Part shown: one piece after another, positions 1 through 64,000 of the stretch
Position numbering within the stretch: position 1 is the first letter of the stretch
How the letters are laid out: every line of letters begins with the position of its first letter
NCBI GenBank assembly: GCA_029564595.1
Contig: JAKQPS010000051.1
Location: forward strand, 47,895 to 111,894
Length of the DNA stretch: 64,000 nt
Source of the DNA: a bacterium
GTDB lineage: Bacteria; UBP15; UBA6099
Reading direction: 5' to 3'
Notes under the pieces: model-generated
The model's input: only the letters and a program-made list of their open reading frames with translations
What the model was told of the DNA's origin: nothing
Databases searched by the model: none
Program-made: the position numbers and the translations under genes

Positions 1-2
1 GC

Positions 3-3000
3 GAGGAGATGCGGGGCGATTTAAGCGGCAACGTGTCGTCGGCGGAATTTGCTCTGTACAAAATCGATATTTATGAGGCGCTTGAGAAGAGCGATGGCTC
101 CGGATGGGCCGATAACTCCGAATTGAAGCTCAAAAAGGCCGAACTTGTTCGAAAATGGACAGTTCAGTTGCGAGGCAGGGGGGAGAGGAACGAGTGGCGG
201 AGCGCGGAAATCAGCATGGACAATCCGGGGCCGGGGGCGTACGCGCTTCAGGCGACGGGGGGAACGGCCGCGTCGTATAAGTTGCTGATAGTCAGCGATA
301 TCGCGATGCTCGTCAGATGGGACGATGAGAAGGCGGTCGTGTTTGTTGCGGACAGGCGGACGGGCGCTGGCGCGGCTGGCGCGGCGGTTTCCGCCTTTAT
401 CGACGGCAAGTGGATCAGACTCGCGTGCGACAACAATGGAATGACGGAATTTGAAGCGCCCGGCTCCGGCTCGATCCCGGTTGTGGCGGAAAAGAGCGGC
501 AGTTTCGCAGCGTCGAATTTTTACTCGTACGGAGAATCGCCTTACGAAAAACAGAAAGTCTATATTTACACCGATAGGCCGGTCTACAGGCCGGGACAGA
601 AGGTGAATATCAAGGGCGTCGCAAGGCTCCGGGACGGCTCGGAATATTCGCTTCCATCGGCTGGTTCCGTGAGGGTGTTTATCGACGATCCGCGCGGCAA
701 CAAGGTGTTCGATGAAGAGGCCGGTCTTTCTGAATTCGGGACGTTCTCGGCGGCTTATTCCCCGAAAGGCGGCGCTCCGCTGGGCCATTACTCGATAAGA
801 GTTGAGTTCGCGGGCGTTGTTCAATACCACAACTTCTTGGTTGAGGAATACAGAAAGCCGGAACATGAGATAACTGTTGTCGCCGCGAGGGACAGGATAG
901 TCATGGGAGAGCCTCTCGAATTCTCAATAAAAGCGCATTATTACTTCGGCGAGCCTGTGAAAAACGCCGAAGTTTCTTACGAGATATACGGGCGGAGGAT
1001 ATGGGAGGCCGGGATATTGAGGGGCGGGGCGGCGGAGTACCAGTGGTACTATGACCAAGACCGGGGAGGCTCCCGATGGTGGGGGTATCGAGGCGAACAG
1101 GTGGCTTCAGGCGGCGGAACAACGGACGAGAACGGCGCGATGGAGGTAGTGTTCGCGGACACGAACGCCGAGCAGGACATGGAGTACACTCTCGTCGCGC
1201 GGGTGACGGAGGCCGGAAGGAGAGAGGCGCAGGGAGAAGGCTCGGCGCGCGTTTACAGAGGCGAATACAAGCTGTCTGTCCGCCCCGACCGTTATATGGC
1301 GAGGCCCGGAGATAAAGCGAGCGCGCTTGTGGGCGCGACGGACCTTTTCGGCGCTCCGGTTTCCCGCAAGGTCGATGTGAGGATTGATATAGTGTCATGG
1401 GAGGACGGCGCGCGCTCGGTGAAGAATGTTGCGCAAACGCAAGTTGAGACGTCTTCCGCCACCGGCGAGGCGTCAATTGAATTCACGCCTGACGAACCGG
1501 GATACTACGAGATAACCGCGTCCGGAAAGAGCGCGGCGGGGTATGTGTTCTCGGAGACAGCCGGACTCTACGTGTCCGACAGGGGCGCGCGCTACAGGTG
1601 GGGGGCGTCTCGCGATATTGAAATTATCCTCGACAAGGACAGCTATGCGGAAGGGGAGGAAGTCAACGCGCTGATAATATGGAGCGCGGGGGACGCGGAC
1701 GCGCTTGCGACGCTAGAGGCGGAAGGCATCATCGACAGCAAGGCGCTGAAGTTCGAGAACGGCGCGGCGCATTACTCTTTTAAAGTCGGGCCAGAACACA
1801 AACCCAATGTTTATCTGACTGTCTCAGCGTTCAGGGACAACAATCTTCTGACGCAGACGATGAATATCGTGTGCCCGCCCACAGAGAATTTTTTGGATTT
1901 AAAAATCATCTCGGACAAGGCCGTCTATAAGCCGGGAGAACTCGCCCGCGTCACAGTGGAGGCGCGAGACAGAGACGGAAATCCTGTGTCTGCCGAACTC
2001 TCCATTGGAGTTGTGGACGAGTCGATCTACGCGGTCAGGCCGGACGACACGACGGACATTCGCGAGTTTTTCTATGGAAGGCGATACTCGAGGGTAGGCA
2101 TGGCATCGTCCTTGTGGTTCATGGGGGGCGGCCGGGGAATGGTGGCGGACATGGCGGCTCCGGCGGCGGCTCCCCAAGCGGAGGGGAATCTGGCGTTCGC
2201 GGGAAGGGCTAAGAGCGAGAAGTCGGCAGGCGGCGAGTTCGCGCCCGCGCAGATTCGCAGTTATTTTCCGGACACCGCGCACTGGGCCGCGCATCTGATA
2301 ACAGATGAGGAAGGCCGGGCGACGGCCGAGTTCATGATGCCGGACTCGCTCACTTCATGGAGAGTGGCCACAAGGGCGGCGACCGCGCAAACGGCGGTCG
2401 GCCAAACAACGTCCGACGTCGCGACCCGGAAAAACCTTATGGTTCGCCTCAGGACGCCGCGATTCTTCACTCAGGGCGACAAGTTGCGCGTGACTGCGCT
2501 GATTGACAACTATCTCGACGCCGACAAGGAAGTCCTCGCGGTTCTGAACGCCACTGGTTTGAGGCTGCTGGAAAAGAACGAGAAGACAGTCCGGGTAAAA
2601 GCAGTAGGAAACGCGCTCGTGGAATGGAGCGCGGTCGTGGAGACGCCCGGCTCCGCTTGGGTGACGGCCAAGGCTCTCTCAGACGAGGAATCCGACGCTA
2701 TGCAGTTGACCATCCCTGTGTTGCCCAGAGGCGCGAGGGGCGGAGAAACGGCGGCGGGCGAGGCGGGCGCGCGCGCGGCTCTGTCTCTGAAGCTTCCTCA
2801 AAACCGCATCGCGGGCACGGAGAGCCTGAAGATAAAACTCGCTCCTTCGTTGACCGGAGGCATGTTCGCCGCGTTTGAGTATCTGGCGGACTATCCTTAC
2901 GGATGCGTGGAACAGACTATGAGCCGGTTTTTGCCGAACGCGGTTATGGCGGAGGCTCTTCAGAAGGCCGGAAAGCCTCTTACGGGCAAGCTTAAAGAGC

Positions 3001-4328
3001 TGCCGGACATGGCGGCGAAGGGCTATGAGCGTCTCGCGGATATGCAGAACGAGGACGGGAGCTGGGGATGGTGGAAGGGCGACGAGCGGAACGCGATGAT
3101 AACCGCTTACGTGGTGTTCGGTCTTGCGCGGGCGGCAAGGGCGGATTTTACTCCGCCGGAAGGAATGCTGCCGAGGGGCGCGGCCGCTCTTGAGAATATG
3201 TTCGGGGCGCTGAAAGACCCTGACGAGAAAGCTTACGTCCTGTTTGCTCTGGCGCAGGCGGGATACGCGGAAGGCGAACGAGGAACCATCCGCATGAATA
3301 ACGGCATGGACAGGGCGGGCGAAGCTAAAAAACTTTACTCGTCGCGGGAAAAGCTGACACACTACGGAAAGGCTCTACTGGGGATAGCCTGTTCGGAACT
3401 CGGCATGAAAGACGAGGCGAAAAAGATAGCGGGCGAGCTTGCGAAGTCTGCTGAGGTCACGGCTTCCGCCGCAAGCTGGAAGACGAAAACGGACAGATAC
3501 AGATGGACGGACAACGCGGTGGAGACTGCGGCGTTCGCCTTGATGGCGATACTCGAAGCCGACGCGAAAAATCCCGTCGCGTCGAAGGCGGCGAACTTCA
3601 TAAACATGTCGCGGATGGGCGACGGATGGCGCTCGACAAGAGACACCGCCGCCGCTCTTCTCGCTCTGACGATGTTCATGGAAAAGCGCGAATCTGGCGC
3701 GACGAATTTCAGCTATGTCGTCACCGTGAACGGAGTTGAGGCGGGAAAGGGAGAAATGACCGCCGCAGACATCGACGGCGAAGGCGTTGTGATCGACGCC
3801 ACGCGCCTCGCCGCTCCGGGAAACAACAAAATCGTTATCGAAAAGTCGGGCGAGGGAAATCTTTATTACAACGCGGCTTTGAACTACCACGAGGCGGCGG
3901 ACTTCCTGAAGTCGAAGGACAACGGCATCAAAGTGGAAAGATGGTATTCTTGGGACGCCGAAGGAAAGAAAAAACTCGGAGCCTCGACAAGATTGAGAAC
4001 CGGGGATCGGATATGGTCGCACGTCAGAATCCGGCCCCGCGCGGCTTTCGACTATGTGATGGTGGAGAACTACCTTCCCAGCGGTTTCGAAGTGGACAGG
4101 GACGAACGCGGATTTCCCGGCTATTATTACTGGACCAACCGGGAGATTAGAGACGACCGCGTCGTGGCGTTTCTGACGCGAATGTGGGACAGGGAATATG
4201 TCATGAGCGTGTCGATGCGGGCGGAGACTCCGGGCGAGGTGACGGCGATGCCTTGCGCCGCCGAACTAATGTACTTTCCGGAAGTTAACGGCAGGTCGTC
4301 GGAAGCCAAGTTTATCATTGAGGAATAG
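3..4328 (+). CDS. alpha-2-macroglobulin family protein, 5' truncated
   Basis: Bacterial alpha-2-macroglobulins are large periplasmic or lipid-anchored proteins thought to trap foreign proteases through a reactive thioester. The thioester motif GCVEQ is encoded at 2901-2915. An MG2-type strand pair with the YxxTDRPVYRPGQ pattern lies near 560-600. A low-complexity Ala/Gly bait-like stretch lies around 2130-2240, followed by the conserved SYFPDTAHW and LTSWRVATRA region that precedes the thioester domain. The alpha/alpha toroid with its NEDGSWGWWKGD repeat follows. The frame is open to the first bases of the window and no signal peptide is visible, so the true start lies upstream; an ATG at 9 is not supported as a start. 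A glycyl-radical activase follows after 10 bp. The usual partner, a PBP1C-type transglycosylase, is not in the window. Family assignment is secure; the protease-trap role is inferred from the family. Confidence 0.92.
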   Translation, partial: EEMRGDLSGNVSSAEFALYKIDIYEALEKSDGSGWADNSELKLKKAELVRKWTVQLRGRGERNEWRSAEISMDNPGPGAYALQATGGTAASYKLLIVSDIAMLVRWDDEKAVVFVADRRTGAGAAGAAVSAFIDGKWIRLACDNNGMTEFEAPGSGSIPVVAEKSGSFAASNFYSYGESPYEKQKVYIYTDRPVYRPGQKVNIKGVARLRDGSEYSLPSAGSVRVFIDDPRGNKVFDEEAGLSEFGTFSAAYSPKGGAPLGHYSIRVEFAGVVQYHNFLVEEYRKPEHEITVVAARDRIVMGEPLEFSIKAHYYFGEPVKNAEVSYEIYGRRIWEAGILRGGAAEYQWYYDQDRGGSRWWGYRGEQVASGGGTTDENGAMEVVFADTNAEQDMEYTLVARVTEAGRREAQGEGSARVYRGEYKLSVRPDRYMARPGDKASALVGATDLFGAPVSRKVDVRIDIVSWEDGARSVKNVAQTQVETSSATGEASIEFTPDEPGYYEITASGKSAAGYVFSETAGLYVSDRGARYRWGASRDIEIILDKDSYAEGEEVNALIIWSAGDADALATLEAEGIIDSKALKFENGAAHYSFKVGPEHKPNVYLTVSAFRDNNLLTQTMNIVCPPTENFLDLKIISDKAVYKPGELARVTVEARDRDGNPVSAELSIGVVDESIYAVRPDDTTDIREFFYGRRYSRVGMASSLWFMGGGRGMVADMAAPAAAPQAEGNLAFAGRAKSEKSAGGEFAPAQIRSYFPDTAHWAAHLITDEEGRATAEFMMPDSLTSWRVATRAATAQTAVGQTTSDVATRKNLMVRLRTPRFFTQGDKLRVTALIDNYLDADKEVLAVLNATGLRLLEKNEKTVRVKAVGNALVEWSAVVETPGSAWVTAKALSDEESDAMQLTIPVLPRGARGGETAAGEAGARAALSLKLPQNRIAGTESLKIKLAPSLTGGMFAAFEYLADYPYGCVEQTMSRFLPNAVMAEALQKAGKPLTGKLKELPDMAAKGYERLADMQNEDGSWGWWKGDERNAMITAYVVFGLARAARADFTPPEGMLPRGAAALENMFGALKDPDEKAYVLFALAQAGYAEGERGTIRMNNGMDRAGEAKKLYSSREKLTHYGKALLGIACSELGMKDEAKKIAGELAKSAEVTASAASWKTKTDRYRWTDNAVETAAFALMAILEADAKNPVASKAANFINMSRMGDGWRSTRDTAAALLALTMFMEKRESGATNFSYVVTVNGVEAGKGEMTAADIDGEGVVIDATRLAAPGNNKIVIEKSGEGNLYYNAALNYHEAADFLKSKDNGIKVERWYSWDAEGKKKLGASTRLRTGDRIWSHVRIRPRAAFDYVMVENYLPSGFEVDRDERGFPGYYYWTNREIRDDRVVAFLTRMWDREYVMSVSMRAETPGEVTAMPCAAELMYFPEVNGRSSEAKFIIEE

Positions 4329-4338
4329 CAGGCAATAA

Positions 4339-5256
4339 ATGAACGCGCGCAATGCGGGACAGGCTTTGATTCTCAACATCCGGAGGAACTCGCTCGACGA
4401 CGGGCCGGGCATACGCACGACGGTGTTTTTCAAGGGCTGCCCGCTGAACTGTATTTGGTGTCACAACCCGGAGAGCAAAAAGGCGAAACCGGAGCTTTCT
4501 TATGACGCTGCCGTCTGCGTGGGTTGCGGAACCTGCGCGTGGGGGTGTCCCGAATCGGCGATAAGCGAAAACAATCCTTATTTCGTCGACCGCGAAAAAT
4601 GTTCGCTGTGTTTCAAGTGCGCGGAGGCATGTCCGTCACGCGCCCTGAAAAGAATGGGAACTCCGATGACTGTGGCCGAAGTCGTGGAGTCGGCGCTGAA
4701 AGACGCCGCTTTCTACCGTTCATCCGGTGGCGGAGTCACACTGTCGGGCGGCGAGCCGACGGCGTATATGGAGTTCTGCTCCGAATTGATGAGCGAGCTT
4801 TGCAGCGCGGGCGTCGACACTCTTGTCGAGACTTGCGGCCTGTTCGACTTCGACCGTTTTTCTTTGCTCATCCTGCCTTACGCATCCCGGATATTCATTG
4901 ATATCAAGTTGATGGACTCGGCGCGGCATAAGGAGATGTGCGGCGCGGACAACAGAGTTATACTGAGCAACGCGAGGCGTCTTATTGAGGCTTCGGCGCA
5001 AGGCGGGCCGGAAATTCTGCCAAGGATTCCCCTTATTCCGGGCGCGACTGACACGGATGAAAATCTGGCGGCCTCCGCCGCATTTCTGATGGACTGCGGC
5101 GCGACGCGTGTTTCTCTTCTGTCTTACAATCCCACATGGACGGACAAGATGAGAATGCTGGGCGAAGAAACAAAGTTCGCCGCCTCTTCATGGACTTCCG
5201 CCGAGAAGATGGAAAGCTGCCGCGCATTCTTCAAAGACTTTGAAATCGTCCGCTGA
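4339..5256 (+). CDS. glycyl-radical enzyme activating enzyme (PflA-like radical SAM)
   Basis: A 305-residue radical SAM enzyme of the type that installs the glycyl radical on a partner enzyme. The radical SAM cluster is C34-x3-C38-x2-C41 (CPLNCIWC). Two ferredoxin-like 4Fe-4S motifs follow at C60/C63/C66/C70 and C88/C91/C94/C98, as in longer activases such as those of choline TMA-lyase, hydroxyphenylacetate decarboxylase or benzylsuccinate synthase, and unlike short PflA. SGGEP at 136-140 is the SAM-binding GGE motif. The gene starts 10 bp after the macroglobulin stop and may be co-transcribed with it. No glycyl-radical enzyme lies in the window, so the substrate is unknown. Family is sure, target is not. 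Confidence 0.9.
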   Translation: MNARNAGQALILNIRRNSLDDGPGIRTTVFFKGCPLNCIWCHNPESKKAKPELSYDAAVCVGCGTCAWGCPESAISENNPYFVDREKCSLCFKCAEACPSRALKRMGTPMTVAEVVESALKDAAFYRSSGGGVTLSGGEPTAYMEFCSELMSELCSAGVDTLVETCGLFDFDRFSLLILPYASRIFIDIKLMDSARHKEMCGADNRVILSNARRLIEASAQGGPEILPRIPLIPGATDTDENLAASAAFLMDCGATRVSLLSYNPTWTDKMRMLGEETKFAASSWTSAEKMESCRAFFKDFEIVR

Positions 5257-5313
5257 CGGCAGAAAAAAGCAAACAACCGAAAAACTGAAAAAACGATATG
5301 CGTGGCGATGGCA

Positions 5314-5868
5314 TTAACCGCGCTGGAAGCAGTTCCAGAAGCGGTTTTTCTTAATCGCTCGGATTATGGAGTCTTTCGAGCGGCGGCAGTCGAGTTCGAT
5401 CCATGCGCGGCCGCAGCCGATTCGAGTGTGAGAGTCGTCGGACGCGATCCTCGGCAATCCCAGTTCATCAGTGTTGAACTCATTGTCCGGAAACCCCTTG
5501 GTCGTGAATTCCACCGCGTCGAGCGGGTATTTCAGGGCGACAGCCGCGACGCGCTCTTTCGCCTGTTCTAGGGTCAGGTCATACTCTCCGATGTGATTGA
5601 GAATATGAAGCGTCTCTTCTTCGCCCCATATTTTGTTCACGTGCACGTAGCCTTTCTCGAAGACAGTCAACTCGACGCCTTTGAATATGATGAGGTCGGA
5701 TTTGACTGACGCGTAAGTGTCGTCGCTGGAGGACTTCAGCAGATAGTCGTGGTCGGTGAAAGCGATGAAGTCATAGCCAAGTTCAGAGTATATATCGGCG
5801 GCTTCCTGAGGAGAGAGTTTTCCGTCGGAGCAGGTGGTATGGACATGGAGACAGCCTTTGAGAAGCAT
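5314..5868 (-). CDS. PHP-domain metal-dependent hydrolase
   Basis: A 184-residue single-domain PHP protein, the fold found in histidinol phosphatase, polymerase-associated phosphatases and nucleoside phosphate phosphoesterases. Visible metal ligands are H8-x-H10 (LHVHT), D39-H40 (FTDHD), E66 (KGVELT), H88/H92 (HILNH) and D145 with H147 (ASDDSH), so the set looks intact. No extra domain is present. It is convergent with the activase gene and separated from it by 57 bp. Its own transcription appears independent of the zinc-ribbon gene, which ends 76 bp upstream. Substrate unknown; a small phosphoester is plausible from the family. Confidence 0.85.
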   Translation of the reverse strand: MLLKGCLHVHTTCSDGKLSPQEAADIYSELGYDFIAFTDHDYLLKSSSDDTYASVKSDLIIFKGVELTVFEKGYVHVNKIWGEEETLHILNHIGEYDLTLEQAKERVAAVALKYPLDAVEFTTKGFPDNEFNTDELGLPRIASDDSHTRIGCGRAWIELDCRRSKDSIIRAIKKNRFWNCFQRG

Positions 5869-5944
5869 GGGAAGGGGCGAGCGGCCTCCCGAACCGCGAC
5901 AACGCGCATAATAACAGAGGCGGGACTAAAAGGCAAATGAAGCG

Positions 5945-8491
5945 TCAGCCTCTAGCGGAGAGATATTTTGCGTCTGACACAGCGCGGTTGACGCTGAGGG
6001 CGTGGAAGAACAAACACTGCGCGGCGGCGGGAGCCAGCCACAGCGGGTCAGTGAACGCGAACCCTGAGAAGTGGGCGGCGCAAACAAGACCGAGAGCGGC
6101 TGCGGCCCCGAAATATTGCAGCGCGTGTATATTCTGTCCGTTGTAAAGCTGTCCGAGTCCCGGCATAAGAACAGAAAGGACGCCGGCCAGCGCGGGTTTT
6201 TTGAACACTACGCCGCACTGTTGGCACGACGTCGAATCAGGCGGCACGGGCTGGCAGCAATTCGGGCAGAGCGGGCGAATCGTGCGTTGGGGCGCTGTCT
6301 TGGGCAGCGCGTTTAATCTGTTCACAAGCCAATCCATGCGGGCGGCGAACGCCGCCGCTCCCCAATAATGCGGAGTCAGAACCCTGACGGGGCCTCCGGC
6401 AACCGGTTGCAGGTCGAACGTCCAGTACGATTGTAGAAACGGCGAGCGCAGTTCCGCGCCTTGGAAGTCCCTAAGCGGTCTGGCCCTGACCAGAGGCGAT
6501 TTAGCAAACAGTCCGCCTTTTCCTCCGGCGTCTATCCACACCAGCCTGTATTCGGTGAGCAGAAGCAGCCCTTGCCTGCGGCTCGGCATTCTGCACAGAA
6601 GCGCGTCCACCAGCTTTTCTTTCGGCGACACACTCTGCGATATTTCAGGCCCCAGCAACCTGAAAAGCTGGTCTCTGTGGCGCAGGTGTTTCTGTTCTGA
6701 AAGGCCTTCGGCCGACCATTTTTTCGTCAGGATGAATGAAACGATAAACCCTGACCATACCAGCAGAGCCGCGACGGCAGCCGGGATGTAAAGTGCGAGA
6801 TGGGGGGTGGATGTCCTTATCAATATTAGGCGGATGATAAACGAGATAATGATTGCTACGGGCACGACTGCGGCTGTTATCGCGTCAGACAGAGTCCCGC
6901 GCCACTGCCGGGATGGAGAGACATTTTCCGGCCCCGGGATGTGGAATATGATTTCGGTGCTGAAAGACTGCGCGCGGCGGCGGGTGTACCTGTGTTCCGC
7001 GTCCTGCCCCAGCCATGCGGCTCTCTGCTTTGAGCCGACAAGCGACATAAGCCCGGCAAGGCCCGCGATACCCAGCATCGTGAACGCGCTCCCGCAGTAT
7101 CTCAGGACAGTGTTAATTGCCGACGAACGTTTCATCCCCGCCACAAGATCCGAAATCTCCTGATAGTGGACATCGACGAAGAACCCCGATTCCGGGTCCC
7201 ACTCCCCGGCGATATAAGCGTCTGGGTCAACGATTGTCAACAGGCCATCGGGGGTTGCGGTTATTGAGCGAGGGTTTACGCGCTGTCCGCTCCTAGTGGC
7301 GATTTCAGACGACGAGATTGTGTTTCCGTTAAAATCCATCGTTATGATTATCCCGGGGCGTTTGCCGGACGCGCTGAGCATCGACACGTATACTAGGCCC
7401 CGCTTCGCGTCCACCGCCAGACTATCTGGAAAAAATCTCGCTCCCAGAGAAATCTCATGTCCGGGATGGTTCACCGCGACCTTCTCCGTCCGATTGTCGC
7501 CGGGTATGACCGCGTTGTGCGGGAAGTTCCATGTTTCGACGAATTTATACTCCCGGTCGAGAACCTGTATTCGCAGATTCAGCGTGTCGGCAACTAGGAG
7601 ATACCCGTCGGGCAGTTCGGCGACGCCGCCCGGCGATCTTAAATCGGCGAAACCGGAGCCGTATCCTCCTGCAGAAGCCACAAGCTTGCGCGACATATCT
7701 ATAACATCCACGCGGTTGTCATCCCGGATAGATATAGCCACATTTCCGTCGCTGAGAGCGGAGAACCTGTAGTCTCGTCCGAGTTTGCCGAGGCCGAACT
7801 GGTCTAGCCATTTTCCGCTCTGCTCCAGAAGATCCACCGTGCCTCTGAACGGATTTGCAATCCAGATATTTCCGTTCGGGGCGATGTCGAAAAAAACCAT
7901 CCCTCGAAGCATCCAGCTTCCAGATTCTTTTTTGACCCAGCTTGAGCGGCCCGACGTGTCGAACCGGCATAGCTTTCTGGTGGTTGAAAAATAGAAGCTG
8001 TCGCGTGTTATAGTGTATTGAACAGGTCTTTCCAGCCTCGGTCGGCGTATGGCGGAGACCGCTAGAAAGACCAGTCCTGCCGTCGCCACCGCCACGGCCG
8101 CTATGAAAAGATTCCAATATTTGCTTCTTACCTCCGCCGCAAAGTTGGCGCGAGGCGGTTCGGCAGGCTCTACTCTAGGCAGGTCCGCCGCGGCAACTTC
8201 TTCGACCGTGCCGCCTTCCGTCACCACTGCCCGGAAAGTGTCAGCAAGAACCGGCGTAGTGTCGCCGGACTTGTCCCGGAGCGCTATTTTTCTTCGAGCC
8301 TCCTCGCTTCTGTTGACCCGTTGCGCAGGCTCAGACGACGAGTCCGGCGGGGTAGTCCGGGCGGTTTGCGGAGAGGGCGGAGACTTAAGCGAGGCCGCCT
8401 CGCGCGCCTCGCCGGGCATCTTTGCCCCGCACCCGTTGCAGAACTTCGCTCCGGTCTTCAATTCTTTTCCGCATTCAGGACAAGTCGTCAT
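5945..8491 (-). CDS. dual zinc-ribbon, NHL-repeat, multi-pass membrane protein
   Basis: An 848-residue protein of unusual build. Residues 4-21 are a zinc ribbon (CPEC...CNGC). A polar linker follows, then one membrane segment at about 127-148. Residues about 155-460 look like NHL-type beta-propeller repeats (SPGGVAELPDGYLLVADT and similar strands). Two or three further hydrophobic segments lie at about 470-600, followed by a soluble region that may be PH-like (LLLTEYRLVWIDAGGK). A second zinc ribbon (CPNC...CQQC) sits near 757-772. A hydrophobic C-terminus opens with MPGLGQLYNGQ, as in TM2-like small membrane domains. No function is known to me. It lies 21 bp downstream of another unknown gene on the same strand, so the two are probably co-transcribed. 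The reading frame is secure; domain calls are by eye. Confidence 0.8.
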   Translation of the reverse strand: MTTCPECGKELKTGAKFCNGCGAKMPGEAREAASLKSPPSPQTARTTPPDSSSEPAQRVNRSEEARRKIALRDKSGDTTPVLADTFRAVVTEGGTVEEVAAADLPRVEPAEPPRANFAAEVRSKYWNLFIAAVAVATAGLVFLAVSAIRRPRLERPVQYTITRDSFYFSTTRKLCRFDTSGRSSWVKKESGSWMLRGMVFFDIAPNGNIWIANPFRGTVDLLEQSGKWLDQFGLGKLGRDYRFSALSDGNVAISIRDDNRVDVIDMSRKLVASAGGYGSGFADLRSPGGVAELPDGYLLVADTLNLRIQVLDREYKFVETWNFPHNAVIPGDNRTEKVAVNHPGHEISLGARFFPDSLAVDAKRGLVYVSMLSASGKRPGIIITMDFNGNTISSSEIATRSGQRVNPRSITATPDGLLTIVDPDAYIAGEWDPESGFFVDVHYQEISDLVAGMKRSSAINTVLRYCGSAFTMLGIAGLAGLMSLVGSKQRAAWLGQDAEHRYTRRRAQSFSTEIIFHIPGPENVSPSRQWRGTLSDAITAAVVPVAIIISFIIRLILIRTSTPHLALYIPAAVAALLVWSGFIVSFILTKKWSAEGLSEQKHLRHRDQLFRLLGPEISQSVSPKEKLVDALLCRMPSRRQGLLLLTEYRLVWIDAGGKGGLFAKSPLVRARPLRDFQGAELRSPFLQSYWTFDLQPVAGGPVRVLTPHYWGAAAFAARMDWLVNRLNALPKTAPQRTIRPLCPNCCQPVPPDSTSCQQCGVVFKKPALAGVLSVLMPGLGQLYNGQNIHALQYFGAAAALGLVCAAHFSGFAFTDPLWLAPAAAQCLFFHALSVNRAVSDAKYLSARG

Positions 8492-8512
8492 ATTATCCGA
8501 AAAGCCGCGCCG

Positions 8513-9382
8513 TCACGCTTTTAGGGAGGCTTCAAGAGCCTCGATCACGCGCCGCGTCTGCTCTTTCTTCGCTTTCTTAATGCCTTCGGCGTCGAACACC
8601 TTCGCGCCTGTCACGATTATGAAGTCAGTTACCGTCACATCCTGATCAAGTCCGAGCTGTTTGCCTACCGCCCGCATTATGATGTCGCCTATCAGCAACC
8701 CGGCGAAAGCGCGGCGCATCAGGGCGACGAAGCCGAGTTTGTTCATCGCGAAGCGGGCAAGTTCCAGAAGGGAGTCGCCCGTTTTCGCGTTGCTCTCAGC
8801 CGCGCGGGCCAGCGACAGCGCGTCCGTCAGTATCTTTTCCATATCGGCGTCCGACAGTCTCTCGCAGAACGCCGCCGCCGCCGCGCTCCCAAGCTCGACG
8901 ACAGCCTCGATAAGCTCGTCGTCCGTGTAGTCCGGCCCGTCGTAAGCCTTCTCTTCCAGCCGCTCCAGAATCCCGCCGTCGCCCGTGATTTTTTCGAGAG
9001 CGTCAGCGTCCATGTTTATCCAGCTTCCGACCAGCTCAGCCGCAAGCATCTCCGCGAGCGCCTCTTTCTGGTTTTTGCCGACAATCTTCTCCCGTATCAG
9101 CTTCATCGACTGCTTAAGAGTTTCATCGCTTACTTCGCGCTCATAGTCGATGTCGAAAACGCCGAGAAGGAACTTCTTTATCCTGCGCTCCATTTTCTTT
9201 CTGTCTTCTGAGCCATCTGCGATGTCGTAAAAAGTGTTGGACACAAGATCGAGAAGCTCTGAGAATTCCTTTTTCGGGGCCACCCCGTCAAGAAGAGCCT
9301 CCCGCAGAGGCTCGGTGAATTCCTGCGAAAGCTTTTCGGCCAGAATGGCTAGTTTCCTGCTTTTAGACGACGAATCGGACAT
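8513..9382 (-). CDS. uncharacterised helical protein
   Basis: A 289-residue, strongly charged, mostly helical protein that I do not recognise. It is rich in Glu, Lys, Ala and Asp, has no signal peptide and no clear membrane span. One moderately hydrophobic stretch near the C-terminus (FAGLLIGDIIMRAV) is surrounded by helices. I chose the ATG at 9382 because GGAGG lies about 12 bp upstream; an in-frame ATG at 9427 has no ribosome binding site. It sits between rimO (upstream, 122 bp gap) and the zinc-ribbon/NHL protein (21 bp downstream), so a functional link with the latter is plausible. Confidence 0.75.
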   Translation of the reverse strand: MSDSSSKSRKLAILAEKLSQEFTEPLREALLDGVAPKKEFSELLDLVSNTFYDIADGSEDRKKMERRIKKFLLGVFDIDYEREVSDETLKQSMKLIREKIVGKNQKEALAEMLAAELVGSWINMDADALEKITGDGGILERLEEKAYDGPDYTDDELIEAVVELGSAAAAAFCERLSDADMEKILTDALSLARAAESNAKTGDSLLELARFAMNKLGFVALMRRAFAGLLIGDIIMRAVGKQLGLDQDVTVTDFIIVTGAKVFDAEGIKKAKKEQTRRVIEALEASLKA

Positions 9383-9504
9383 ATCAGGTTCGAACCTCCA
9401 CGAGAGCGCCGGAATGCGCAGGCGCATATTTCAAATCACAATTATACAGCATCAAGGCTGACGGTCGATAGACGGTGTTAAGCAAAGAACTAAACGAGCA
9501 AGTA

Positions 9505-10875
9505 TCAGAATATCAATTTGCCGAAAAGGTCGTATTCATCCGAGCGGGTGATTTTGACATTGACGAAGGTTCCGGGAGCAGCGTTGCCTTCGAAACGCAC
9601 GACGCCGTCGATTTCGGGGGCGTCTCGCTCCGAGCGGCCACAGCACAGCGCGACTCGATTTTTTCCGGCGCTCTTCATGGGCTTCAAGACGCTCTCGGCG
9701 AGAACTTTCAACGTTTTGCCGCGCAACTCGCGGTTCTTTTCAGCGGATATTTTCTGTTGCAGTTCCATCGCCGCCGCGAGCCGCTCAGCTTTGATTTCTT
9801 CCGGGACAGCGTTTTTCATTGACGCGGCCGGCGTTCCGGTTTCGGGAGAAAAGGCGAAAGCTCCCAGCTTGTCGAAACGGGCTTCGGCGATGAAGTCGAG
9901 CAATCGCCGGAATCTGGTTTCCGTTTCTCCCGGGAATCCTACAATCACGGAACTTCTTATTGAAATATCCGGAACGGCGCTTCGAAGCAACGATATTGAG
10001 CGTTTAACCGCCGCCGCTCCTCCGCGCCTGTTCATCGCTTTTAGAATCGCGTTGTCGATATGTTGAACGGGCAGGTCTATGTAGCGGCAGACTTTCGGGT
10101 TGGACGCTATCGCTTTCGCCAGTCTCTCGTCCACGAGGTCGGGATACGCGTACATCACCCTAATCCATTCTATGCCATCAATGTCGGCGAGGCGGGAAAG
10201 AAGTTGAGGCAGCGCGCCGGGCGACGCGTCGGACGAGCCGAACCTCGTGGTGTCCTGCGCCACCAGCACGAGTTCGCGGACGCCTATGGCAGCAAGGTCG
10301 GACGCTTCGCGCTCTATGGACGCGGCGGTCCTGCTTCTGAAAGGCCCGCGCAGTTTCGGTATCGCGCAGTATGAACATCTATTCGAACACCCTTCGGCTA
10401 TCTTCAGGTATGCCGTCCACGGCGGAGTGGCGAGCAGGCGGGGGTGAGTGTGATTGTGAATGAAAGTGGTCTTAGCGAAGTGACTGGAGGCGGAGCTTTG
10501 CAGCAAATCGACAATCTTCGGATATGATGACGTTCCTATGAGCAGGTCGATTTCAGGGAAAGATTTCGAGAGGGCTGAGCGCTCTTTTTGCGCGAGGCAT
10601 CCGGCCACCACCAGCGTTATCTCGGGGCGGGCGCGTTTCAGTTCCGCCATCTCGCCGATGACCGACGCCGACTCTTCCGCCGCCGGCTTGATGAATCCGC
10701 ATGTGTTGACGATTATGATGTCCGCGGACGCGGGGTCGGCGGAGAAGTCGCATCCGGCGACGGCTAGCGCTCCGAGCATCACTTCGGTGTCCACTGTGTT
10801 TTTCGGGCAGCCGAGGCTGACGGCCGCCACCATAGGCGCTCTCGGTTTACTCTTGACTGTTTTCCCTTTCGGCAT
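9505..10875 (-). CDS. rimO: ribosomal protein S12 methylthiotransferase RimO
   Basis: RimO adds a methylthio group to the conserved aspartate of ribosomal protein S12. The N-terminal MTTase domain has cluster ligands C23 (SLGCPKNTVDTE), C59 (NTCGF) and C93 (AGCLAQ). The radical SAM motif is C163-x3-C167-x2-C170 (EGCSNRCSYC). The C-terminus carries a TRAM-like region. At 456 residues it has normal length, and the SLGCPKN start is typical of RimO rather than MiaB. A GGGAGGATTT ribosome binding site precedes the ATG. It lies 92 bp downstream of the phosphosugar transferase on the same strand. Confidence 0.95.
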   Translation of the reverse strand: MPKGKTVKSKPRAPMVAAVSLGCPKNTVDTEVMLGALAVAGCDFSADPASADIIIVNTCGFIKPAAEESASVIGEMAELKRARPEITLVVAGCLAQKERSALSKSFPEIDLLIGTSSYPKIVDLLQSSASSHFAKTTFIHNHTHPRLLATPPWTAYLKIAEGCSNRCSYCAIPKLRGPFRSRTAASIEREASDLAAIGVRELVLVAQDTTRFGSSDASPGALPQLLSRLADIDGIEWIRVMYAYPDLVDERLAKAIASNPKVCRYIDLPVQHIDNAILKAMNRRGGAAAVKRSISLLRSAVPDISIRSSVIVGFPGETETRFRRLLDFIAEARFDKLGAFAFSPETGTPAASMKNAVPEEIKAERLAAAMELQQKISAEKNRELRGKTLKVLAESVLKPMKSAGKNRVALCCGRSERDAPEIDGVVRFEGNAAPGTFVNVKITRSDEYDLFGKLIF

Positions 10876-10967
10876 AAATCCTCCCGGCGCAGGGCATAAT
10901 AGGCAAAGCGCATTCTAGCGGCAGGGGGCGATTCTGGTCAAACTCAGACCGAGCGGCGCGGCCCCGG

Positions 10968-12377
10968 CTATTTCTTCAGCGCCACATTTTTTACCGTCGC
11001 AATAATGTCGAAAATTGTGAGAATTACGATTTTAAAGTCGAACCAGATAGACCAGTTTTCGATATAGTAGAGGTCGTATTGAAGGCGTTCGGAAATAGAA
11101 GTGTCGCCGCGAAGGCCGTTCACCTGCGCCCATCCGCTCATTCCGGATTTTACCTTGTGGCGCTCCATGTAACGGGGGATGCCTTTTTCAAATTTCTCGA
11201 CGTAGAAAGGGCGTTCGGGTCGCGGCCCGACGAGGCTCATTTCGCCTTTCAGCACATTGATAAGCTGGGGGACTTCGTCGAGGGACGACTTGCGGAGCAT
11301 GTCTCCCAACCGGGTTACCCTCGGGTCTTCCTCTTTCGACCATCCGGGGCCGGACTCCGCCTCCGCTTTCATCGTCCTGAATTTGAACATCCAGAACACG
11401 CGTCCGTCCATGCCGACCCTTTTCTGCATGTAGAATATCGGGCCGGGCGAATCCATCCTGATTAGAACCGCGACAAGGAAAAAGAAGGGAGAAAGAGCTA
11501 TCAGCGCCGGTATGGAGATAGCGATATCCACAGCCCGCTTGACGGCCGCGTTGAACCCCCTGATTCGCAGCCCTTTGACTCGGATTAGAGGAGAGCCGCA
11601 AACCTCCTCGAAAAATCTCGGCCCGACCAGCAGTTCTACCATGTCGGGGTCTATCAGGCACTCGATGGCCCGCTTGTCGCACAAATCCACTATGTCTTTC
11701 ATCCTGTCGTGGTAGCCTGACTCAAGGGAAACCACCACCATGTCTATCCCATGCGTGACTATGATTTCTTCCATTTCGTCCAGAGAGCCGAGCAGAGGCG
11801 CGCTTCCGAGCGCGCCGGCTTTCTCTTCTTCAACGTAGCCGACAAGTTTGTAGCCGAGGTCGGCCCTGCCCGTGAACTTTTCAGCGATCCTCTCAAAATT
11901 CCGGCCTGTTCCTATCAGGAGGACTCTTTTCTGTCCTTTACCCCTTCGAAGCAGGGCGCGCTCGAAAGACACAACGACGATCCTGCCCGATGAAAGAAGG
12001 ATGTAGCCGATAATCGCCGCGTAACCTATCGTCAGCCGGGAGTATGAAAAGTCGCGGTAGAAGAAAGATAAAGCCAGCAGAATGACGAGGCTGATTGAGG
12101 AAGCCCGGATGGCTCCGAAAACGATGTCGATACGGGAAGCTCCGCGCATCGGCCTGTACATGCCCGACACAGCCATGAAATAAATGTTTAGAACGGTGAA
12201 AAGAATCGCTAACGCGATATAGTTTTCCTGTGGAGGAATCTCGGTTTCTTTAGATATCTCCGCGAATCTTATTTGATACGCGATGATGAAAGTCGCGACT
12301 GAACACGCCACATCGGCGACCGCGCGCAAGGCTAGCATGGCCCCTTGAAAAACATTCGCGGGAGACGACCTTCTCAT
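10968..12377 (-). CDS. polyprenyl-phosphate hexose-1-phosphate transferase (WcaJ-type)
   Basis: A 469-residue initiating enzyme of exopolysaccharide or O-antigen synthesis. It moves a sugar phosphate from a nucleotide sugar to undecaprenyl phosphate. Four to five N-terminal membrane spans are followed by a Rossmann-like CoA-binding domain (VLLIGTGRNFERI) and the C-terminal bacterial sugar transferase domain, with KRAVDIAIS, FKFRTMKAE, SLDEVPQLINVLKGEMS, VGPRP and the WAQVNGLRG signature. I chose the ATG at 12377 because it overlaps the stop of the upstream glycosyltransferase (ATGA) and the encoded product starts with the expected membrane domain; the longer open frame upstream is an out-of-frame shadow of that gene. 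Confidence 0.93.
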   Translation of the reverse strand: MRRSSPANVFQGAMLALRAVADVACSVATFIIAYQIRFAEISKETEIPPQENYIALAILFTVLNIYFMAVSGMYRPMRGASRIDIVFGAIRASSISLVILLALSFFYRDFSYSRLTIGYAAIIGYILLSSGRIVVVSFERALLRRGKGQKRVLLIGTGRNFERIAEKFTGRADLGYKLVGYVEEEKAGALGSAPLLGSLDEMEEIIVTHGIDMVVVSLESGYHDRMKDIVDLCDKRAIECLIDPDMVELLVGPRFFEEVCGSPLIRVKGLRIRGFNAAVKRAVDIAISIPALIALSPFFFLVAVLIRMDSPGPIFYMQKRVGMDGRVFWMFKFRTMKAEAESGPGWSKEEDPRVTRLGDMLRKSSLDEVPQLINVLKGEMSLVGPRPERPFYVEKFEKGIPRYMERHKVKSGMSGWAQVNGLRGDTSISERLQYDLYYIENWSIWFDFKIVILTIFDIIATVKNVALKK

Positions 12378-13474
12378 CCCGCGCTCTCCTTGCGCAGGCG
12401 GTGTTTTTCTTCCACAAAGTCCGCGATTTTTCTTTTGAAAACGGAGACGTCGAAAGTCTCCGCGTGGGCGCGTATCCTTTGCGGATCCACAGCCTGCCAG
12501 TCGAAACGCCGCACTGCCTCTTCGAGCGCGTCTGGAGTTTGCCGGTCGAAAAACGCGCCGGTTGCGCTGCTCGCCACCGTTTCGAGCGCGCCTCCCGCTC
12601 CATACGCGATGACGGGCCGGCCCGATGCTTGCGCCTCCAGTGGTGTGATGCCGAAGTCCTCTTCGCCCGGAAAAATGAACGCGCGGCATTTCGAATACAA
12701 ATCAGGTATTTTTTCGTCCGGCACGAATCCCAGAAACTCTATATTCGGCTTGGCTTTGGATTTAAGCCTTTCCATTTCCGGCCCTGAACCTGCGATAAGC
12801 AACTTGTGTCCCAGCCTGTTGAACGCCTCGACCGCCAAGTCCACGCGCTTGTACGGCACGAGTCGAGAAACGACAAGGTAGTAGTCTTCAACCCCGTCCG
12901 AAACCGCGAATCTGGACGCTTGCACCGGAGAGTGTATCACCGCGGCTTCTCTTCTGTAGTGTTTCATTATGCGTCGGGCGACATTTCGAGAATTGGCGAC
13001 AAACCAGTCCACACGGTTCGCCGCGGCGACATCGTGCGCTCTGAGGTAGTGGAACAGCAGCCGCATCGGCCATCGGGAGACCCTGCCGAACCCGGCTATG
13101 TATTCATGGTAGAAATCCCAAGCGTATCTCATCGGTGTGTGGACGAAACAGACGTGGCATGTCGTCGCCGGAGTTATCACGCTTTTGGCCGACATGTGGT
13201 GGCTGCTCAGAACCACGTCGTATCCGCTCAAGTCGAAGCTCTCGAACGCCATAGGAAAAAACGGCATGAACAGGCGATGCTTTTTTAGAGCAAATGGGGC
13301 TTTCTGCAGAAATGAGGAGATGACCGTCCTATCAGAAAACCGGTCGCCCAATGCCGCGCGGTCATAGAGCGCGGTGTAAATCGGCGCTTCCGGGTACACG
13401 TCCGCGAATTCCCTGACAACTAGGTCCGAGCCTCCCCATGTCACGAGGAACTCGTGGACCAGAGCGACCTTCAT
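12374..13474 (-). CDS. GT4 family glycosyltransferase
   Basis: A 366-residue GT-B glycosyltransferase of the GT4/WbaZ-like type, probably adding a sugar to a lipid-linked surface glycan. The start is MKVALVHEFLVTWGG with the glycine loop of the acceptor domain. The donor domain has VVSRLVPYKRVDLAV, LIAGSGPE and the GEEDFGITPLEAQASGRPVIAY motif that binds the nucleotide sugar. The ATG at 13474 overlaps the upstream stop as TGATG, and its stop overlaps the next start as ATGA, so the three genes are translationally coupled. Linkage and sugar cannot be read from the sequence. Confidence 0.9.
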   Translation of the reverse strand: MKVALVHEFLVTWGGSDLVVREFADVYPEAPIYTALYDRAALGDRFSDRTVISSFLQKAPFALKKHRLFMPFFPMAFESFDLSGYDVVLSSHHMSAKSVITPATTCHVCFVHTPMRYAWDFYHEYIAGFGRVSRWPMRLLFHYLRAHDVAAANRVDWFVANSRNVARRIMKHYRREAAVIHSPVQASRFAVSDGVEDYYLVVSRLVPYKRVDLAVEAFNRLGHKLLIAGSGPEMERLKSKAKPNIEFLGFVPDEKIPDLYSKCRAFIFPGEEDFGITPLEAQASGRPVIAYGAGGALETVASSATGAFFDRQTPDALEEAVRRFDWQAVDPQRIRAHAETFDVSVFKRKIADFVEEKHRLRKESAG

Positions 13475-14625
13475 CAAAGCCTCCAGAGAATATCCTCTAT
13501 CCTCCTGATGTGGGAGTCCATCATGTGGCGCTCCCGTACGGCGTCGGCGGCGTTGTCGCCGAAAACCTTCGTCACGTCCGGATTCTCCAGCATCTCCACC
13601 AGAGCGCCCGCCATCGCCGCCGAGTTCCCCGGCGGAATAATAATCCCGGATTCCCCATGCCTTATCAATTCCGGAATCGCTCCGCATCTTGTGGCGACAA
13701 TCGGTTTTCCGAGAGCCATCGCGTCTAGAGCTTCGAGAGCGTCCGAATCGCGAGAGCAGGATGCGCAAACATAAACGTCTGACGTGTCGATAATGTCGTA
13801 TCTGTCGTCGCGCACCTGAGCCACCGTCACATGTTCAGCGATTCCGATGTCTTCGGCCACTGCTTCCACGTCCTCTTTTACCATTTCGGATGAAGAGTAA
13901 AAGTCTGCGGCAAAAATGAAATGGATGTTGGAAGTCTTTTCAAGAGTGAGAGCGGCCGCCTCCATGAAAATGTCCGCCGTGTCGAAGTCCGCAGAAGACG
14001 GAGCCGCGCAGACAACGCGCGCGTCGAGCGGCGCTCCGAGCGCGTCCCGCACTGATTCCCACCGCCTTCGCGTGCGCACTATCTCCATGTCAACGCCGTC
14101 CGGCACGACTACGACTCGGGAAGAATTGCCGAATTGACCTGCCGACAGATTCGTATTGCACACGATTTTGCTCGGCCCCCACAGCGCGGCGCTTGTGAAA
14201 ACAAGGCTCATCGGAGGCCGGATATAGTCTCTGAAATGCCAGACGACTTTAACCCCGGCGAGCCTGCCTGCAACAGCTCCGACTATGTGAGACAGCGCGG
14301 AAGCGGTGTACACAGCCGCCGGCTTCGTTTCCTTCATAAGCGCCGCCGCCCGGCCTATCACCGGAAGCGATCTGTAGATGTCTATTAGCCCGGAAGGCCT
14401 GAAAAAAACGCCTTCTTTCAAGTTCATAAGCTCGGGGTTTATCTCTATCTTCGCGACATCTATTTCTGCCCGCTCCATGCGGCCAGCCATAACTCCGTCC
14501 GAAAGGTCTAGAAAAACAGGCTGAAACCTATCCCTGTCCATTCCTGAGACAAGCCCGAACACCGCGTCGCTGCGCCTGTCCATTCCGTCTCTGTCTGATA
14601 TGAATAGTATCTTTTTTTTAAACAT
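13474..14625 (-). CDS. GT4-like glycosyltransferase
   Basis: A 383-residue GT-B glycosyltransferase, first gene of the three-gene coupled unit. It starts MFKKKILFISDRDGMDRRS. An acceptor domain contains VVWHFRDYIRPP. The donor domain has VVVPDGVDMEIV and the late motif DALEALDAMALGKPIVATRCG, in which the usual E-x7-E pattern is recognisable. The ATG at 14625 lacks a clear ribosome binding site; an in-frame TTG at 14643, with AGAGAG about 10 bp upstream, is an alternative that adds six residues. The next gene upstream is the divergent LpxL-like acyltransferase, so a promoter should lie in the 186-bp gap. Confidence 0.87.
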   Translation of the reverse strand: MFKKKILFISDRDGMDRRSDAVFGLVSGMDRDRFQPVFLDLSDGVMAGRMERAEIDVAKIEINPELMNLKEGVFFRPSGLIDIYRSLPVIGRAAALMKETKPAAVYTASALSHIVGAVAGRLAGVKVVWHFRDYIRPPMSLVFTSAALWGPSKIVCNTNLSAGQFGNSSRVVVVPDGVDMEIVRTRRRWESVRDALGAPLDARVVCAAPSSADFDTADIFMEAAALTLEKTSNIHFIFAADFYSSSEMVKEDVEAVAEDIGIAEHVTVAQVRDDRYDIIDTSDVYVCASCSRDSDALEALDAMALGKPIVATRCGAIPELIRHGESGIIIPPGNSAAMAGALVEMLENPDVTKVFGDNAADAVRERHMMDSHIRRIEDILWRL

Positions 14626-14811
14626 CAGTCGGTCGCCGGACAACGAATAATGAACTCTCTTTTATAAATAATAGAACAAAAAGCGCGCGCGATAAAGGGT
14701 TTGCGCCAATTGCCGGGAGAATAGAACCGATGAACGTCGGATTAGATTGCGCCGGGAATTCAAAAAAAAAGCGCAAGAGGCTATATTATAATTAAAAAGG
14801 AAAATTTCAAG

Positions 14812-15816
14812 ATGACTGAAAACAATGGACGGGAAGCGGCCGCCGCGTTGCCGGACGCAAGCGCCCATCAAGTAAACAAAGACCTTAAGGAACTCCGAAG
14901 AAAAGACAATAGAGAAATGCCCGCGCGCCAACGCATAAAGTATTTTTTATTGCGGGCGGCGGTTTTCGCTATGGGTAAAATAGCGTCCATAGCGCCGGAA
15001 AAGCTCACTTACGGCGTCTGTGTGAAACTCGCGTTGATAGCCGAAAAGCGGCTGCCCAGATTCCGCAAGCTTGCGCGGGAACACTTGGAGATAGCCTTCG
15101 GCGCGGAAAAATCGCCGGAGGAAATCGACGACATTCTCCATAGGACTTATATCAACTACGGCATGAATCTCGCCGAATTCTTCATGATTCCGCACAAAAG
15201 CAAGGAATGGATCGAGAAAAAGGTCAACTTCCACGACCCCGACTGGATTATCAGAACCCATCACCAGCAGGGCAAAGGCATAGTGTCGCTGGCAGGGCAT
15301 TTCGGGAGCTGGGAGCTTGTCGGAGCGCGGCTGGGCATTTACCATTACCCTATAGTCGCGGTCGTGCGCGCTCAGAAAGACGCTCTTTTCTCTAAATTCA
15401 TGATGGAGACAAGAAACAAATGGGGAAACGAATATATTTTCAGGGAGCGCGGCGTAAAAGAGGAATGCTTCAGGCAGTTGGACCAGAATAAAATCCTCGG
15501 ATTGATGGCTGACCAGAATTCGAACAGGGGCGTGTTCGTGAGTTTTTTCGGCAGGGAAGCCTGCACCGCGACCGGCCCTTCGGAGATAGCCATGACCCGC
15601 GGGATTCCGGTCATTCCCGGATTCCCGGCGCGAAATCCCGATGGGACGATAACCCTGTATATCAAAGAGCCGATTCAGATGAGGAACACAGGAGACTGGC
15701 AAGCCGACATCGCGTATAACACACAAAGGTGCAACGACGTTCTCGAAGCTTTTGCGCGGGAGCATCCTACCGAGTATTTTTGGTGGCACAAGAGATGGAA
15801 AAAGAAGAGACCGTAA
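14812..15816 (+). CDS. LpxL/HtrB-type lysophospholipid (lipid A) acyltransferase
   Basis: A 334-residue member of the LpxL/LpxM family, which transfers acyl chains to lipid A precursors at the inner membrane. The catalytic HxxxxE is HFGSWE. Other family blocks are QRGVFV-like SNRGVFVSFFGREA, GPSEIAMTRGIPVIPGF and a C-terminal HPTEYFWWHKRWK. A hydrophobic N-terminal anchor lies near residues 45-65. AAGGA lies about 9 bp before the ATG and a TATAAT hexamer occurs at 14787-14792, without a good -35. The gene supports the view that this organism makes an LPS-type outer membrane. Exact acyl donor and position are unknown; a PIM acyltransferase role is possible but less likely. Confidence 0.88.
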   Translation: MTENNGREAAAALPDASAHQVNKDLKELRRKDNREMPARQRIKYFLLRAAVFAMGKIASIAPEKLTYGVCVKLALIAEKRLPRFRKLAREHLEIAFGAEKSPEEIDDILHRTYINYGMNLAEFFMIPHKSKEWIEKKVNFHDPDWIIRTHHQQGKGIVSLAGHFGSWELVGARLGIYHYPIVAVVRAQKDALFSKFMMETRNKWGNEYIFRERGVKEECFRQLDQNKILGLMADQNSNRGVFVSFFGREACTATGPSEIAMTRGIPVIPGFPARNPDGTITLYIKEPIQMRNTGDWQADIAYNTQRCNDVLEAFAREHPTEYFWWHKRWKKKRP

Positions 15817-15864
15817 ATGACGGCTGGCGGCCGGACCGAGCCGCTTTAGGGGGGGAACTGTTCT

Positions 15865-17763
15865 ATGACCGACAATTGCGGCTTCGACATCGAAAACCTT
15901 AAGGCGAGATATCCCGGAAAATTTGCGGACGAAAAAGAGATATTCGGGCGCATAAACAGAGGCGACCGCATCTTCATCGGAACCGCTTGCGGAGAGCCTC
16001 AATATCTGGCGGGCGCTCTGATAAGGTTCGTAGACGAAAACCCCAAGGCGTTTTTTGACGCCGAAGTCTTTCAGGTATGGTCTCTCGGAATAGCCCCGTA
16101 CACGGACGAGAAATTCAAGTCCAACTTCAGACACAACTCTTTTTTCATAGGAGACACCACGAGGGACCGCGTCAATCAGGGAATGGCGGATTACACGCCG
16201 ATATTTCTCTCTCAAGTTCCGGACCTGCTTAGGCGGAGACTTATAACCATAGACGTGGCGATGGTTCAAGCCTCCCCGCCCGACGAACACGGATACATGA
16301 GCCTCGGCGTCAGCGTCGACATAACAAAGGCGGCGTTCGAGAGCGCCCCATTGCGAATCGTCCAGCTAAATCCCAGAATGCCCCGCGTGCACGGCGACAC
16401 TTTTATTAACGCTCGCGATGTCGATTTCATGGTGGCGCGGGATGAGCCGCTTCTGGAGTTCGATGCGAAAGTTCCCGACGACATAGCGGCAAGAATCGGC
16501 GACTACGTTTCCCGCATCGTTCAGGACGGAGACACCATTCAGGTCGGGTATGGCAGCGTTCCCAACGCGATAATGGCCGGTCTCAGCGGAAAGAAAGACC
16601 TCGGCGCTCACACTGAACTTCTTACGGACGGCATGGCGATGCTGATGCGGGATGGGGTCATTAACAACTCGAAGAAGACCGCTCACAGGGGAAAAACCGT
16701 CGCCTCGTTCTGCATGGGACACAAAGAAACCTACGAGTTCATACACGACAATCCCGGAATCGAATTCAGACCGATAGACTATGTGAACAACCCGATGGTT
16801 ATTGCCCGCAACTCGAACATGACAGCCATAAACAGCGTGCTGGAAATTGACCTGTCGGGGCAGGCGACAGGAGACTCCATAGGCAAGACTTTTTACAGCG
16901 GGATCGGCGGCAGCGCGGACTTCATGAGAGGCGCGGTAATGGCTCCCGGCGGCAAAACAATTCTCCTTCTTCAATCCACCGCCCGCGACGGAGAGGTGTC
17001 GCGCATAGTTCCTTTCCTTTCCGAAGGCGCCGGCGTCACCATCTGCCGTGGCGACGTTCATTACGTAGTCACAGAATATGGAATCGCATATCTGCACGGT
17101 AAAAACATAAGAGAGCGCGCAATGTCTCTGATAGCCATTGCCCACCCCGATTTTCGCGAACCTCTCATCGAACAGGCAAAAAAGAATAATCTCATATACA
17201 GAGACCAAGCGTACATACCCGGCAAACCGGGAATATATCCGGAAGAGCTTGAAGTTGTCAGACGCACTCGCGGAGGCTTGGAGCTTCTTCTCAGGCCGGT
17301 CAAAATGAGCGACGAGTCGTCTTTGAAGGATTTCTTCTACTCTCTGTCCGACAAAAGCATGTTCAGGCGGTTTGTCTCTCAACGCAAAGACATGCCTCAC
17401 GAAAGGCTTCAGGAATTCGTCATAATAGATTACACAAAAGAGATGGTTATACTCGCCACCGTGCAGGAAGGCGAAAAAGAGAGAATTGTCGGCATGGGGC
17501 AGTATTACATTTATGACAACGCGCATACCGCCGAGGTGGCTTTCGCGGTAGATGACGAGCATCAGAACATGGGGATAGGGACGACGCTGCTGGATTATCT
17601 TAACCTGCTCGCGGCCCGGCAGGGACTTCTCGGACTGACCGCCGAAGCGCTCGCTGAGAACACACCGATGATTCGCGTCTTCGAGAAAAATGGTTTCGAG
17701 ATAATCAACCGGAATATCGGCGGGATGTGGGAACTGAAGAAGATATTCAACCGGGTTGTATAG
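15865..17763 (+). CDS. acetyl-CoA hydrolase/CoA-transferase fused to GNAT acetyltransferase
   Basis: A 632-residue fusion. Residues about 1-465 are an acetyl-CoA hydrolase/4-hydroxybutyrate CoA-transferase. The glutamate that forms the CoA thioester is in HTELLTDG, and the family blocks GYGSVPNAIMAGL, SGIGGSADFMRGA and VTEYGIAYLHGK are present. Residues about 470-632 are a GNAT domain (LLLRPVKMSDESSL, VAFAVDDEHQNMGIGTTL, FEKNGFE) with the acetyl-CoA pyrophosphate loop QNMGIG. This fusion recurs in anaerobes as a recognised but functionally unclear architecture. The GNAT part resembles protein lysine acetyltransferases, so self-regulation by acetylation is conceivable but not shown. It follows the acyltransferase by 48 bp. 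Confidence 0.9.
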   Translation: MTDNCGFDIENLKARYPGKFADEKEIFGRINRGDRIFIGTACGEPQYLAGALIRFVDENPKAFFDAEVFQVWSLGIAPYTDEKFKSNFRHNSFFIGDTTRDRVNQGMADYTPIFLSQVPDLLRRRLITIDVAMVQASPPDEHGYMSLGVSVDITKAAFESAPLRIVQLNPRMPRVHGDTFINARDVDFMVARDEPLLEFDAKVPDDIAARIGDYVSRIVQDGDTIQVGYGSVPNAIMAGLSGKKDLGAHTELLTDGMAMLMRDGVINNSKKTAHRGKTVASFCMGHKETYEFIHDNPGIEFRPIDYVNNPMVIARNSNMTAINSVLEIDLSGQATGDSIGKTFYSGIGGSADFMRGAVMAPGGKTILLLQSTARDGEVSRIVPFLSEGAGVTICRGDVHYVVTEYGIAYLHGKNIRERAMSLIAIAHPDFREPLIEQAKKNNLIYRDQAYIPGKPGIYPEELEVVRRTRGGLELLLRPVKMSDESSLKDFFYSLSDKSMFRRFVSQRKDMPHERLQEFVIIDYTKEMVILATVQEGEKERIVGMGQYYIYDNAHTAEVAFAVDDEHQNMGIGTTLLDYLNLLAARQGLLGLTAEALAENTPMIRVFEKNGFEIINRNIGGMWELKKIFNRVV

Positions 17764-17775
17764 CCGAACGGCTAT
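17760..17775. terminator. small hairpin between convergent genes
   Basis: ATAGCC-GAAC-GGCTAT is a perfect 6-bp stem with a 4-nt loop. It overlaps the stop of the CoA-transferase fusion and faces the convergent radical SAM gene. There is no real T-tract, so any terminator function is weak. Confidence 0.3.
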
Positions 17776-17825
17776 TCATTATCCCGGTCTCCTGCGATGT
17801 TGTCAGCCTTTCGGCAAATCCGAGG

Positions 17826-19190
17826 CTATTCCTGCGGCTTTCCGTGAGAAATCTTGTTCCAAGCGTTAAGTTCCACCACCATGCTCTCTTTGATTTTTCT
17901 GAGTTCTTCGTCGGAGAAATCAGTGAAATTCACCAATATCTGCTCGCCCTGTTCTCCGAGAGAAAGAAGGAATTTTTCCATGTCGGGAATTTTTCCTTCG
18001 CGCATCGCGATATTGAAAAGCTCGGTTCCGGGGTATGGGGTGGCAAAGAAAATGACTTCGGGATTCAAGTCGCAGCTTTTGCAGAAATCTATGGTTTCGC
18101 GCACCGTTTCCCGCGTTTCTCCGGGCAGACCCGCGATAAGCGAGCAGTCCGCCCATCCCATATATTTCTGAGTCAGTTTGATCGCGTTCCTCGCCTGTTC
18201 CACAGTCACTTGCTTCTTGATGTTTTTGAGTATGCGCGGGCTTCCTGATTCTATGCCATAGCCGAGCAGGACGCATCCCGCTTCGCGCATTCTTGCGATC
18301 AGCGGTTCCGTCATAAGGTTGGCGCGTCCGGCGCAACCCCATTCAATCCCCGCGTTCTCCCTCATCAGCAGGTCGCAGAAATCGAGCACGTTCTTTCTGT
18401 CAGTGATGAAGCAGTCGTCCGTGAAATGGAAATATTTGACGTCGAAGCGCTCTTTAAGCGCCATGATTTCCTCAAAAATTCCTGCGGCTCGCCGCCGCCT
18501 GAATCCTGCTCCCATGAAGTCGTGATAACAGAAGATGCATTTATAGGCGCACCCCCTGCTTGGAGTGAGATTCATCGAGCGCGGAATGTCCCCGCCGCCA
18601 GCGCCTCCGTCGACCCATTTATTCACGTTCACCGCGCCTATCGGATTTCGGCAGTAAACATCCATCGGGAAAAGCTCCCATTTAGGGAATGGAAGCGAAT
18701 CAAGGTCGGCGATGGGCGAGCGGGGCTTGTTCGCGACGACCGCTCCGTCCTCTCGCCGCCACAGCCCGGCAATGGAGGAGACATCTCCGCCCCGCTCAAG
18801 ATTGTTTGCCAATTCGACAATCGTCTCTTCGCCTTCTCCCACGCAAAGAAAATCGACAGGCGTGTTGTTCATCATGACTTCGGGCGAGGAAGTCGCGCAG
18901 CTTCCGCCCATTATGACCGGTCTGTCGGGATGCGCCGCCTTAAGTTCAGAAACGACGCTCTTAATATTTTTGTAAACGGTTATTATCCCTCCGACGCCTG
19001 CAATGTCGTAGTCTGCTTTTTCAAAGAACTTCAGCCTGTCCTCGCGCGAGGGACGGAGCGCGTTCATGTCGTAAATCTCAACTTCATGGCCGGCATCAGT
19101 CAAGGTTGCGGCCATGTAGCCCAAGCCGGACGGGAAACAGTTCGGAGCCGCCCATTCCCGAATCGTCGGATTGATGAAAAGAACCTTCAT
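17826..19190 (-). CDS. B12-binding-domain radical SAM protein
   Basis: A 454-residue protein. The N-terminal 120 residues resemble the cobalamin-binding Rossmann domain (MKVLFINPT, GYMAATLTDAGHEVEIYDMNA, PVIMGGSCATSSPE). The radical SAM motif follows in SRGCAYKCIFCYHDF. The canonical DxHxxG histidine is replaced, since YDMNA stands where B12 ligation would be expected, so cobalamin may be bound base-off without a protein ligand, or not at all. The gene starts 2 bp after the stop of the cytidylyltransferase, so both are one transcription unit, probably modifying a surface sugar or lipid. The actual reaction (methylation, ring contraction, cyclisation) cannot be predicted. Confidence 0.88.
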   Translation of the reverse strand: MKVLFINPTIREWAAPNCFPSGLGYMAATLTDAGHEVEIYDMNALRPSREDRLKFFEKADYDIAGVGGIITVYKNIKSVVSELKAAHPDRPVIMGGSCATSSPEVMMNNTPVDFLCVGEGEETIVELANNLERGGDVSSIAGLWRREDGAVVANKPRSPIADLDSLPFPKWELFPMDVYCRNPIGAVNVNKWVDGGAGGGDIPRSMNLTPSRGCAYKCIFCYHDFMGAGFRRRRAAGIFEEIMALKERFDVKYFHFTDDCFITDRKNVLDFCDLLMRENAGIEWGCAGRANLMTEPLIARMREAGCVLLGYGIESGSPRILKNIKKQVTVEQARNAIKLTQKYMGWADCSLIAGLPGETRETVRETIDFCKSCDLNPEVIFFATPYPGTELFNIAMREGKIPDMEKFLLSLGEQGEQILVNFTDFSDEELRKIKESMVVELNAWNKISHGKPQE

Positions 19191-19192
19191 CT

Positions 19193-19915
19193 TTATTTGT
19201 TCCTCGCGTCCCGGTCGCTCATCATCTTAAGGAGAATCTCCGCTGCGTCCACGTCGTCGGGATGGTCAACCTCAATCCCGAACATCCTGTCCTGAATCAC
19301 GTGGCCGATTCTTTCCCCAAGATATTTGTACGCGCCCGAAAGCCCTTCTGTTTTTTTCAGAGTTTCCATGCGCAGAGAGATGACCGCGCCGTCCGGCAGA
19401 TAGTAATCAGGCAGGTCCTGCTGCCTGTAGAACTTGCATTCGTTGACTAGTTTGAGCGCAGGCCCGTCAAGCTTGAACATCCATTCCGGGCGTTGGTTCA
19501 CCTTGAAGCACGACAGCGTGGATGTCAGGGATGGGTCGTCAATCAATTTCTGAATCGTTTCGTCGATAAGCCCGTCCCGTCTGTAAGCGACGTTGGCAAG
19601 GAGCATGGTAACGATGTCCGCGCGCCAGCCGTCTCTCTGTGCGAGCGTCCGGGCGACATGTCTTAATGTGTCTTCAATCGCAGCGGTGTCGCCTGATATC
19701 TCGGCCGGGCGCATTAAGACGTCCACCCCTTCGGCCTTTGCGACGGCTGCTATCTTCTCGTCGTCCGTCGAGCACACAAGCCTGTCGATAAGCTTGGACG
19801 CCTTGGCGTGCGTGAAAGTGTGAGCTATGAGAGGTTTGCCGGAAATCGGCATTATGTTTTTGCCGGGAAGCCTTTTGCTGCCCCCCCTCGCCGGGACCAC
19901 GCATAAAATATTCAT
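19193..19915 (-). CDS. acylneuraminate cytidylyltransferase-like (NeuA/KdsB-type) protein
   Basis: A 240-residue CTP-dependent sugar nucleotidyltransferase. The N-terminal PARGGSKRLPGKN matches the CTP-binding signature of CMP-sialic acid and related synthetases. STDDEKIAAVAKAEG and the RPAEISGD block follow. The late GIEVDHPDDVDAAE metal-site motif is intact. The closest roles are activation of a nonulosonic acid or related sugar acid with CMP for glycan assembly. No NeuB, NeuC or sialyltransferase gene is nearby; the partner is the B12/radical SAM gene directly downstream. Sugar identity unknown. Confidence 0.88.
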   Translation of the reverse strand: MNILCVVPARGGSKRLPGKNIMPISGKPLIAHTFTHAKASKLIDRLVCSTDDEKIAAVAKAEGVDVLMRPAEISGDTAAIEDTLRHVARTLAQRDGWRADIVTMLLANVAYRRDGLIDETIQKLIDDPSLTSTLSCFKVNQRPEWMFKLDGPALKLVNECKFYRQQDLPDYYLPDGAVISLRMETLKKTEGLSGAYKYLGERIGHVIQDRMFGIEVDHPDDVDAAEILLKMMSDRDARNK

Positions 19916-20074
19916 CGTATTCTCCGAAAGTTCAGACTTTTAAGAAGTTATATGACAAGAGAAGAAATAGTTCAACTTGTATTCATAACGTAGCGCGACT
20001 GGGATCGGACGGCATGTGGCTTATGTGTGTTGACTTCATTTTCGAAGGACAGCTTGACGCCTGTCTCCGCGTTT

Positions 20075-22357
20075 TCAGTCGTCAAAATCGTCGGAATCCT
20101 TCTCGTTTTCGTCGTGTTTAATCGATTTTAAAACGCTTTTCTCATAAGAGCCGAGTTCCTCAATGTCCTCAATATCCTCAGTTTCAAGGTGGGAATTCGG
20201 GTCTCCGGTGGCGCGGGCGTGTTCGAGCATGTTGATTGCGATGTTGGTTATGTGGCTGTTCACTCCGCGCAGGTTTCCAAGGATGTCGAGGTGTATCTGG
20301 CTGGTTCTGGATGTGTCGTCGTCCTGAGAGCAGAGGCGCTCGAGGTGCGCCATCTGAAGGTTTTTGTAATATCTGATAAGCCGCTGTTTATCCCTGACTA
20401 TTTCCTCAGCCGCTTTAAGGTCGTTGTTTCGGAACGCTTCCATCGCGCGCTCGAAGTTCTCTCCGACAAGCCCGTGGAATCTGTTAAGCTCCTTCCAGCC
20501 TTCTTCGCTGAAATAGAGTTTGTGTTCGACCAGTTGGGATATCTGCGGCATGATATTTTTGGAGATGATGTCGCCGATTTTTTCCAGTTCGTCCGCATGG
20601 AAGAACATCTCAATGCGCCGTTTCGACTGGGTCTCGGATGATTTTCGCTGCGCAAGTTGTGTGAAATAGTCCTTGATGGACACTTCGAGGATATCCACCT
20701 TTTCGTCCACTTCGATAGCCTGATCCACGAACTCGATGTTGCGCTCCCTGAAGGCGGTCATGATGTCGTCTATCATGCGCTGTGTGTGTTTGAACATGCG
20801 GAGCAGTTCCCTGCGGGCTTGCCGTAGAGCAAGTTCGGGGATGTCCAATAGGAACGGGTCGAGGTATTTCGGGCCGAATTTCTTCTGCGGAGGCGTTTTT
20901 TCTTCGGGGTAAATTAAATATATGATTCTTTCAAGTTGCCGAGTAAAAGGCAGGAAGAGCAGAGCTAATGCGACATTAATAACTGTATGCGCGTTCGCGA
21001 CTTGCCTAGGCAAGTAGTCCGGATTAGTAACAGTATTCCAAGTGGCATTTGTCGTCCATATCGAAATATTCTGAACCAAAAATGCAAGCTGTTTTATAAG
21101 AAAGAAAAATATTATCACGCCAAGAATTTTGAAAGAGTAATGAGCTATTGCCACACGCTTGGCTTCTCTTGAAGTTGTGCCGATAGTGGCAAGAGCGGCT
21201 GTAATACAGGTCCCGATATTTGCGCCGAATATCAAAGGAATCGCCGCGTTCATTGTTATAAGGCCCTGAGAAGACAGAGCCACAACGAGACTTGTCGTTG
21301 CGCCACTGCTTTGCACTATTGATGTGAAGATTGTTGAAGCTAGCAATGCTATAAAAGGATTCTCTGTTTTTGCCATCATGTCGACAAAAGGCGGAAATTC
21401 GCACAGAGGATTCATCACGTCGCCCATTACTTTTAAACCGAAAAACAGTATGCCGAATCCGAGAATGACTTTCCCCAAATAAAGAACGTTGTCTTTTTTT
21501 CCTGCTGCGAGTTGTAGAATGAATCCTGCGCCTATAAACATTAACGCATAATCTGTGAATTTAAATGCGACTATCTGAGCTGTTATAGTGCTTCCTATGT
21601 CAGCTCCGAGAATAACTCCTATAGCTTGACGCAGGCTCATCAGTCCGGCGTTAGTAAATCCCACTAGCATCACTGTGGTCGCGCTGGAGCTTTGCATTGC
21701 CGCTGTAACAACCATTCCCACGACCAATCCATAAACGCGGTGTTTGGTCAACGCGCCGAGGATGGTTTTCATCTGGTCGCCCGCCCAGTCGCGCAGGCCG
21801 TTTCCCATCATGTCCATTCCGAAAAGAAATAGCCCGAGGCCTCCAAGCAGGCCTGTTATCAGGAAAAACACCCAATTTTTGCTCTTTCCAGAAATATGAA
21901 AATACACATTCGGTTCTTCGGACTCGTTCCCAAGAACTGTTGCCTGAATGATATATTTTCCTTCTTTTTCTCCTAAAACGAGGTCCGTTGAAGCCGTTCC
22001 TTTAGAGTTGGTCTCAATCTCCGCATTAGCAAGGTTTGTTCCGTTTCCTTTTGAAGGGTCTTCGACGACGTTGAAATATATTGTGATACCCGTGGCCGGA
22101 TGGCCGTCTTCCAGCGCCATGACGGTCAGAGGTATCGGCGCTTTCTGCCCCGCTATGACAAATTGACCGTCGCCCCTGAATTTTGTGAGAGTGATTTGAG
22201 ACCCTGTCCGCTCGATTATCGACTGCGAGCCGTTTGTTCCGATTTTCTGCTCGGCAAGCAGGGTGGATATCTTGGGAGCCGCCATCATCATCAGCATCAT
22301 GAGCGTGAAAAGAAGATACAAACGCTTATGAAATGTTTTGTCGGATAAGATGTTCAT
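20075..22357 (-). CDS. Na/Pi cotransporter with N-terminal extracytoplasmic domain and PhoU-like tail
   Basis: A 760-residue Na+/phosphate symporter of the NptA/YjbB family. Both inverted half-repeats are present (MQSSSATT and VQSSGATTS), with GADIGSTITAQ and GANIGTCITAA as matched pairs. The C-terminal 200 residues form PhoU-like helical bundles (RRIEMFFHADELEKIGDIIS), ending in an acidic tail. Unusually, residues about 40-165 after the first membrane segment look like a beta-rich Ig/Big-type domain (ITLTKFRGDGQFVIAGQKAP) with the conserved phrase STDLVLGEKEGKYIIQA. The ATG at 22357 is chosen because AAGGAAAG lies 5-6 bp upstream. No phosphate regulator is adjacent. Phosphate uptake or efflux are both possible. 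Confidence 0.9.
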   Translation of the reverse strand: MNILSDKTFHKRLYLLFTLMMLMMMAAPKISTLLAEQKIGTNGSQSIIERTGSQITLTKFRGDGQFVIAGQKAPIPLTVMALEDGHPATGITIYFNVVEDPSKGNGTNLANAEIETNSKGTASTDLVLGEKEGKYIIQATVLGNESEEPNVYFHISGKSKNWVFFLITGLLGGLGLFLFGMDMMGNGLRDWAGDQMKTILGALTKHRVYGLVVGMVVTAAMQSSSATTVMLVGFTNAGLMSLRQAIGVILGADIGSTITAQIVAFKFTDYALMFIGAGFILQLAAGKKDNVLYLGKVILGFGILFFGLKVMGDVMNPLCEFPPFVDMMAKTENPFIALLASTIFTSIVQSSGATTSLVVALSSQGLITMNAAIPLIFGANIGTCITAALATIGTTSREAKRVAIAHYSFKILGVIIFFFLIKQLAFLVQNISIWTTNATWNTVTNPDYLPRQVANAHTVINVALALLFLPFTRQLERIIYLIYPEEKTPPQKKFGPKYLDPFLLDIPELALRQARRELLRMFKHTQRMIDDIMTAFRERNIEFVDQAIEVDEKVDILEVSIKDYFTQLAQRKSSETQSKRRIEMFFHADELEKIGDIISKNIMPQISQLVEHKLYFSEEGWKELNRFHGLVGENFERAMEAFRNNDLKAAEEIVRDKQRLIRYYKNLQMAHLERLCSQDDDTSRTSQIHLDILGNLRGVNSHITNIAINMLEHARATGDPNSHLETEDIEDIEELGSYEKSVLKSIKHDENEKDSDDFDD

Positions 22358-22385
22358 CTGTCTTTCCTTGTGTAAGTTCACCCCT

Positions 22386-22410
22386 TCGGTTGTCCGCCGG
22401 GGACAACCGA
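22386..22410 (-). promoter_or_regulatory. 10-bp perfect inverted repeat in the leader of the Na/Pi gene
   Basis: TCGGTTGTCC and GGACAACCGA flank a 5-nt loop. It lies about 28 bp upstream of the transporter start. A TATAAT hexamer on the minus strand (22418-22423) lies just upstream, so the repeat would be at the very 5' end of the mRNA or act as an operator. Binding factor unknown. Confidence 0.5.
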
Positions 22411-22670
22411 CCGGATGATTATATGTAACGCATTGAAAAAATTTTAGGGCTTTGCGCTAAAAAAACAAGGCTGTTTATTGAAAATTTAGCGATTTTCAAA
22501 TCCCGGGAGAAAATTTTGTCGGATATCGTCTGGGCTTAAAATGTGCCGATTGGGAAATATTATGATAAAAATCCTTTTCACGCGAACATTTAAAAATATT
22601 CGTTTCATCCCATAACGATTCTTAAAAAACGGGCGCGATGAGTGAGGCAAAAATATTAATCTCAAGGTAG

Positions 22671-22701
22671 TTGACTTTTCAGAATAATGAATCATTATAG
22701 T
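22671..22701 (+). promoter_or_regulatory. possible speD promoter
   Basis: TTGACT (22671-22676) is followed by TTATAG/TATAGT around 22695-22701, with a spacing of 18 to 19 bp. The match is moderate. It lies in an AT-rich stretch upstream of speD, where a promoter is expected. Confidence 0.4.
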
Positions 22702-22716
22702 ATACAATAGTGTCGC

Positions 22717-22740
22717 TTGACCATACTCAAAAATGGTCAA
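22717..22740 (+). promoter_or_regulatory. 8-bp inverted repeat upstream of speD
   Basis: TTGACCAT and ATGGTCAA are perfect inverted copies around an 8-nt spacer, ending 29 bp before the speD start. Position just downstream of the predicted -10 fits an operator or a 5' leader hairpin. No regulator gene is adjacent. Confidence 0.45.
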
Positions 22741-22769
22741 ATATAGTGTAAAGGGGGGATTTTTATAAG

Positions 22770-23207
22770 ATGTATGGACCTCACCTGATTCTCGAAGGTT
22801 ACGAAGCGCCTAAAAAGCGCCTCGGAAACGTCGGGCATATTTACGGAATGCTCGACAAATTCCCCGAAGTTATAGGCATGACGAAAATTATGCCTCCCCA
22901 CGTGCAGAAATACCTAGGAGCCGGCGACCCAGTATGGGGAGTGTCCGGGTTTGTCATCATCGCTGAAAGCCACATAGCGGTGCATACGTATCCGGAAAAG
23001 AACTTTTTTGTGCTGGATGTTTTTTCATGCAAGGATTTCGATGATACGAAAGCTGTCGATTTCGTGGTTAAACAGCTAAGCCCGCTGAGGTATGAGCATA
23101 AACTTCTTTCACGTGGAGAGGATTATCCTAAAGATATAGTTGAATCTCGTTCGATAGTTTGCGGAGACAGGAACAGGTTTCAAAGATCGGCCGGAAAGCC
23201 GGGTTGA
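22770..23207 (+). CDS. speD: S-adenosylmethionine decarboxylase proenzyme
   Basis: A 145-residue proenzyme that cleaves itself to form a pyruvoyl cofactor and makes decarboxylated SAM, the aminopropyl donor for spermidine. The cleavage site is E66-S67 in AESHIAVHTYPE, with S67 becoming the pyruvoyl group. Processing and catalytic residues H72 and C87 (DVFSCKDFD) are present. The length fits the short bacterial class related to the Thermotoga/Bacillus enzyme. A purine-rich AAGGGGGG lies about 12 bp upstream. It is followed by agmatinase, which fits a polyamine pathway. Spermidine synthase and arginine decarboxylase are not in the window. Confidence 0.94.
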   Translation: MYGPHLILEGYEAPKKRLGNVGHIYGMLDKFPEVIGMTKIMPPHVQKYLGAGDPVWGVSGFVIIAESHIAVHTYPEKNFFVLDVFSCKDFDDTKAVDFVVKQLSPLRYEHKLLSRGEDYPKDIVESRSIVCGDRNRFQRSAGKPG

Positions 23208-23350
23208 ATAAGATGCCCGAAGAATGAATTTTCGCGGCGGTTCCGACTACAATGGAGCCGCCGTTTATTTTTACCGGCAATGCGGAATTGACGCAAGCTT
23301 GATTATTAGCGATGGAGCAAAGAAGAAAGTTGTGCTTTCGGGAGGGCATA

Positions 23351-24271
23351 GTGGAAAATAAATTGGATCAACTTGAGTGTGATCCCGGAGAGTTCGACAA
23401 TTTTTTGTCTTTGCCTCCGGAATACAGCGACCCGCAAAGCTCGGAGTTCGTCGTGTTCACGGCTCCTTTCGAGAAGACGACATCATACCGGAAGGGAACC
23501 GCGCTCGGTCCGGAAGCTATATTAGAGGCGTCTCATCAGGTGGAGTTGTTCGATTTCGAGTTGGGGCGGTCCGCAGTGGAGAAAGGCATAGCCACCGACA
23601 GGTCGCTGGATGCTTTTTGCGATGGCGGCTATGAGAAGTTCGATACTGCCGCAAGAGCCGCCGCCGCTGCAACGATGCGGCGCGGGGCGACTCCGGTATT
23701 TATCGGCGGCGAACACTCGATATCTTTAGCTCCCGCAGCCGCCGCGCTCGAACTGTATCCCGACCTGACGGTTGTTCAGATTGACGCGCACGCAGACCTG
23801 AGAGACAGCTATGACGGAGACAGACACAGTCACGCCTCGGTCATGAGGAGGATTCTTGAGATTGACCCCGGCCTGGCGCAAGCGCTTCAAGTGGGAATCA
23901 GAAGCGGGTGCGCGGAGGAGTTCAGGACGGCTGAATCGGAGCCTCGGATAAGGATGTTCACTGCGGTGGCGATTCATTCGGGGCGAGTGTCCATAGATGA
24001 TATTCTGGACAGCGTGAAAGGCCGCGTGTATCTCACTATAGACCTTGATGGAATAGACCCGGCCGAGGCTCCGGCGGTGGGCACTCCCGAACCCGGCGGG
24101 CTTTCGTGGAGATGGACTCTGGAGTTCATCGAGAGGCTTTGCGCGCTGTCGAAACCGGTCGCTTTTGACCTCGTGGAGCTTTGCCCTATACCCGGCGATT
24201 TCAGGTCGGATTTCCTGTCCGCGAAACTAATCTACCGCATCATCGGGCTTATTGCCGGGCAAGCGAAATAG
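23351..24271 (+). CDS. speB: agmatinase (ureohydrolase family)
   Basis: A 306-residue ureohydrolase that converts agmatine to putrescine and urea. The binuclear Mn ligands are visible: H122 (GGEHS), D145/H147/D149 (DAHADL) and D231/D233 (TIDLDGIDP). The SHASVMRRI block and the order next to speD favour agmatinase over arginase or formiminoglutamase. I chose the GTG at 23351 because GGGAGGG lies 4-5 bp upstream; an ATG at 23312 in the same frame has no such site and would add a Lys/Arg-rich tail. Convergent with the amidohydrolase gene, 26 bp apart. Confidence 0.92.
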   Translation: MENKLDQLECDPGEFDNFLSLPPEYSDPQSSEFVVFTAPFEKTTSYRKGTALGPEAILEASHQVELFDFELGRSAVEKGIATDRSLDAFCDGGYEKFDTAARAAAAATMRRGATPVFIGGEHSISLAPAAAALELYPDLTVVQIDAHADLRDSYDGDRHSHASVMRRILEIDPGLAQALQVGIRSGCAEEFRTAESEPRIRMFTAVAIHSGRVSIDDILDSVKGRVYLTIDLDGIDPAEAPAVGTPEPGGLSWRWTLEFIERLCALSKPVAFDLVELCPIPGDFRSDFLSAKLIYRIIGLIAGQAK

Positions 24272-24297
24272 TCCAACGCGCGAGTATCAGCCGATAA

Positions 24298-25320
24298 TCA
24301 CTTATCCAAACCTAACAGGCGGTATGCGTTGGCGGAAAGAATGTTTTTGCGCGCTTCAGGCTCGCCTTCCGTGGCGATGAGCGTTTTTGCCAGAGGCATG
24401 ACCAGCGGATAAAACGGCCAGTCCGTGCCGAACAGCATGCGCTCCGATCCAACCTGTTCGATCATGTCCTGAATCTGGTGAGGGGGTTGGCCGTCGATTT
24501 CGAGCCAAGCGTTTTCATAAGTTTTCACAAGACTGATCGCTTCAGGGTAGAAGTTCATTCCCGCATGTCCAAGCACGAAGTTGGTTTCGGGGAAACTTTT
24601 TATCGGTTCCTCATAGAATTCCATTCCAGAGAATTTTCTCAGGAAGGAAGGTTCAAGGCCGTTGTATGAAGTGTGAAATAGAACGGGCAAGCCTGTTTTA
24701 TTCCAGCGTTCGAGGAGTTTCATAACTTTAGGATGGCTTGGGGGGGCCATGTGGGCGTAAGGGTGAACCTTGAGGCCGCGAGCGCCGCGCTCGACACAGT
24801 CGTCCATTTTCTTTTCCCAATTTGCGCTGAAGGGATTGACGCCGCAGAAGGGAATTAGCCTGTCCTCGCCCGCCGTGCAGTCGAGATAAGCGCCGGAAAT
24901 GTCCGAGCCGAACCGCAAGTCCAGAGCTAGAACGACGCTCTTTTCAACGCCGGCTCTGTCCATCTCCGCTATCAGGTTCGGGACGGTGTAGGTTGCATTG
25001 GGGCCTTTGTTCGAGAAGAGAGTGGTGGAGTAATCGGAGAACATGCCGTTGCGGCGGACCTGCGTCAGGTTCACGCCGGAGTAAACGGAGAGGTCGAGAG
25101 CCGCGCGGCGTTCTGGGAAGTTGTGTTTTACGCTGGGAGTTTTTCGGTGGTAATCGATTGGGGGCGCGGCAAGAAAATAGAAACCGAGGTGCGTGTGCAT
25201 ATCGACTATCGGCGGCGCGTCCGGAAGGTTGAGAGCGATTTTTCCGCGCTCGTTTAATTTGAAATAAGGAAGGTCTCTTAATGCGTAACAATCTTTGAAT
25301 TTGAGTTCAGCAGCGTTCAT
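24298..25320 (-). CDS. amidohydrolase-2 family metal-dependent hydrolase
   Basis: A 340-residue TIM-barrel protein of the amidohydrolase-related family. Metal-binding H42 and H44 lie in VDMHTHLG. GLKVHPY, a LGHAGMNFYPE block and the C-terminal GTDWPFYPLVMPL aspartate motif complete the set. Members include decarboxylases of the ACMSD type and simple hydrolases, so the reaction is open. The gene is divergent from dapA with a gap of 218 bp. Context with polyamine and lysine genes hints at nitrogenous substrates, but this is a guess. Confidence 0.85.
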   Translation of the reverse strand: MNAAELKFKDCYALRDLPYFKLNERGKIALNLPDAPPIVDMHTHLGFYFLAAPPIDYHRKTPSVKHNFPERRAALDLSVYSGVNLTQVRRNGMFSDYSTTLFSNKGPNATYTVPNLIAEMDRAGVEKSVVLALDLRFGSDISGAYLDCTAGEDRLIPFCGVNPFSANWEKKMDDCVERGARGLKVHPYAHMAPPSHPKVMKLLERWNKTGLPVLFHTSYNGLEPSFLRKFSGMEFYEEPIKSFPETNFVLGHAGMNFYPEAISLVKTYENAWLEIDGQPPHQIQDMIEQVGSERMLFGTDWPFYPLVMPLAKTLIATEGEPEARKNILSANAYRLLGLDK

Positions 25321-25538
25321 AAAGCATAACCTCCGATAATGGACGCGAGATGTTCAGTCCCATGCGTCTACATGTGCGATTATATGCCTCATGGGGCGCG
25401 GCGACAAAAATATTTTAATTATCGGTTATGAAATCAATTAAAGATAAAGATTGAAAAAGAGCGAGTTATTTGAGAAAATCAGGAGAGCATCTATGCGCGG
25501 AGACGAAACCGCGCGGGTTTGACGGGAGGCGTTTAGGT

Positions 25539-26414
25539 ATGTTTAAAGGAAGCATCGCGGCGCTTATAACACCATTCAATGGCGGAAAGATAGACGAGAA
25601 GAAGCTAAGGCAACTGATCGATTGGCACGTTAAACACGGAACAAACGGCGTCGTGCCGACGGGCACGACCGGTGAGAGTCCCACGCTTACGCACGAAGAG
25701 CACATGAGGGTTGTGGAGATAACGGTCGAGCAGGCGGCGGGAAGGATTCCGGTGATAGCGGGAGCAGGGTCGAACTGCACGCGGGAGGCCGCGCAGTTAA
25801 CGAAACACGCAGCGGAAGTGGGAGCCGACGGGGCTTTGTTGATAGCTCCTTACTACAATAAACCCGGACAAAGAGGTATCTTCGCGCACTTCGCGGAAAT
25901 ATCGAAGAAAGTGGATATTCCTATCGTATTGTACAACCATGCAGGGCGAACCGGGGTGACTATCGAGCCTGAGACGGTCGTGGCGTTGGCGAAAGTCGGC
26001 AATTTCGTGGCGGTAAAGGATGCGAGCGGCGGGATAAATTATACGGCTGAAGTGCTGCAGAGAACGAGCGGCGCGGTTTCAATCCTGTCAGGGAACGACA
26101 CGTGGACTCCGGCGCTTATGGCGCTGGGAGCTGTCGGGTGTATCTCGGTGGTGGCGAACATCGCTTCGAAAAAGCATGCGCAGATGATTTCTTTCCTCGC
26201 TTCCGGCGATCTGAAAAAAGGGATTAAATTGTATTACGAGTTGCTGCCGCTTATGAAGGCTATGGATATGGACACCAACCCGATTCCAGTGAAAGAAGCG
26301 ATGGGGATGATGGGGATGGCCGACCCTGCTCCGAGGCTTCCGCTTGTGAGGATGGACGCAAAGAAGCGAGCGGAGCTAAGGGCGGTATTGAAGACTAGCG
26401 GGTTAGTGAAGTAA
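25539..26414 (+). CDS. dapA: 4-hydroxy-tetrahydrodipicolinate synthase
   Basis: A 291-residue class I aldolase-fold enzyme that condenses pyruvate with aspartate semialdehyde on the way to meso-diaminopimelate and lysine. Motifs seen are VPTGTTGESPTLTHEEH, YYNKPGQRGIFAHF, LYNHAGRTGV and the Schiff-base lysine in VAVKDASGG. The PGRT loop reads AGRT here. The ATG at 25539 follows GGGAGG by 9 bp; the open frame extends upstream without a site. The gene is monocistronic in appearance, followed by a GC-rich hairpin. A related N-acetylneuraminate lyase-type role is less likely given the TTGE motif. Confidence 0.93.
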   Translation: MFKGSIAALITPFNGGKIDEKKLRQLIDWHVKHGTNGVVPTGTTGESPTLTHEEHMRVVEITVEQAAGRIPVIAGAGSNCTREAAQLTKHAAEVGADGALLIAPYYNKPGQRGIFAHFAEISKKVDIPIVLYNHAGRTGVTIEPETVVALAKVGNFVAVKDASGGINYTAEVLQRTSGAVSILSGNDTWTPALMALGAVGCISVVANIASKKHAQMISFLASGDLKKGIKLYYELLPLMKAMDMDTNPIPVKEAMGMMGMADPAPRLPLVRMDAKKRAELRAVLKTSGLVK

Positions 26415-26416
26415 CG

Positions 26417-26450
26417 CCGCGCGCGCCGACGGAACAAGCGCGGCGCGCGG
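26417..26450 (+). terminator. GC-rich hairpin after dapA
   Basis: CCGCGCGC and GCGCGCGG form a perfect 8-bp stem around an 18-nt loop, starting three bases after the dapA stop. The trailing sequence is only weakly T-rich (CTTCTTAA), so it may be an inefficient terminator. Confidence 0.45.
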
Positions 26451-26568
26451 GGCTTCTTAAATAAAGTCTAACAATTAATGATATGGAGGCGGTTTCCGGA
26501 TCGCGGGTATTATTCTGCCGCGCGGTTGCGCGCGGCTTCCGCCGCCCTGTCCGCCAAAGGGAAGAAAA

Positions 26569-28425
26569 ATGAGAATTGTGCAGTGGTTGCGCGTTATTGC
26601 CGCTATTGCCGTATCGGTCTGCGCGTCGCGCGCGGCGTTTGCGGCGGCGGAATATTCAATACGGATGGAGTCCAAGGAGATTATTTACGATATCGAAAAA
26701 CAGACTGCCGTCTCGTGGCTGAAGACAGTCGTGGACGGGGATGGATACAGAGTGACGGCGGACAGGGTGGTTTTTGATTTCAGAAGCAACACGCTGAGGG
26801 CGGAAGGGAATGTTTCGCTGTATTACGCGTATCGCAGCGGATGGGGAATGTTTTTCATGGACGACATGGCCGGCGCCGACAAGGAGGAACGGATATCGGC
26901 GCGCGAAGTGATAATCAATGCGGAGTTTGCGGAGGCGCTGGTGTTTCCGGAGAGAGAGGGGCGCGCGCCTGTGGCGCTCGATTTGGAGTTGGGTCGTTTC
27001 ACTCCGGCGCTTCGGGGAATGGACGAGGCTCCGGCGTTTCCGCCGATTTCGAAAGAAGATGTGGCGCTGTGTTATGAATTGTACTATCAATCGTCGGGAA
27101 AATTCATTCTGTACGACGCCACATACATCGAAAAAGGCGGAAAGCAGTATTACAGTTCGGCGCTGATGGCCGACGGGCCGGATTTAAGAAGAAGGACCGC
27201 TTCGCTGCGAGGGTTGGAAATATCCGATTCCGGCGGCGTTATGTCCACCCGGTTCGAAGGGACCGTATGGTTGCAGAATGCTCCCCGCTCGGCGACATAT
27301 ATCGATGTGGAGTACATCCACACGAAGGATGAAGGGTTTTCTTTAGCCAGCCCGGCGCTGACGCATTTTCGATCATTCGCAAGTTTCGGGATAATCGCGT
27401 CCGGCGGAGGCGACGAGAGACAGAGAAACGGAAGCGCGGCGTTATTCGGATTCACGGACAGCAGAAACGAGTTCATGGTTTCATACGCGCGCTCCACGCA
27501 TGACTACGGAAGCGAGCTGAGCGGCGAGAACTATTCCGGATCGCGCCGCGCGATTACGGCGGAGGGAACATTGTGGAGGGAAGCGGGAAGGGTCAGGGGT
27601 TATTACGCCGACGCCGCGAACGGAGGGTTGACGACCCGATTGCCCGCCGCCGGAGACAGCGACTATAAAACAAGAGCAAGATACGGGCATGTGATAGCAA
27701 CGCTGGACCCGGTGGCGATGGCGCTGCCCGGAGCCAAGTTCGGCGCCGGGATGGTGGCCTCCAGATCGAAAGACAACAACGCATGGACCGTGACATCGTC
27801 AGGATTATTGCGGCTCGGCTCGGATAGGATGGACAGGCTGACAATTCAGCCATACGTTTTTACCGGGGCTGTCCCTGTGGGCGGCGCGACTTTTATTCAT
27901 GGAGTATCGTATACGGCCACTTTTTCCGACTACAGACAGATGTCGCGGACGGTTGACGACGGAATTCCGGTCAGCGGATATGAGCAGACCGCGCATCAGT
28001 CTCACTATGAAACGACGGCCCGCGCGAGACTGCTTGCGCCGTTGGGAGGGCGGGTTTTTATAGACGCGTCATCCGAGTTCACAAAACAGAGCGGGATGGA
28101 AACATCGACCGCGATCGCCGGGCTGACTATCGCGCCGGGCGCTAGGGATTATGCTTTCGCGGGAGCTTCGTATGATTTCAACTCGGATGAATGGGACATC
28201 TTTCGTTTCGACTACAGGATGCGTTTAAAGGGCGGCGCGCGGCTCGCGTATTCGCTGAGATATGACTTGGTCGCTGACGAAATCATGAGCGAGACGATGG
28301 GATTGCAGGCAAGACTGGGCGGGGGCGCGATGTCTCTTTCTTACGACGAGTCCGACTCGCTCTATTATCTTAGATACAACACGCGGAACTGGTCGAGCGG
28401 AGCGCGCGGAATGATTCTCGACTGA
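26569..28425 (+). CDS. LptD/OstA-like outer membrane barrel protein
   Basis: A 618-residue exported protein. Residues 1-25 are a signal peptide with a likely cleavage at AFA-AAE. Residues about 30-130 resemble an OstA/LptA beta-jellyroll (VTADRVVFDFRSNTLRAEGNVSLYY). From about residue 230 on there are many amphipathic strands with aromatic girdles, ending in strands such as RLAYSLRYDLV and SDSLYYLRYNTRNW, as expected for a barrel. It is shorter than typical LptD (about 780) and has no clear paired cysteines, so it may be a divergent LptD or a paralogue. The ATG follows AAGGGAAG. With the LpxL-like gene it supports an LPS outer membrane. Confidence 0.75.
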   Translation: MRIVQWLRVIAAIAVSVCASRAAFAAAEYSIRMESKEIIYDIEKQTAVSWLKTVVDGDGYRVTADRVVFDFRSNTLRAEGNVSLYYAYRSGWGMFFMDDMAGADKEERISAREVIINAEFAEALVFPEREGRAPVALDLELGRFTPALRGMDEAPAFPPISKEDVALCYELYYQSSGKFILYDATYIEKGGKQYYSSALMADGPDLRRRTASLRGLEISDSGGVMSTRFEGTVWLQNAPRSATYIDVEYIHTKDEGFSLASPALTHFRSFASFGIIASGGGDERQRNGSAALFGFTDSRNEFMVSYARSTHDYGSELSGENYSGSRRAITAEGTLWREAGRVRGYYADAANGGLTTRLPAAGDSDYKTRARYGHVIATLDPVAMALPGAKFGAGMVASRSKDNNAWTVTSSGLLRLGSDRMDRLTIQPYVFTGAVPVGGATFIHGVSYTATFSDYRQMSRTVDDGIPVSGYEQTAHQSHYETTARARLLAPLGGRVFIDASSEFTKQSGMETSTAIAGLTIAPGARDYAFAGASYDFNSDEWDIFRFDYRMRLKGGARLAYSLRYDLVADEIMSETMGLQARLGGGAMSLSYDESDSLYYLRYNTRNWSSGARGMILD

Positions 28426-28531
28426 ATGGCGAAATGCCGCGATTGAAACGCGGATTGGCGTCAAGATATAAGATTTGCGCGGGGACATCAGGCCGGAAGG
28501 CCGCGAAAAACGGTTCCGCATGGAGAACAAA

Positions 28532-29950
28532 ATGACAAAAGGCAAGAACGGCGAACTGACGCCGCTGGGGATGAAAATCATCCTGCTTTACTGCGTGGCG
28601 AACGTGGGGATGATGGTTCTGGACACGGTTCTCGACCAATACGCGGTTTTTTTCTACGCGCCGAGGAGGACCGAAGGAGGCGCGGCGGCGGGCGCGGTTA
28701 TGGCGTTCGCGCCTCTCGTGCTGGCCGGACTCGCCCTTAATTTCGGAAGGTTCATGGACGCTCTGGCAAACCCGATAGTAGGTTATCTGAGCGACCGCAC
28801 CAGCACAAGATGGGGCCGCAGGATTCCTTATGTTCTTTTCGGCTCCATACCAATGACGATATTTTTCATAATGATGTTTTTCCCTCCGTTGCAGTCGGAA
28901 TCGAAATGGAACGCGGTTTGGTTTGCGTTTACCTGCGGCGGGTTCTTATTCCTGTACACGCTCGTGGTGGCTCCGTATCTTGCGCTGATACCGGAATTGG
29001 CGAAGAGCAGCGACGACCGGGTCAAGCTTTCATCATGGCACGCGATAGCGAGCATGTTGGGTTTGATAATCGGCTCGGTGGCGACAGGCGTGATAGTGAC
29101 GAAAGCCGGCGGCGGCACGAACGGCATAAGGACGATGGCGGTCTCGATGGGGATTCTCTCTTTCGCGACGATCATATTTACCGCGCTGACCGTCAAGGAA
29201 GGGCCGGTGACGAAGGAGAAAGTCGCAAAAATATCATTCATGCAGGCTCTCGCGCCGGCGTTCAAAAACAAGCATTTTTTGATTTACATATTCAGCATCT
29301 CGTCGTTCTGGCTGGGATACAAGGTGTTGCAAAGCTCCACCATATATGTCTGCACTGTCATATTGAACAAACCGGAAGGATATGTAAGCGCGATAATGGC
29401 GGGGATGCTCGTTGTTCTGCTGCTTTCGATTCCGCTTGTGTTTACCCTTTACAACAAGTTCGGAAAGAAGAAGCTGTTTCTGGCAGGGCTGGCGATGATG
29501 ATGCTTTTTTCTCCATTGCAGGGGCTTGTGATGAAGGCCGGCGCGTTTATGGACGCAACACTGTTCTATCACATAATCATCGCGTTGATGGGGTTCCCTA
29601 TCGCGCTGATGCTGGTGATATATAACGCGGTGCTTTCCGACATTATAGATTTCGACGAGAAGCAGACGGGCTTCCGGCGCGAAGCCATGTACTATGGAAT
29701 CGAGGGTCTGTTCACGAAAACGACAAGGGGAATCGGCTCGTCGCTAAGCGCGGTGCTATTCGCGTTGTTCGGGTTGGACGCCGCTTCCGGCTCTGCGTTT
29801 TCCGGCATAACGCGCTCTATCACGGAATTTTTCACAAGCGTGGGGCTCGGCGCGGGGCCGGCGACAGGGTTGTTGCTGGCAGGTCCAATCTGCGCGGTTT
29901 TCTCACTAGCGGGCGTGATAATCTTCAGCAAGTACACGTTGACTAAATAG
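28532..29950 (+). CDS. GPH-type sugar:cation symporter (MFS)
   Basis: A 472-residue major facilitator of the glycoside-pentoside-hexuronide:cation family, with about 12 membrane spans. The loop 2-3 block DALANPIVGYLSDRTSTRWGRR is the family signature. DFDEKQTGFRREAMYYGIEGLF matches the late cytoplasmic loop of MelB/YicJ-like carriers. The ATG at 28532 has GGAG 6 bp upstream; two earlier in-frame ATGs (28475, 28520) do not. Substrate unknown; the adjacent isomerase-like gene suggests a sugar or sugar acid. Confidence 0.9.
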   Translation: MTKGKNGELTPLGMKIILLYCVANVGMMVLDTVLDQYAVFFYAPRRTEGGAAAGAVMAFAPLVLAGLALNFGRFMDALANPIVGYLSDRTSTRWGRRIPYVLFGSIPMTIFFIMMFFPPLQSESKWNAVWFAFTCGGFLFLYTLVVAPYLALIPELAKSSDDRVKLSSWHAIASMLGLIIGSVATGVIVTKAGGGTNGIRTMAVSMGILSFATIIFTALTVKEGPVTKEKVAKISFMQALAPAFKNKHFLIYIFSISSFWLGYKVLQSSTIYVCTVILNKPEGYVSAIMAGMLVVLLLSIPLVFTLYNKFGKKKLFLAGLAMMMLFSPLQGLVMKAGAFMDATLFYHIIIALMGFPIALMLVIYNAVLSDIIDFDEKQTGFRREAMYYGIEGLFTKTTRGIGSSLSAVLFALFGLDAASGSAFSGITRSITEFFTSVGLGAGPATGLLLAGPICAVFSLAGVIIFSKYTLTK

Positions 29951-29973
29951 TCGCGGCATTGACGAACGAATGT

Positions 29974-30012
29974 TTCAGGGAGCCTGAACCGGAGCGCGGC
30001 CGGGCGCTTTTT
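29974..30012 (+). terminator. tandem hairpins with T-tract after the symporter gene
   Basis: TTCAGG-GAG-CCTGAA is followed by AGCGC-GGCCGG-GCGCT running straight into CTTTTTAG. The second stem is short but GC-rich and has a T-tract, so an intrinsic terminator is likely. Confidence 0.5.
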
Positions 30013-30089
30013 AGATTTTGCGTTTTCCAATCTTTTTCTCTGGTGTAGAATTCATGTGATGAAAGACTGATATTCGGGAGGATATTCTC

Positions 30090-30899
30090 GTGAAATTATC
30101 TTTGCAGGAAGGCTTGTGCGGATGCGAAGGCTTCAGAGGATTTCTAAGGGACGCGAAGGAGTGGGGTTTCGACGCGGTGGAAGTGTGGGGCGAGGGACTG
30201 GAAGAGCGGCTGGACGAAGTTGTCGCCGCGCTGCGAGAGGAAGGGGCAACGGCGTCGTCGGTGTGTCCGGGAGGAGGGGGCATAAGGGGAACGATCCTGA
30301 GCGAAGACGCGGAAGAGGCGAAACGCGCCGCCGGGGATATAGACAAGTTGATTGACTGTTGCGCGCGGCTGGATGGGGCCGGGCTTATAATAGTTCCGGA
30401 ATTCGGAGAGAAGAAATTCATGGCGCTTTATCCGGATCACGGGGATTTTGAGAGAAGAAAAGGCTTGTTCGCGGAAAGACTTGAGTCGCATGCAAGGAGA
30501 GCGGAAAGGCTAGGAGTGAGGATTTTGCTGGAGCCTCTGAACAGATATGAGGCGTTTTTCATGCTCACGGTAGGGCAGGCTGCTGAAACGTGCAGGATGC
30601 TCGGCAGTCCGGCAGTTAGAGTGATAGCCGACTTGTTTCACATGGGAATCGAGGAAGACAACACTGCGAAGGCGATTTCGGACAATATTGAATGGATAGA
30701 TCATGTGCATCTTGTGGATTCCAACAGAAAACTGCCGGGACAGGGCGAAAAGGATTTCGCGCCGGCGCTGGCGGCATTGAAGAACGGCGGATTCGACGGC
30801 TATCTGTGCATGGAGTGCGGAGTTCCGGGGGACGACCCGGCGGCGCAATTCAAGAAATCAGTAAAATGGATGAGAGACGCTATAGGGCGGATTGGGTAA
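30090..30899 (+). CDS. sugar phosphate isomerase/epimerase-like TIM barrel
   Basis: A 269-residue protein of the xylose isomerase-like/AP endonuclease 2 superfamily, close to hydroxypyruvate isomerase and ketose 3-epimerases. Metal-ligand candidates are E in LEPLNRYE, D/H in VIADLFHMGIEE, H in DHVHLVDSNR and E in GYLCMECGV. The start is GTG with GGGAGGA 7-8 bp before it. It precedes tyrA by 3 bp, so they are co-transcribed, although their roles seem unrelated. Reaction not predictable beyond the family. Confidence 0.85.
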   Translation: MKLSLQEGLCGCEGFRGFLRDAKEWGFDAVEVWGEGLEERLDEVVAALREEGATASSVCPGGGGIRGTILSEDAEEAKRAAGDIDKLIDCCARLDGAGLIIVPEFGEKKFMALYPDHGDFERRKGLFAERLESHARRAERLGVRILLEPLNRYEAFFMLTVGQAAETCRMLGSPAVRVIADLFHMGIEEDNTAKAISDNIEWIDHVHLVDSNRKLPGQGEKDFAPALAALKNGGFDGYLCMECGVPGDDPAAQFKKSVKWMRDAIGRIG

Positions 30900-30902
30900 G
30901 AG

Positions 30903-32018
30903 ATGACGGATAAAACTCATTTTTCAAAGATAGCGATATTAGGGGTGGGGCTGCTCGGCGGCTCCATTGCGAAAACGGCAAAGAAAAACGGAATGGTTTC
31001 GCGGGTGTCCGGGCATGGAAGAAACCCGGAGAGAATCGGCTACGCGCTCCGGAATGGAATAATCGACGAAGCCGCGGCTACACCTGAAGAAGCCGTCCGA
31101 GGCGCGGAACTTGTAGTTGTCTGCACTCCTGTCGGACTGATTTCGGAGACAATAGAGAGGATATCCGTTTGTCTGGAGCCGGGGGCGATAGTGACGGATG
31201 TTGGAAGCACGAAGACGACCATCGTCAGGAATGCCGAGGCGATTTTGCCGGACAGCGTAAGTTTTGTGGGCGGACACCCTATGGCGGGGTCTGAGGAATC
31301 CGGAGTGGAGGCGTCTACGGACACTCTTTTTGAAAACGCGCTCTGCGTGCTGGCGTCGTCTGACCGGACAAACATTTCCGCTTTGAACAGAATGGCCAGA
31401 TTTTGGGAGGCGATGAGGTCTCAGGTGATGATAATGTCGCCGGAGGAGCATGATCTTCTGGTGGCAGCATCGAGTCATCTTCCGCACATGGTGGCGGTGG
31501 CTCTGACCCGTTGTGTGGCGGAGATTTCGGCGGACAGGGAGAAGGTGCTGCCTCTGTTAGCCGGAGGTTTCAGGGACACCACGCGCATCGCGTCGGGCAG
31601 CGCGGACATGTGGCGGGATATATGTCTCACCAATCCTGAGTTTATCGGCGCGGTGATGGAGAGATTCGGCAGAACGATGATGGAGGTGGCGGAGGCGGTG
31701 CGGGGTTGCGAGCCGGAAAAGCTGGAACGCCTGTTCGCGGACGCTAAGAGCTTCCGGGACGGCCTGCCCGCGAAAGGAAGGGGAATACTCGCTCCGGCGT
31801 CAGAGATTCTGGTGGACGTTACGGACCGCCCCGGCGTTATCGGCGAAATCACGCTTGCTCTCGGCGAGGCGGGCATAAATATCCGCAATATCAATGTTCA
31901 GCATGTGCGCGAGATGAGGGGCGGCGCTCTTTCTCTTATTTTAGAAAAAGCTTCCGACATGGAGGCCGCCGCAAAGTTGCTCTCGGATAAAGGATTCGTC
32001 GCGACGAAAGTGGATTAA
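30903..32018 (+). CDS. tyrA: prephenate dehydrogenase with C-terminal ACT domain
   Basis: A 371-residue enzyme of tyrosine synthesis that oxidises and decarboxylates prephenate with NAD(P). The N-terminal Rossmann motif is ILGVGLLGGSIAK. Catalytic-domain blocks are VGGHPMAGSEESGVEAS, DLLVAASSHLPHMVA and GGFRDTTRIASGSADMW, with the conserved histidines. Residues about 300-371 are an ACT domain (ILVDVTDRPGVIGEITLALGEAGIN) that suggests feedback by an amino acid, likely tyrosine. No chorismate mutase is fused. Last gene before the AT-rich gap upstream of mraZ. Confidence 0.94.
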   Translation: MTDKTHFSKIAILGVGLLGGSIAKTAKKNGMVSRVSGHGRNPERIGYALRNGIIDEAAATPEEAVRGAELVVVCTPVGLISETIERISVCLEPGAIVTDVGSTKTTIVRNAEAILPDSVSFVGGHPMAGSEESGVEASTDTLFENALCVLASSDRTNISALNRMARFWEAMRSQVMIMSPEEHDLLVAASSHLPHMVAVALTRCVAEISADREKVLPLLAGGFRDTTRIASGSADMWRDICLTNPEFIGAVMERFGRTMMEVAEAVRGCEPEKLERLFADAKSFRDGLPAKGRGILAPASEILVDVTDRPGVIGEITLALGEAGINIRNINVQHVREMRGGALSLILEKASDMEAAAKLLSDKGFVATKVD

Positions 32019-32245
32019 ACAAGAGCGGACGATGGATGCGGATGTTGTGAGCATTGAGCGGCAAAGACCGATTTTGACTGTTTTCGGCCTTAATAAGCGA
32101 TTATCGGCGGTTATTTGAAATCTGCCGCGAAGGATTGTTTTCGGCGGTTTTTATACATCCCTAGAATAAATAAAAAATAAATTTAAAAAAATATTTTTGA
32201 CCTAGAAAACAGGAATATTAGTAATCCCGTGATTTAACACACGCC

Positions 32246-32271
32246 CAACACCACTATATATTGTGGTGTTG
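32246..32271. repeat. 9-bp perfect inverted repeat in the gap before mraZ
   Basis: CAACACCAC and GTGGTGTTG flank the 8-nt loop TATATATT. There is no T-tract, so it is not a classical terminator for tyrA. It could be an operator or a structured leader. The surrounding 32100-32520 stretch is far more AT-rich than its neighbours and contains no gene that I can support. Confidence 0.5.
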
Positions 32272-32427
32272 CATTGCTCCCCATACAATATGATGACAAA
32301 GTCAATAATGGCCATTTCGAGGCGAATATGGTTATAATTTGATATTAAAAGACTAATTCTTAAATATGCGTAGGATAACGACTGATATGGCCGAATATCG
32401 CTAATTTATTTATTTTTTGGGAAGTGG

Positions 32428-32456
32428 TTGACAAGGTTTTTTTTTTGACATACGAT
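32428..32456 (+). promoter_or_regulatory. sigma70-like promoter of the dcw cluster
   Basis: A perfect TTGACA (-35, 32428-32433) is spaced 17 bp from TACGAT (-10, 32451-32456). Predicted transcription start is near 32463, about 130 bp before mraZ. It is the best promoter in the window and fits the position of Pmra in other bacteria. Confidence 0.7.
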
Positions 32457-32467
32457 AGCAGTACCTG

Positions 32468-32517
32468 AAAGTGGGAATATATTTAGTTGAAATTTATATA
32501 AAATACAAAAAGTGGGA
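32468..32517 (+). promoter_or_regulatory. two AAAGTGGGA boxes, candidate MraZ operators
   Basis: The identical 9-mer AAAGTGGGA occurs at 32468-32476 and 32509-32517, 41 bp apart, just after the predicted transcription start. A weaker GAAGTGGTT overlaps the -35 at 32421-32429. Known MraZ proteins bind repeated TGGGN (E. coli) or AAAGTG-type (Mollicutes) boxes in their own promoter. Spacing here is larger than the roughly 10 bp usually seen, so this is a prediction. Confidence 0.55.
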
Positions 32518-32595
32518 AAAGTTTAATATCAAATCGCGGGGTTGTCAAGAAGAGAAACAACCTCGCGGCTCGAAGGCCTCTAAAAGGAAAAGAGC

Positions 32596-33294
32596 ATGAT
32601 AAGCCTGAACTTCGGCGGAGAACATAAGAACACAGTGGATGCCAAGTATCGCTTGAGCATTCCCTTCAGGTTCAGGGAAAAGCTCGAGATGCGCGAGCGG
32701 ATAGAGGATGAGAAGCGGCTGGACGAGAGAAGGCGGGCGGCGGAAGGCGGAACGCTCGACGATATAAAGGAATATATAGAGAAAGCAATCGGCAGAGAGA
32801 TTGAAAAGGCGTCGGTTCCGGCAACGGGGGCGGAGAAAAAGAAATCGTCCGCAAAAGAGGAAGGCGACGAGAAGAAGTCCGGGCAGCGGGTGTGGATGAC
32901 CAAGGGGCTTGAGCCGCCGGTCAAGAAGCCGCTCGACGACAAGAAAACTAAATACGAAGTCATTCTGAAGCAGTTTATATGGTGTCTGCCGCCTGATGTG
33001 TTCGACAGGCTTGTGACCGCGATAGACGGGTTGCCGAAGAATGAAGCGACGATAGAGTTGAGGAATCATCTTATCAGGAGCGCGCACGAGGTGGAACTGG
33101 ATCAAGGCGGAAGGGCGTTGCTGCCGCAGCAGTTGAGGTCTTACGCGGGGATAGGGACTGGCGAAGTGATAATGGTGGGAGACGGGGCGACGTTCCAGTT
33201 GTGGTCGAAGAAGAACTACGAGCAGCTTGTGGACACCAGAGGGCGCGAAGAGCAGATATTCGCCACATACACTGAAAGCGGGATAAGCATCTGA
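32596..33294 (+). CDS. mraZ: MraZ transcriptional regulator with large internal insertion
   Basis: MraZ is the AbrB-like DNA-binding regulator that opens dcw clusters. This one has 232 residues against about 145 normally. The first half-domain starts canonically (GGEHKNTVDAKYRLSIPFRFREKL, positions 7-30 with the D-x-K/G-x-R core). It is then interrupted by about 85 highly charged residues (about 33-117) before its remaining strand KYEVILKQFIWCLPPDVFDRL. The second half-domain (HEVELDQGGRALLPQQL, 164-180) is uninterrupted. The insertion is Lys/Glu-rich and helical, followed by a Pro-containing linker. AAGGAAAAG precedes the ATG. The reading frame is continuous, so this is an insertion and not a fusion error. 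Confidence 0.88.
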   Translation: MISLNFGGEHKNTVDAKYRLSIPFRFREKLEMRERIEDEKRLDERRRAAEGGTLDDIKEYIEKAIGREIEKASVPATGAEKKKSSAKEEGDEKKSGQRVWMTKGLEPPVKKPLDDKKTKYEVILKQFIWCLPPDVFDRLVTAIDGLPKNEATIELRNHLIRSAHEVELDQGGRALLPQQLRSYAGIGTGEVIMVGDGATFQLWSKKNYEQLVDTRGREEQIFATYTESGISI

Positions 33295-33320
33295 CGCCGG
33301 CGAAACGGGCGCGAGGCGAT

Positions 33321-34271
33321 TTGGAAGACAAATCTGAACATGTGTCCGTTTTACTGGAGGAAACAATAGAAGCGCTGTCTGTGAAGCCGGACGGAGTGTA
33401 CTGCGACGCGACAGCGGGAAAGAGAGGAGGTTTCGCAAAAAAAATTTTAGAGAAGCTCGCGACGGGGATGGTTGTGGGATTGGACGCGGACCCCGAAGCG
33501 GTTGAAAGCCTCAAGGCGGACATCGGCGGCGACCGGAGAGCGAGGATATACAGGGCGAATTTCCGGGATATGCGGGAGTTATGGGAAGAGGAAGGGCTGC
33601 CGGGTCTGGACGGAGTGGTGATGGATCTGGGGCTTTCGACCGAACAGTTGGCGGATCCGAGGCGTGGGTTCTCTTTCAGTTCGGACGGTCCGTTGAACAT
33701 GAAATACTGGGCTGACGGACCCGGACCGACGGCGGCGGACATAGTGAACGAGGCCGCCGAGGAAGAGCTGACGGAGATGTTTTTCCGGTGGGGAGAGAGA
33801 CACGCTCGGAGGATAGCCAGAGGGATATGCGACGCGAGGCGCTCCGGAAGGATAGAGACGACGGGGCGGCTGGCGGAGGTGGCGAGGAAGTCGGCGCCGC
33901 CGGCGCGCGGAGGAAGAGACGCAAGCACGCTGGTTTTTCTGGCGTTGAGAGCCGAGGCGAACCGCGAACTGGAAGCGGTGGAAAAGGGAGTCAGGGCGGC
34001 GGTGGACTTGATGAATCCGGGCGGAGTTCTGTGCGTGATAACTTACCAGAGCGCCGAGGACGGACTTGTGAAGCGACTGACGCGGAAGATGGCGAGGGGT
34101 TGCCGTTGCGACGAGGAGAGAGAGAGTTGCGTTTGCGGCGAAGGGACAGCCGGCATAGAGTTGGTTAATAAAAAAGTGATAGTCCCGTCGAAAGAAGAAA
34201 TCGCCCGCAACAGGCGGGCGAGGTCGGCGAAGTTAAGGATAGTGCGGAAACTTACAAAGGAGCCGCAATGA
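33321..34271 (+). CDS. rsmH: 16S rRNA (cytosine-1402-N4) methyltransferase
   Basis: A 316-residue SAM-dependent methyltransferase (MraW) that modifies C1402 in the ribosomal P site. Motifs: HVSVLLEETIEAL, CDATAGKRGGFAKKIL (SAM loop), GLDADPEA, MDLGLSTEQLADPRRGFSF and DGPLNMKYW. The C-terminal block RNRRARSAKLRIVRK is typical. The SAM-loop variant AGKRGG replaces the usual TGGGGH. The only in-frame start is TTG at 33321, with GAGG 4 bp upstream; the ATG nearby is out of frame. The stop overlaps the ftsL start as ATGA. Confidence 0.93.
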   Translation: MEDKSEHVSVLLEETIEALSVKPDGVYCDATAGKRGGFAKKILEKLATGMVVGLDADPEAVESLKADIGGDRRARIYRANFRDMRELWEEEGLPGLDGVVMDLGLSTEQLADPRRGFSFSSDGPLNMKYWADGPGPTAADIVNEAAEEELTEMFFRWGERHARRIARGICDARRSGRIETTGRLAEVARKSAPPARGGRDASTLVFLALRAEANRELEAVEKGVRAAVDLMNPGGVLCVITYQSAEDGLVKRLTRKMARGCRCDEERESCVCGEGTAGIELVNKKVIVPSKEEIARNRRARSAKLRIVRKLTKEPQ

Positions 34272-34684
34272 AGAACGATCGAATCAAACAACAGGGCGCG
34301 AACGTGATTAACAGGGGGCCGGGCGCGCATCACGCCGGAACATGGGTGAACAGCAAGAAGATAGCATTCTACACAATAATAATTGCTCTCGGAATGACGG
34401 CCATGGGCGTGTATGCATTGCATTTGAAGATAGACATCGACCGAAAATACATTCTAATTGACGAATACAAAATGAAAAATAACAAGTTAGACGTCGAGAT
34501 TAGAAAACTCGAAGCGCAGGTCGATGGTCTGAGATCCTACAAGCGGATACAAGAAACGCTGTCGAGCGCCGGATATGAGATGAGTGTGCCGGCGGAGGCT
34601 TTGTACTTGAAGCTGAACGACGAGCAGAAGACGGCGTTGAGAACCGAAGGCGAAGCGCAAAGGGCCAGAGCGGGAATATTCTAG
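34268..34684 (+). CDS. ftsL: FtsL-like single-pass divisome protein
   Basis: A 138-residue bitopic protein in the ftsL position between rsmH and ftsI. A basic N-terminus of about 30 residues precedes a membrane span (about 32-52, IAFYTIIIALGMTAMGVYAL). A coiled coil of about 50 residues follows (DEYKMKNNKLDVEIRKLEAQVDGL region). FtsL sequence is poorly conserved, so the call rests on architecture and locus. FtsL joins FtsB/DivIC and FtsQ to activate FtsWI. Confidence 0.75.
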   Translation: MKNDRIKQQGANVINRGPGAHHAGTWVNSKKIAFYTIIIALGMTAMGVYALHLKIDIDRKYILIDEYKMKNNKLDVEIRKLEAQVDGLRSYKRIQETLSSAGYEMSVPAEALYLKLNDEQKTALRTEGEAQRARAGIF

Positions 34685-34717
34685 CAGCCGGCGCCGCCTT
34701 CATGAAAAGGTGAAGGC

Positions 34718-36481
34718 ATGGGCCGGTCCCCTATAACACAGACCAACAGAAAAAGAATACACAACGTCCTTATCATGCTCGTCGTGGCCCATTTTTTCAT
34801 GGTCGCGAGGGCGATTTATGTCGAGTTGTGGCATGGCGACGACCTGCGCGAACGCAGGCTTGTGCAGTCGAAGCGGATAGTTCCTCTGCACGCGCGGCGA
34901 GGCATGATTCTGGATAACGAAGGCAACAAGCTTGCTGTTGACGTGCCGTACATGTCCATCTACGCGCACCCTTCGGAAATAACAAATCACGACGAATACG
35001 TGGAAAAACTCAGCGGCCCTCTCGGAATGAGCGGCGACGATGTCAGAAATCTGATATCGGATCCGGAGAAGAACAGTGTTTGGCTGGTCAGACACGTGTC
35101 GGAGAAAACGGCTGACGCGGTGAAAGAGCTGAACCTGAGAGGGATAGGTTTTTCTAGGGATTCCAAGAGGTATTATCCGCACGCTCAGACGGCGATGCCG
35201 GTGGTCGGGCTTCTGGGCGAGAGCGACGGGCTGACAGGCGTAGAGTTCATATTCAACAAGCAGTTGAAAGGCGAGAACGGCTATGTGGTTCTTGAGAGGG
35301 GACTCGGCGGCATCAATGTGCCGGATTCCACGCGCGAACTAAAACCGGCGAAGAACGGCGAGGACGTGCACCTGACGATCAATCTTGCCGTCCAGCACTT
35401 TGTGTACGACGCGCTCGAGCAGGCTGTGAACAAGTTCGGAGCTAAAGCCGGAAGCGCGATCGCGATTCAGCCGAAGACGGGGCGCATCCTCGGAATGGCG
35501 TCTTACCCGGTGTGCGATCCGAACGATTTTAAAAAATGCCCGCAAGAGACGTACAGGAACCGAAGCATAGGGGTTATTTACGAAATAGGAAGCTGCATGA
35601 AGCCGATTGTGGTTGCGGCGGCGATAGATAAAGGGATTGTGGACCCGTACGCCAAGAAGATTCTCTGCGAGGACGGCATGAGGGTGGGAGGGTATAACAT
35701 CCGCGAGGCGCACGGGGTTGGACTGCCCGCGTATTTAAGCCCGTACGACATCGTGATTCATTCGTACAATTCCGGCACGGCGAGAATCGGTCTGATGATG
35801 GGCAAGGAAATGCAAAGAGAAACTTTTCTGAGATTCCATTTCGGCAAGGCTTTCAGAGGGCTGGGGCTGAACAATCAGCAGAACGGGCTTTTGGCGCCGA
35901 TGGCAGAGGTGAGAGACTCGACCATCGCGACGAACTCGTTCGGGCACGGTATAGGAGTGACGCAGTTGCAGATGGCGGTTGCGATGGGCGCGTTGTGCAA
36001 CGGCGGAATGCTGATGAACCCGACGGTTATCGAGAAAGTGGTGGACTCGGAAGGCAATGTGGTCAGCTCTTTCGAGCCGAAGCCGATACGTCGCGTGATA
36101 AAGGAAGACACGGCGAAGTTGATGAGGACGATGCTTGTGGGGGCGGTGGAAGAGGGGACGGGAAAGGCGGCGAGGATTCCGGGATACGCTGTGGGCGGGA
36201 AGACCGGGACGGCTATCATGCCGAGGACGGACGGAAGAGGATACACGCGAGACGTCGTGTCGTCATTCGTCGGGTTCGCGCCAGCGGAGAATCCAGAAAT
36301 TCTTGTTATGGTGACGATAGAGCGACCGCAGAGGGGGCTGGGATACTACGGCAGTCAAGTCGCGGCTCCGGCGGCGGGCGAGATAATGAAAAAGGCGCTG
36401 TGGCGGATGAATGTTCCGCCTGCGGACATCGAGGGCGGAATGTACGGTTTTCAGCCGGATACGGAGATACCGAATGATTGA
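34718..36481 (+). CDS. ftsI: penicillin-binding protein, septal transpeptidase FtsI/PBP3
   Basis: A 587-residue class B penicillin-binding protein that cross-links septal peptidoglycan. A membrane anchor lies at about 15-35. The pedestal domain starts with RGMILDNEGNKLAVD. Catalytic motifs are S292-C-M-K295 (YEIGSCMKP), S349-Y-N351 (HSYNSG) and K495-T-G-T (GGKTGT). The third residue block YEIGS replaces the usual YEPGS. It overlaps murE by 8 bp. Its partner is FtsW, encoded downstream. PASTA repeats as in Gram-positive SpoVD are absent. Confidence 0.94.
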   Translation: MGRSPITQTNRKRIHNVLIMLVVAHFFMVARAIYVELWHGDDLRERRLVQSKRIVPLHARRGMILDNEGNKLAVDVPYMSIYAHPSEITNHDEYVEKLSGPLGMSGDDVRNLISDPEKNSVWLVRHVSEKTADAVKELNLRGIGFSRDSKRYYPHAQTAMPVVGLLGESDGLTGVEFIFNKQLKGENGYVVLERGLGGINVPDSTRELKPAKNGEDVHLTINLAVQHFVYDALEQAVNKFGAKAGSAIAIQPKTGRILGMASYPVCDPNDFKKCPQETYRNRSIGVIYEIGSCMKPIVVAAAIDKGIVDPYAKKILCEDGMRVGGYNIREAHGVGLPAYLSPYDIVIHSYNSGTARIGLMMGKEMQRETFLRFHFGKAFRGLGLNNQQNGLLAPMAEVRDSTIATNSFGHGIGVTQLQMAVAMGALCNGGMLMNPTVIEKVVDSEGNVVSSFEPKPIRRVIKEDTAKLMRTMLVGAVEEGTGKAARIPGYAVGGKTGTAIMPRTDGRGYTRDVVSSFVGFAPAENPEILVMVTIERPQRGLGYYGSQVAAPAAGEIMKKALWRMNVPPADIEGGMYGFQPDTEIPND

Positions 36482-38006
36482 AAAAAAATTATCAAGTCTT
36501 TTGACGGGAGTGGAGCATCAGATTGCGGGAGGCTCCCCGGACGCGATTGTGACGTCCGCCGCGTATGATTCGAGAGAGTGTTCTCCGGGATGCGTTTTCT
36601 TCTGCGTGCCGGGATACAGCGTGGACGGGCACGATTTTGCGCCTGAGGCGATATCGCGAGGGGCCGCCGCGCTGGTGGTCGAGCGGGACGTGCCGGCTCC
36701 GCCGGACGTGGCGGTGATAAAGACTCCGGACGCAAGGCTGGCGATGGCGCTGATTTCCGCCGCGTTTTACGGTTTGCCGTCTAGCAAAATCAAACTCGCC
36801 GGGGTGACCGGTACGAACGGCAAAACGAGCGTGGCGTATCTGATAGACGCGCTTCACCGGCAGGCGGGAATCGCCGGCGGGCTTATCGGCACGGTGGAGA
36901 ACAGGGTGGCCGACGTTTCTCTGAAAGTGAAGCGGACCACTCCCGAATCCATGGACCTTCAGGCGTTGCTGGCCATGATGGCTGACAAGGGAGTCGAGCG
37001 GGCGGTGATGGAGGTTTCGTCTCACGCCCTGAAACTGTCGCGGGTCGCGGGTTGCGAGTTCAGTTCGGCGATATTTACCAACCTCACGAGAGACCACCTC
37101 GATTTTCACAAGGACGAAGAGGACTACTTCGAGGCTAAAAGGCTGCTGTTCTCCGAGCATCTGGCGGAGGGCGGGCCTGCTTTGCTTAACAGCGACGATC
37201 CGATGTCGGCGCGCATCGCAAAAACGCCGGGGCTGAGAGTGGTCAGATACGCGGTTGACGATCCCGAAGCCGAGGTGCGGGCGACGGGCGCAAAGCACGC
37301 TCAAGACGGAATAAGCTACCGAATAGAGTCGCCTTTTGCCGCAACGTTCGAAGTGAGAACGAAGCTGATGGGCGGGTTCAACGCGTACAACACGCTGGCG
37401 ATGGCGGCGTATGGACTGACGGCCGGATTTTCCCCGGAGGACATACAGGCGGCGCTGGAGAGTTTCAAAGGCGTGCCGGGCAGGTTCGAGAGGGTAGACG
37501 CCGGCGGGCCGGTGGGCGTGTACGTGGACTACGCGCATACCCCACACGGTCTGGAAAACATATTGAAATCCGCGCGCGAGATATGCAAGGGCAGGCTGAT
37601 AGCGGTGTTCGGATGCGGCGGAGACAGGGACAAGACGAAGCGGGCTTTGATGGGCGGGATTGCGGCTGAGTTGGCGGATGTGGTTTGGGTGACGAACGAC
37701 AACCCCCGCACGGAGGAGCCGCACAGGATAATTGACCAGATAACGCTAGGGATTGAGCAAGCGTTGATAAAACTGGACCGCTCAAGGCAGTTCAGGTATC
37801 ACGTCGAGCAGGACAGGTTCGCCGCCATTAAGAGGGCGATTGCCTGCGCCGCGCCGGGAGATGTCGTGGTTATCGCTGGAAAGGGACATGAAACGGAGCA
37901 GATATATAAAGACAGAGTGATTCATTTCGACGACAGGGAAGTGGCGGGAAATATTTTGAGGGAGATGGCCGGCAGTGGAGTCGACGCCGATTGCGAAGCT
38001 GATTGA
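36474..38006 (+). CDS. murE: UDP-MurNAc-tripeptide ligase MurE
   Basis: A 510-residue Mur ligase that adds the third amino acid to UDP-MurNAc-L-Ala-D-Glu. The ATP loop is GTNGKTS (113-119). TTPESMDLQALL and EVSSHALKLSRV bind substrate and metal. The selectivity motif is DNPRTEEP: an arginine in DNPR is characteristic of meso-diaminopimelate-adding enzymes, whereas lysine-type enzymes lack it. The start at 36474 overlaps the end of ftsI and is preceded by GGAGATACCGA. This predicts A1-gamma type peptidoglycan, consistent with dapA in the window. Confidence 0.95.
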   Translation: MIEKKLSSLLTGVEHQIAGGSPDAIVTSAAYDSRECSPGCVFFCVPGYSVDGHDFAPEAISRGAAALVVERDVPAPPDVAVIKTPDARLAMALISAAFYGLPSSKIKLAGVTGTNGKTSVAYLIDALHRQAGIAGGLIGTVENRVADVSLKVKRTTPESMDLQALLAMMADKGVERAVMEVSSHALKLSRVAGCEFSSAIFTNLTRDHLDFHKDEEDYFEAKRLLFSEHLAEGGPALLNSDDPMSARIAKTPGLRVVRYAVDDPEAEVRATGAKHAQDGISYRIESPFAATFEVRTKLMGGFNAYNTLAMAAYGLTAGFSPEDIQAALESFKGVPGRFERVDAGGPVGVYVDYAHTPHGLENILKSAREICKGRLIAVFGCGGDRDKTKRALMGGIAAELADVVWVTNDNPRTEEPHRIIDQITLGIEQALIKLDRSRQFRYHVEQDRFAAIKRAIACAAPGDVVVIAGKGHETEQIYKDRVIHFDDREVAGNILREMAGSGVDADCEAD

Positions 38007-39357
38007 ATGGAGCGGCGGGCGGCTCGAGCGCGGAAGCGCGTCGGGGATCGCCGTTGCGGTTGAGACGGACAGCAGGCGCGATTGCGCAGGGGCTGTGTTC
38101 GTTCCGCTGGTCGGGGAGAAGTTCGACGGCCACGAGTTCATCGCCTCGGCGGCGGCGAGAGGCGCGGCGGGATGCCTGACGTCAAAAGAGATTCCCGGCG
38201 GGCTTCCTGAAAGCTTCGCGGTGATAAGAGTCGCTGACACGCTGAAAGCGTATCAGGCGATGGCGAGGGGATATAGAAGGGCTCTGCCCGCGAAGGTGGC
38301 GGCGATAACGGGAAGCTGCGGCAAGACGACGACGAAGAACATGCTGGCTAACGCGTTAAGCCGGAAAAAGATTACGAAGACGGAAAAGAACGAAAACAAT
38401 GAGGTGGGAGTTCCGCTGACTTTGTTGAGGATGGACTCGACGACGGAAATAGTTGTGCTCGAATTCGGAATGAGGGGCAGAGGGCAGATAGCCGAACTGG
38501 CTGAAATCGCGGAACCGGAGCTTGGATTGATAACAAATATTGAAGCGTCTCACATCGGAATCCTCGGATCTATGGAGGCTATATGCGACGCGAAGGGGGA
38601 GCTTCTTGAGAGGCTTCCCGCGCGCGGGACGGCCGTGTTGAACGCGGACAGCGAGTGGTTCGACAGGCTCGCAAAGAAGACGTCGGCGCGGATAGTTTCT
38701 TTCGGAATGGAAAAGGGCGACTACAGGGCGGCGGGCGCGAAGATGAGGCTGGACGGAGCGAGTTACACTTTGGAAACGCCGTTCGGCAGAATGGAAATCG
38801 AATCTTTGCTGACAGGCCGGGGGGCGATAATCAACGCGGCTGCGGTGGCGGCGGCGGCGATGGAGCTTGGTGAGCCGCTTGACGCGGTCGCGGAAGGTCT
38901 GTCGATGGACATCGGAGAGGCTGGACGCATGAGGCGGGTCGGAACGGCGGACGGCAAGTTGCTTATTGACGATACTTATAACTCCTCGCCGGCGTCGCTG
39001 GCTATGACACTGGAGCTTTTGGGGACGGTGGAGTGGAGCGGGCGCAGGGTGGCCGCGCTTGGAGACATGAAAGAACTGGGAGCTTTCAGCCGCGACGAAC
39101 ATTTCAGAATAGGAAGGGATTTCGCGGCTAAGAGCGCCGACGCTCTCGTGACGGTCGGCTCCGAGGCCAAAGCCATAGCGGAAGGGGCGTTGTCCGCCGG
39201 GATGCGAGAGGACGGCGTCGCGGCGTTTGAGACGTTCGAAGAGTTTGCGGAATCCGGGGCCGGACTGTTCGGGCCGGGGGACCTCGTTCTTGTGAAAGGT
39301 TCGCGCGCGATGGGAATGGAGCGGGTCGTGAAATTTATCGAGGAGGCGTCAAAATGA
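37975..39357 (+). CDS. murF: UDP-MurNAc-tripeptide--D-Ala-D-Ala ligase MurF
   Basis: A 460-residue Mur ligase that completes the pentapeptide. The ATP loop is ITGSCGKTTTKNML, with Cys where Asn or Ser is usual. The neighbouring block EKNENNEVGVPLTLL and DDTYNSSPASLAMTLE are standard MurF signatures. The start is a GTG 32 bp inside murE, with GGGAG about 10 bp upstream; this long overlap implies coupled translation. The stop overlaps the mraY start as ATGA. Confidence 0.95.
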   Translation: MESTPIAKLIEWSGGRLERGSASGIAVAVETDSRRDCAGAVFVPLVGEKFDGHEFIASAAARGAAGCLTSKEIPGGLPESFAVIRVADTLKAYQAMARGYRRALPAKVAAITGSCGKTTTKNMLANALSRKKITKTEKNENNEVGVPLTLLRMDSTTEIVVLEFGMRGRGQIAELAEIAEPELGLITNIEASHIGILGSMEAICDAKGELLERLPARGTAVLNADSEWFDRLAKKTSARIVSFGMEKGDYRAAGAKMRLDGASYTLETPFGRMEIESLLTGRGAIINAAAVAAAAMELGEPLDAVAEGLSMDIGEAGRMRRVGTADGKLLIDDTYNSSPASLAMTLELLGTVEWSGRRVAALGDMKELGAFSRDEHFRIGRDFAAKSADALVTVGSEAKAIAEGALSAGMREDGVAAFETFEEFAESGAGLFGPGDLVLVKGSRAMGMERVVKFIEEASK

Positions 39358-40328
39358 GTCTTCTGGCGTCCGCCGGTCTGGGATTCGCGCTGTGCTTGGG
39401 GTTTACGCGGCTTTGGATGGTCGTGCTCGCCAAGTGGAAGATGCGGCAGGTGATAAGGACCGACGGGCCTGAGTCGCACCTGAAGAAGAGCGGGACGCTG
39501 ACGATGGGCGGCGTGGCGATGTTCGCGGCGTGGTCGGTAGCGACGGCTGTCGCGTCGAACGCGGCAGACGTAAAAATCCGGGCGTTGTTCATAATAGCGG
39601 CGACGAGTTTTGCCATAGGGTTCATAGATGATTTTGCGAAATTCAGAGGAAAGAAAACTGAAGGTCTCAAGGCTCGATACAAAATACTTATTGAAATAGC
39701 GATGGGAGCGTTTCTGGGAGCGTTTGTTATCTGGCACGCGGATGTTTGTTGGGGGCCGGGAGCGACGATTGCCACAACAATCTGGACTCCGAAATGGTTC
39801 GGAGAATTGAACGCGGGCGTTCTGTTTATTCCGTTCGTCATAGTCGTTTACATCGGCACGATAAACGCCGTGAATTTGAACGACGGTCTGGACGGTCTGA
39901 TGTCGGGCTGCGTCGCCGTCGTGCTGGCCGCGCTGGGGTTTTTCATAAGCAAATACGGGGACAGGACTCTGCTTCCTCCGATAGCGGCTCTTATCGGAGT
40001 TCTGGCGGGTTTTTTATGGTTCAATACGCATCCGGCAAAGATTTTCGCGGGCGACACCGGCTCATTGTTTCTGGGCGGAGCGGTGGCGGCGGTGGCTGTT
40101 ATGGCGAGGCTGGAGTTGTTCCTTGTCGTTGCGGGGGCGGTCCTCGTGCTGGAGGCGCTTTCGGTGATTCTTCAGGTCGGGACGTTCAGGCTGACGGGCA
40201 AGAGACTGCTGCCGATGGCGCCCCTGCATCATTCTTTTGAAAAAATCGGATGGAGCGAACCGCAGATTGTAGTGAGGTTCTGGATAGTGTCATGCGCGTT
40301 CGCGGCGGTAGCGATATGGATGTTCTAG
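39354..40328 (+). CDS. mraY: phospho-MurNAc-pentapeptide transferase MraY
   Basis: A 324-residue polytopic enzyme that makes lipid I on undecaprenyl phosphate. The substrate motifs TMGGVAMF, NLNDGLDGLMSG (catalytic Asp pair region), NTHPAKIFAGDTGSLFLGG and PLHHSFEKIGWSE are intact. The N-terminus is short and begins directly with a membrane span. It overlaps murD by 13 bp. Confidence 0.96.
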   Translation: MSLLASAGLGFALCLGFTRLWMVVLAKWKMRQVIRTDGPESHLKKSGTLTMGGVAMFAAWSVATAVASNAADVKIRALFIIAATSFAIGFIDDFAKFRGKKTEGLKARYKILIEIAMGAFLGAFVIWHADVCWGPGATIATTIWTPKWFGELNAGVLFIPFVIVVYIGTINAVNLNDGLDGLMSGCVAVVLAALGFFISKYGDRTLLPPIAALIGVLAGFLWFNTHPAKIFAGDTGSLFLGGAVAAVAVMARLELFLVVAGAVLVLEALSVILQVGTFRLTGKRLLPMAPLHHSFEKIGWSEPQIVVRFWIVSCAFAAVAIWMF

Positions 40329-41722
40329 GAGTCAAAGCCTTGAAGGGTCTGCGCAAGGGGAAAGACGCGGCGCGGGGCGCTCGCGTTATGGTCGTCGGAA
40401 CGGGAGTGACCGGTCTTGCGTGCGCGCGGGCTTTGCCTAAGTTCGGGGCGGAGACGATAGTGACCGATCTTAAAGGCGGGCAGTCTCCCGCCGACAGGGA
40501 GACCATTGCAAGAATTGAGGAGGCGGGGGCGAAGTATCTTCCGCTTTCCGAGGCCGAAGGGGTAGCCGCGGACGCGTTGGTTCTGAGTCCGGGCATTCCT
40601 ACAGACGACGAAAGATTGATTGAGCTTAAAACGAGGGCAGGGGCATGGATGTCGGAGATCGAGTTGGCTTACATGCTCTGCGAGGGAAGAATTCTGGCTG
40701 TGACGGGAACGAATGGAAAAACCACGACGGCGACGCTGGCAGGCCGGATACTGTCGGACTGTTTCGATGACACGAGGGTGGCCGGGAACATCGGCGACGC
40801 GTTCATCGAGGCGGCGGAGGGAAGCGGGCCGGGGACGGTTTTCATTATCGAGGTCAGTTCCTACCAGTTAGAGGGTTGTTTCAGTTTCAGGCCGGATGTC
40901 GCGATAGAGCTGAATGTTCAGCCGGATCATCTTAAGAGGCACGGGACGATGTCGGCGTACGCGGCGGTCAAAGCGAGACTGCTGACGCGAATGACGGAGA
41001 GCGGGACGGCTGTTCTGAACGCGGACGACATGCTGGTGGCGGCGATGGCGAAGGGAACGCGTGCCGGGATATTGAACTACAGCGTCGAGAGGGAGCTTGA
41101 GCGTGGGGCGTTTTTGAGAAGCGGGCGGATGGTTCTGCGGATGGGCGGCGAGGAAGAAATTATCGGCGACGCAGGCGAAATGAAAATCAGGGGGCCGCAC
41201 AACGAGGGGAACGCTATTGCGGCTGCCGTGGCGGCGCGGGCGATGGGCGCTCCGGCGGAAAATATACGAAAAGCCCTCAAGGATTTCGAAGGGCTGAAGC
41301 ATAGGATTGAAACAGTGGGATTCGCGCGCGGAGTGGAGTGCGTAAACGACAGCAAGGCGACGAATCCTGACTCTACACGGGCGGCTTTGAAGATGTTCGC
41401 GGGCCGAGCGGTCACATTGATTATGTGCGGAGACGACAAGGGATTCGACTATGGCGGCCTGTACGCGGACATCGAGGCGGCGGGCGCGAAGGTGATAGTG
41501 ATAGGAGCCGGGCTAGCGCGGGTGGCAGACGAGCTTGAAGCTCGCGGCGCCACGGATGTGGCGCGGGCGGCGGATATGGCTTCGGCGGCGAGGATCGGGC
41601 TTGAGATGACGCCGGAGGGCGGCGCGCTCCTGCTGTCTCCGGGGTCTTCGTCTTTCGACATGTACAAAAACTACGAGGAGCGGGGAGAAGATTTCAGGAA
41701 TGAGATCAGACTTGCGGAATGA
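40316..41722 (+). CDS. murD: UDP-MurNAc-L-alanine--D-glutamate ligase MurD
   Basis: A 468-residue Mur ligase. An N-terminal Rossmann block (VMVVGTGVTGLACARAL) is followed by AVTGTNGKTTTATL (ATP loop), VAGNIGDAFIE and EVSSYQLEGCFSF. DSKATNPDSTRAAL and LIMCGDDKGFDYG mark the C-terminal domain. The ATG at 40316 lies inside the mraY end; an open frame further upstream is not supported. The stop overlaps ftsW by 23 bp. Confidence 0.95.
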   Translation: MDVLGVKALKGLRKGKDAARGARVMVVGTGVTGLACARALPKFGAETIVTDLKGGQSPADRETIARIEEAGAKYLPLSEAEGVAADALVLSPGIPTDDERLIELKTRAGAWMSEIELAYMLCEGRILAVTGTNGKTTTATLAGRILSDCFDDTRVAGNIGDAFIEAAEGSGPGTVFIIEVSSYQLEGCFSFRPDVAIELNVQPDHLKRHGTMSAYAAVKARLLTRMTESGTAVLNADDMLVAAMAKGTRAGILNYSVERELERGAFLRSGRMVLRMGGEEEIIGDAGEMKIRGPHNEGNAIAAAVAARAMGAPAENIRKALKDFEGLKHRIETVGFARGVECVNDSKATNPDSTRAALKMFAGRAVTLIMCGDDKGFDYGGLYADIEAAGAKVIVIGAGLARVADELEARGATDVARAADMASAARIGLEMTPEGGALLLSPGSSSFDMYKNYEERGEDFRNEIRLAE

Positions 41723-42968
41723 CAACAAGCGAAGGGTTCCGCCGCCGGTGACGCAGGTCGCCGCCGACACTGGCAACCTGAGCAGGTCGCCTGATTTTCC
41801 GATTCTCGTGATAAGCGTGCTTCTCACCTGTTTCGGGATAGTGATGGTCACGGCTGCGTCTGGGCTTTTCACTCTGGGCAAACAGGGCGCTGGCATGAGC
41901 TATCTGAGCAGGGAACTTTACGGCGTCGTCGTCGCGTGGGGCGCGATGATATTCACCGCCTGCATAGACTACCGCGCCTATAAAAAACTTGCCATCCCGA
42001 TAGCCGGGGCGGCGGTTTTCGCCCTCCTTCTCGTTATGATTCCCGGCTTGGGCGCGGAGATTAACGGAGCGCGCAGATGGATTAAACTAGGCGGGTTCAT
42101 GTTTCAGGCCGGAGAGCTTGCGAAGATAGCGGTGATAATAATCGTCGCCGTGATTCTGTCCGAGATGAACGACAAGATAGGGGATATTAGGACGTTGGGA
42201 ATGGTGTACGCGGTTGTGGGCGGAGCGGCGGTTCTGCTGATGTTGCAGCCGGATTTCGGAATGACAATCCTGATAGCGGTAGTAGTGACGGCGATGCTGT
42301 TCATTGCGGGCGCGAAGCCGCTCCATCTCGGCGGGGTTGGAATTTTGGGAGTCGCTTTCTGTGTTTTCTTCATCTTCACTGAGGAATACCGCAGACAGCG
42401 CATATTGGGTTTTTTAAATCCTTATGAAAACGCGAGCGATTCGGGATATCAGGTTTTGCAGTCTCTGATAGCGGTAGCGAGCGGCGGCTTTTTCGGGCGC
42501 GGTCTAGGGGAGAGCAGGCAAGTGTCTTTCCTGCCGCAGTTCAACACGGACTTTATCATCAGCATAACGATAGAACAACTCGGGATAGTGACTTTGTTCA
42601 TTGTAGTGTGCCTGTTCGCGGCTTTCACGTACAGGGGATTTAAGATCGCGTCGAGATGCGTGGATCCCTTGGCGTCTTATCTGGCTTTCGGGATAGTGTT
42701 TATGATATCGATTCAGGCTCTTATGAATATCGCCGTCGCGCTGGGATGCATGCCCGTGACCGGGCTGACTCTGCCGTTCATCAGCTACGGAGGAAGCTCG
42801 TTGATGATGCTGTGCGCGTCGGTGGGGATACTATTGAATATATCGATGCATTCGATGGCGACGACCGGGAGGCGAAATGAAAAGGTTTGTGGAAGCGGTT
42901 GGGGGGACCGGAGGCCACCTGTACGTGGCGGTAGCCCTAGCGCTTCATTACCGCCGAACCGAACCTGA
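41700..42968 (+). CDS. ftsW: SEDS glycosyltransferase FtsW
   Basis: A 422-residue SEDS protein with about 10 membrane spans that polymerises septal glycan from lipid II in complex with FtsI. Signature blocks: GLGAEINGARRWIKLG, LLQPDFG-like MLQPDFGMTIL, PYENASDSGYQVLQS, FLPQFNTDFIISITIEQLG and GLTLPFISYGGSS. After the last span the frame runs into a basic Gly/Pro/Arg-rich tail of about 30 residues that lies entirely over the murG start, so the two genes overlap by 92 bp. The tail is probably not conserved. Confidence 0.94.
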   Translation: MRSDLRNDNKRRVPPPVTQVAADTGNLSRSPDFPILVISVLLTCFGIVMVTAASGLFTLGKQGAGMSYLSRELYGVVVAWGAMIFTACIDYRAYKKLAIPIAGAAVFALLLVMIPGLGAEINGARRWIKLGGFMFQAGELAKIAVIIIVAVILSEMNDKIGDIRTLGMVYAVVGGAAVLLMLQPDFGMTILIAVVVTAMLFIAGAKPLHLGGVGILGVAFCVFFIFTEEYRRQRILGFLNPYENASDSGYQVLQSLIAVASGGFFGRGLGESRQVSFLPQFNTDFIISITIEQLGIVTLFIVVCLFAAFTYRGFKIASRCVDPLASYLAFGIVFMISIQALMNIAVALGCMPVTGLTLPFISYGGSSLMMLCASVGILLNISMHSMATTGRRNEKVCGSGWGDRRPPVRGGSPSASLPPNRT

Positions 42969-43989
42969 TGTCGAAGTGACGATATCGGGAAGGGGCGGCG
43001 GAGGAGAAGAGAAGGCTGTCGCGGCCAACGGGCTGCGTTTCGCGTCCGTGCGGACGGTGAAGCTGCCGCAGAAAAAGATTTCTCTGGAAACCGCGCTGTT
43101 TCCGGCGAGGCTGTTGGCGGCTGTGGCGGACGGGTGGAGGCTTCTCGGCGAACTGAAACCGTCTGTCGTGGCTGGGTTCGGAGGGTTCGGCTCGTTCCCG
43201 GTTGTGACGGCGGCCCGGTTAAGAGGCATTCCAGTTTATCTGCACGAACAGAACGCGCTCATGGGGCTGGTGAACAAGGTGGCGGCGAGGTTCTCGGAAA
43301 AGGTGTTTGTCAGCTACGAGGAGACGGAAGGCTGCCCTAGAGCGGACATGCTGTTCGTGGGGAATCCGAGCAGGTTCGAGGGAGTCGAAAAAACAGGGAA
43401 GTCGGCGGCGCGCGCCGCTCTCGGTCTGGACCCGGAGAAATGGACGCTGTTTTCATTCGGCGGCAGCCAAGGCGCAAGATCAATAAATAAAGCGATGCGG
43501 GAGTGGATCAGAATAAACAGGGACAAGAGAGACATGCAGGCGATACATCTGGCCGGGCGCGGGAATTTCGAAGAGACGCGCCGCGAGTTTGCGGAGGCGC
43601 TCGGAGAAGGGGCCGCGCTCCGGGTCGAGGCGCGCGACTATCTCGAAGAAATGAATCTGGCGTACGAGGCGGCTGACCTGACGATTTGCCGGGCCGGGGC
43701 GACCAGCATCGCGGAACTGACTTCGCTCGGCGTTCCGGCTCTGCTCGTGCCTTATCCGTTCGCCACCGGCAATCATCAGGAGAAGAACGCGCGGCGCGCG
43801 GCGGAAGCCGGAGCGGCTTTGATGGCTCTGGACTCCGAGCTTGACGGCAACTTGCTCCACACTATCGTCGAAGGATTGAAAAGCGACCCCGGCAAGCTTG
43901 AAGAAATGTCGCGCAAGTCGCGCGCGATGTACAAAGAAGGCGCCGCCGCCAAGATGGCAGAGCATATTTCAGCTCGCTTGAAGGCGTGA
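42877..43989 (+). CDS. murG: UDP-GlcNAc:lipid I N-acetylglucosaminyltransferase MurG
   Basis: A 370-residue GT28 enzyme that converts lipid I to lipid II. The start is close to the first glycine loop (GGTGGHLY at 9-16), so the ATG at 42877 fits the family start. VVAGFGGFGSFPVVTAA, PVYLHEQNALMGLVNK, SFGGSQGARSINKAM, ICRAGATSIAELTSLGVPALLVPYP and GNHQEKNA follow. In the usual order murC or murB comes next; here the next gene is ftsQ, 14 bp downstream. Confidence 0.95.
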   Translation: MKRFVEAVGGTGGHLYVAVALALHYRRTEPDVEVTISGRGGGGEEKAVAANGLRFASVRTVKLPQKKISLETALFPARLLAAVADGWRLLGELKPSVVAGFGGFGSFPVVTAARLRGIPVYLHEQNALMGLVNKVAARFSEKVFVSYEETEGCPRADMLFVGNPSRFEGVEKTGKSAARAALGLDPEKWTLFSFGGSQGARSINKAMREWIRINRDKRDMQAIHLAGRGNFEETRREFAEALGEGAALRVEARDYLEEMNLAYEAADLTICRAGATSIAELTSLGVPALLVPYPFATGNHQEKNARRAAEAGAALMALDSELDGNLLHTIVEGLKSDPGKLEEMSRKSRAMYKEGAAAKMAEHISARLKA

Positions 43990-44003
43990 AGGAGGAGATC
44001 GAA

Positions 44004-44786
44004 ATGACGGTCCAACCTGATCCGAATGTTCAGTCAACTCTCAAACGAGAGAGAATCAGGCGCGTGAAGGTCAGAAGAAGAAGGACGCTTCTAATCGCGT
44101 TCATACTGCTTTTTTCCAGCCTGTTTGTGATAAACAGCGAGCCTTTCAAGGTGAAGATTATTGAAGTGTCCGGAGCCAAGAGGACTAGCGCGGAGGAAGT
44201 GTATAAAAGATCGGAAATCGAGATCGGCGAGAGTCTTGTGACCCTTCCGGTCGGCGAGATAAGGGGCCGCATTAAAGACAAACAGCCGCTTGTGAAAGAG
44301 GCGGAAGTGCGAAGAGAACTGCCTTCCCGCGTTCACATAAAGATTTATGAGCGGGAGCCGTTTGCTTACGTGTCGGATTCGTTGGGGGAAAATGTGTATC
44401 TGATAGACGCGGAGAGGTTTGTGCTGGAGAAACCCAAAGGCATCGCCGACCCGAAAATATTCCATGTGGTCAGCGACGGAGTGCAGCATGCCGAAGTCGG
44501 CGAAATTCTGGAGTTCCCTTTCCATGATTCTTTCGCGAGGATTTGCGATTCGCTCGAACGGGCTTTGCACGGAAAATACTCGAAGCTGGTGTTTAATTTC
44601 GGCGGGATAAAACTTTTTCTGAACGACGGCTCGTACGTGATGCTAGGGGACAAACCGGACGATGACATCGAGAAAAAAATATTGCTGATCCCGGTGATCG
44701 CCAAAGAACTGAATGAAAGAAAACTGAAGTTTGCCGGACTGAACTTGTCGGAGCTTGCGGTTCCGACGTATGTGAAAGCCGAATAA
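44004..44786 (+). CDS. ftsQ: FtsQ/DivIB divisome protein
   Basis: A 260-residue bitopic protein. A very basic N-terminal tail (RRVKVRRRRTLL) precedes a membrane span (about 27-44). A POTRA domain follows (IIEVSGAKRTSAEEVYKRSEI ... VHIKIYEREPFAYV) and then the beta domain with FGGIKLFLNDGSYVMLG. I chose the ATG at 44004 because AAGGAGGAG lies 6 bp upstream; a GTG at 43986 overlaps murG but lacks a site. FtsQ bridges FtsBL with the early divisome. Confidence 0.9.
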   Translation: MTVQPDPNVQSTLKRERIRRVKVRRRRTLLIAFILLFSSLFVINSEPFKVKIIEVSGAKRTSAEEVYKRSEIEIGESLVTLPVGEIRGRIKDKQPLVKEAEVRRELPSRVHIKIYEREPFAYVSDSLGENVYLIDAERFVLEKPKGIADPKIFHVVSDGVQHAEVGEILEFPFHDSFARICDSLERALHGKYSKLVFNFGGIKLFLNDGSYVMLGDKPDDDIEKKILLIPVIAKELNERKLKFAGLNLSELAVPTYVKAE

Positions 44787-44797
44787 GGGGACGCGGT

Positions 44798-45379
44798 TTG
44801 ATTCTAAGAAGAGCGTTAATGACATTGATGGCGGTGTTCGCGGGGTTGTGCCTCGGAGCGATGTCTTCGGGCAAATGGCCCGATGTCGAACTCGGATTGG
44901 CGGGGGCCGCCATTGAAAGCGAGAGCGATCTCGAAAGATTCGACGGACATTCGCCAGTGACCGGGCCGGGGATAAGGGTGACGGTTGAGGACGGGATTGC
45001 GGACGGAGCGGCTACGATGGACAGGCTCATCGTCCACGAGAGGGATTTATTGCTGTTGCGCAATGAACTCTTCGCGGCCGGAGCCACGGCGGTCTCGATA
45101 AACGGCCACCGGATGGTGGCGAACAGCGTGATCAGGTGCGTCGGGCCGACGATAAGGATAAACGATGCGCACACCGCTCCGCCATACGTGGTGGATGCGG
45201 CGGGCGACCCGGATGTTTTAAAACCTGCCATCACCATGATGGGCGGAGTGGTCGATCTGATGTCGTCGGAAAAACTAAAAGTAAACGTCGAGACGGTCGG
45301 GAAACTGACCATCCCGGCGCATGAGTCGGCAAAGCGGAGAGAGGAAAAGGCTCCGGAGCGGGAAAAGAAAAATGATTGA
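44798..45379 (+). CDS. DUF881 family protein (YlxW/YlxX-like)
   Basis: A 193-residue DUF881 protein with a short N-terminal membrane segment. The family blocks TGPGIRVTVEDG, IVHERDLLLLRNELFAAGATAVSINGHRM and RCVGPTIRINDAHTAPPYVVDAAGDP are clear. In Firmicutes, one or two members sit between divIB (ftsQ) and sbp, exactly as here. The start is TTG at 44798 with AAGGGG upstream. The predicted coiled coil before the domain is shortened. Its role in division is not known. It overlaps sbp by 8 bp. Confidence 0.85.
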   Translation: MILRRALMTLMAVFAGLCLGAMSSGKWPDVELGLAGAAIESESDLERFDGHSPVTGPGIRVTVEDGIADGAATMDRLIVHERDLLLLRNELFAAGATAVSINGHRMVANSVIRCVGPTIRINDAHTAPPYVVDAAGDPDVLKPAITMMGGVVDLMSSEKLKVNVETVGKLTIPAHESAKRREEKAPEREKKND

Positions 45380-45692
45380 AACTATTGCTGGAATAGCTGT
45401 CGGCTGGCTCGTGGGAGCCAAGTTCGGATTCGGGCTTGCGAACGCCGAAGGCCTGATCGCGCTCATAGCGTTTCTGGCGGTAGTGGACGAGCTTGCGGCC
45501 GCCCTTGCGGATAAGCAAAGGAAAATCGTGTCAGGTCTTTTGCGCAAAGGCATCTTCTGCTGGGGCGCTGTGGCGGTGGAAAGAATGACCGGCGCGCCGC
45601 TGGGCGCTATCGCCTCCGCGGTTCTGATTCTATCGATATTCAGAAATCTCGTGTGGAGGCCGTCGTCGGTACGGGGGCGGGAGGCATGGTGA
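45372..45692 (+). CDS. sbp: small basic membrane protein Sbp (DUF1290)
   Basis: A 106-residue protein with three hydrophobic segments, matching the DUF1290 family (B. subtilis sbp). Typical blocks are IAGIAVGWLVGAKFG and LIALIAFLAVVDELAAAL. The ATG lies inside the DUF881 end, and its stop overlaps the ftsA start. Function unknown; its place directly before ftsA-ftsZ is conserved in Firmicutes and related lineages. Confidence 0.85.
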   Translation: MIETIAGIAVGWLVGAKFGFGLANAEGLIALIAFLAVVDELAAALADKQRKIVSGLLRKGIFCWGAVAVERMTGAPLGAIASAVLILSIFRNLVWRPSSVRGREAW

Positions 45693-46933
45693 ACAAGGAT
45701 AATAAAAACATAATATCGGCTCTGGATGTCGGCACGTCCAAGACGGTGGCTCTTATCGCCGAATTGAAGGACGGCGGAGCGTTCGAGATTGTCGGATTCG
45801 GTTCCGCCGCAACGGAAGGTGTGAAAAAAGGCGTTATCGTAAGCCTCGACAAGGCGTCCGAGGCCATGCATCTGGCGGTGGACGCCGCCGAAAAAATGGC
45901 CGGACGCATTATTGAATCCGCTGTCGTCGGAGTCTCAGGCAACAGTCTGGCTTCGAGCGAGCAGCACGGAGGCGTCGCGGTGGCCGACCCTGAAAGAGGC
46001 GTGAGCGCTGATGACATGCGACGCGCCGCCGAGGCCGCTAAAACGATTCTTCTACCTCCGGACAAACAAGTCATCTGCACTATCGAGATGGACTACACGG
46101 TGGACAACCATTCCGGCATAAAGGACCCGCGCGGGATGTCAGGTTCCCGGCTAGGCGCAGATGTTCAGATCGTGACAGGCTCGACCGCGATGACTCAGAA
46201 TCTCATGCGGTGTCTGATGAAGCTTGAGATCGGGATCGACGCTCTGGCTCCGACTCCGTTCGCTGCCGGGGAGGCCGTGCTTAACGAAGACGAAAAGGAA
46301 ATCGGAACAGTAATCGTGGACATCGGGGCGGGCACGAGCGGCATCGCTGTTTTCAAAAGCGGCGTCCTGCGAAAAGTAAAAGTGTTCCCCGTCGGAGGCT
46401 GGAACTTCGACAACGACATAGGGATTGTGCTCGGCGCGTCCACGCGGGAGGGCGAGCGTCTCAAGATAGAGAGCGGCATCGCCTATGTGGACGACCGCGT
46501 CGGCAGCGAACCGGTGAAAATTGAGCACGTGAGCGGTGAAAAGGAACAGCAGGTGACGCGCGGAATGTTGTGCCAGATCATCCACGCGCGCGCGATGGAT
46601 TTAATGAAGATGATAAGGCACGAGTTAGAAACAGACATGCCGATATCGGTTGTCCCGGCAGGGGTCGTTCTCACAGGGAACGGCGCGCTGCTCGAAGGAA
46701 TTAGGGAAGTGGCTGAACAGGCGATTGGAATGAACGCCCGGGTGGGAAAACCCAGATATTCAGGTCCTCACTCCGATCTTGTGTCGGAGCCGGGATACGC
46801 CGCCGCGCTCGGTCTGCTCGCGCACGCGGCTCGGCTGCGCTCTATTTCCGGCGCGCGCCGCTCGGACGCCGCGTCTTCTTCGGCTCTAATAAGATCCGTC
46901 GCGGGATTTTTCCGCGGCCTGTTCAATAAATAA
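45686..46933 (+). CDS. ftsA: cell division protein FtsA
   Basis: A 415-residue actin-fold protein that anchors FtsZ to the membrane. The phosphate 1 loop is [15 protein letters not shown] and phosphate 2 is [15 protein letters not shown]. The SHS2 (1C) domain follows the first lobe ([22 protein letters not shown]). The C-terminus [16 protein letters not shown] is the amphipathic membrane-targeting helix. Start ATG 45686 overlaps sbp by 7 bp; a GTG at 45689 is better spaced from GGGAGG and is a possible alternative. FtsA and SepF in one cluster give two FtsZ anchors. Confidence 0.95.
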
Positions 46934-46958
46934 AAAAGGAATCAATGGGGGGAACGAT

Positions 46959-48164
46959 ATGAATTTTGATCCGATGATAGAGAAACAAGCGGCCATCAAG
47001 GTTATCGGCGTGGGCGGAGGCGGCTGCAACGCCGTCAACAGGATGATTCAGATGAGCGTGCCCGGCGTCGATTTCATCGCGGTGAACACTGATATTCAGG
47101 CTCTCGACAGGAGCCGCGCGCAACAGAAATTACAACTCGGCGGCAAACTTACCCGCGGGCTTGGAGCCGGGGCTGACCCCGAAATCGGGCGCAAGTCCGC
47201 CGAGCAGAGCGCGTCCGAAATCGAAAACATGCTCGAAGGCGCGGACATGGTTTTCGTCACCGCCGGTATGGGCGGCGGAACCGGAACCGGCGCCGCTCCA
47301 GTAGTCGCTCAGGTCGCCCGTAGCCTTAAAGCCCTGACCGTCGGAGTTGTGACAAAGCCGTTCGCGTTCGAAGGCCGCAGACGCATGAAGTCCGCAGAGA
47401 TGGGCATCGAGCGGCTGTCGGAATTCGTCGACACTCTGCTGGTCATACAGAATGACCGCCTGTTGAAAATAATCAAAGAAGACACCTCGATGACGGAGGC
47501 TTTCGCCAAGGCGGACGACGCTCTGCGCTGCGGCGTTCAGGGCATTTCGGACCTTATCACCGTGCCGGGAACAATCAATCTGGACTTTGCGGATGTTCGA
47601 GCGATTATGTCGGACGCCGGCTCCGCTTTCGTGGGAATCGGCAGAAACAGCGGAGACGACCGCGCGCGCCGCGCCGCGGAAGAAGCTATCTCTAGCCCGC
47701 TGCTGGAGTACTCCATTGAAGGCGCAAAAGGAATAATCATCAATATCACGGGCGGCTCGGACATGAACATCGGCGAGATCAACACCGCAGCCGAAATCGT
47801 GAGGACCGCCGCCGCAGACGACGCCAACATCATCTTCGGCGCGGTGATAGACGACAGGGCAAGGGAAGAGTTGAGGGTGACCGTTGTGGCAACCGGCTTC
47901 ACTCAGGGCGCGCAAAAAATGGAATGCGCGCAATCAGAAGAGAAACCGGTTTCCGCCGCGGAAGCCGGAGAGCCGTTTGCCGCTCGGCAACAGCAGCAAT
48001 CTCAGGCCCCGAAAGCACAGGCGCAAGCTCCGCAGCCTGCGCGGCAGCAGTCTCCCGGCGAACTGCCTTTAGACCGCCCGGCTTCTCCGCCGACTGCCCC
48101 GGAGACCAAGCGCGTGGAAAAGGAAACGGATTTGGATTTGCCTCCTTTCCTGAGAAACAAATAG
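46959..48164 (+). CDS. ftsZ: cell division GTPase FtsZ
   Basis: A 401-residue tubulin homologue that forms the Z ring. The tubulin signature is [10 protein letters not shown] (105-114). VNTDIQAL and [11 protein letters not shown] (T7 loop, with the catalytic Asp) are present. A Gln/Ala/Pro-rich linker of about 65 residues leads to the conserved tail [11 protein letters not shown], which binds FtsA and SepF. GGGGGGAACGAT precedes the ATG. Confidence 0.97.
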
Positions 48165-48190
48165 AAAGACGAAAGACGCGATGAAGAAAG

Positions 48191-49846
48191 ATGGATGAAA
48201 TATGGACGCACGACCCGAAAAAAGGATCGGACTGGCAGGGATACGCTTTGCGGATCGCCATCGGGTTTCCCGGCGACCGCTCGGCGGGAACGGCCTGTCT
48301 GGGCTTTCTTTGGGCGCAGCATCTTTTCAATCTTAATCAGGAGGTTCGTTGCGACCGGTTCTTTAAATCGGACCGGCAACTTAAGAAGGGCGAGAGGCTG
48401 ACGACGGTAGAAACGGGACGTCCTCTTTCGGATTACGATGTGGTCGCCTTTTCGCTGCCTTACGAGAGCGGTTTCGCGGAAGTTCCACTGATGCTGTCGC
48501 AGGGAGGAGTGGAGCCTGCGGCGTCGAGACGTTCGCGAGGTCCGCTGGTGTTGGCGGGCGGCATGGCCGCATCCGCAAACCCGGAGCCTGTGGCGGACTT
48601 CGTCGACGCGGTCGTAATCGGCGAGGCCGAGCCTGCGGTCGGCGCGCTGACGGACGCTCTATTGTCATTGAAGCGGGCGCGCGCGAGCCGCAACTATTCG
48701 CTCGAAGGCAGGGAAAGGCTGCGGGGGTTGCCCGGAGTTTATCTGCCCGCCGATTACGCGCACATCTTCAGAGGCGACGGGAAACTCGAAGCAATTGAGG
48801 CGGCGGCTCCCGACGCGCCGGAAATAGTCGAGGCGCTTCGCGCGGATAGAGGGTTTCATGCGGCCCATTCGACGGTGGTCTCGCGGCGCTCCGCTTTTCC
48901 GGGGATGTTTCTTCTGGAGGCGGCGCGAGGGTGTCCGTACCGTTGCAGATTCTGTCTGGCTGCGCACACGTCCGGCCCACACAGGCCGGCGGCAAGGCTG
49001 GTTGAAACTGCCTCTCTCGGACTGCAACGCTGTTCTAGAATCGGGTTGATAGGAACCGCTTTCACAAAGGCTCCGGGCGCTCCGGAAGTCTGCGAGATGG
49101 CTGCGGCGGCGGGCGCGAGAGTTTCATTCTCTTCCGTCAGGCTGGACTCGGAAACTCTTGGACTGCTGTCGCGAATGGCAGGCATTCTAGACCTCGAATC
49201 GATTTCCGTGGCGCCCGAAGTCGCCACAAGGAAACTTGCTCGCGTCATAGGAAAAGACGTAAGCGGCGATTTCGAGGAGTTCATCCGGAGCAAGCCTCTG
49301 CCGGGACTGAAAAAACTCCGACTCTACTACCTGATCGGAGTTCCGGGAGAGACGGACGAGGACATCGAGGCGATAGCGGAAACGGCGGCGGATGCGGGAC
49401 TAAGGTCGAACTGCTCAATCTCGATAAGCGCCACGCCCATGATACCGAAGCCCTTCACGCCGATGCAGTGGGCGGCTATGCCGGAGATGTCCGAACTGAA
49501 AAGAAAGAGGGACGTTCTTCGCGGGGCCGTTACGGCCTCGAAACGGGTTGGCCTGAAAGTCGAAAGTTTGAAAGGGTCGGTTGAGCAAGCGATTCTCGCG
49601 CGGGGCGACAGAAGGCTTGGCGGCGCGCTGCTGGAGGCCGCGGTAAACCAAAGGGCGGGAGGCGGAACGCGCTGGATGGCGCTGATCGACAAATACGCTC
49701 CGGGAGCCGCCGATGCGGTCTTCTCTGAACGCGGATCGCAAGAGAGATTTCCTTGGGAAATTCTCTCGCACGGCGCGGACAGAAAAAAACTACGGGCGGA
49801 GTTCGAGAAGGCAATGCGCGCGTCAAGGGAAAACGAAGAGATATGA
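48191..49846 (+). CDS. radical SAM protein following ftsZ
   Basis: A 551-residue radical SAM enzyme of unknown substrate. The first 230 residues resemble a degenerate B12-binding-type domain (YDVVAFSLPYESGF, LAGGMAASANPEPVADFVD, VIGEAEP). The cluster motif is ARGCPYRCRFCLA. The later TIM-barrel strands contain SVAPEVATRKLARVIGK and LYYLIGVPGETDEDIEAIA. It resembles the large TIGR03960-like group by eye. The ATG at 48191 lies 26 bp after ftsZ, and its end overlaps yggS as ATGA, so it belongs to the division operon. A link with division is positional only. Confidence 0.85.
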   Translation: MDEIWTHDPKKGSDWQGYALRIAIGFPGDRSAGTACLGFLWAQHLFNLNQEVRCDRFFKSDRQLKKGERLTTVETGRPLSDYDVVAFSLPYESGFAEVPLMLSQGGVEPAASRRSRGPLVLAGGMAASANPEPVADFVDAVVIGEAEPAVGALTDALLSLKRARASRNYSLEGRERLRGLPGVYLPADYAHIFRGDGKLEAIEAAAPDAPEIVEALRADRGFHAAHSTVVSRRSAFPGMFLLEAARGCPYRCRFCLAAHTSGPHRPAARLVETASLGLQRCSRIGLIGTAFTKAPGAPEVCEMAAAAGARVSFSSVRLDSETLGLLSRMAGILDLESISVAPEVATRKLARVIGKDVSGDFEEFIRSKPLPGLKKLRLYYLIGVPGETDEDIEAIAETAADAGLRSNCSISISATPMIPKPFTPMQWAAMPEMSELKRKRDVLRGAVTASKRVGLKVESLKGSVEQAILARGDRRLGGALLEAAVNQRAGGGTRWMALIDKYAPGAADAVFSERGSQERFPWEILSHGADRKKLRAEFEKAMRASRENEEI

Positions 49847-50541
49847 GCGACGGGATGATTGAAAAAAACATAAGAGAAAACATTGCGGAAGCGCGAGGGC
49901 GCATAGCGGACGCCGCCCGGCGATCGGGCAGAAATCCCGCCGATATCGTTCTCGTCATAGTATCGAAAAACCGTACTGTTGAAGAGATTCAAGCGGTGTT
50001 GGCGGCAGGCGAAACGCAGATCGGCGAAAACAGGGTTCAGGAGGCGGAAAGAAAAAGACCGGCTCTCCCCAGAGGGTTCTCATACAGGATGATAGGCCAC
50101 CTGCAACGAAACAAAGCGTCGGTCGCAGCGAACCTGTTCGACGCGATTGACTCCATAGATTCTTTACGAATCGCCGAACGAGTGTCCGAGGAGTCTCTGA
50201 AACTTGGAAAAACTATGCCGGCTCTGATTCAGGTGAACAGTTCGGGCGAAAGTTCGAAACACGGTTTCGCGCCGGAAGAGATTGAAAAAGCGGCGGACGA
50301 GGTCGAGAAGCTCGAAGGGCTTTCTCTGAGAGGGTTGATGACAATCGGCCCGCTTACGGACGACGAGGGCGAGATACGGCGCGCGTTTGCGGAGACGAGA
50401 ATATTATTCGACAAGTTGCGCGCGGGCAGGCGGGGTTTCGACATCCTGTCCATGGGCATGTCGGACGATTATGAAATCGCGATAGAAGAAGGATCGACAA
50501 TGGCGCGGATAGGCCGCGCGATTTTTGAAAGGAGGACATAG
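49843..50541 (+). CDS. yggS: YggS/PipY family PLP-binding protein
   Basis: A 232-residue single-domain PLP protein of the alanine racemase fold that maintains PLP and amino-acid balance without a known reaction. The PLP lysine is in VLVIVSKNRTVEEI. IGENRVQEAE, YRMIGHLQRNKA, LIQVNSSGESSKHGF, GLMTIGPLTDDEG and SMGMSDDYEIAIEEGSTMARIG are family blocks. The ATG overlaps the upstream stop as ATGA; longer open frame rejected. In Cyanobacteria and Firmicutes the gene is also next to sepF. Confidence 0.93.
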   Translation: MSDGMIEKNIRENIAEARGRIADAARRSGRNPADIVLVIVSKNRTVEEIQAVLAAGETQIGENRVQEAERKRPALPRGFSYRMIGHLQRNKASVAANLFDAIDSIDSLRIAERVSEESLKLGKTMPALIQVNSSGESSKHGFAPEEIEKAADEVEKLEGLSLRGLMTIGPLTDDEGEIRRAFAETRILFDKLRAGRRGFDILSMGMSDDYEIAIEEGSTMARIGRAIFERRT

Positions 50542-50650
50542 CGCAAAACGAGGCTTTTCTGAAGCGGTCGGCGCGCCGCACAACTTAACGAAACATGAAA
50601 AACAAAAGAGCGGTCTCAAACGCCGCAATCTCCCAAAGGAGGGGATAATA

Positions 50651-51094
50651 GTGCTGGACTCATTGCAGAACAACAAGGTTTACAAAGTGGTGAAGAACTT
50701 CCTTTCGTTCGAAAACGAGGAAGAAGCCGTCGAACGCGGCCCGATGACGCAAGCGCGCGTTCAGACCGGACGCAAGGTCGTACCGATTACTCCTGAACTC
50801 AATCAGGCAATGATCAACATCAAGAAACCGAGAACCATCGAAGACGCCCGCGAATCAGCCGACCTGCTCAAGGAAGGCCGCGTCGTTGTCATGAACCTCG
50901 GCCAGATCGAGAAAGACATGGCGCGGGAGATAGTGTACTTCCTGAGCGGAACCACATACGCGCTCAACGGCGATTACAAGAAAATCGGAAACGACATTTT
51001 TCTGTTCACTCCGTACGGCGTCGAAGTGACCCATCTGGAGGACATACAGAACAAAGGCACGGCCCAGAACAAGCTCGACTTCGGAGACCTGTGA
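50651..51094 (+). CDS. sepF: cell division protein SepF
   Basis: A 147-residue SepF that bundles FtsZ filaments and tethers them to the membrane. The N-terminal amphipathic stretch (VVKNFLSFE) is followed by a linker and the core domain: ARESADLLKEGRVVVMNLGQIEKDMAREIVYFLSG and YKKIGNDIFLFTPYGVEV. The GTG at 50651 follows GGAGGGG by 6 bp and gives a typical length; the open frame upstream is not coding. A 109-bp gap separates it from yggS. SepF is usual in Firmicutes, Actinobacteria and Cyanobacteria and rare in classical diderms. Confidence 0.93.
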   Translation: MLDSLQNNKVYKVVKNFLSFENEEEAVERGPMTQARVQTGRKVVPITPELNQAMINIKKPRTIEDARESADLLKEGRVVVMNLGQIEKDMAREIVYFLSGTTYALNGDYKKIGNDIFLFTPYGVEVTHLEDIQNKGTAQNKLDFGDL

Positions 51095-51132
51095 TTCCGG
51101 ACTCGGCCGCTGGCTGAAAAGGATGTGCGATT

Positions 51133-51948
51133 ATGGCATTTAAAGGTACTGTCGGCTTCGTGGGAGCCGGCAAGATGGGCGGCGCGCTCATCGAGGGAAT
51201 AATTGGCTCTGGGCTGCTCGGCGCGGACTCGATTTCGGTGTTCGACGCCGACGCGGCGCGTATGGAGGAATTGTCAACACGGCTGAAAGTGAAAGTGGCG
51301 GGGACCGCGCGAGAGGCTGTGGAGCGCTCGGACGCGGTCTTCATCTGCGTCAAACCCGACCAGTTCGGCGCGGTGGCCGGCGAAATCAAAGCGGGCTGGA
51401 AAACGCGCAAGCCCGCTGTGGTCAGCGTCATGGCCGGAGTGCGCGCGGCGAAGATAAGCGAGGCTCTAGGCTCGGATGTCAGCGTCGCGCGCGCAATGCC
51501 CAACGTCGCCTGCCTCATACGGCGGGGCGTTTCAGGCGTCGCTCTCGATCCCTCGGCTCCTTCCGAAGTGAACGATTTCGTGTTCGGGGTGTTCGAGGCT
51601 CTCGGCGGAGCCGTCAAGGTTGCCGAAACGAAACTTGACGCTGTGACCGCGCTCAGCGGATCGGGGCCGGCTTATGTGTTCATGTTCATCGAGGCGCTCG
51701 CTGACGCGGGAGTGAAGATGGGGCTGGACCGCGCGGTCTCAGAGAAACTGGCCGTTCTCACGGTGTCCGGCGCGGCGGCTATGGCAGAGCGACCCGGCGC
51801 GAACACCCTTCAACTGCGCGCGAGCGTTTCCTCTCCCGGCGGAACGACCGTGGCGGCCACAGCCGCTCTCGAACGCGCCGGATTCAGAGGCGTCGTCATC
51901 GACGCTGTCGAGAAAGCAAAGGAGCGCGCGGTCGAACTGGGCGCTTGA
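51133..51948 (+). CDS. proC: pyrroline-5-carboxylate reductase
   Basis: A 271-residue enzyme that makes proline from pyrroline-5-carboxylate. The NAD(P) loop is VGFVGAGKMGGALIEGI. VARAMPNVACLIRRGVSG, DAVTALSGSGPAYVFMFIEALADAGVKMGL and the C-terminal LRASVSSPGGTTVAATAAL are diagnostic. The yggS-sepF-proC order occurs in Cyanobacteria. It follows sepF by 38 bp. Confidence 0.95.
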   Translation: MAFKGTVGFVGAGKMGGALIEGIIGSGLLGADSISVFDADAARMEELSTRLKVKVAGTAREAVERSDAVFICVKPDQFGAVAGEIKAGWKTRKPAVVSVMAGVRAAKISEALGSDVSVARAMPNVACLIRRGVSGVALDPSAPSEVNDFVFGVFEALGGAVKVAETKLDAVTALSGSGPAYVFMFIEALADAGVKMGLDRAVSEKLAVLTVSGAAAMAERPGANTLQLRASVSSPGGTTVAATAALERAGFRGVVIDAVEKAKERAVELGA

Positions 51949-51955
51949 TTTTTAT

Positions 51956-51986
51956 GCCCGCCGGGAAGAAACGAGTTTCGGCGGGC
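51956..51986 (+). repeat. 8-bp hairpin between proC and ftsK
   Basis: GCCCGCCG and CGGCGGGC flank a 15-nt loop directly after the proC stop. No T-tract follows, so transcription into ftsK could continue or be attenuated. Confidence 0.4.
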
Positions 51987-52007
51987 GCGCGATTGTAAGA
52001 CAAGGCG

Positions 52008-54401
52008 GTGAAACCTGTGAAAGAAAAAGAAAAAAGAACTAAAAGAAAACGCGGCGGCGATACCGCGCAGAAAGAAGAGCGCGTTATCAACGAAGTCCTC
52101 GGCATTCTAGTCGTAACCGTGGCGCTGCTGTCGACCGTGTCCTTTTTCGTGGGTTTCGACGTCGATACTCTTTACGCGGTGAAATCCGTTCTATTCGCCG
52201 CTCTCGGTTACACCGCCGTTATGGTTCCGGTTCTTCTCGGCTTGTTCGGGGTCTGGCTGATATGGAAGCATCCCGCGATACCCCGCGTGTCCGTGAAAAT
52301 CCTCGCCGGAGGACTGATGGTCGGACTGTGGCTCAACTGGGCGAAAGCGGCCGGCGCAGGATGGATGTCCGAACTGCCCGGAGAATACTCGGCCGGCGGC
52401 GGCGTCGTTTCAGGACCTCTGATGTCCGCGCTCTCTTCCGCCCTTTCGGTGTCGGGAGCGTTCTTAATCGTATTTGCGGTGTCTTTGCTATACGGCAAAT
52501 TTGCGCTAAACATTTCCTACCTGAAAGTTGGGCGCGCGTTGCAGCCCAAAGCGGCGGTTATCGGTAGAGCGATAGCGTCCGTCGCAAAAGCGGCAGCGGG
52601 ATTCATCGGCGCGCGCATAGCGGCAGCGGCGGAAAAACGCCGCGCCGCCGCCGAAGAGGAAAGGTTGCGCAAAGATAAACAGGCCGAAGCTATGGCCAAA
52701 AAGCTCATGGAGGAAGAAGCAGCGCGCGCGGGCGCTCCACAATCTTTTATGGAGGACGACGACAGTTCCGACGAACTTGACGAACAGCGGCCTACGATCA
52801 AAGACAGAAAAAAGAGAGAACGCGCGCAGGAAGAAAAATCTTCAGAACCCGCAAAAAGAGAATCTGTGCGCGCCGTCGAGGAAATCAAGCAGTCTCCGCC
52901 CTCGGCTCCCGCAGCCAAACAGACTACCGCCATCATGGTTGACGCCGAAGGCAAGGAGGAGACCGTCATATGGCGCTTGCCTGATCCGGAGGAATGGCTG
53001 GACGCTAAACCTGTGGTCTCAGAAGCGGCGATGGACAACACAATGCGCGACAAGCTTGAAGCCACGCTGAAGAACTTTCAGGTTCCGGCGCGTATCGTCA
53101 ACGTCGTGAAAGGAGCCGCCTTCACCAGATTCGAGATTGAGCTTGAGCCGGGCACGAAAGTGTCCCGTATCGTGACGCTCGAAACGGACATCGCGCTCTC
53201 TCTCGCCACCGATTCGAAGACGATAAGGATAGAAGCTCCCATACCCGGCAAATCCGCCGTAGGAATTGAAGTGCCCAACAAAGAGCGCGCTATGGTTCCC
53301 TTTAGAAAAATATTTCTCGACCCGGAATTCAGGGCGTTCAAAAAACCGCTCTCCTTCGTGCTCGGCGAAGACATAGCGGGCAAACCCATATTCACGAACC
53401 TGATGAAGATGCCGCACCTGCTTGTCGCCGGCTCCACCAACTCCGGAAAAAGCGTGTGCATAAACGGGATTATCAGCAGCATGATCGCGCGCGAATTTCC
53501 CACGGACCTGCGCTTAATAATGATAGACATGAAGCGCGTGGAACTGACTCCCTACGAGGGAATCCCGCACCTGCTCACCCCGGTCATAAAAGAAGCCGCG
53601 CTCGCCGCAGCCGCCTTGCGCTGGGTGTGCGAGGAAATGGACCGCCGCTACAAAGTCTTCGCAGAGGCGGGAGTGCGCGACATCGCGGGCTATAACAAAT
53701 ACGTCGAAGACCCCGCTGAAAGAATGTTCCGCATGGTGGTGATCATCGACGAATTAGCCGACCTCATGATGGTGTCTTCTCCCAACATGAACGTTGAGAA
53801 CTACATCTGCCGCATCACCCAGCTCGCCCGCGCAACCGGCATACACGTCATACTCGCCACCCAAAGGCCGGACACGAAAGTAATCACAGGCACTATCAAA
53901 AACAACATACCCTCGAGGATATCGTTCGCGGTAGCTTCGCAGATAGACTCCCGCACCGTGCTCGACCGCAAAGGCGCGGAATCCCTTCTCGGATGCGGCG
54001 ACATGCTCTACCAGCCGATCGACAGCAACAGGATGATGCGTCTTCAGGGCGCGTTCGTGTCCGACGACGAAATAAAGAGGTTGGTCTCGCTCTGGAAAAC
54101 TCAGACTCCTCCCATATACGACACCATTAAATTTAGCGTGGGAAGCGGGGCCGACATCGCCGGCGGCGGAGGCGGAGATAGCCACAACTCTGAAGACGAA
54201 AACCTATATCGCCAAGCCGTCGAAATTGTCGTCACCACGGGCCAGTGCTCGATATCCATGATACAACGCAGATTGCGCATCGGCTACAACCGCGCCGCGC
54301 GCCTAGTGGACGTCATGGAAGAGCGCCACGTCGTCGGCCCTTACGACGGCAGCCGGCCCCGCGAGGTTCTGCTCTCTCCGGAAGAACTTGAGACGGTATA
54401 A
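52008..54401 (+). CDS. ftsK: DNA translocase FtsK/SpoIIIE
   Basis: A 797-residue DNA pump for chromosome segregation at the septum. The N-terminus has four membrane spans (about 28-165). A charged linker (about 200-310) leads to the motor: alpha domain, Walker A GSTNSGKS near residue 473, MIDMKRVELTPYEGIPHL, Walker B VVIIDELADLMM, LARATGIHVILATQRP and KNNIPSRISFAVASQIDSRT. The C-terminal 65 residues are the gamma winged helix (ISMIQRRLRIGYNRAARLVD) that reads KOPS-like sites. The start is GTG at 52008; GTG at 52017 is an alternative. Ends the division run; a terminator lies 200 bp downstream. Confidence 0.95.
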   Translation: MKPVKEKEKRTKRKRGGDTAQKEERVINEVLGILVVTVALLSTVSFFVGFDVDTLYAVKSVLFAALGYTAVMVPVLLGLFGVWLIWKHPAIPRVSVKILAGGLMVGLWLNWAKAAGAGWMSELPGEYSAGGGVVSGPLMSALSSALSVSGAFLIVFAVSLLYGKFALNISYLKVGRALQPKAAVIGRAIASVAKAAAGFIGARIAAAAEKRRAAAEEERLRKDKQAEAMAKKLMEEEAARAGAPQSFMEDDDSSDELDEQRPTIKDRKKRERAQEEKSSEPAKRESVRAVEEIKQSPPSAPAAKQTTAIMVDAEGKEETVIWRLPDPEEWLDAKPVVSEAAMDNTMRDKLEATLKNFQVPARIVNVVKGAAFTRFEIELEPGTKVSRIVTLETDIALSLATDSKTIRIEAPIPGKSAVGIEVPNKERAMVPFRKIFLDPEFRAFKKPLSFVLGEDIAGKPIFTNLMKMPHLLVAGSTNSGKSVCINGIISSMIAREFPTDLRLIMIDMKRVELTPYEGIPHLLTPVIKEAALAAAALRWVCEEMDRRYKVFAEAGVRDIAGYNKYVEDPAERMFRMVVIIDELADLMMVSSPNMNVENYICRITQLARATGIHVILATQRPDTKVITGTIKNNIPSRISFAVASQIDSRTVLDRKGAESLLGCGDMLYQPIDSNRMMRLQGAFVSDDEIKRLVSLWKTQTPPIYDTIKFSVGSGADIAGGGGGDSHNSEDENLYRQAVEIVVTTGQCSISMIQRRLRIGYNRAARLVDVMEERHVVGPYDGSRPREVLLSPEELETV

Positions 54402-54468
54402 AAAAAATCATCAGCCGAAAATATCGGCGGCAACAGGAGACATTGAAAACAAAACAAAGAAGTTGAAA

Positions 54469-54528
54469 CCGAATCCTTATTCTCCGATTTACCGCAGTAT
54501 CCGGCGGGACAGGAAAATAAGGACTCGG
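54469..54528. repeat. 13-nt inverted repeat downstream of ftsK
   Basis: CCGAATCCTTATT (54469-54481) and AATAAGGACTCGG (54516-54528) pair at 12 of 13 positions across a 34-nt loop. It lies between the ftsK stop and the intrinsic terminator. Role unknown. Confidence 0.45.
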
Positions 54529-54599
54529 ACTGACAAAGGCTATCGTCCCGCATTGCGTTGATCGCGCATTTCGGGATCACTCATCATTCCCCCTAATTC

Positions 54600-54625
54600 G
54601 CCCCCCACAAGGGGGCATTTTTTTT
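54600..54625 (+). terminator. strong intrinsic terminator of the dcw/ftsK run
   Basis: GCCCCC-CACAA-GGGGGC is a perfect 6-bp GC stem followed after one base by eight T residues. It is a textbook rho-independent terminator and is oriented to end plus-strand transcription 200 bp after ftsK. Confidence 0.85.
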
Positions 54626-54721
54626 GCCAAAACAATGACGAGAAACAGGCTGTGACCGGGATCCGTCATAGGCTTCGGCAAAAAAATGTTAAGGATATGC
54701 GAGAAGCGTTCCCAAACGCGG

Positions 54722-56671
54722 TTAATCTGATGGTGTTGAAGTTCCCGGAGGGAGCAGGCAGGATGCGGGAGAGGGCGCGCGAAGCGGCGATTTCATCTTG
54801 AACTCCGGTTTGCCGTCCCCTTTCTTTGTCACTTTGATTCCTGCTTTCAGCATATCAACGATTGTTCCGACGCCCGGTATCCGGCCTATAATGGTTTTGC
54901 TTCTTAAACTATCGCCAACAACAAACAGATCGATGTCGGCGCTCATTGGCTTTTCTCCGAAAAAAGCCGAACTTCCGGACAGGGAGACTTCGAGCCATTC
55001 GCCCGCGCATCTCACGTTTTCCGCCTTTATCCGGTCTTTCTCAAGAACGATGTCTCCCTCGAAAACGTCAAACGAGAAGTCTCGCGAGATATTGAGTCGT
55101 CTCATTATTGGATTGTTGTTCGTCAATGCTGCGGGAATGCCGCTTATCGAGACGTTCTTCGCGGAGACATGTCCTCTGCCTTCAAGTTTGTGGAAAGCCG
55201 GAGTGTCGACTTCGAAAACATAATCTCCGGTTTCCGTCATCTTGATTTTATCCTCGCTTTCCATCACATAGTTGTTTCCATAGTCGCAATCCAGAACGAA
55301 CTCGCCGTTTGCCGCGCCGGACACCTCAAGCGCGGAGTAGTTCAACTGCCGGATAAGGTCCGCGAGATTCGGAGAATCAACCTTGAAACGGAAGTTGAAC
55401 AACGACCGGGCGACTTTGTCTTCCACAGGGTCGTGCCTCATTTCTATATGCCCGTCGGCGGCGAGCCTTAACTGTCCCGATATAGCTTCGCACTCCTTGA
55501 ATGTGAGGATTCCTTTTTTTAACTCCAGCGCCAGCTTCGCTTCCGGTATGGGAGCAAGCGGAAAATCTTTCATCGAGCCTTCGCCTATTTCCGCGAAATC
55601 GATTACAGCGTCCTTGATGTGAAGCGTAATATCACCGCTGAACTCATAGAACTTGTTTAGGTCGCCTTTAAGTTCAATTTTGGCGTCGAGCCAGCCGGAT
55701 TTAATGAAGGGTTTCATCGCCAGCATCTTCAGTATGGACTGGCTGGCTTTGCCGCGCCCGCCGCCGCGCAGAATCATCTCTGAAATATCGGTGACGACGT
55801 CCGTCACAAGACTTCCTTCCAGAGCGTACTCGCCGATGCGTCCCTGCATTTTTTCCAACATCAGGCTAGTCCCTTTAAAGCGCAGCGGAGAATGGAAATC
55901 ATGTATCATTGCGTCCCGCATGAAAAGGCCGGGAGAACTGATGTTGCCGACCAGTTCGATGTCGTTTATCGAGCCGAACATCGCGGCTTCGACGCTTATC
56001 GGGCCGTGGAGGTGCTTGGGAACTTTAAGAGCGGAGAGGTCTTCGAGCCGCAGGTTCCGCACGATAACCCGGCCCTCGCTCATGGGGCCTTTGCGCGGAT
56101 AGTGAATGTCCAAGCTTCCGGCCCCCACCATGCATGACATTCGCCGCACTTTCATCTTATTTCCGTGCGAAGTGAACTCTCCGTTTAGGTCCTCGATATA
56201 AGTTTTCTTTCCGTTAGCTCCCTCAATTGTTACCGAACCTCTGTATATCCTGACGATGTTCAATCCCCAAAGATGCATGAAGAAGTTGCTTACGACCCAT
56301 TTCATCGCCGTCAAAGGAAACAGGAACCATACTTCGCCCTGTTGCGGCATCTGCTTGATTTTAATCCGAGGTCTGTGCAGCGCTATCGGGTTCAGAGAAG
56401 GCCGCCGCAGCATGAGCATCCGCCAGAACTGCACTTTTATGTGCATCTCGTCCGCTTCAAGCGAGCCTCCGCCGCCAAGCTTTATCTGCACGTTCTTCAT
56501 CTTCATCCCTATTATCGGGATGCCGCTTATGTCCTCGAATTTGATTGGAAGCGGGATATATCTGTTGAACAGAAACAGGATGATTTTCTTGACTGGACGG
56601 AAAGGCGCGAAAGGTATGAACAACACTGCCAGAAGGGCGAGTATCACTATCACAGACGGGTCTATGCTCAA
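54722..56671 (-). CDS. AsmA/YhdP-like protein
   Basis: A 649-residue protein with one N-terminal membrane segment (VIVILALLAVLFIPFAPF) and a long series of beta strands, as in AsmA-like bridge proteins that help lipids reach the outer membrane. The C-terminal block FVVGDSLRSKTIIGRIPGVGTIVDML resembles the end of AsmA/YhdP C-terminal domains. The start is TTG at 56671 with a strong GGAGGAG 7 bp upstream; an upstream TTG at 56746 has no site and would add a non-membrane basic segment. It is the only minus-strand gene between ftsK and the cobalt transporter. Function by family inference only. Confidence 0.7.
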   Translation of the reverse strand: MSIDPSVIVILALLAVLFIPFAPFRPVKKIILFLFNRYIPLPIKFEDISGIPIIGMKMKNVQIKLGGGGSLEADEMHIKVQFWRMLMLRRPSLNPIALHRPRIKIKQMPQQGEVWFLFPLTAMKWVVSNFFMHLWGLNIVRIYRGSVTIEGANGKKTYIEDLNGEFTSHGNKMKVRRMSCMVGAGSLDIHYPRKGPMSEGRVIVRNLRLEDLSALKVPKHLHGPISVEAAMFGSINDIELVGNISSPGLFMRDAMIHDFHSPLRFKGTSLMLEKMQGRIGEYALEGSLVTDVVTDISEMILRGGGRGKASQSILKMLAMKPFIKSGWLDAKIELKGDLNKFYEFSGDITLHIKDAVIDFAEIGEGSMKDFPLAPIPEAKLALELKKGILTFKECEAISGQLRLAADGHIEMRHDPVEDKVARSLFNFRFKVDSPNLADLIRQLNYSALEVSGAANGEFVLDCDYGNNYVMESEDKIKMTETGDYVFEVDTPAFHKLEGRGHVSAKNVSISGIPAALTNNNPIMRRLNISRDFSFDVFEGDIVLEKDRIKAENVRCAGEWLEVSLSGSSAFFGEKPMSADIDLFVVGDSLRSKTIIGRIPGVGTIVDMLKAGIKVTKKGDGKPEFKMKSPLRAPSPASCLLPPGTSTPSD

Positions 56672-56813
56672 AAGTAGGCTCCTCCGAATCCATTTCGCGG
56701 CAAAGCCATATATTTTGTATGATTTTAGCTGACAACGCGCCGGCAATGCAAACGCGGAAACAAACCTGCGACGCGGCCTGCGTCGCCGCTCGAAGTTTTT
56801 TATCGTAACACTA

Positions 56814-56840
56814 TTGTCAAATACGTATTACCGCTATAAT
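56814..56840 (+). promoter_or_regulatory. possible promoter of the cbiMNQO operon
   Basis: A perfect TATAAT (56835-56840) lies 15 bp after TTGTCA (56814-56819); the spacing is short. A transcript starting near 56847 begins downstream of the ATG at 56842, which supports the later start at 56872. Confidence 0.5.
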
Positions 56841-56871
56841 AATGGCATCAGCTTTGATTGTCGGAGGAGTC

Positions 56872-57522
56872 ATGCACATACCTGACGGATTCGTTTCAAC
56901 CGAACTGAGCGTCGCCGCGTTCGCTGTTTCCGGAGCGGTTGCGGCGGTGGCTCTAAAAAAAGCTGGAAAAGACCTTGGCGAGAAACAGGTTCCTCTTCTC
57001 GGAGTGACCGCGGCGTTCGTGTTCGCGGCGCAGATGATAAACTTTCCCGTGCTGGGAGGCACGAGCGGGCATTTCATGGGCGCGGTTCTCGCATCGGTAA
57101 TGCTAGGCCCTTTAAACGCTTTTATCGTCATGCTTCTCGTTCTTTCCATACAATGCTTAGGCTTCGCGGACGGCGGTCTGACAGCGCTGGGTCTGAATGT
57201 CTTTAATATGGGCGTCGTCGGCGGAATAATCGGTTATTACATGTTCAGGGGCATATTGGCCGTGTCCGGAAAAAGCAAAAACGGATACGCGTTCGCCGTG
57301 GGAGCCGCTTCGTGGCTGTCGATAGTGCTGGCTTCGTCCGTGTGCGCTTTTGAGATCGCGCTGTCCGGAACCGCCCCGCTCAGGATCGTGCTGCCTTCTA
57401 TGGCAGGCGTCCACGCGCTGATAGGCGTCGGCGAGGCTGTGATCACAGTGTCAGTCGTCTCGCTCGTGGCCGGAGTCAGGCCCGACATGCTGCACACGCG
57501 GATTGCGGAGGCACAAGCGTAA
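56872..57522 (+). CDS. cbiM: Co/Ni ECF transporter substrate-binding subunit CbiM
   Basis: A 216-residue S-component of an energy-coupling factor transporter for Co2+ or Ni2+. The protein must start with Met-His because the free N-terminus and His2 coordinate the metal. The sequence MHIPDGFVS begins exactly at the ATG 56872, which has GGAGGA just before it. GGTSGHFMGAVLASVMLGP is the second metal-site block. Six or seven membrane spans. No cobalamin riboswitch fits in the upstream gap, so metal specificity is open. Confidence 0.93.
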   Translation: MHIPDGFVSTELSVAAFAVSGAVAAVALKKAGKDLGEKQVPLLGVTAAFVFAAQMINFPVLGGTSGHFMGAVLASVMLGPLNAFIVMLLVLSIQCLGFADGGLTALGLNVFNMGVVGGIIGYYMFRGILAVSGKSKNGYAFAVGAASWLSIVLASSVCAFEIALSGTAPLRIVLPSMAGVHALIGVGEAVITVSVVSLVAGVRPDMLHTRIAEAQA

Positions 57523-57591
57523 TTTGTGTTTAAGTCGCGGAACAGACGCTTTTTTGCGGCCGCATTACAAAAATGCAGAATGGACGATAAT

Positions 57592-57903
57592 ATGAAAAAA
57601 TTCGGATTTGTTACAATAGGACTTCTGGTCGCTTTGGCTATAGCGATATTCGCTTCGCCTTTCGCTTCGTCATTCCCCGACGGGCTTGAATGGGTGGCGG
57701 AACAGACCGGTTTTTTGCATCTGTCCGAGGGATATGCGGCATGGACGAAATCGCCTGTCCCCGACTACGAGATGCCCGGAGTCGGAAATCCCGCGGCGGC
57801 GACCGCTCTTGCCGGACTGATCGGGACTCTCGCGGTTTTCATAGTGGGGTTCGGATTGGCAAAGTTGATGAAATCCGGCAAGTCCGGCGGCTCGGCCGCA
57901 TGA
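57592..57903 (+). CDS. cbiN: PDGLE-domain CbiN-like subunit
   Basis: A 103-residue protein with two membrane spans and an extracytoplasmic loop with the FPDGLEWVAEQTGF motif typical of the PDGLE/CbiN-like partner of CbiM and NikM. A CbiN-type subunit is needed for metal loading. The ATG at 57592 is favoured because the membrane segment starts at once (MKKFGFVTIGLLVAL); an ATG at 57580 is possible. It is 69 bp after cbiM. Confidence 0.82.
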   Translation: MKKFGFVTIGLLVALAIAIFASPFASSFPDGLEWVAEQTGFLHLSEGYAAWTKSPVPDYEMPGVGNPAAATALAGLIGTLAVFIVGFGLAKLMKSGKSGGSAA

Positions 57904-57916
57904 CAGGGTTATCTTT

Positions 57917-58702
57917 TTGAGCGGACATCCGGGCGACGAGCATTCAGGCCATACCCATTCGGAGCGTCATGCGGCTCCCCGCTCTCTGGACGCCAGAGCT
58001 AAAATTTTCATTTTCTTTTCCACCGTCATCATAGGAGTTTCCACACCCGTGACGTCGCCGCGCGCTTTTGCCGCATACTTTTCGGCGGTTGTTCTCATTT
58101 CGATTGCCCTGAGAGCGCCTCTCTCCGTTTTTCTTAAAAGGCTTATCGTCGTTTTGCCATTCGTGCTGTTTATCGCTGCGTCTGCTCCTTTTGCCGCGCG
58201 CGAGGCCGGGGAGTCGGCGCGACCCTTTTTAGGCGGCTCTCTTCTTGTCACAGACAGAGGAATCGAAGCTTTTGCAAACGCCGCGCTCAAAGGCGCCCTT
58301 GGAGTTTGCGCATTGACTGCTCTTTCCCTGTCGACCCCTTTCCACGAGATGCTTGCGGGATTGAGATGGTTTAAGGTTCCTGCTATCCTTGTGAGCCTAT
58401 CGGCGTTCTCTTACAGATACATGTTCGTTCTTGTAGACGAGGCGTCGAGGATGAAGAGGGCGAGAGACTCGCGGGGCTGGCGCGGACGCTGGGTTTGGCA
58501 GTCCGGCGTTGTCGGAAATATGATAGGCTCTCTCTTGTTGCGCAGTCTTGAGCGCTCGGAGCGCGTTTACTCCGCTATGCTTTCGCGCGGCTACGACGGC
58601 AGCCTGCCTATGGCGGAGCTTCCCGCGCCGCGCCTGACGGATTTCATTGTGGCGGTTGTCTTTTTCTCAGCGATTATGTCAGCGAGGTTGTTTCTCACAT
58701 GA
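57917..58702 (+). CDS. cbiQ: ECF transporter transmembrane subunit CbiQ
   Basis: A 261-residue T-component. The coupling motifs ARDSRGW and ERVYSAMLSRGYDG contact the ATPase. About five membrane spans. The first 20 residues are rich in His, Asp and Glu (HPGDEHSGHTHSERH), a possible metal-handling tail that is not common in CbiQ. The start is TTG at 57917 with AGGG 8 bp upstream. It overlaps cbiO as ATGA. Confidence 0.92.
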   Translation: MSGHPGDEHSGHTHSERHAAPRSLDARAKIFIFFSTVIIGVSTPVTSPRAFAAYFSAVVLISIALRAPLSVFLKRLIVVLPFVLFIAASAPFAAREAGESARPFLGGSLLVTDRGIEAFANAALKGALGVCALTALSLSTPFHEMLAGLRWFKVPAILVSLSAFSYRYMFVLVDEASRMKRARDSRGWRGRWVWQSGVVGNMIGSLLLRSLERSERVYSAMLSRGYDGSLPMAELPAPRLTDFIVAVVFFSAIMSARLFLT

Positions 58703-59409
58703 GCCATTATTCCGCAATTGAAATATCGAACCTTGATTACAAATATCCCGACGGCACACAGGCTTTGCATGGAGTTTCCCTTAAAGTCGCCGAAAACGAA
58801 ACCGTCGGGCTGCTTGGCCACAACGGAGCGGGCAAATCCACTTTGATTCTTCACCTGAACGGCATAATCATCGGAGGCGACGTTCGCGTGTTCGGAACCC
58901 CGGTGACGAAAAAATCCATCCGACAGGTTCGCCAGCGGGTCGGCCTGATTTTTCAGAATCCCGACGACCAGCTTTTCTGCCCGACAGTTTTCGACGATGT
59001 CGCCTTCGGAGCCAGACAACTGGGCCTCTCCGAAAAGGAAGTCATCGAGAGAGTGCGCCACAGCGTGTCAGAAGTCGGCCTCGACGAATCGATATTGAAG
59101 AAAAACGTGTTTCATCTGAGCTTCGGTCAGAAAAAACTTGTGTCCATAGCGACCGTAACCGCGATGGACGCAAGAGTCCTAGTGTTCGACGAGCCGACGG
59201 CCGGATTAGACCCGAGAGCCAGAAAAAAAATCATCAACCTGTTGCGGTCGTTGGGTCGCACGCAGATAATCGCCTCCCATGACCTTGATATGCTGTCGCA
59301 GCTTTGCGACAGAGTAATTCTGTTGAGCGGCGGCTCCATCGCGGCTGAAGGCAAAACGTCCGACATTCTGAACGACATCCCCCTGCTTGAGAGAAGCAAC
59401 GTTCTTTGA
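58699..59409 (+). CDS. cbiO: ECF transporter ATPase CbiO
   Basis: A 236-residue ABC ATPase. Walker A is GHNGAGKST, the Q loop lies in LIFQNPDDQLFCPTV, the signature is HLSFGQKKLVS (LSFGQ in place of LSGGQ), Walker B is VLVFDEPTAGLDP and the switch His is in ASHDLDM. It powers the CbiMNQ metal transporter. No B12 synthesis genes lie in the window. Confidence 0.94.
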   Translation: MSHYSAIEISNLDYKYPDGTQALHGVSLKVAENETVGLLGHNGAGKSTLILHLNGIIIGGDVRVFGTPVTKKSIRQVRQRVGLIFQNPDDQLFCPTVFDDVAFGARQLGLSEKEVIERVRHSVSEVGLDESILKKNVFHLSFGQKKLVSIATVTAMDARVLVFDEPTAGLDPRARKKIINLLRSLGRTQIIASHDLDMLSQLCDRVILLSGGSIAAEGKTSDILNDIPLLERSNVL

Positions 59410-59515
59410 ACCCGTTTTCCCTCGCTCGGCAATAACCATGAGAACAATGTTTTATGCGCCGTCAGCAAACAGAAAGCGCTTTCTATCTTAAGCTTCAAAA
59501 AGCTTCCTGATTACT
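59410..59515. other. short gap with 14-bp palindrome after cbiO
   Basis: AGAAAGCGCTTTCT (59471-59484) is a perfect palindrome. It could be a short stem with a GCGC loop or a protein site. No gene is visible here. Confidence 0.35.
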
Positions 59516-59664
59516 GGGCTGTTGAAAAAGTTATAACCTACCGGACGCCACCTTCAAACTTGTTTGGGGGGGCGCTGGAAATGTATGTAAACATGAGCGA
59601 AAGTATAAGACTTAATACCGTCTCCCTCTGACAAATTCGCTATCTGTTGCTTTTTCAACAGCCC
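59516..59664. mobile_element. MITE-like element with 15-bp terminal inverted repeats
   Basis: GGGCTGTTGAAAAAG (59516-59530) and CTTTTTCAACAGCCC (59650-59664) are perfect inverted copies bounding 149 bp without a supported gene. GGGCTGTTGAAAAAG-type ends are common in transposons. There is no transposase, so it is a non-autonomous element or the scar of a deleted insertion sequence. Target-site duplications are not clear. Confidence 0.55.
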
Positions 59665-59728
59665 CATTACCTCCAAAGCAACTCTTCGTTCGAGAAATAT
59701 GGCGATCGCAAACCGCCTTATTCCTGCA

Positions 59729-59854
59729 TTATTCTCCAGAGATCCCAGAGAACCATCTGTAGCCTCTACCACGTCCTTCCGAGTTGACCAGACCGAGCCG
59801 CTTGAGATGCAGAAGGTCGTCCCGCAGAGTGCGGTCAGCCGGAGGACTTGGGAG
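59729..59854 (-). pseudogene. winged-helix C-terminal remnant
   Basis: About 41 codons directly after, and in the same frame as, the YhcG stop encode ADRTLRDDLLHLKRLGLV and NSEGRGRGYRWF, which look like the recognition helix and wing of a winged-helix domain as found at the end of Fic or ATP-binding regulator proteins. No start or upstream part exists, so it is a gene fragment. Confidence 0.5.
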
Positions 59855-61022
59855 TTACTCGCCTGCGGATCGCAGTTCGGCCTCAATGTCTTCGATAGTC
59901 GGCAGGGTGGATTGCAGGTGCTTTGGCAGGATGCGGGTAAGCTGGTAGCGGGAAATACCTATGGGTTTGCGCACATCCCGCAGGGCGTATTCGGCAGTGA
60001 GTCGTTCCCGTGTTTTACATAAGATGATTCCGATGCTCGGCTGATCGTCGGGGTGCCGGCGCTGGTCGTCGAGCGCGGAAAGATAGAAATTCATCTTGCC
60101 AGCAAACTCCGGCTGAAACTTTACCGTCTTGAGTTCGACGGCGACATACGAGCGGAGCCTCAGGTGATAGAACAGCAGATCAATGTAATAATCCTCGCCG
60201 CCGACTTCGAGGTGGTACTGGCTGCCGACGAAGGCGACCCCGGCACCGAGTTCGAGAAGGAAGTCGCGAATGTGATCCAGTAGCGCCCGGTGAAGTTCCC
60301 GCTCGCGGGCGTCGACGTCGATGGTCAGGAAGTCGAAAACATACGGGTCTTTGAGCGCTTGGTGCGCGAGATCAGACTGCGGCGGAGGCAACGTGGCGTC
60401 GAAGTTGGTGACGGCCTTGCCCTGCCTTCCGTACAGTCCGGACTCGATCTGATGAACCAGCACCGCGCGGCTCCAGCCATGCTGGAGAGACTGTCGGGCA
60501 TACCACAAACGCTGAATTGGGCTTTTGACCTTCTCGATGATGATGACGTTATGTCCCCATGGAATTTCCGCCGCAGCCTGCGGCAGATTTATGCCGTCCA
60601 ATTCTCGCACAGATTGTGCGAGAATTGCCCGTTTCGATTCTCGCGCAGTCCGTGCGAGTTTTTGGGGCTTCAATTCTCCGGTAGGTTTTCGGGGAATCTC
60701 TAACTCATCCGTCCATGCAAGATAGAACGCCCGCATCCGCCAGATATTAGCCGAGGAGAAGCCGCCCATGCCGGGAAACTCGCGCTGGAGATCGGCGGCG
60801 AGTCGTTCCACGACGGATCTGCCCCATCCTTCGGCCTTCTGGCGCTCGACGATAGACTTGCCGATATCCCAATACAACCGGATAAGTTCCCGGTTGGCCG
60901 ACAGCGCCGCTTGCCCGGATACGCTGTTTCAAATCGGCCAGCAGGTCAGCATAACCGGCGGGCAGCGTTTTCACCGTTTGTCTTCGAACAACAGACTTGT
61001 TCTTCACTACGCGTTTCGTCAT
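59855..61022 (-). pseudogene. DUF1016/YhcG PDDEXK nuclease gene with frameshift
   Basis: YhcG-type proteins have an N-terminal DUF1016 helical domain and a C-terminal PDDEXK nuclease. The first 36 codons (from ATG 61022, LPAGYADLLADLKQRIR) are in one frame and the rest in another. Removing one base from the CCC run at 60914-60916 restores QAALSANRELIRLYWDIG, exactly the family sequence. Downstream, AEIPWGHNVIIIEKVK, WYARQSLQHGWSRAVLVHQIES, GGEDYYIDLLFYH and YVAVELKTVKF (nuclease D and E-x-K) are intact. So it is either a genuine single-base frameshift or a sequence error. The length without it would be about 388 residues, normal for the family. Confidence 0.85.
60600..60626. repeat. 12-bp palindrome inside the yhcG-like gene
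   Basis: AATTCTCGCACA and TGTGCGAGAATT flank a 3-nt loop. A degenerate second copy of the CTCGCGCA...TGCGAG pattern follows at about 60636-60660. It falls in a variable part of the coding sequence. Confidence 0.5.
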
Positions 61023-61337
61023 GATGGCTTCCTTCGCATGGCGAAATCATACAATCGACGGCAGTGAATTATGGGAATGTTTCGGACGCTTGCAGATTGG
61101 ACGTGCAGTTGAGAGCATGTGCGGCGCTAAGTATAAGCGAACCATTTGAACCATTCATGAGCCATTTATTAAAATATAGATCAATGTTTTGAGATTGCCC
61201 AAATGTACGGAGTTTATTTGCCGCCCTTTGGCGCGCTTGGCGCATTTCAGACGCGTTTTCTCGGAAGTGCATGACATGCTCTTCTCTGAACGCTGCTGAC
61301 GAATAGTCGCATTTACTTGTTAGACATTAGTTAAGCG
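61023..61337. other. gap without supported gene
   Basis: Divider between the yhcG-like gene and the small hypothetical gene. AT-rich relative to the yhcG-like gene. One short open frame of 67 codons on the minus strand (61069-61272) has no ribosome binding site and no recognised sequence. Nothing else is seen. Confidence 0.5.
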
Positions 61338-61688
61338 TCATCTTTTGCTGCTTTTCTTCCTTTTCGCTATAAAGTCCGACTCATCTCCTTGGTGAAAAAA
61401 CATCATTCCCTTCAGCGTATTCTCGTCTTCTATCGTCATCCACCCACGACCTGACGCGGAGTCCATTTCATCATTGCCATCCCAAGAAAACTCCACGGCG
61501 GATTTTCCATCCCTCGTCGTGAAATGACCATCTATATAGCCGTGGACAAGGCCGAACTGAAATTCACCCTTTCCATTATCTTCTATCTCTATGAACGCCT
61601 CGACTTCCATATTCATATAATCGCTGTCCCAAGCATCCATTTCAGTGATTCGCCAGCGTCCAATTAAACTGCTATCTTTCCCTTTCAT
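61338..61688 (-). CDS. conserved small hypothetical protein
   Basis: A 116-residue soluble acidic protein of a type often seen as a stand-alone accessory gene: it starts LIGRWRITEMDAWD, continues with EFQFGLVHGYIDGHF, and has SAVEFSWDGNDEMD, GRGWMTIEDENTLKG and FFHQGDESDF. All beta-strand-like blocks. No catalytic motif is evident to me and no function is known. Codon use is less GC-rich than the core genes, in line with acquired DNA. An A-rich region upstream may hold its promoter. Confidence 0.75.
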   Translation of the reverse strand: MKGKDSSLIGRWRITEMDAWDSDYMNMEVEAFIEIEDNGKGEFQFGLVHGYIDGHFTTRDGKSAVEFSWDGNDEMDSASGRGWMTIEDENTLKGMMFFHQGDESDFIAKRKKSSKR

Positions 61689-61918
61689 ATCTAGTCCTCT
61701 TTAATTGCAACAAAACAGATGTTCCGTACATCTTATGAACACTGAAATAACGTGTCGTGAATCAATCCGTAAAAGCACAAGAAGCACAATTCCCACTACG
61801 TCGCATTATATCCGCTTTCCAACCTGCGAACAAATCCGCTTTGATATTGTGGCTTTTAGTCATGTAAAATAGATTTCTTGAATTTGATAACAAAGTGTGT
61901 GAATGGAAGGAACCGCCG
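61689..61918. other. divergent intergenic region
   Basis: 230 bp between two divergent accessory genes. AT-rich, with short direct repeats such as two GCACAA-type copies near 61776-61793. Promoters of both genes should lie here but no good hexamer pair stands out. Confidence 0.4.
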
Positions 61919-63703
61919 ATGAGAAAGATTGCGAAATCTGAAAAAGATATCAAAACAGCAGTTACACATGCTTCACTCCGTCAGATGGCGGGCGGGCGCT
62001 CATACGAAAGGGGCGTGGGATATTTCGAGGATGGTCTTGTTGGTTCGATAGCGATTGATGGAAACGAAGCGATGGCAAAAGTCGAGGGAACGCGAACCTA
62101 TCGTGTTCGCTTGTGGGCGGACGGGGAAGGCGTGGACGGCGAATGCACCTGCCCGGCTTATGCGGATTCCGGTTTTTGCAAGCACTGCGTTGCGGTCGGA
62201 TTATCGTTAATAGAGACCGCGAAAGAAGATGCCTCAGATAAAACGCAACAGAAACCCGGACGGAAGAAGAAGAAAACAAAGACCGTAACCATGGATGATC
62301 TGCGCGCGCATCTCAAAGAAATGCAGAAAGACGACCTCGTGGAGATCATAATCGGTCAAGCCATGAATGACGAACGCCTGCGATTGAGGTTGATATTGAA
62401 TAGGGAGAAAAAAGCCGCTAGCGGAAGCGTCGATCTTGATTCATTTCGCGGCATCATCGACAGCGCCGTGCAAACCGGACGTTATGTTGATTATTATGAT
62501 GTCCATGATTACTGCAGCTGCATTGACGAGGCGGTTGATTCGTTAGATGAGCTATTAAAAGACGGTCATGCCGAAGAAGTAATCGAACTCGCGGAATACG
62601 CTCTCGCAGCAGTGGAAAGAGCGCTGCAGAATGTTGATGACTCCAACGGTTATCTAGGAGGTATTCTGGAGAAAATACAAGAGTTGCATCTCGCCGCGTG
62701 CAAAAAAGCGAAACCAGATCCGGAGCAAATTGCGCGACGTCTGTTTGAATGGGAAATGCGCACTGAATGGGATACATTCCACTATGCGGTAGACACTTAT
62801 GCCGCCGTGCTAGGCAAAAAAGGGATAGAAACATATAAGCAACTGGCCGGGGAGCGTTGGAGCAAGGTTAGCGCGCTGAAGCCGGGAGAAAACAATTCGG
62901 ACCGGTACGGAAATAATTACCGTATAACCAGCATCATGGAAAAAATCGCGGAAAAATCAGGCGATGTCGAAGCGCAGGTTGAAGTAAAAAAGCGCGATCT
63001 GTCGCACGCATATTCTTACCTGCAGATCGCGGAGCTTTACAGGAAGCATAAGAAATACGATAAAGCGCTCGAATGGGCTGAAGCCGGACTGGCCGCTTTT
63101 CCTAAAAATGCTGATTCACGCTTGCGCGAATTCCTTGCCGACGAGTATCACCGCGAAAAAAGACACGATGAAGCCATGAATCTTGTGTGGATGAACTTTT
63201 CAGAGAGGCCGTGCCTGAGCAATTATCAAATATTAAAAAGCCATGCAGACAAATCAGGGTTATGGCCGCAGTGGCGTGAAAAAGCATTAGCATTCATCCG
63301 GGAAGATATTGCAAAAAGCAAGAACTCGCGTCCACATTTCTATTGGAGGCAGGCGGATCATTCGCTGCTTGTGGAGATATTTCTCTGGGAAAAGAAAAAC
63401 GAAGATGCATGGGTTGAAGCGCAGGCGGGCGGTTGCGACATGAATCTCTGGTTCAAACTCGCTGCTCTCCGGGAAAAAGACCATCCAGAAGACGCAGCGA
63501 ATGTGTATAGCGCTCAATTATATGCCATTGTTAATCAGAAGAACAATGACGCATACAAACAAGGTGTGAATCTCATTAAGAAAATCGGCGTTCTCATGAA
63601 AGGCGCTGGAAAAGAAAAAGAATTCAAAGCTTACCTTGAACAGGTCAGGATCACACATAAGCCGAAAAGGAACTTTATGAAATTGTTACAATCCGTAACG
63701 TGA
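61919..63703 (+). CDS. SWIM zinc-finger protein with helical repeats
   Basis: A 594-residue protein. The SWIM zinc finger is C76-T-C78 (GECTCPAYADSG) with C87-K-H89 (FCKHC). A Lys-rich linker (QQKPGRKKKKTKT) follows. The rest is a long array of TPR/HEAT-like helical repeats (YLQIAELYRKHKKYDKALEWAEAGLAAFP is a clear TPR). SWIM proteins of this build are widespread in bacteria and of unclear role, often next to SNF2 helicase or accessory genes. The ATG at 61919 has GGAAGGA 7 bp upstream; an ATG at 61895 has none. Confidence 0.85.
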   Translation: MRKIAKSEKDIKTAVTHASLRQMAGGRSYERGVGYFEDGLVGSIAIDGNEAMAKVEGTRTYRVRLWADGEGVDGECTCPAYADSGFCKHCVAVGLSLIETAKEDASDKTQQKPGRKKKKTKTVTMDDLRAHLKEMQKDDLVEIIIGQAMNDERLRLRLILNREKKAASGSVDLDSFRGIIDSAVQTGRYVDYYDVHDYCSCIDEAVDSLDELLKDGHAEEVIELAEYALAAVERALQNVDDSNGYLGGILEKIQELHLAACKKAKPDPEQIARRLFEWEMRTEWDTFHYAVDTYAAVLGKKGIETYKQLAGERWSKVSALKPGENNSDRYGNNYRITSIMEKIAEKSGDVEAQVEVKKRDLSHAYSYLQIAELYRKHKKYDKALEWAEAGLAAFPKNADSRLREFLADEYHREKRHDEAMNLVWMNFSERPCLSNYQILKSHADKSGLWPQWREKALAFIREDIAKSKNSRPHFYWRQADHSLLVEIFLWEKKNEDAWVEAQAGGCDMNLWFKLAALREKDHPEDAANVYSAQLYAIVNQKNNDAYKQGVNLIKKIGVLMKGAGKEKEFKAYLEQVRITHKPKRNFMKLLQSVT

Positions 63704-64000
63704 TTGTTCATAAGAAAGCAATTATATCAGCGATATAACGCAACTTTACTGTTATTCCGTGCTCAACGCTCATGCAAATAATACTTTTAAGATGGCGACG
63801 CGCAACACAAGGATGCCAATAGTTGCCGCGCGACAATAACACAATAGCGATAATAAAACATGGTTGACATGAGACAACTGGGAATGATAAAATCGACGCG
63901 CAATCAAATAATGCAGGATAAGAAGCAATAACATAAGGCCGGAAAACATGTGGTGTTTCTCGTGACGCGTCGTTGCGAGATGTCTCGAACGTAAATAGGG
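63704..64000. other. terminal gap, no gene recognised
   Basis: About 300 bp of AT-rich sequence at the window edge. I see no open frame with a ribosome binding site, no tRNA and no clear hairpin with a T-tract. Confidence 0.5.

Follow-up and report, generated by a model that had tools for sequence, protein, structure and literature searches.

The window analysed here is a 64,000-nucleotide stretch of UBP15 bacterial DNA in which a 232-aa ORF encodes a genuine MraZ, a transcription factor. MraZ is among the most widespread bacterial regulators and its length is normally rigid. In this locus mraZ is the first gene of a dcw cluster with normal gene order, and it is the only gene with PF02381 in the window genome. 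The coordinates of the gene, its parts, its neighbours and its upstream elements are collected in Table 1. An antisense open frame of 297 aa also runs across mraZ (32545-33438, minus strand). It is open in loci L002 and L003 and unlisted in L004, and is probably a by-product of codon usage.

Table 1. Features of the mraZ locus, with positions given in the window
Feature	Position	Strand	Basis or remark
Candidate sigma-70 promoter, TTGACA-17-TACGAT	32428..32456	+	Assigned only from the consensus; conserved in four genomes
MraZ box 1, AAAGTGGGAA	32468..32477	+	Conserved in four genomes
MraZ box 2, AAAGTGGGAA, 41 bp from box 1	32509..32518	+	Conserved in four genomes
mraZ	32596..33294	+	232-aa ORF; MraZ by Pfam PF02381
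Half-domain 1, first part (residues 1-30), GEHKNTVDAKYRLSIPFRFREKL	32596..32685	+	HMM domain 1, positions 1-28; alignment A1
Insert 1 (residues ~31-97)	32686..32886	+	HMM and A1; borders approximate
Core strand RVWMTKGLEPP (residues 98-108)	32887..32919	+	A1; counterpart of LVxTRGLD in other MraZ
Insert 2 (residues ~109-125), in beta-hairpin, VKKPLDDKKTKYEVILK	32920..32970	+	A1; borders approximate
End of half-domain 1 and entire half-domain 2 (residues 126-232)	32971..33291	+	Pfam, residues 160-215; HMM domain 2
mraW (rsmH)	33321..34271	+	Next dcw gene; named from translation
ftsL, ftsI, murE, murF, mraY, murD, ftsW, murG, ftsQ, ftsA, ftsZ, in this order	34268..48164	+	Remaining dcw genes; named from translations

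Family membership was analyzed with Pfam, NCBIfam, our own HMM built from the MraZ proteins of the fetched loci and an alignment of 27 MraZ proteins (A1). Pfam recognized MraZ with 58.3 bits against a cut-off of 23, in two stretches of which the one at residues 160-215 was the best, and both PF02381 half-domains were found. Both half-domains also aligned in our HMM and in A1. The invariant family columns G8, D15, R19, R173 and W203 are retained, and the DNA-loop residues D15, R19, D169 and R173 fall in invariant or nearly invariant columns of the alignment. With the NCBIfam MraZ models the match was split in two stretches and stayed under the cut-offs (59.5 against 98.35 bits for TIGR00242). 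Outside the order, searches with TIGR00242 gave matches in 229 genomes (80 + 73 + 76), and 112 of them also missed the cut-off or nearly so, which makes it a poor test in distant phyla.

The residues lying beyond the HMM were measured in 122 unique proteins. Members of the genus carry 80 such residues (79 in one member), the sister genus G004 carries 16, G005 from another family of the order carries 6, and all others have at most 4. The HMM match in the window protein is broken into positions 1-28 and 32-129. According to the HMM and A1, the excess consists of two inserts, of about 65 and about 17 residues, which flank the strand RVWMTKGLEPP and whose borders are accurate to a few residues on either side. 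The original prediction of a long insertion in half-domain 1 was right as to its presence, with about 80 extra residues, though these form two inserts and not one of about 85. Its placement between the DNA-contacting strand and the packing strand proved too simple, since helix 1 (FREKL) precedes the long insert.

Insert 1 is composed of a charged, helix-like extension of helix 1 (residues 31-50), an amphipathic segment (53-72) and a loose K/E/S linker (76-97). Its predicted charged nature was confirmed, residues 28-94 being the most charged 67-residue stretch (57% D/E/K/R) among the 69 open frames of at least 200 aa in the window. The pattern of i/i+3/i+4 salt bridges in residues 26-50 was marginally enriched (16 versus 11.6 in shuffles, p 0.056), and residues 53-72 are amphipathic with muH up to 0.49. 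AlphaFold, given the window protein with three relatives nearly identical to it, drew helices at 26-50 and 54-72 in agreement with this sequence pattern; at a mean pLDDT of 38.9 the model is unusable and its helices carry no weight alone. The sequence suggests that helix 1 continues as a charged helix, with the amphipathic segment next and then a flexible linker which would lead back to the core strand. Elsewhere in the window, an FtsK/SpoIIIE-like protein (52008-54401) has a highly charged linker with 55% D/E/K/R across 67 residues. Such linkers are usual in the FtsK/SpoIIIE family.

Each of the four genomes of the genus has an intact ORF with both inserts. The genus belongs to the little-studied candidate phylum UBP15, with bacterium ADurb.Bin236, isolate USCA_metabat.19_sub and UBP15_UBA6099 as its named records. 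The order comprises seven genomes in four genera. At the site of insert 1, the MraZ of G004 reads FREKL-KEREKLFSSESASSQDPDST, with about 15 extra residues that appear to form a small helix extension and a linker, and this is consistent with a stepwise growth of the insert. The MraZ of G006, from the same order, has no insert of note. When genome span was compared with model span outside the order, none of the 229 genomes had more than about 15 extra residues and none had a comparable insert. The positive controls of this comparison behaved as expected: in the four genomes of the genus (G000-G003) the beginning of the match was lost, and G004 showed about 21 extra residues. A few partial matches, among them G072, G087, G195 and G307, come from open frames of 67-163 aa, which are too short to hold such an insert. 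More MraZ sequences were sought in viral contigs and none was found there, and no description of an MraZ with an insert of this kind turned up in the literature searched. The large-insert MraZ is a real and rare form restricted to one genus. This agrees with the unusual form originally supposed, and the two objections raised along with it, misassembly with relatives lacking the insert and wide sharing of the insert among MraZ proteins, did not materialize.

The lack of most of the insert in the sister genus might hint at an assembly error, a repaired frameshift or an inserted mobile element. However, the insert is intact in four genomes representing at least three separately deposited MAGs, its frame and codon pattern are kept, and its sole change of length is one codon. 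Its DNA gives one strong match per genome with no dispersed copies and has no Rfam match. As three other MAGs carry the insert, an assembly error is untenable, and an artefact or a mobile origin of any kind is vanishingly improbable. Two neighbouring genes gave no sign of a general inflation of proteins in the genus: in G000, G004 and G005, respectively, MraW has 316, 309 and 322 aa and FtsL has 138, 136 and 133 aa. The insert was also considered as a structured RNA and rejected as such (fold z -1.9, no Rfam match).

Selection on the inserts was estimated from four close genomes with a synonymous change of about 0.20 per site over the tree, the expected number of amino-acid changes being computed from the synonymous rate of the gene. 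The helical part (residues 31-75) showed 1 change versus about 21 expected and insert 2 showed none versus about 8, while the linker (76-97) had 4 versus about 10 along with one codon indel. The core residues 126-232 had 1 change versus about 50. Compared with the core, the linker is looser (p 0.001) and the helical part is indistinguishable (p 0.41). Purifying selection acts on the helical portion of the insert, whereas the K/E/S linker is loose. Synonymous changes were also fewer in the insert DNA (32686-32970), with 4 at 54 sites versus 26 at 97 sites in the rest of mraZ (p 0.005), so a constraint on DNA or RNA could explain part of the amino-acid conservation. Nearly neutral growth of loops without any function of their own would fit the location of the inserts, the loose evolution of the linker and the fact that sister genera manage with 0 to 16 extra residues. 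The near absence of changes in the helical part and in insert 2 speaks against this, and we consider it unlikely. Since the helical part is selected, it probably has some mild and local function.

The two upstream AAAGTGGGAA boxes are perfect and exactly 41 bp apart with no box in between, and the pair occurs once in the genome. A motif AAAGTG[T/G] is reported for MraZ of Mollicutes (PMC8475190) and a site of the form (AAAGTGKN3)3 for MraZ (PMC5282649). The boxes agree with both, and the promoter of mraZ itself carries repeats of the GTG type, with an atypical spacing. The overlap of the boxes with the promoter region suggests autoregulation of the operon by MraZ. A third, weaker box-like sequence, GGGAAGTGGTT (32418-32428), lies directly ahead of the -35 element and reads GAAGTAG in G002. 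The spacer between the -35 and -10 elements (32434-32450) contains a long T run kept in all four genomes.

Of 117 other mraZ promoters analysed, 86 had GTG[GT] pairs spaced by 10 bp and 72 had pairs spaced by 20 bp, with lesser rises at 30-31 and 41 bp. A 41-bp pair without inner box was found in two of them, those of G004 and G006 (the latter checked by eye), both from the same order, while the promoter of G005 has a single box. The two-box layout thus occurs in three of the four genera of the order versus none of the 115 other promoters, in a comparison which was framed after seeing the data and which treats promoters as independent. As 41 bp makes four turns, both boxes would face the same side of the DNA, as in the usual 10-bp lattice minus its inner repeats. 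In an octameric ring with each subunit reading a single repeat, the two boxes would be contacted by subunits on opposite sides.

This wide pair with nothing between, set against the prevailing 10-bp arrays, raises the idea that the arm makes a second DNA contact or bridges the boxes. But the same layout is found in G006, which has no insert, and in G004 with only 16 extra residues, which means that such an operator can do without the arm. Since G006 combines the 41-bp operator with an insert-free MraZ, a coupling of the two is rejected, and the operator either predates the insert or is independent of it. The insert is also charge-balanced: the helical part has a net charge of -3, the linker one of +1 and the hairpin one of +3. 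This mixture of acidic and basic residues does not favour the second DNA or RNA contact that had been proposed. An arm contacting or bridging DNA is very unlikely. A changed role in DNA binding is disfavoured by a box that is standard and conserved and by a spacing that insert-free G006 shares.

The closest known systems are the MraZ proteins (PF02381, TIGR00242), such as that of Mycoplasma pneumoniae (PDB 1n0e) and the newer entries 9qlg, 9qlr and 9sx6. With them the window protein has in common two half-domains with loops of the DxKxR type, the first position in dcw and upstream boxes of the AAAGTGG type. It differs in the residues added after helix 1 and in the next hairpin, so that it reaches 232 aa while the solved chains have 149-166 aa, and in the 41-bp spacing, known MraZ having 10-bp tandem repeats. 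In the alignment with 1n0e, the insert sites lie between LRAFFE and GSIVINRG and in the hairpin RGFENCLEV. G004, a sister genus of the same family, has a 171-aa MraZ (L005) with 44% identity to the window protein over the second part. It is similar in its short extension of helix 1 with a linker at the same site and in its GTGG boxes 41 bp apart, and differs in the low number of extra residues, the absence of a hairpin insert and one more box 10 bp on.

The DNA-reading loops, the box sequence and the gene context are ordinary, and the novelty is the presumably exposed and partly conserved arm. The best explanation, to which we give a probability of about 60%, is an ordinary MraZ autoregulator with a genus-specific exposed arm that leaves DNA recognition intact and has a mild local role, likely in ring packing. 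MraZ would most likely bind the two boxes at its own promoter and regulate the dcw cluster like other MraZ proteins, its half-domain 1 having probably grown the arm and the longer hairpin as two appendages within the genus. Both inserts are located in loops distinct from the DxKxR loop that reads the DNA, hence the arm most likely stands out from the ring. There it would most likely pack on a neighbouring subunit or stabilize the ring.

The arm could instead be a docking site for another protein, such as RNA polymerase or a part of the divisome, making MraZ a signal-responsive switch. The amphipathic segment TLDDIKEYIEKAIGREIEKA with its flexible linker resembles a tethered binding helix and the helical part is conserved, but no partner was identified, the insert matched no family in Pfam and NCBIfam, and it is restricted to one genus. 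Docking is thus a tentative possibility, and a local structural role in the ring is favoured both over it and over neutrality. A bolder and rather doubtful proposal sees in the conserved helical arm a new functional module, a ring staple or docking helix, within a phylum whose MraZ would recognize two operator boxes set exactly four helical turns apart, perhaps through two opposite subunits of one ring or through two rings.

Neither the insert nor the operator alone changes the picture of dcw control. Relatives with no, short and long inserts offer a ready series for testing the tolerance of the MraZ fold and ring, and the fixed 41-bp two-box operator of the phylum is a test of whether the ring can work without adjacent 10-bp repeats.
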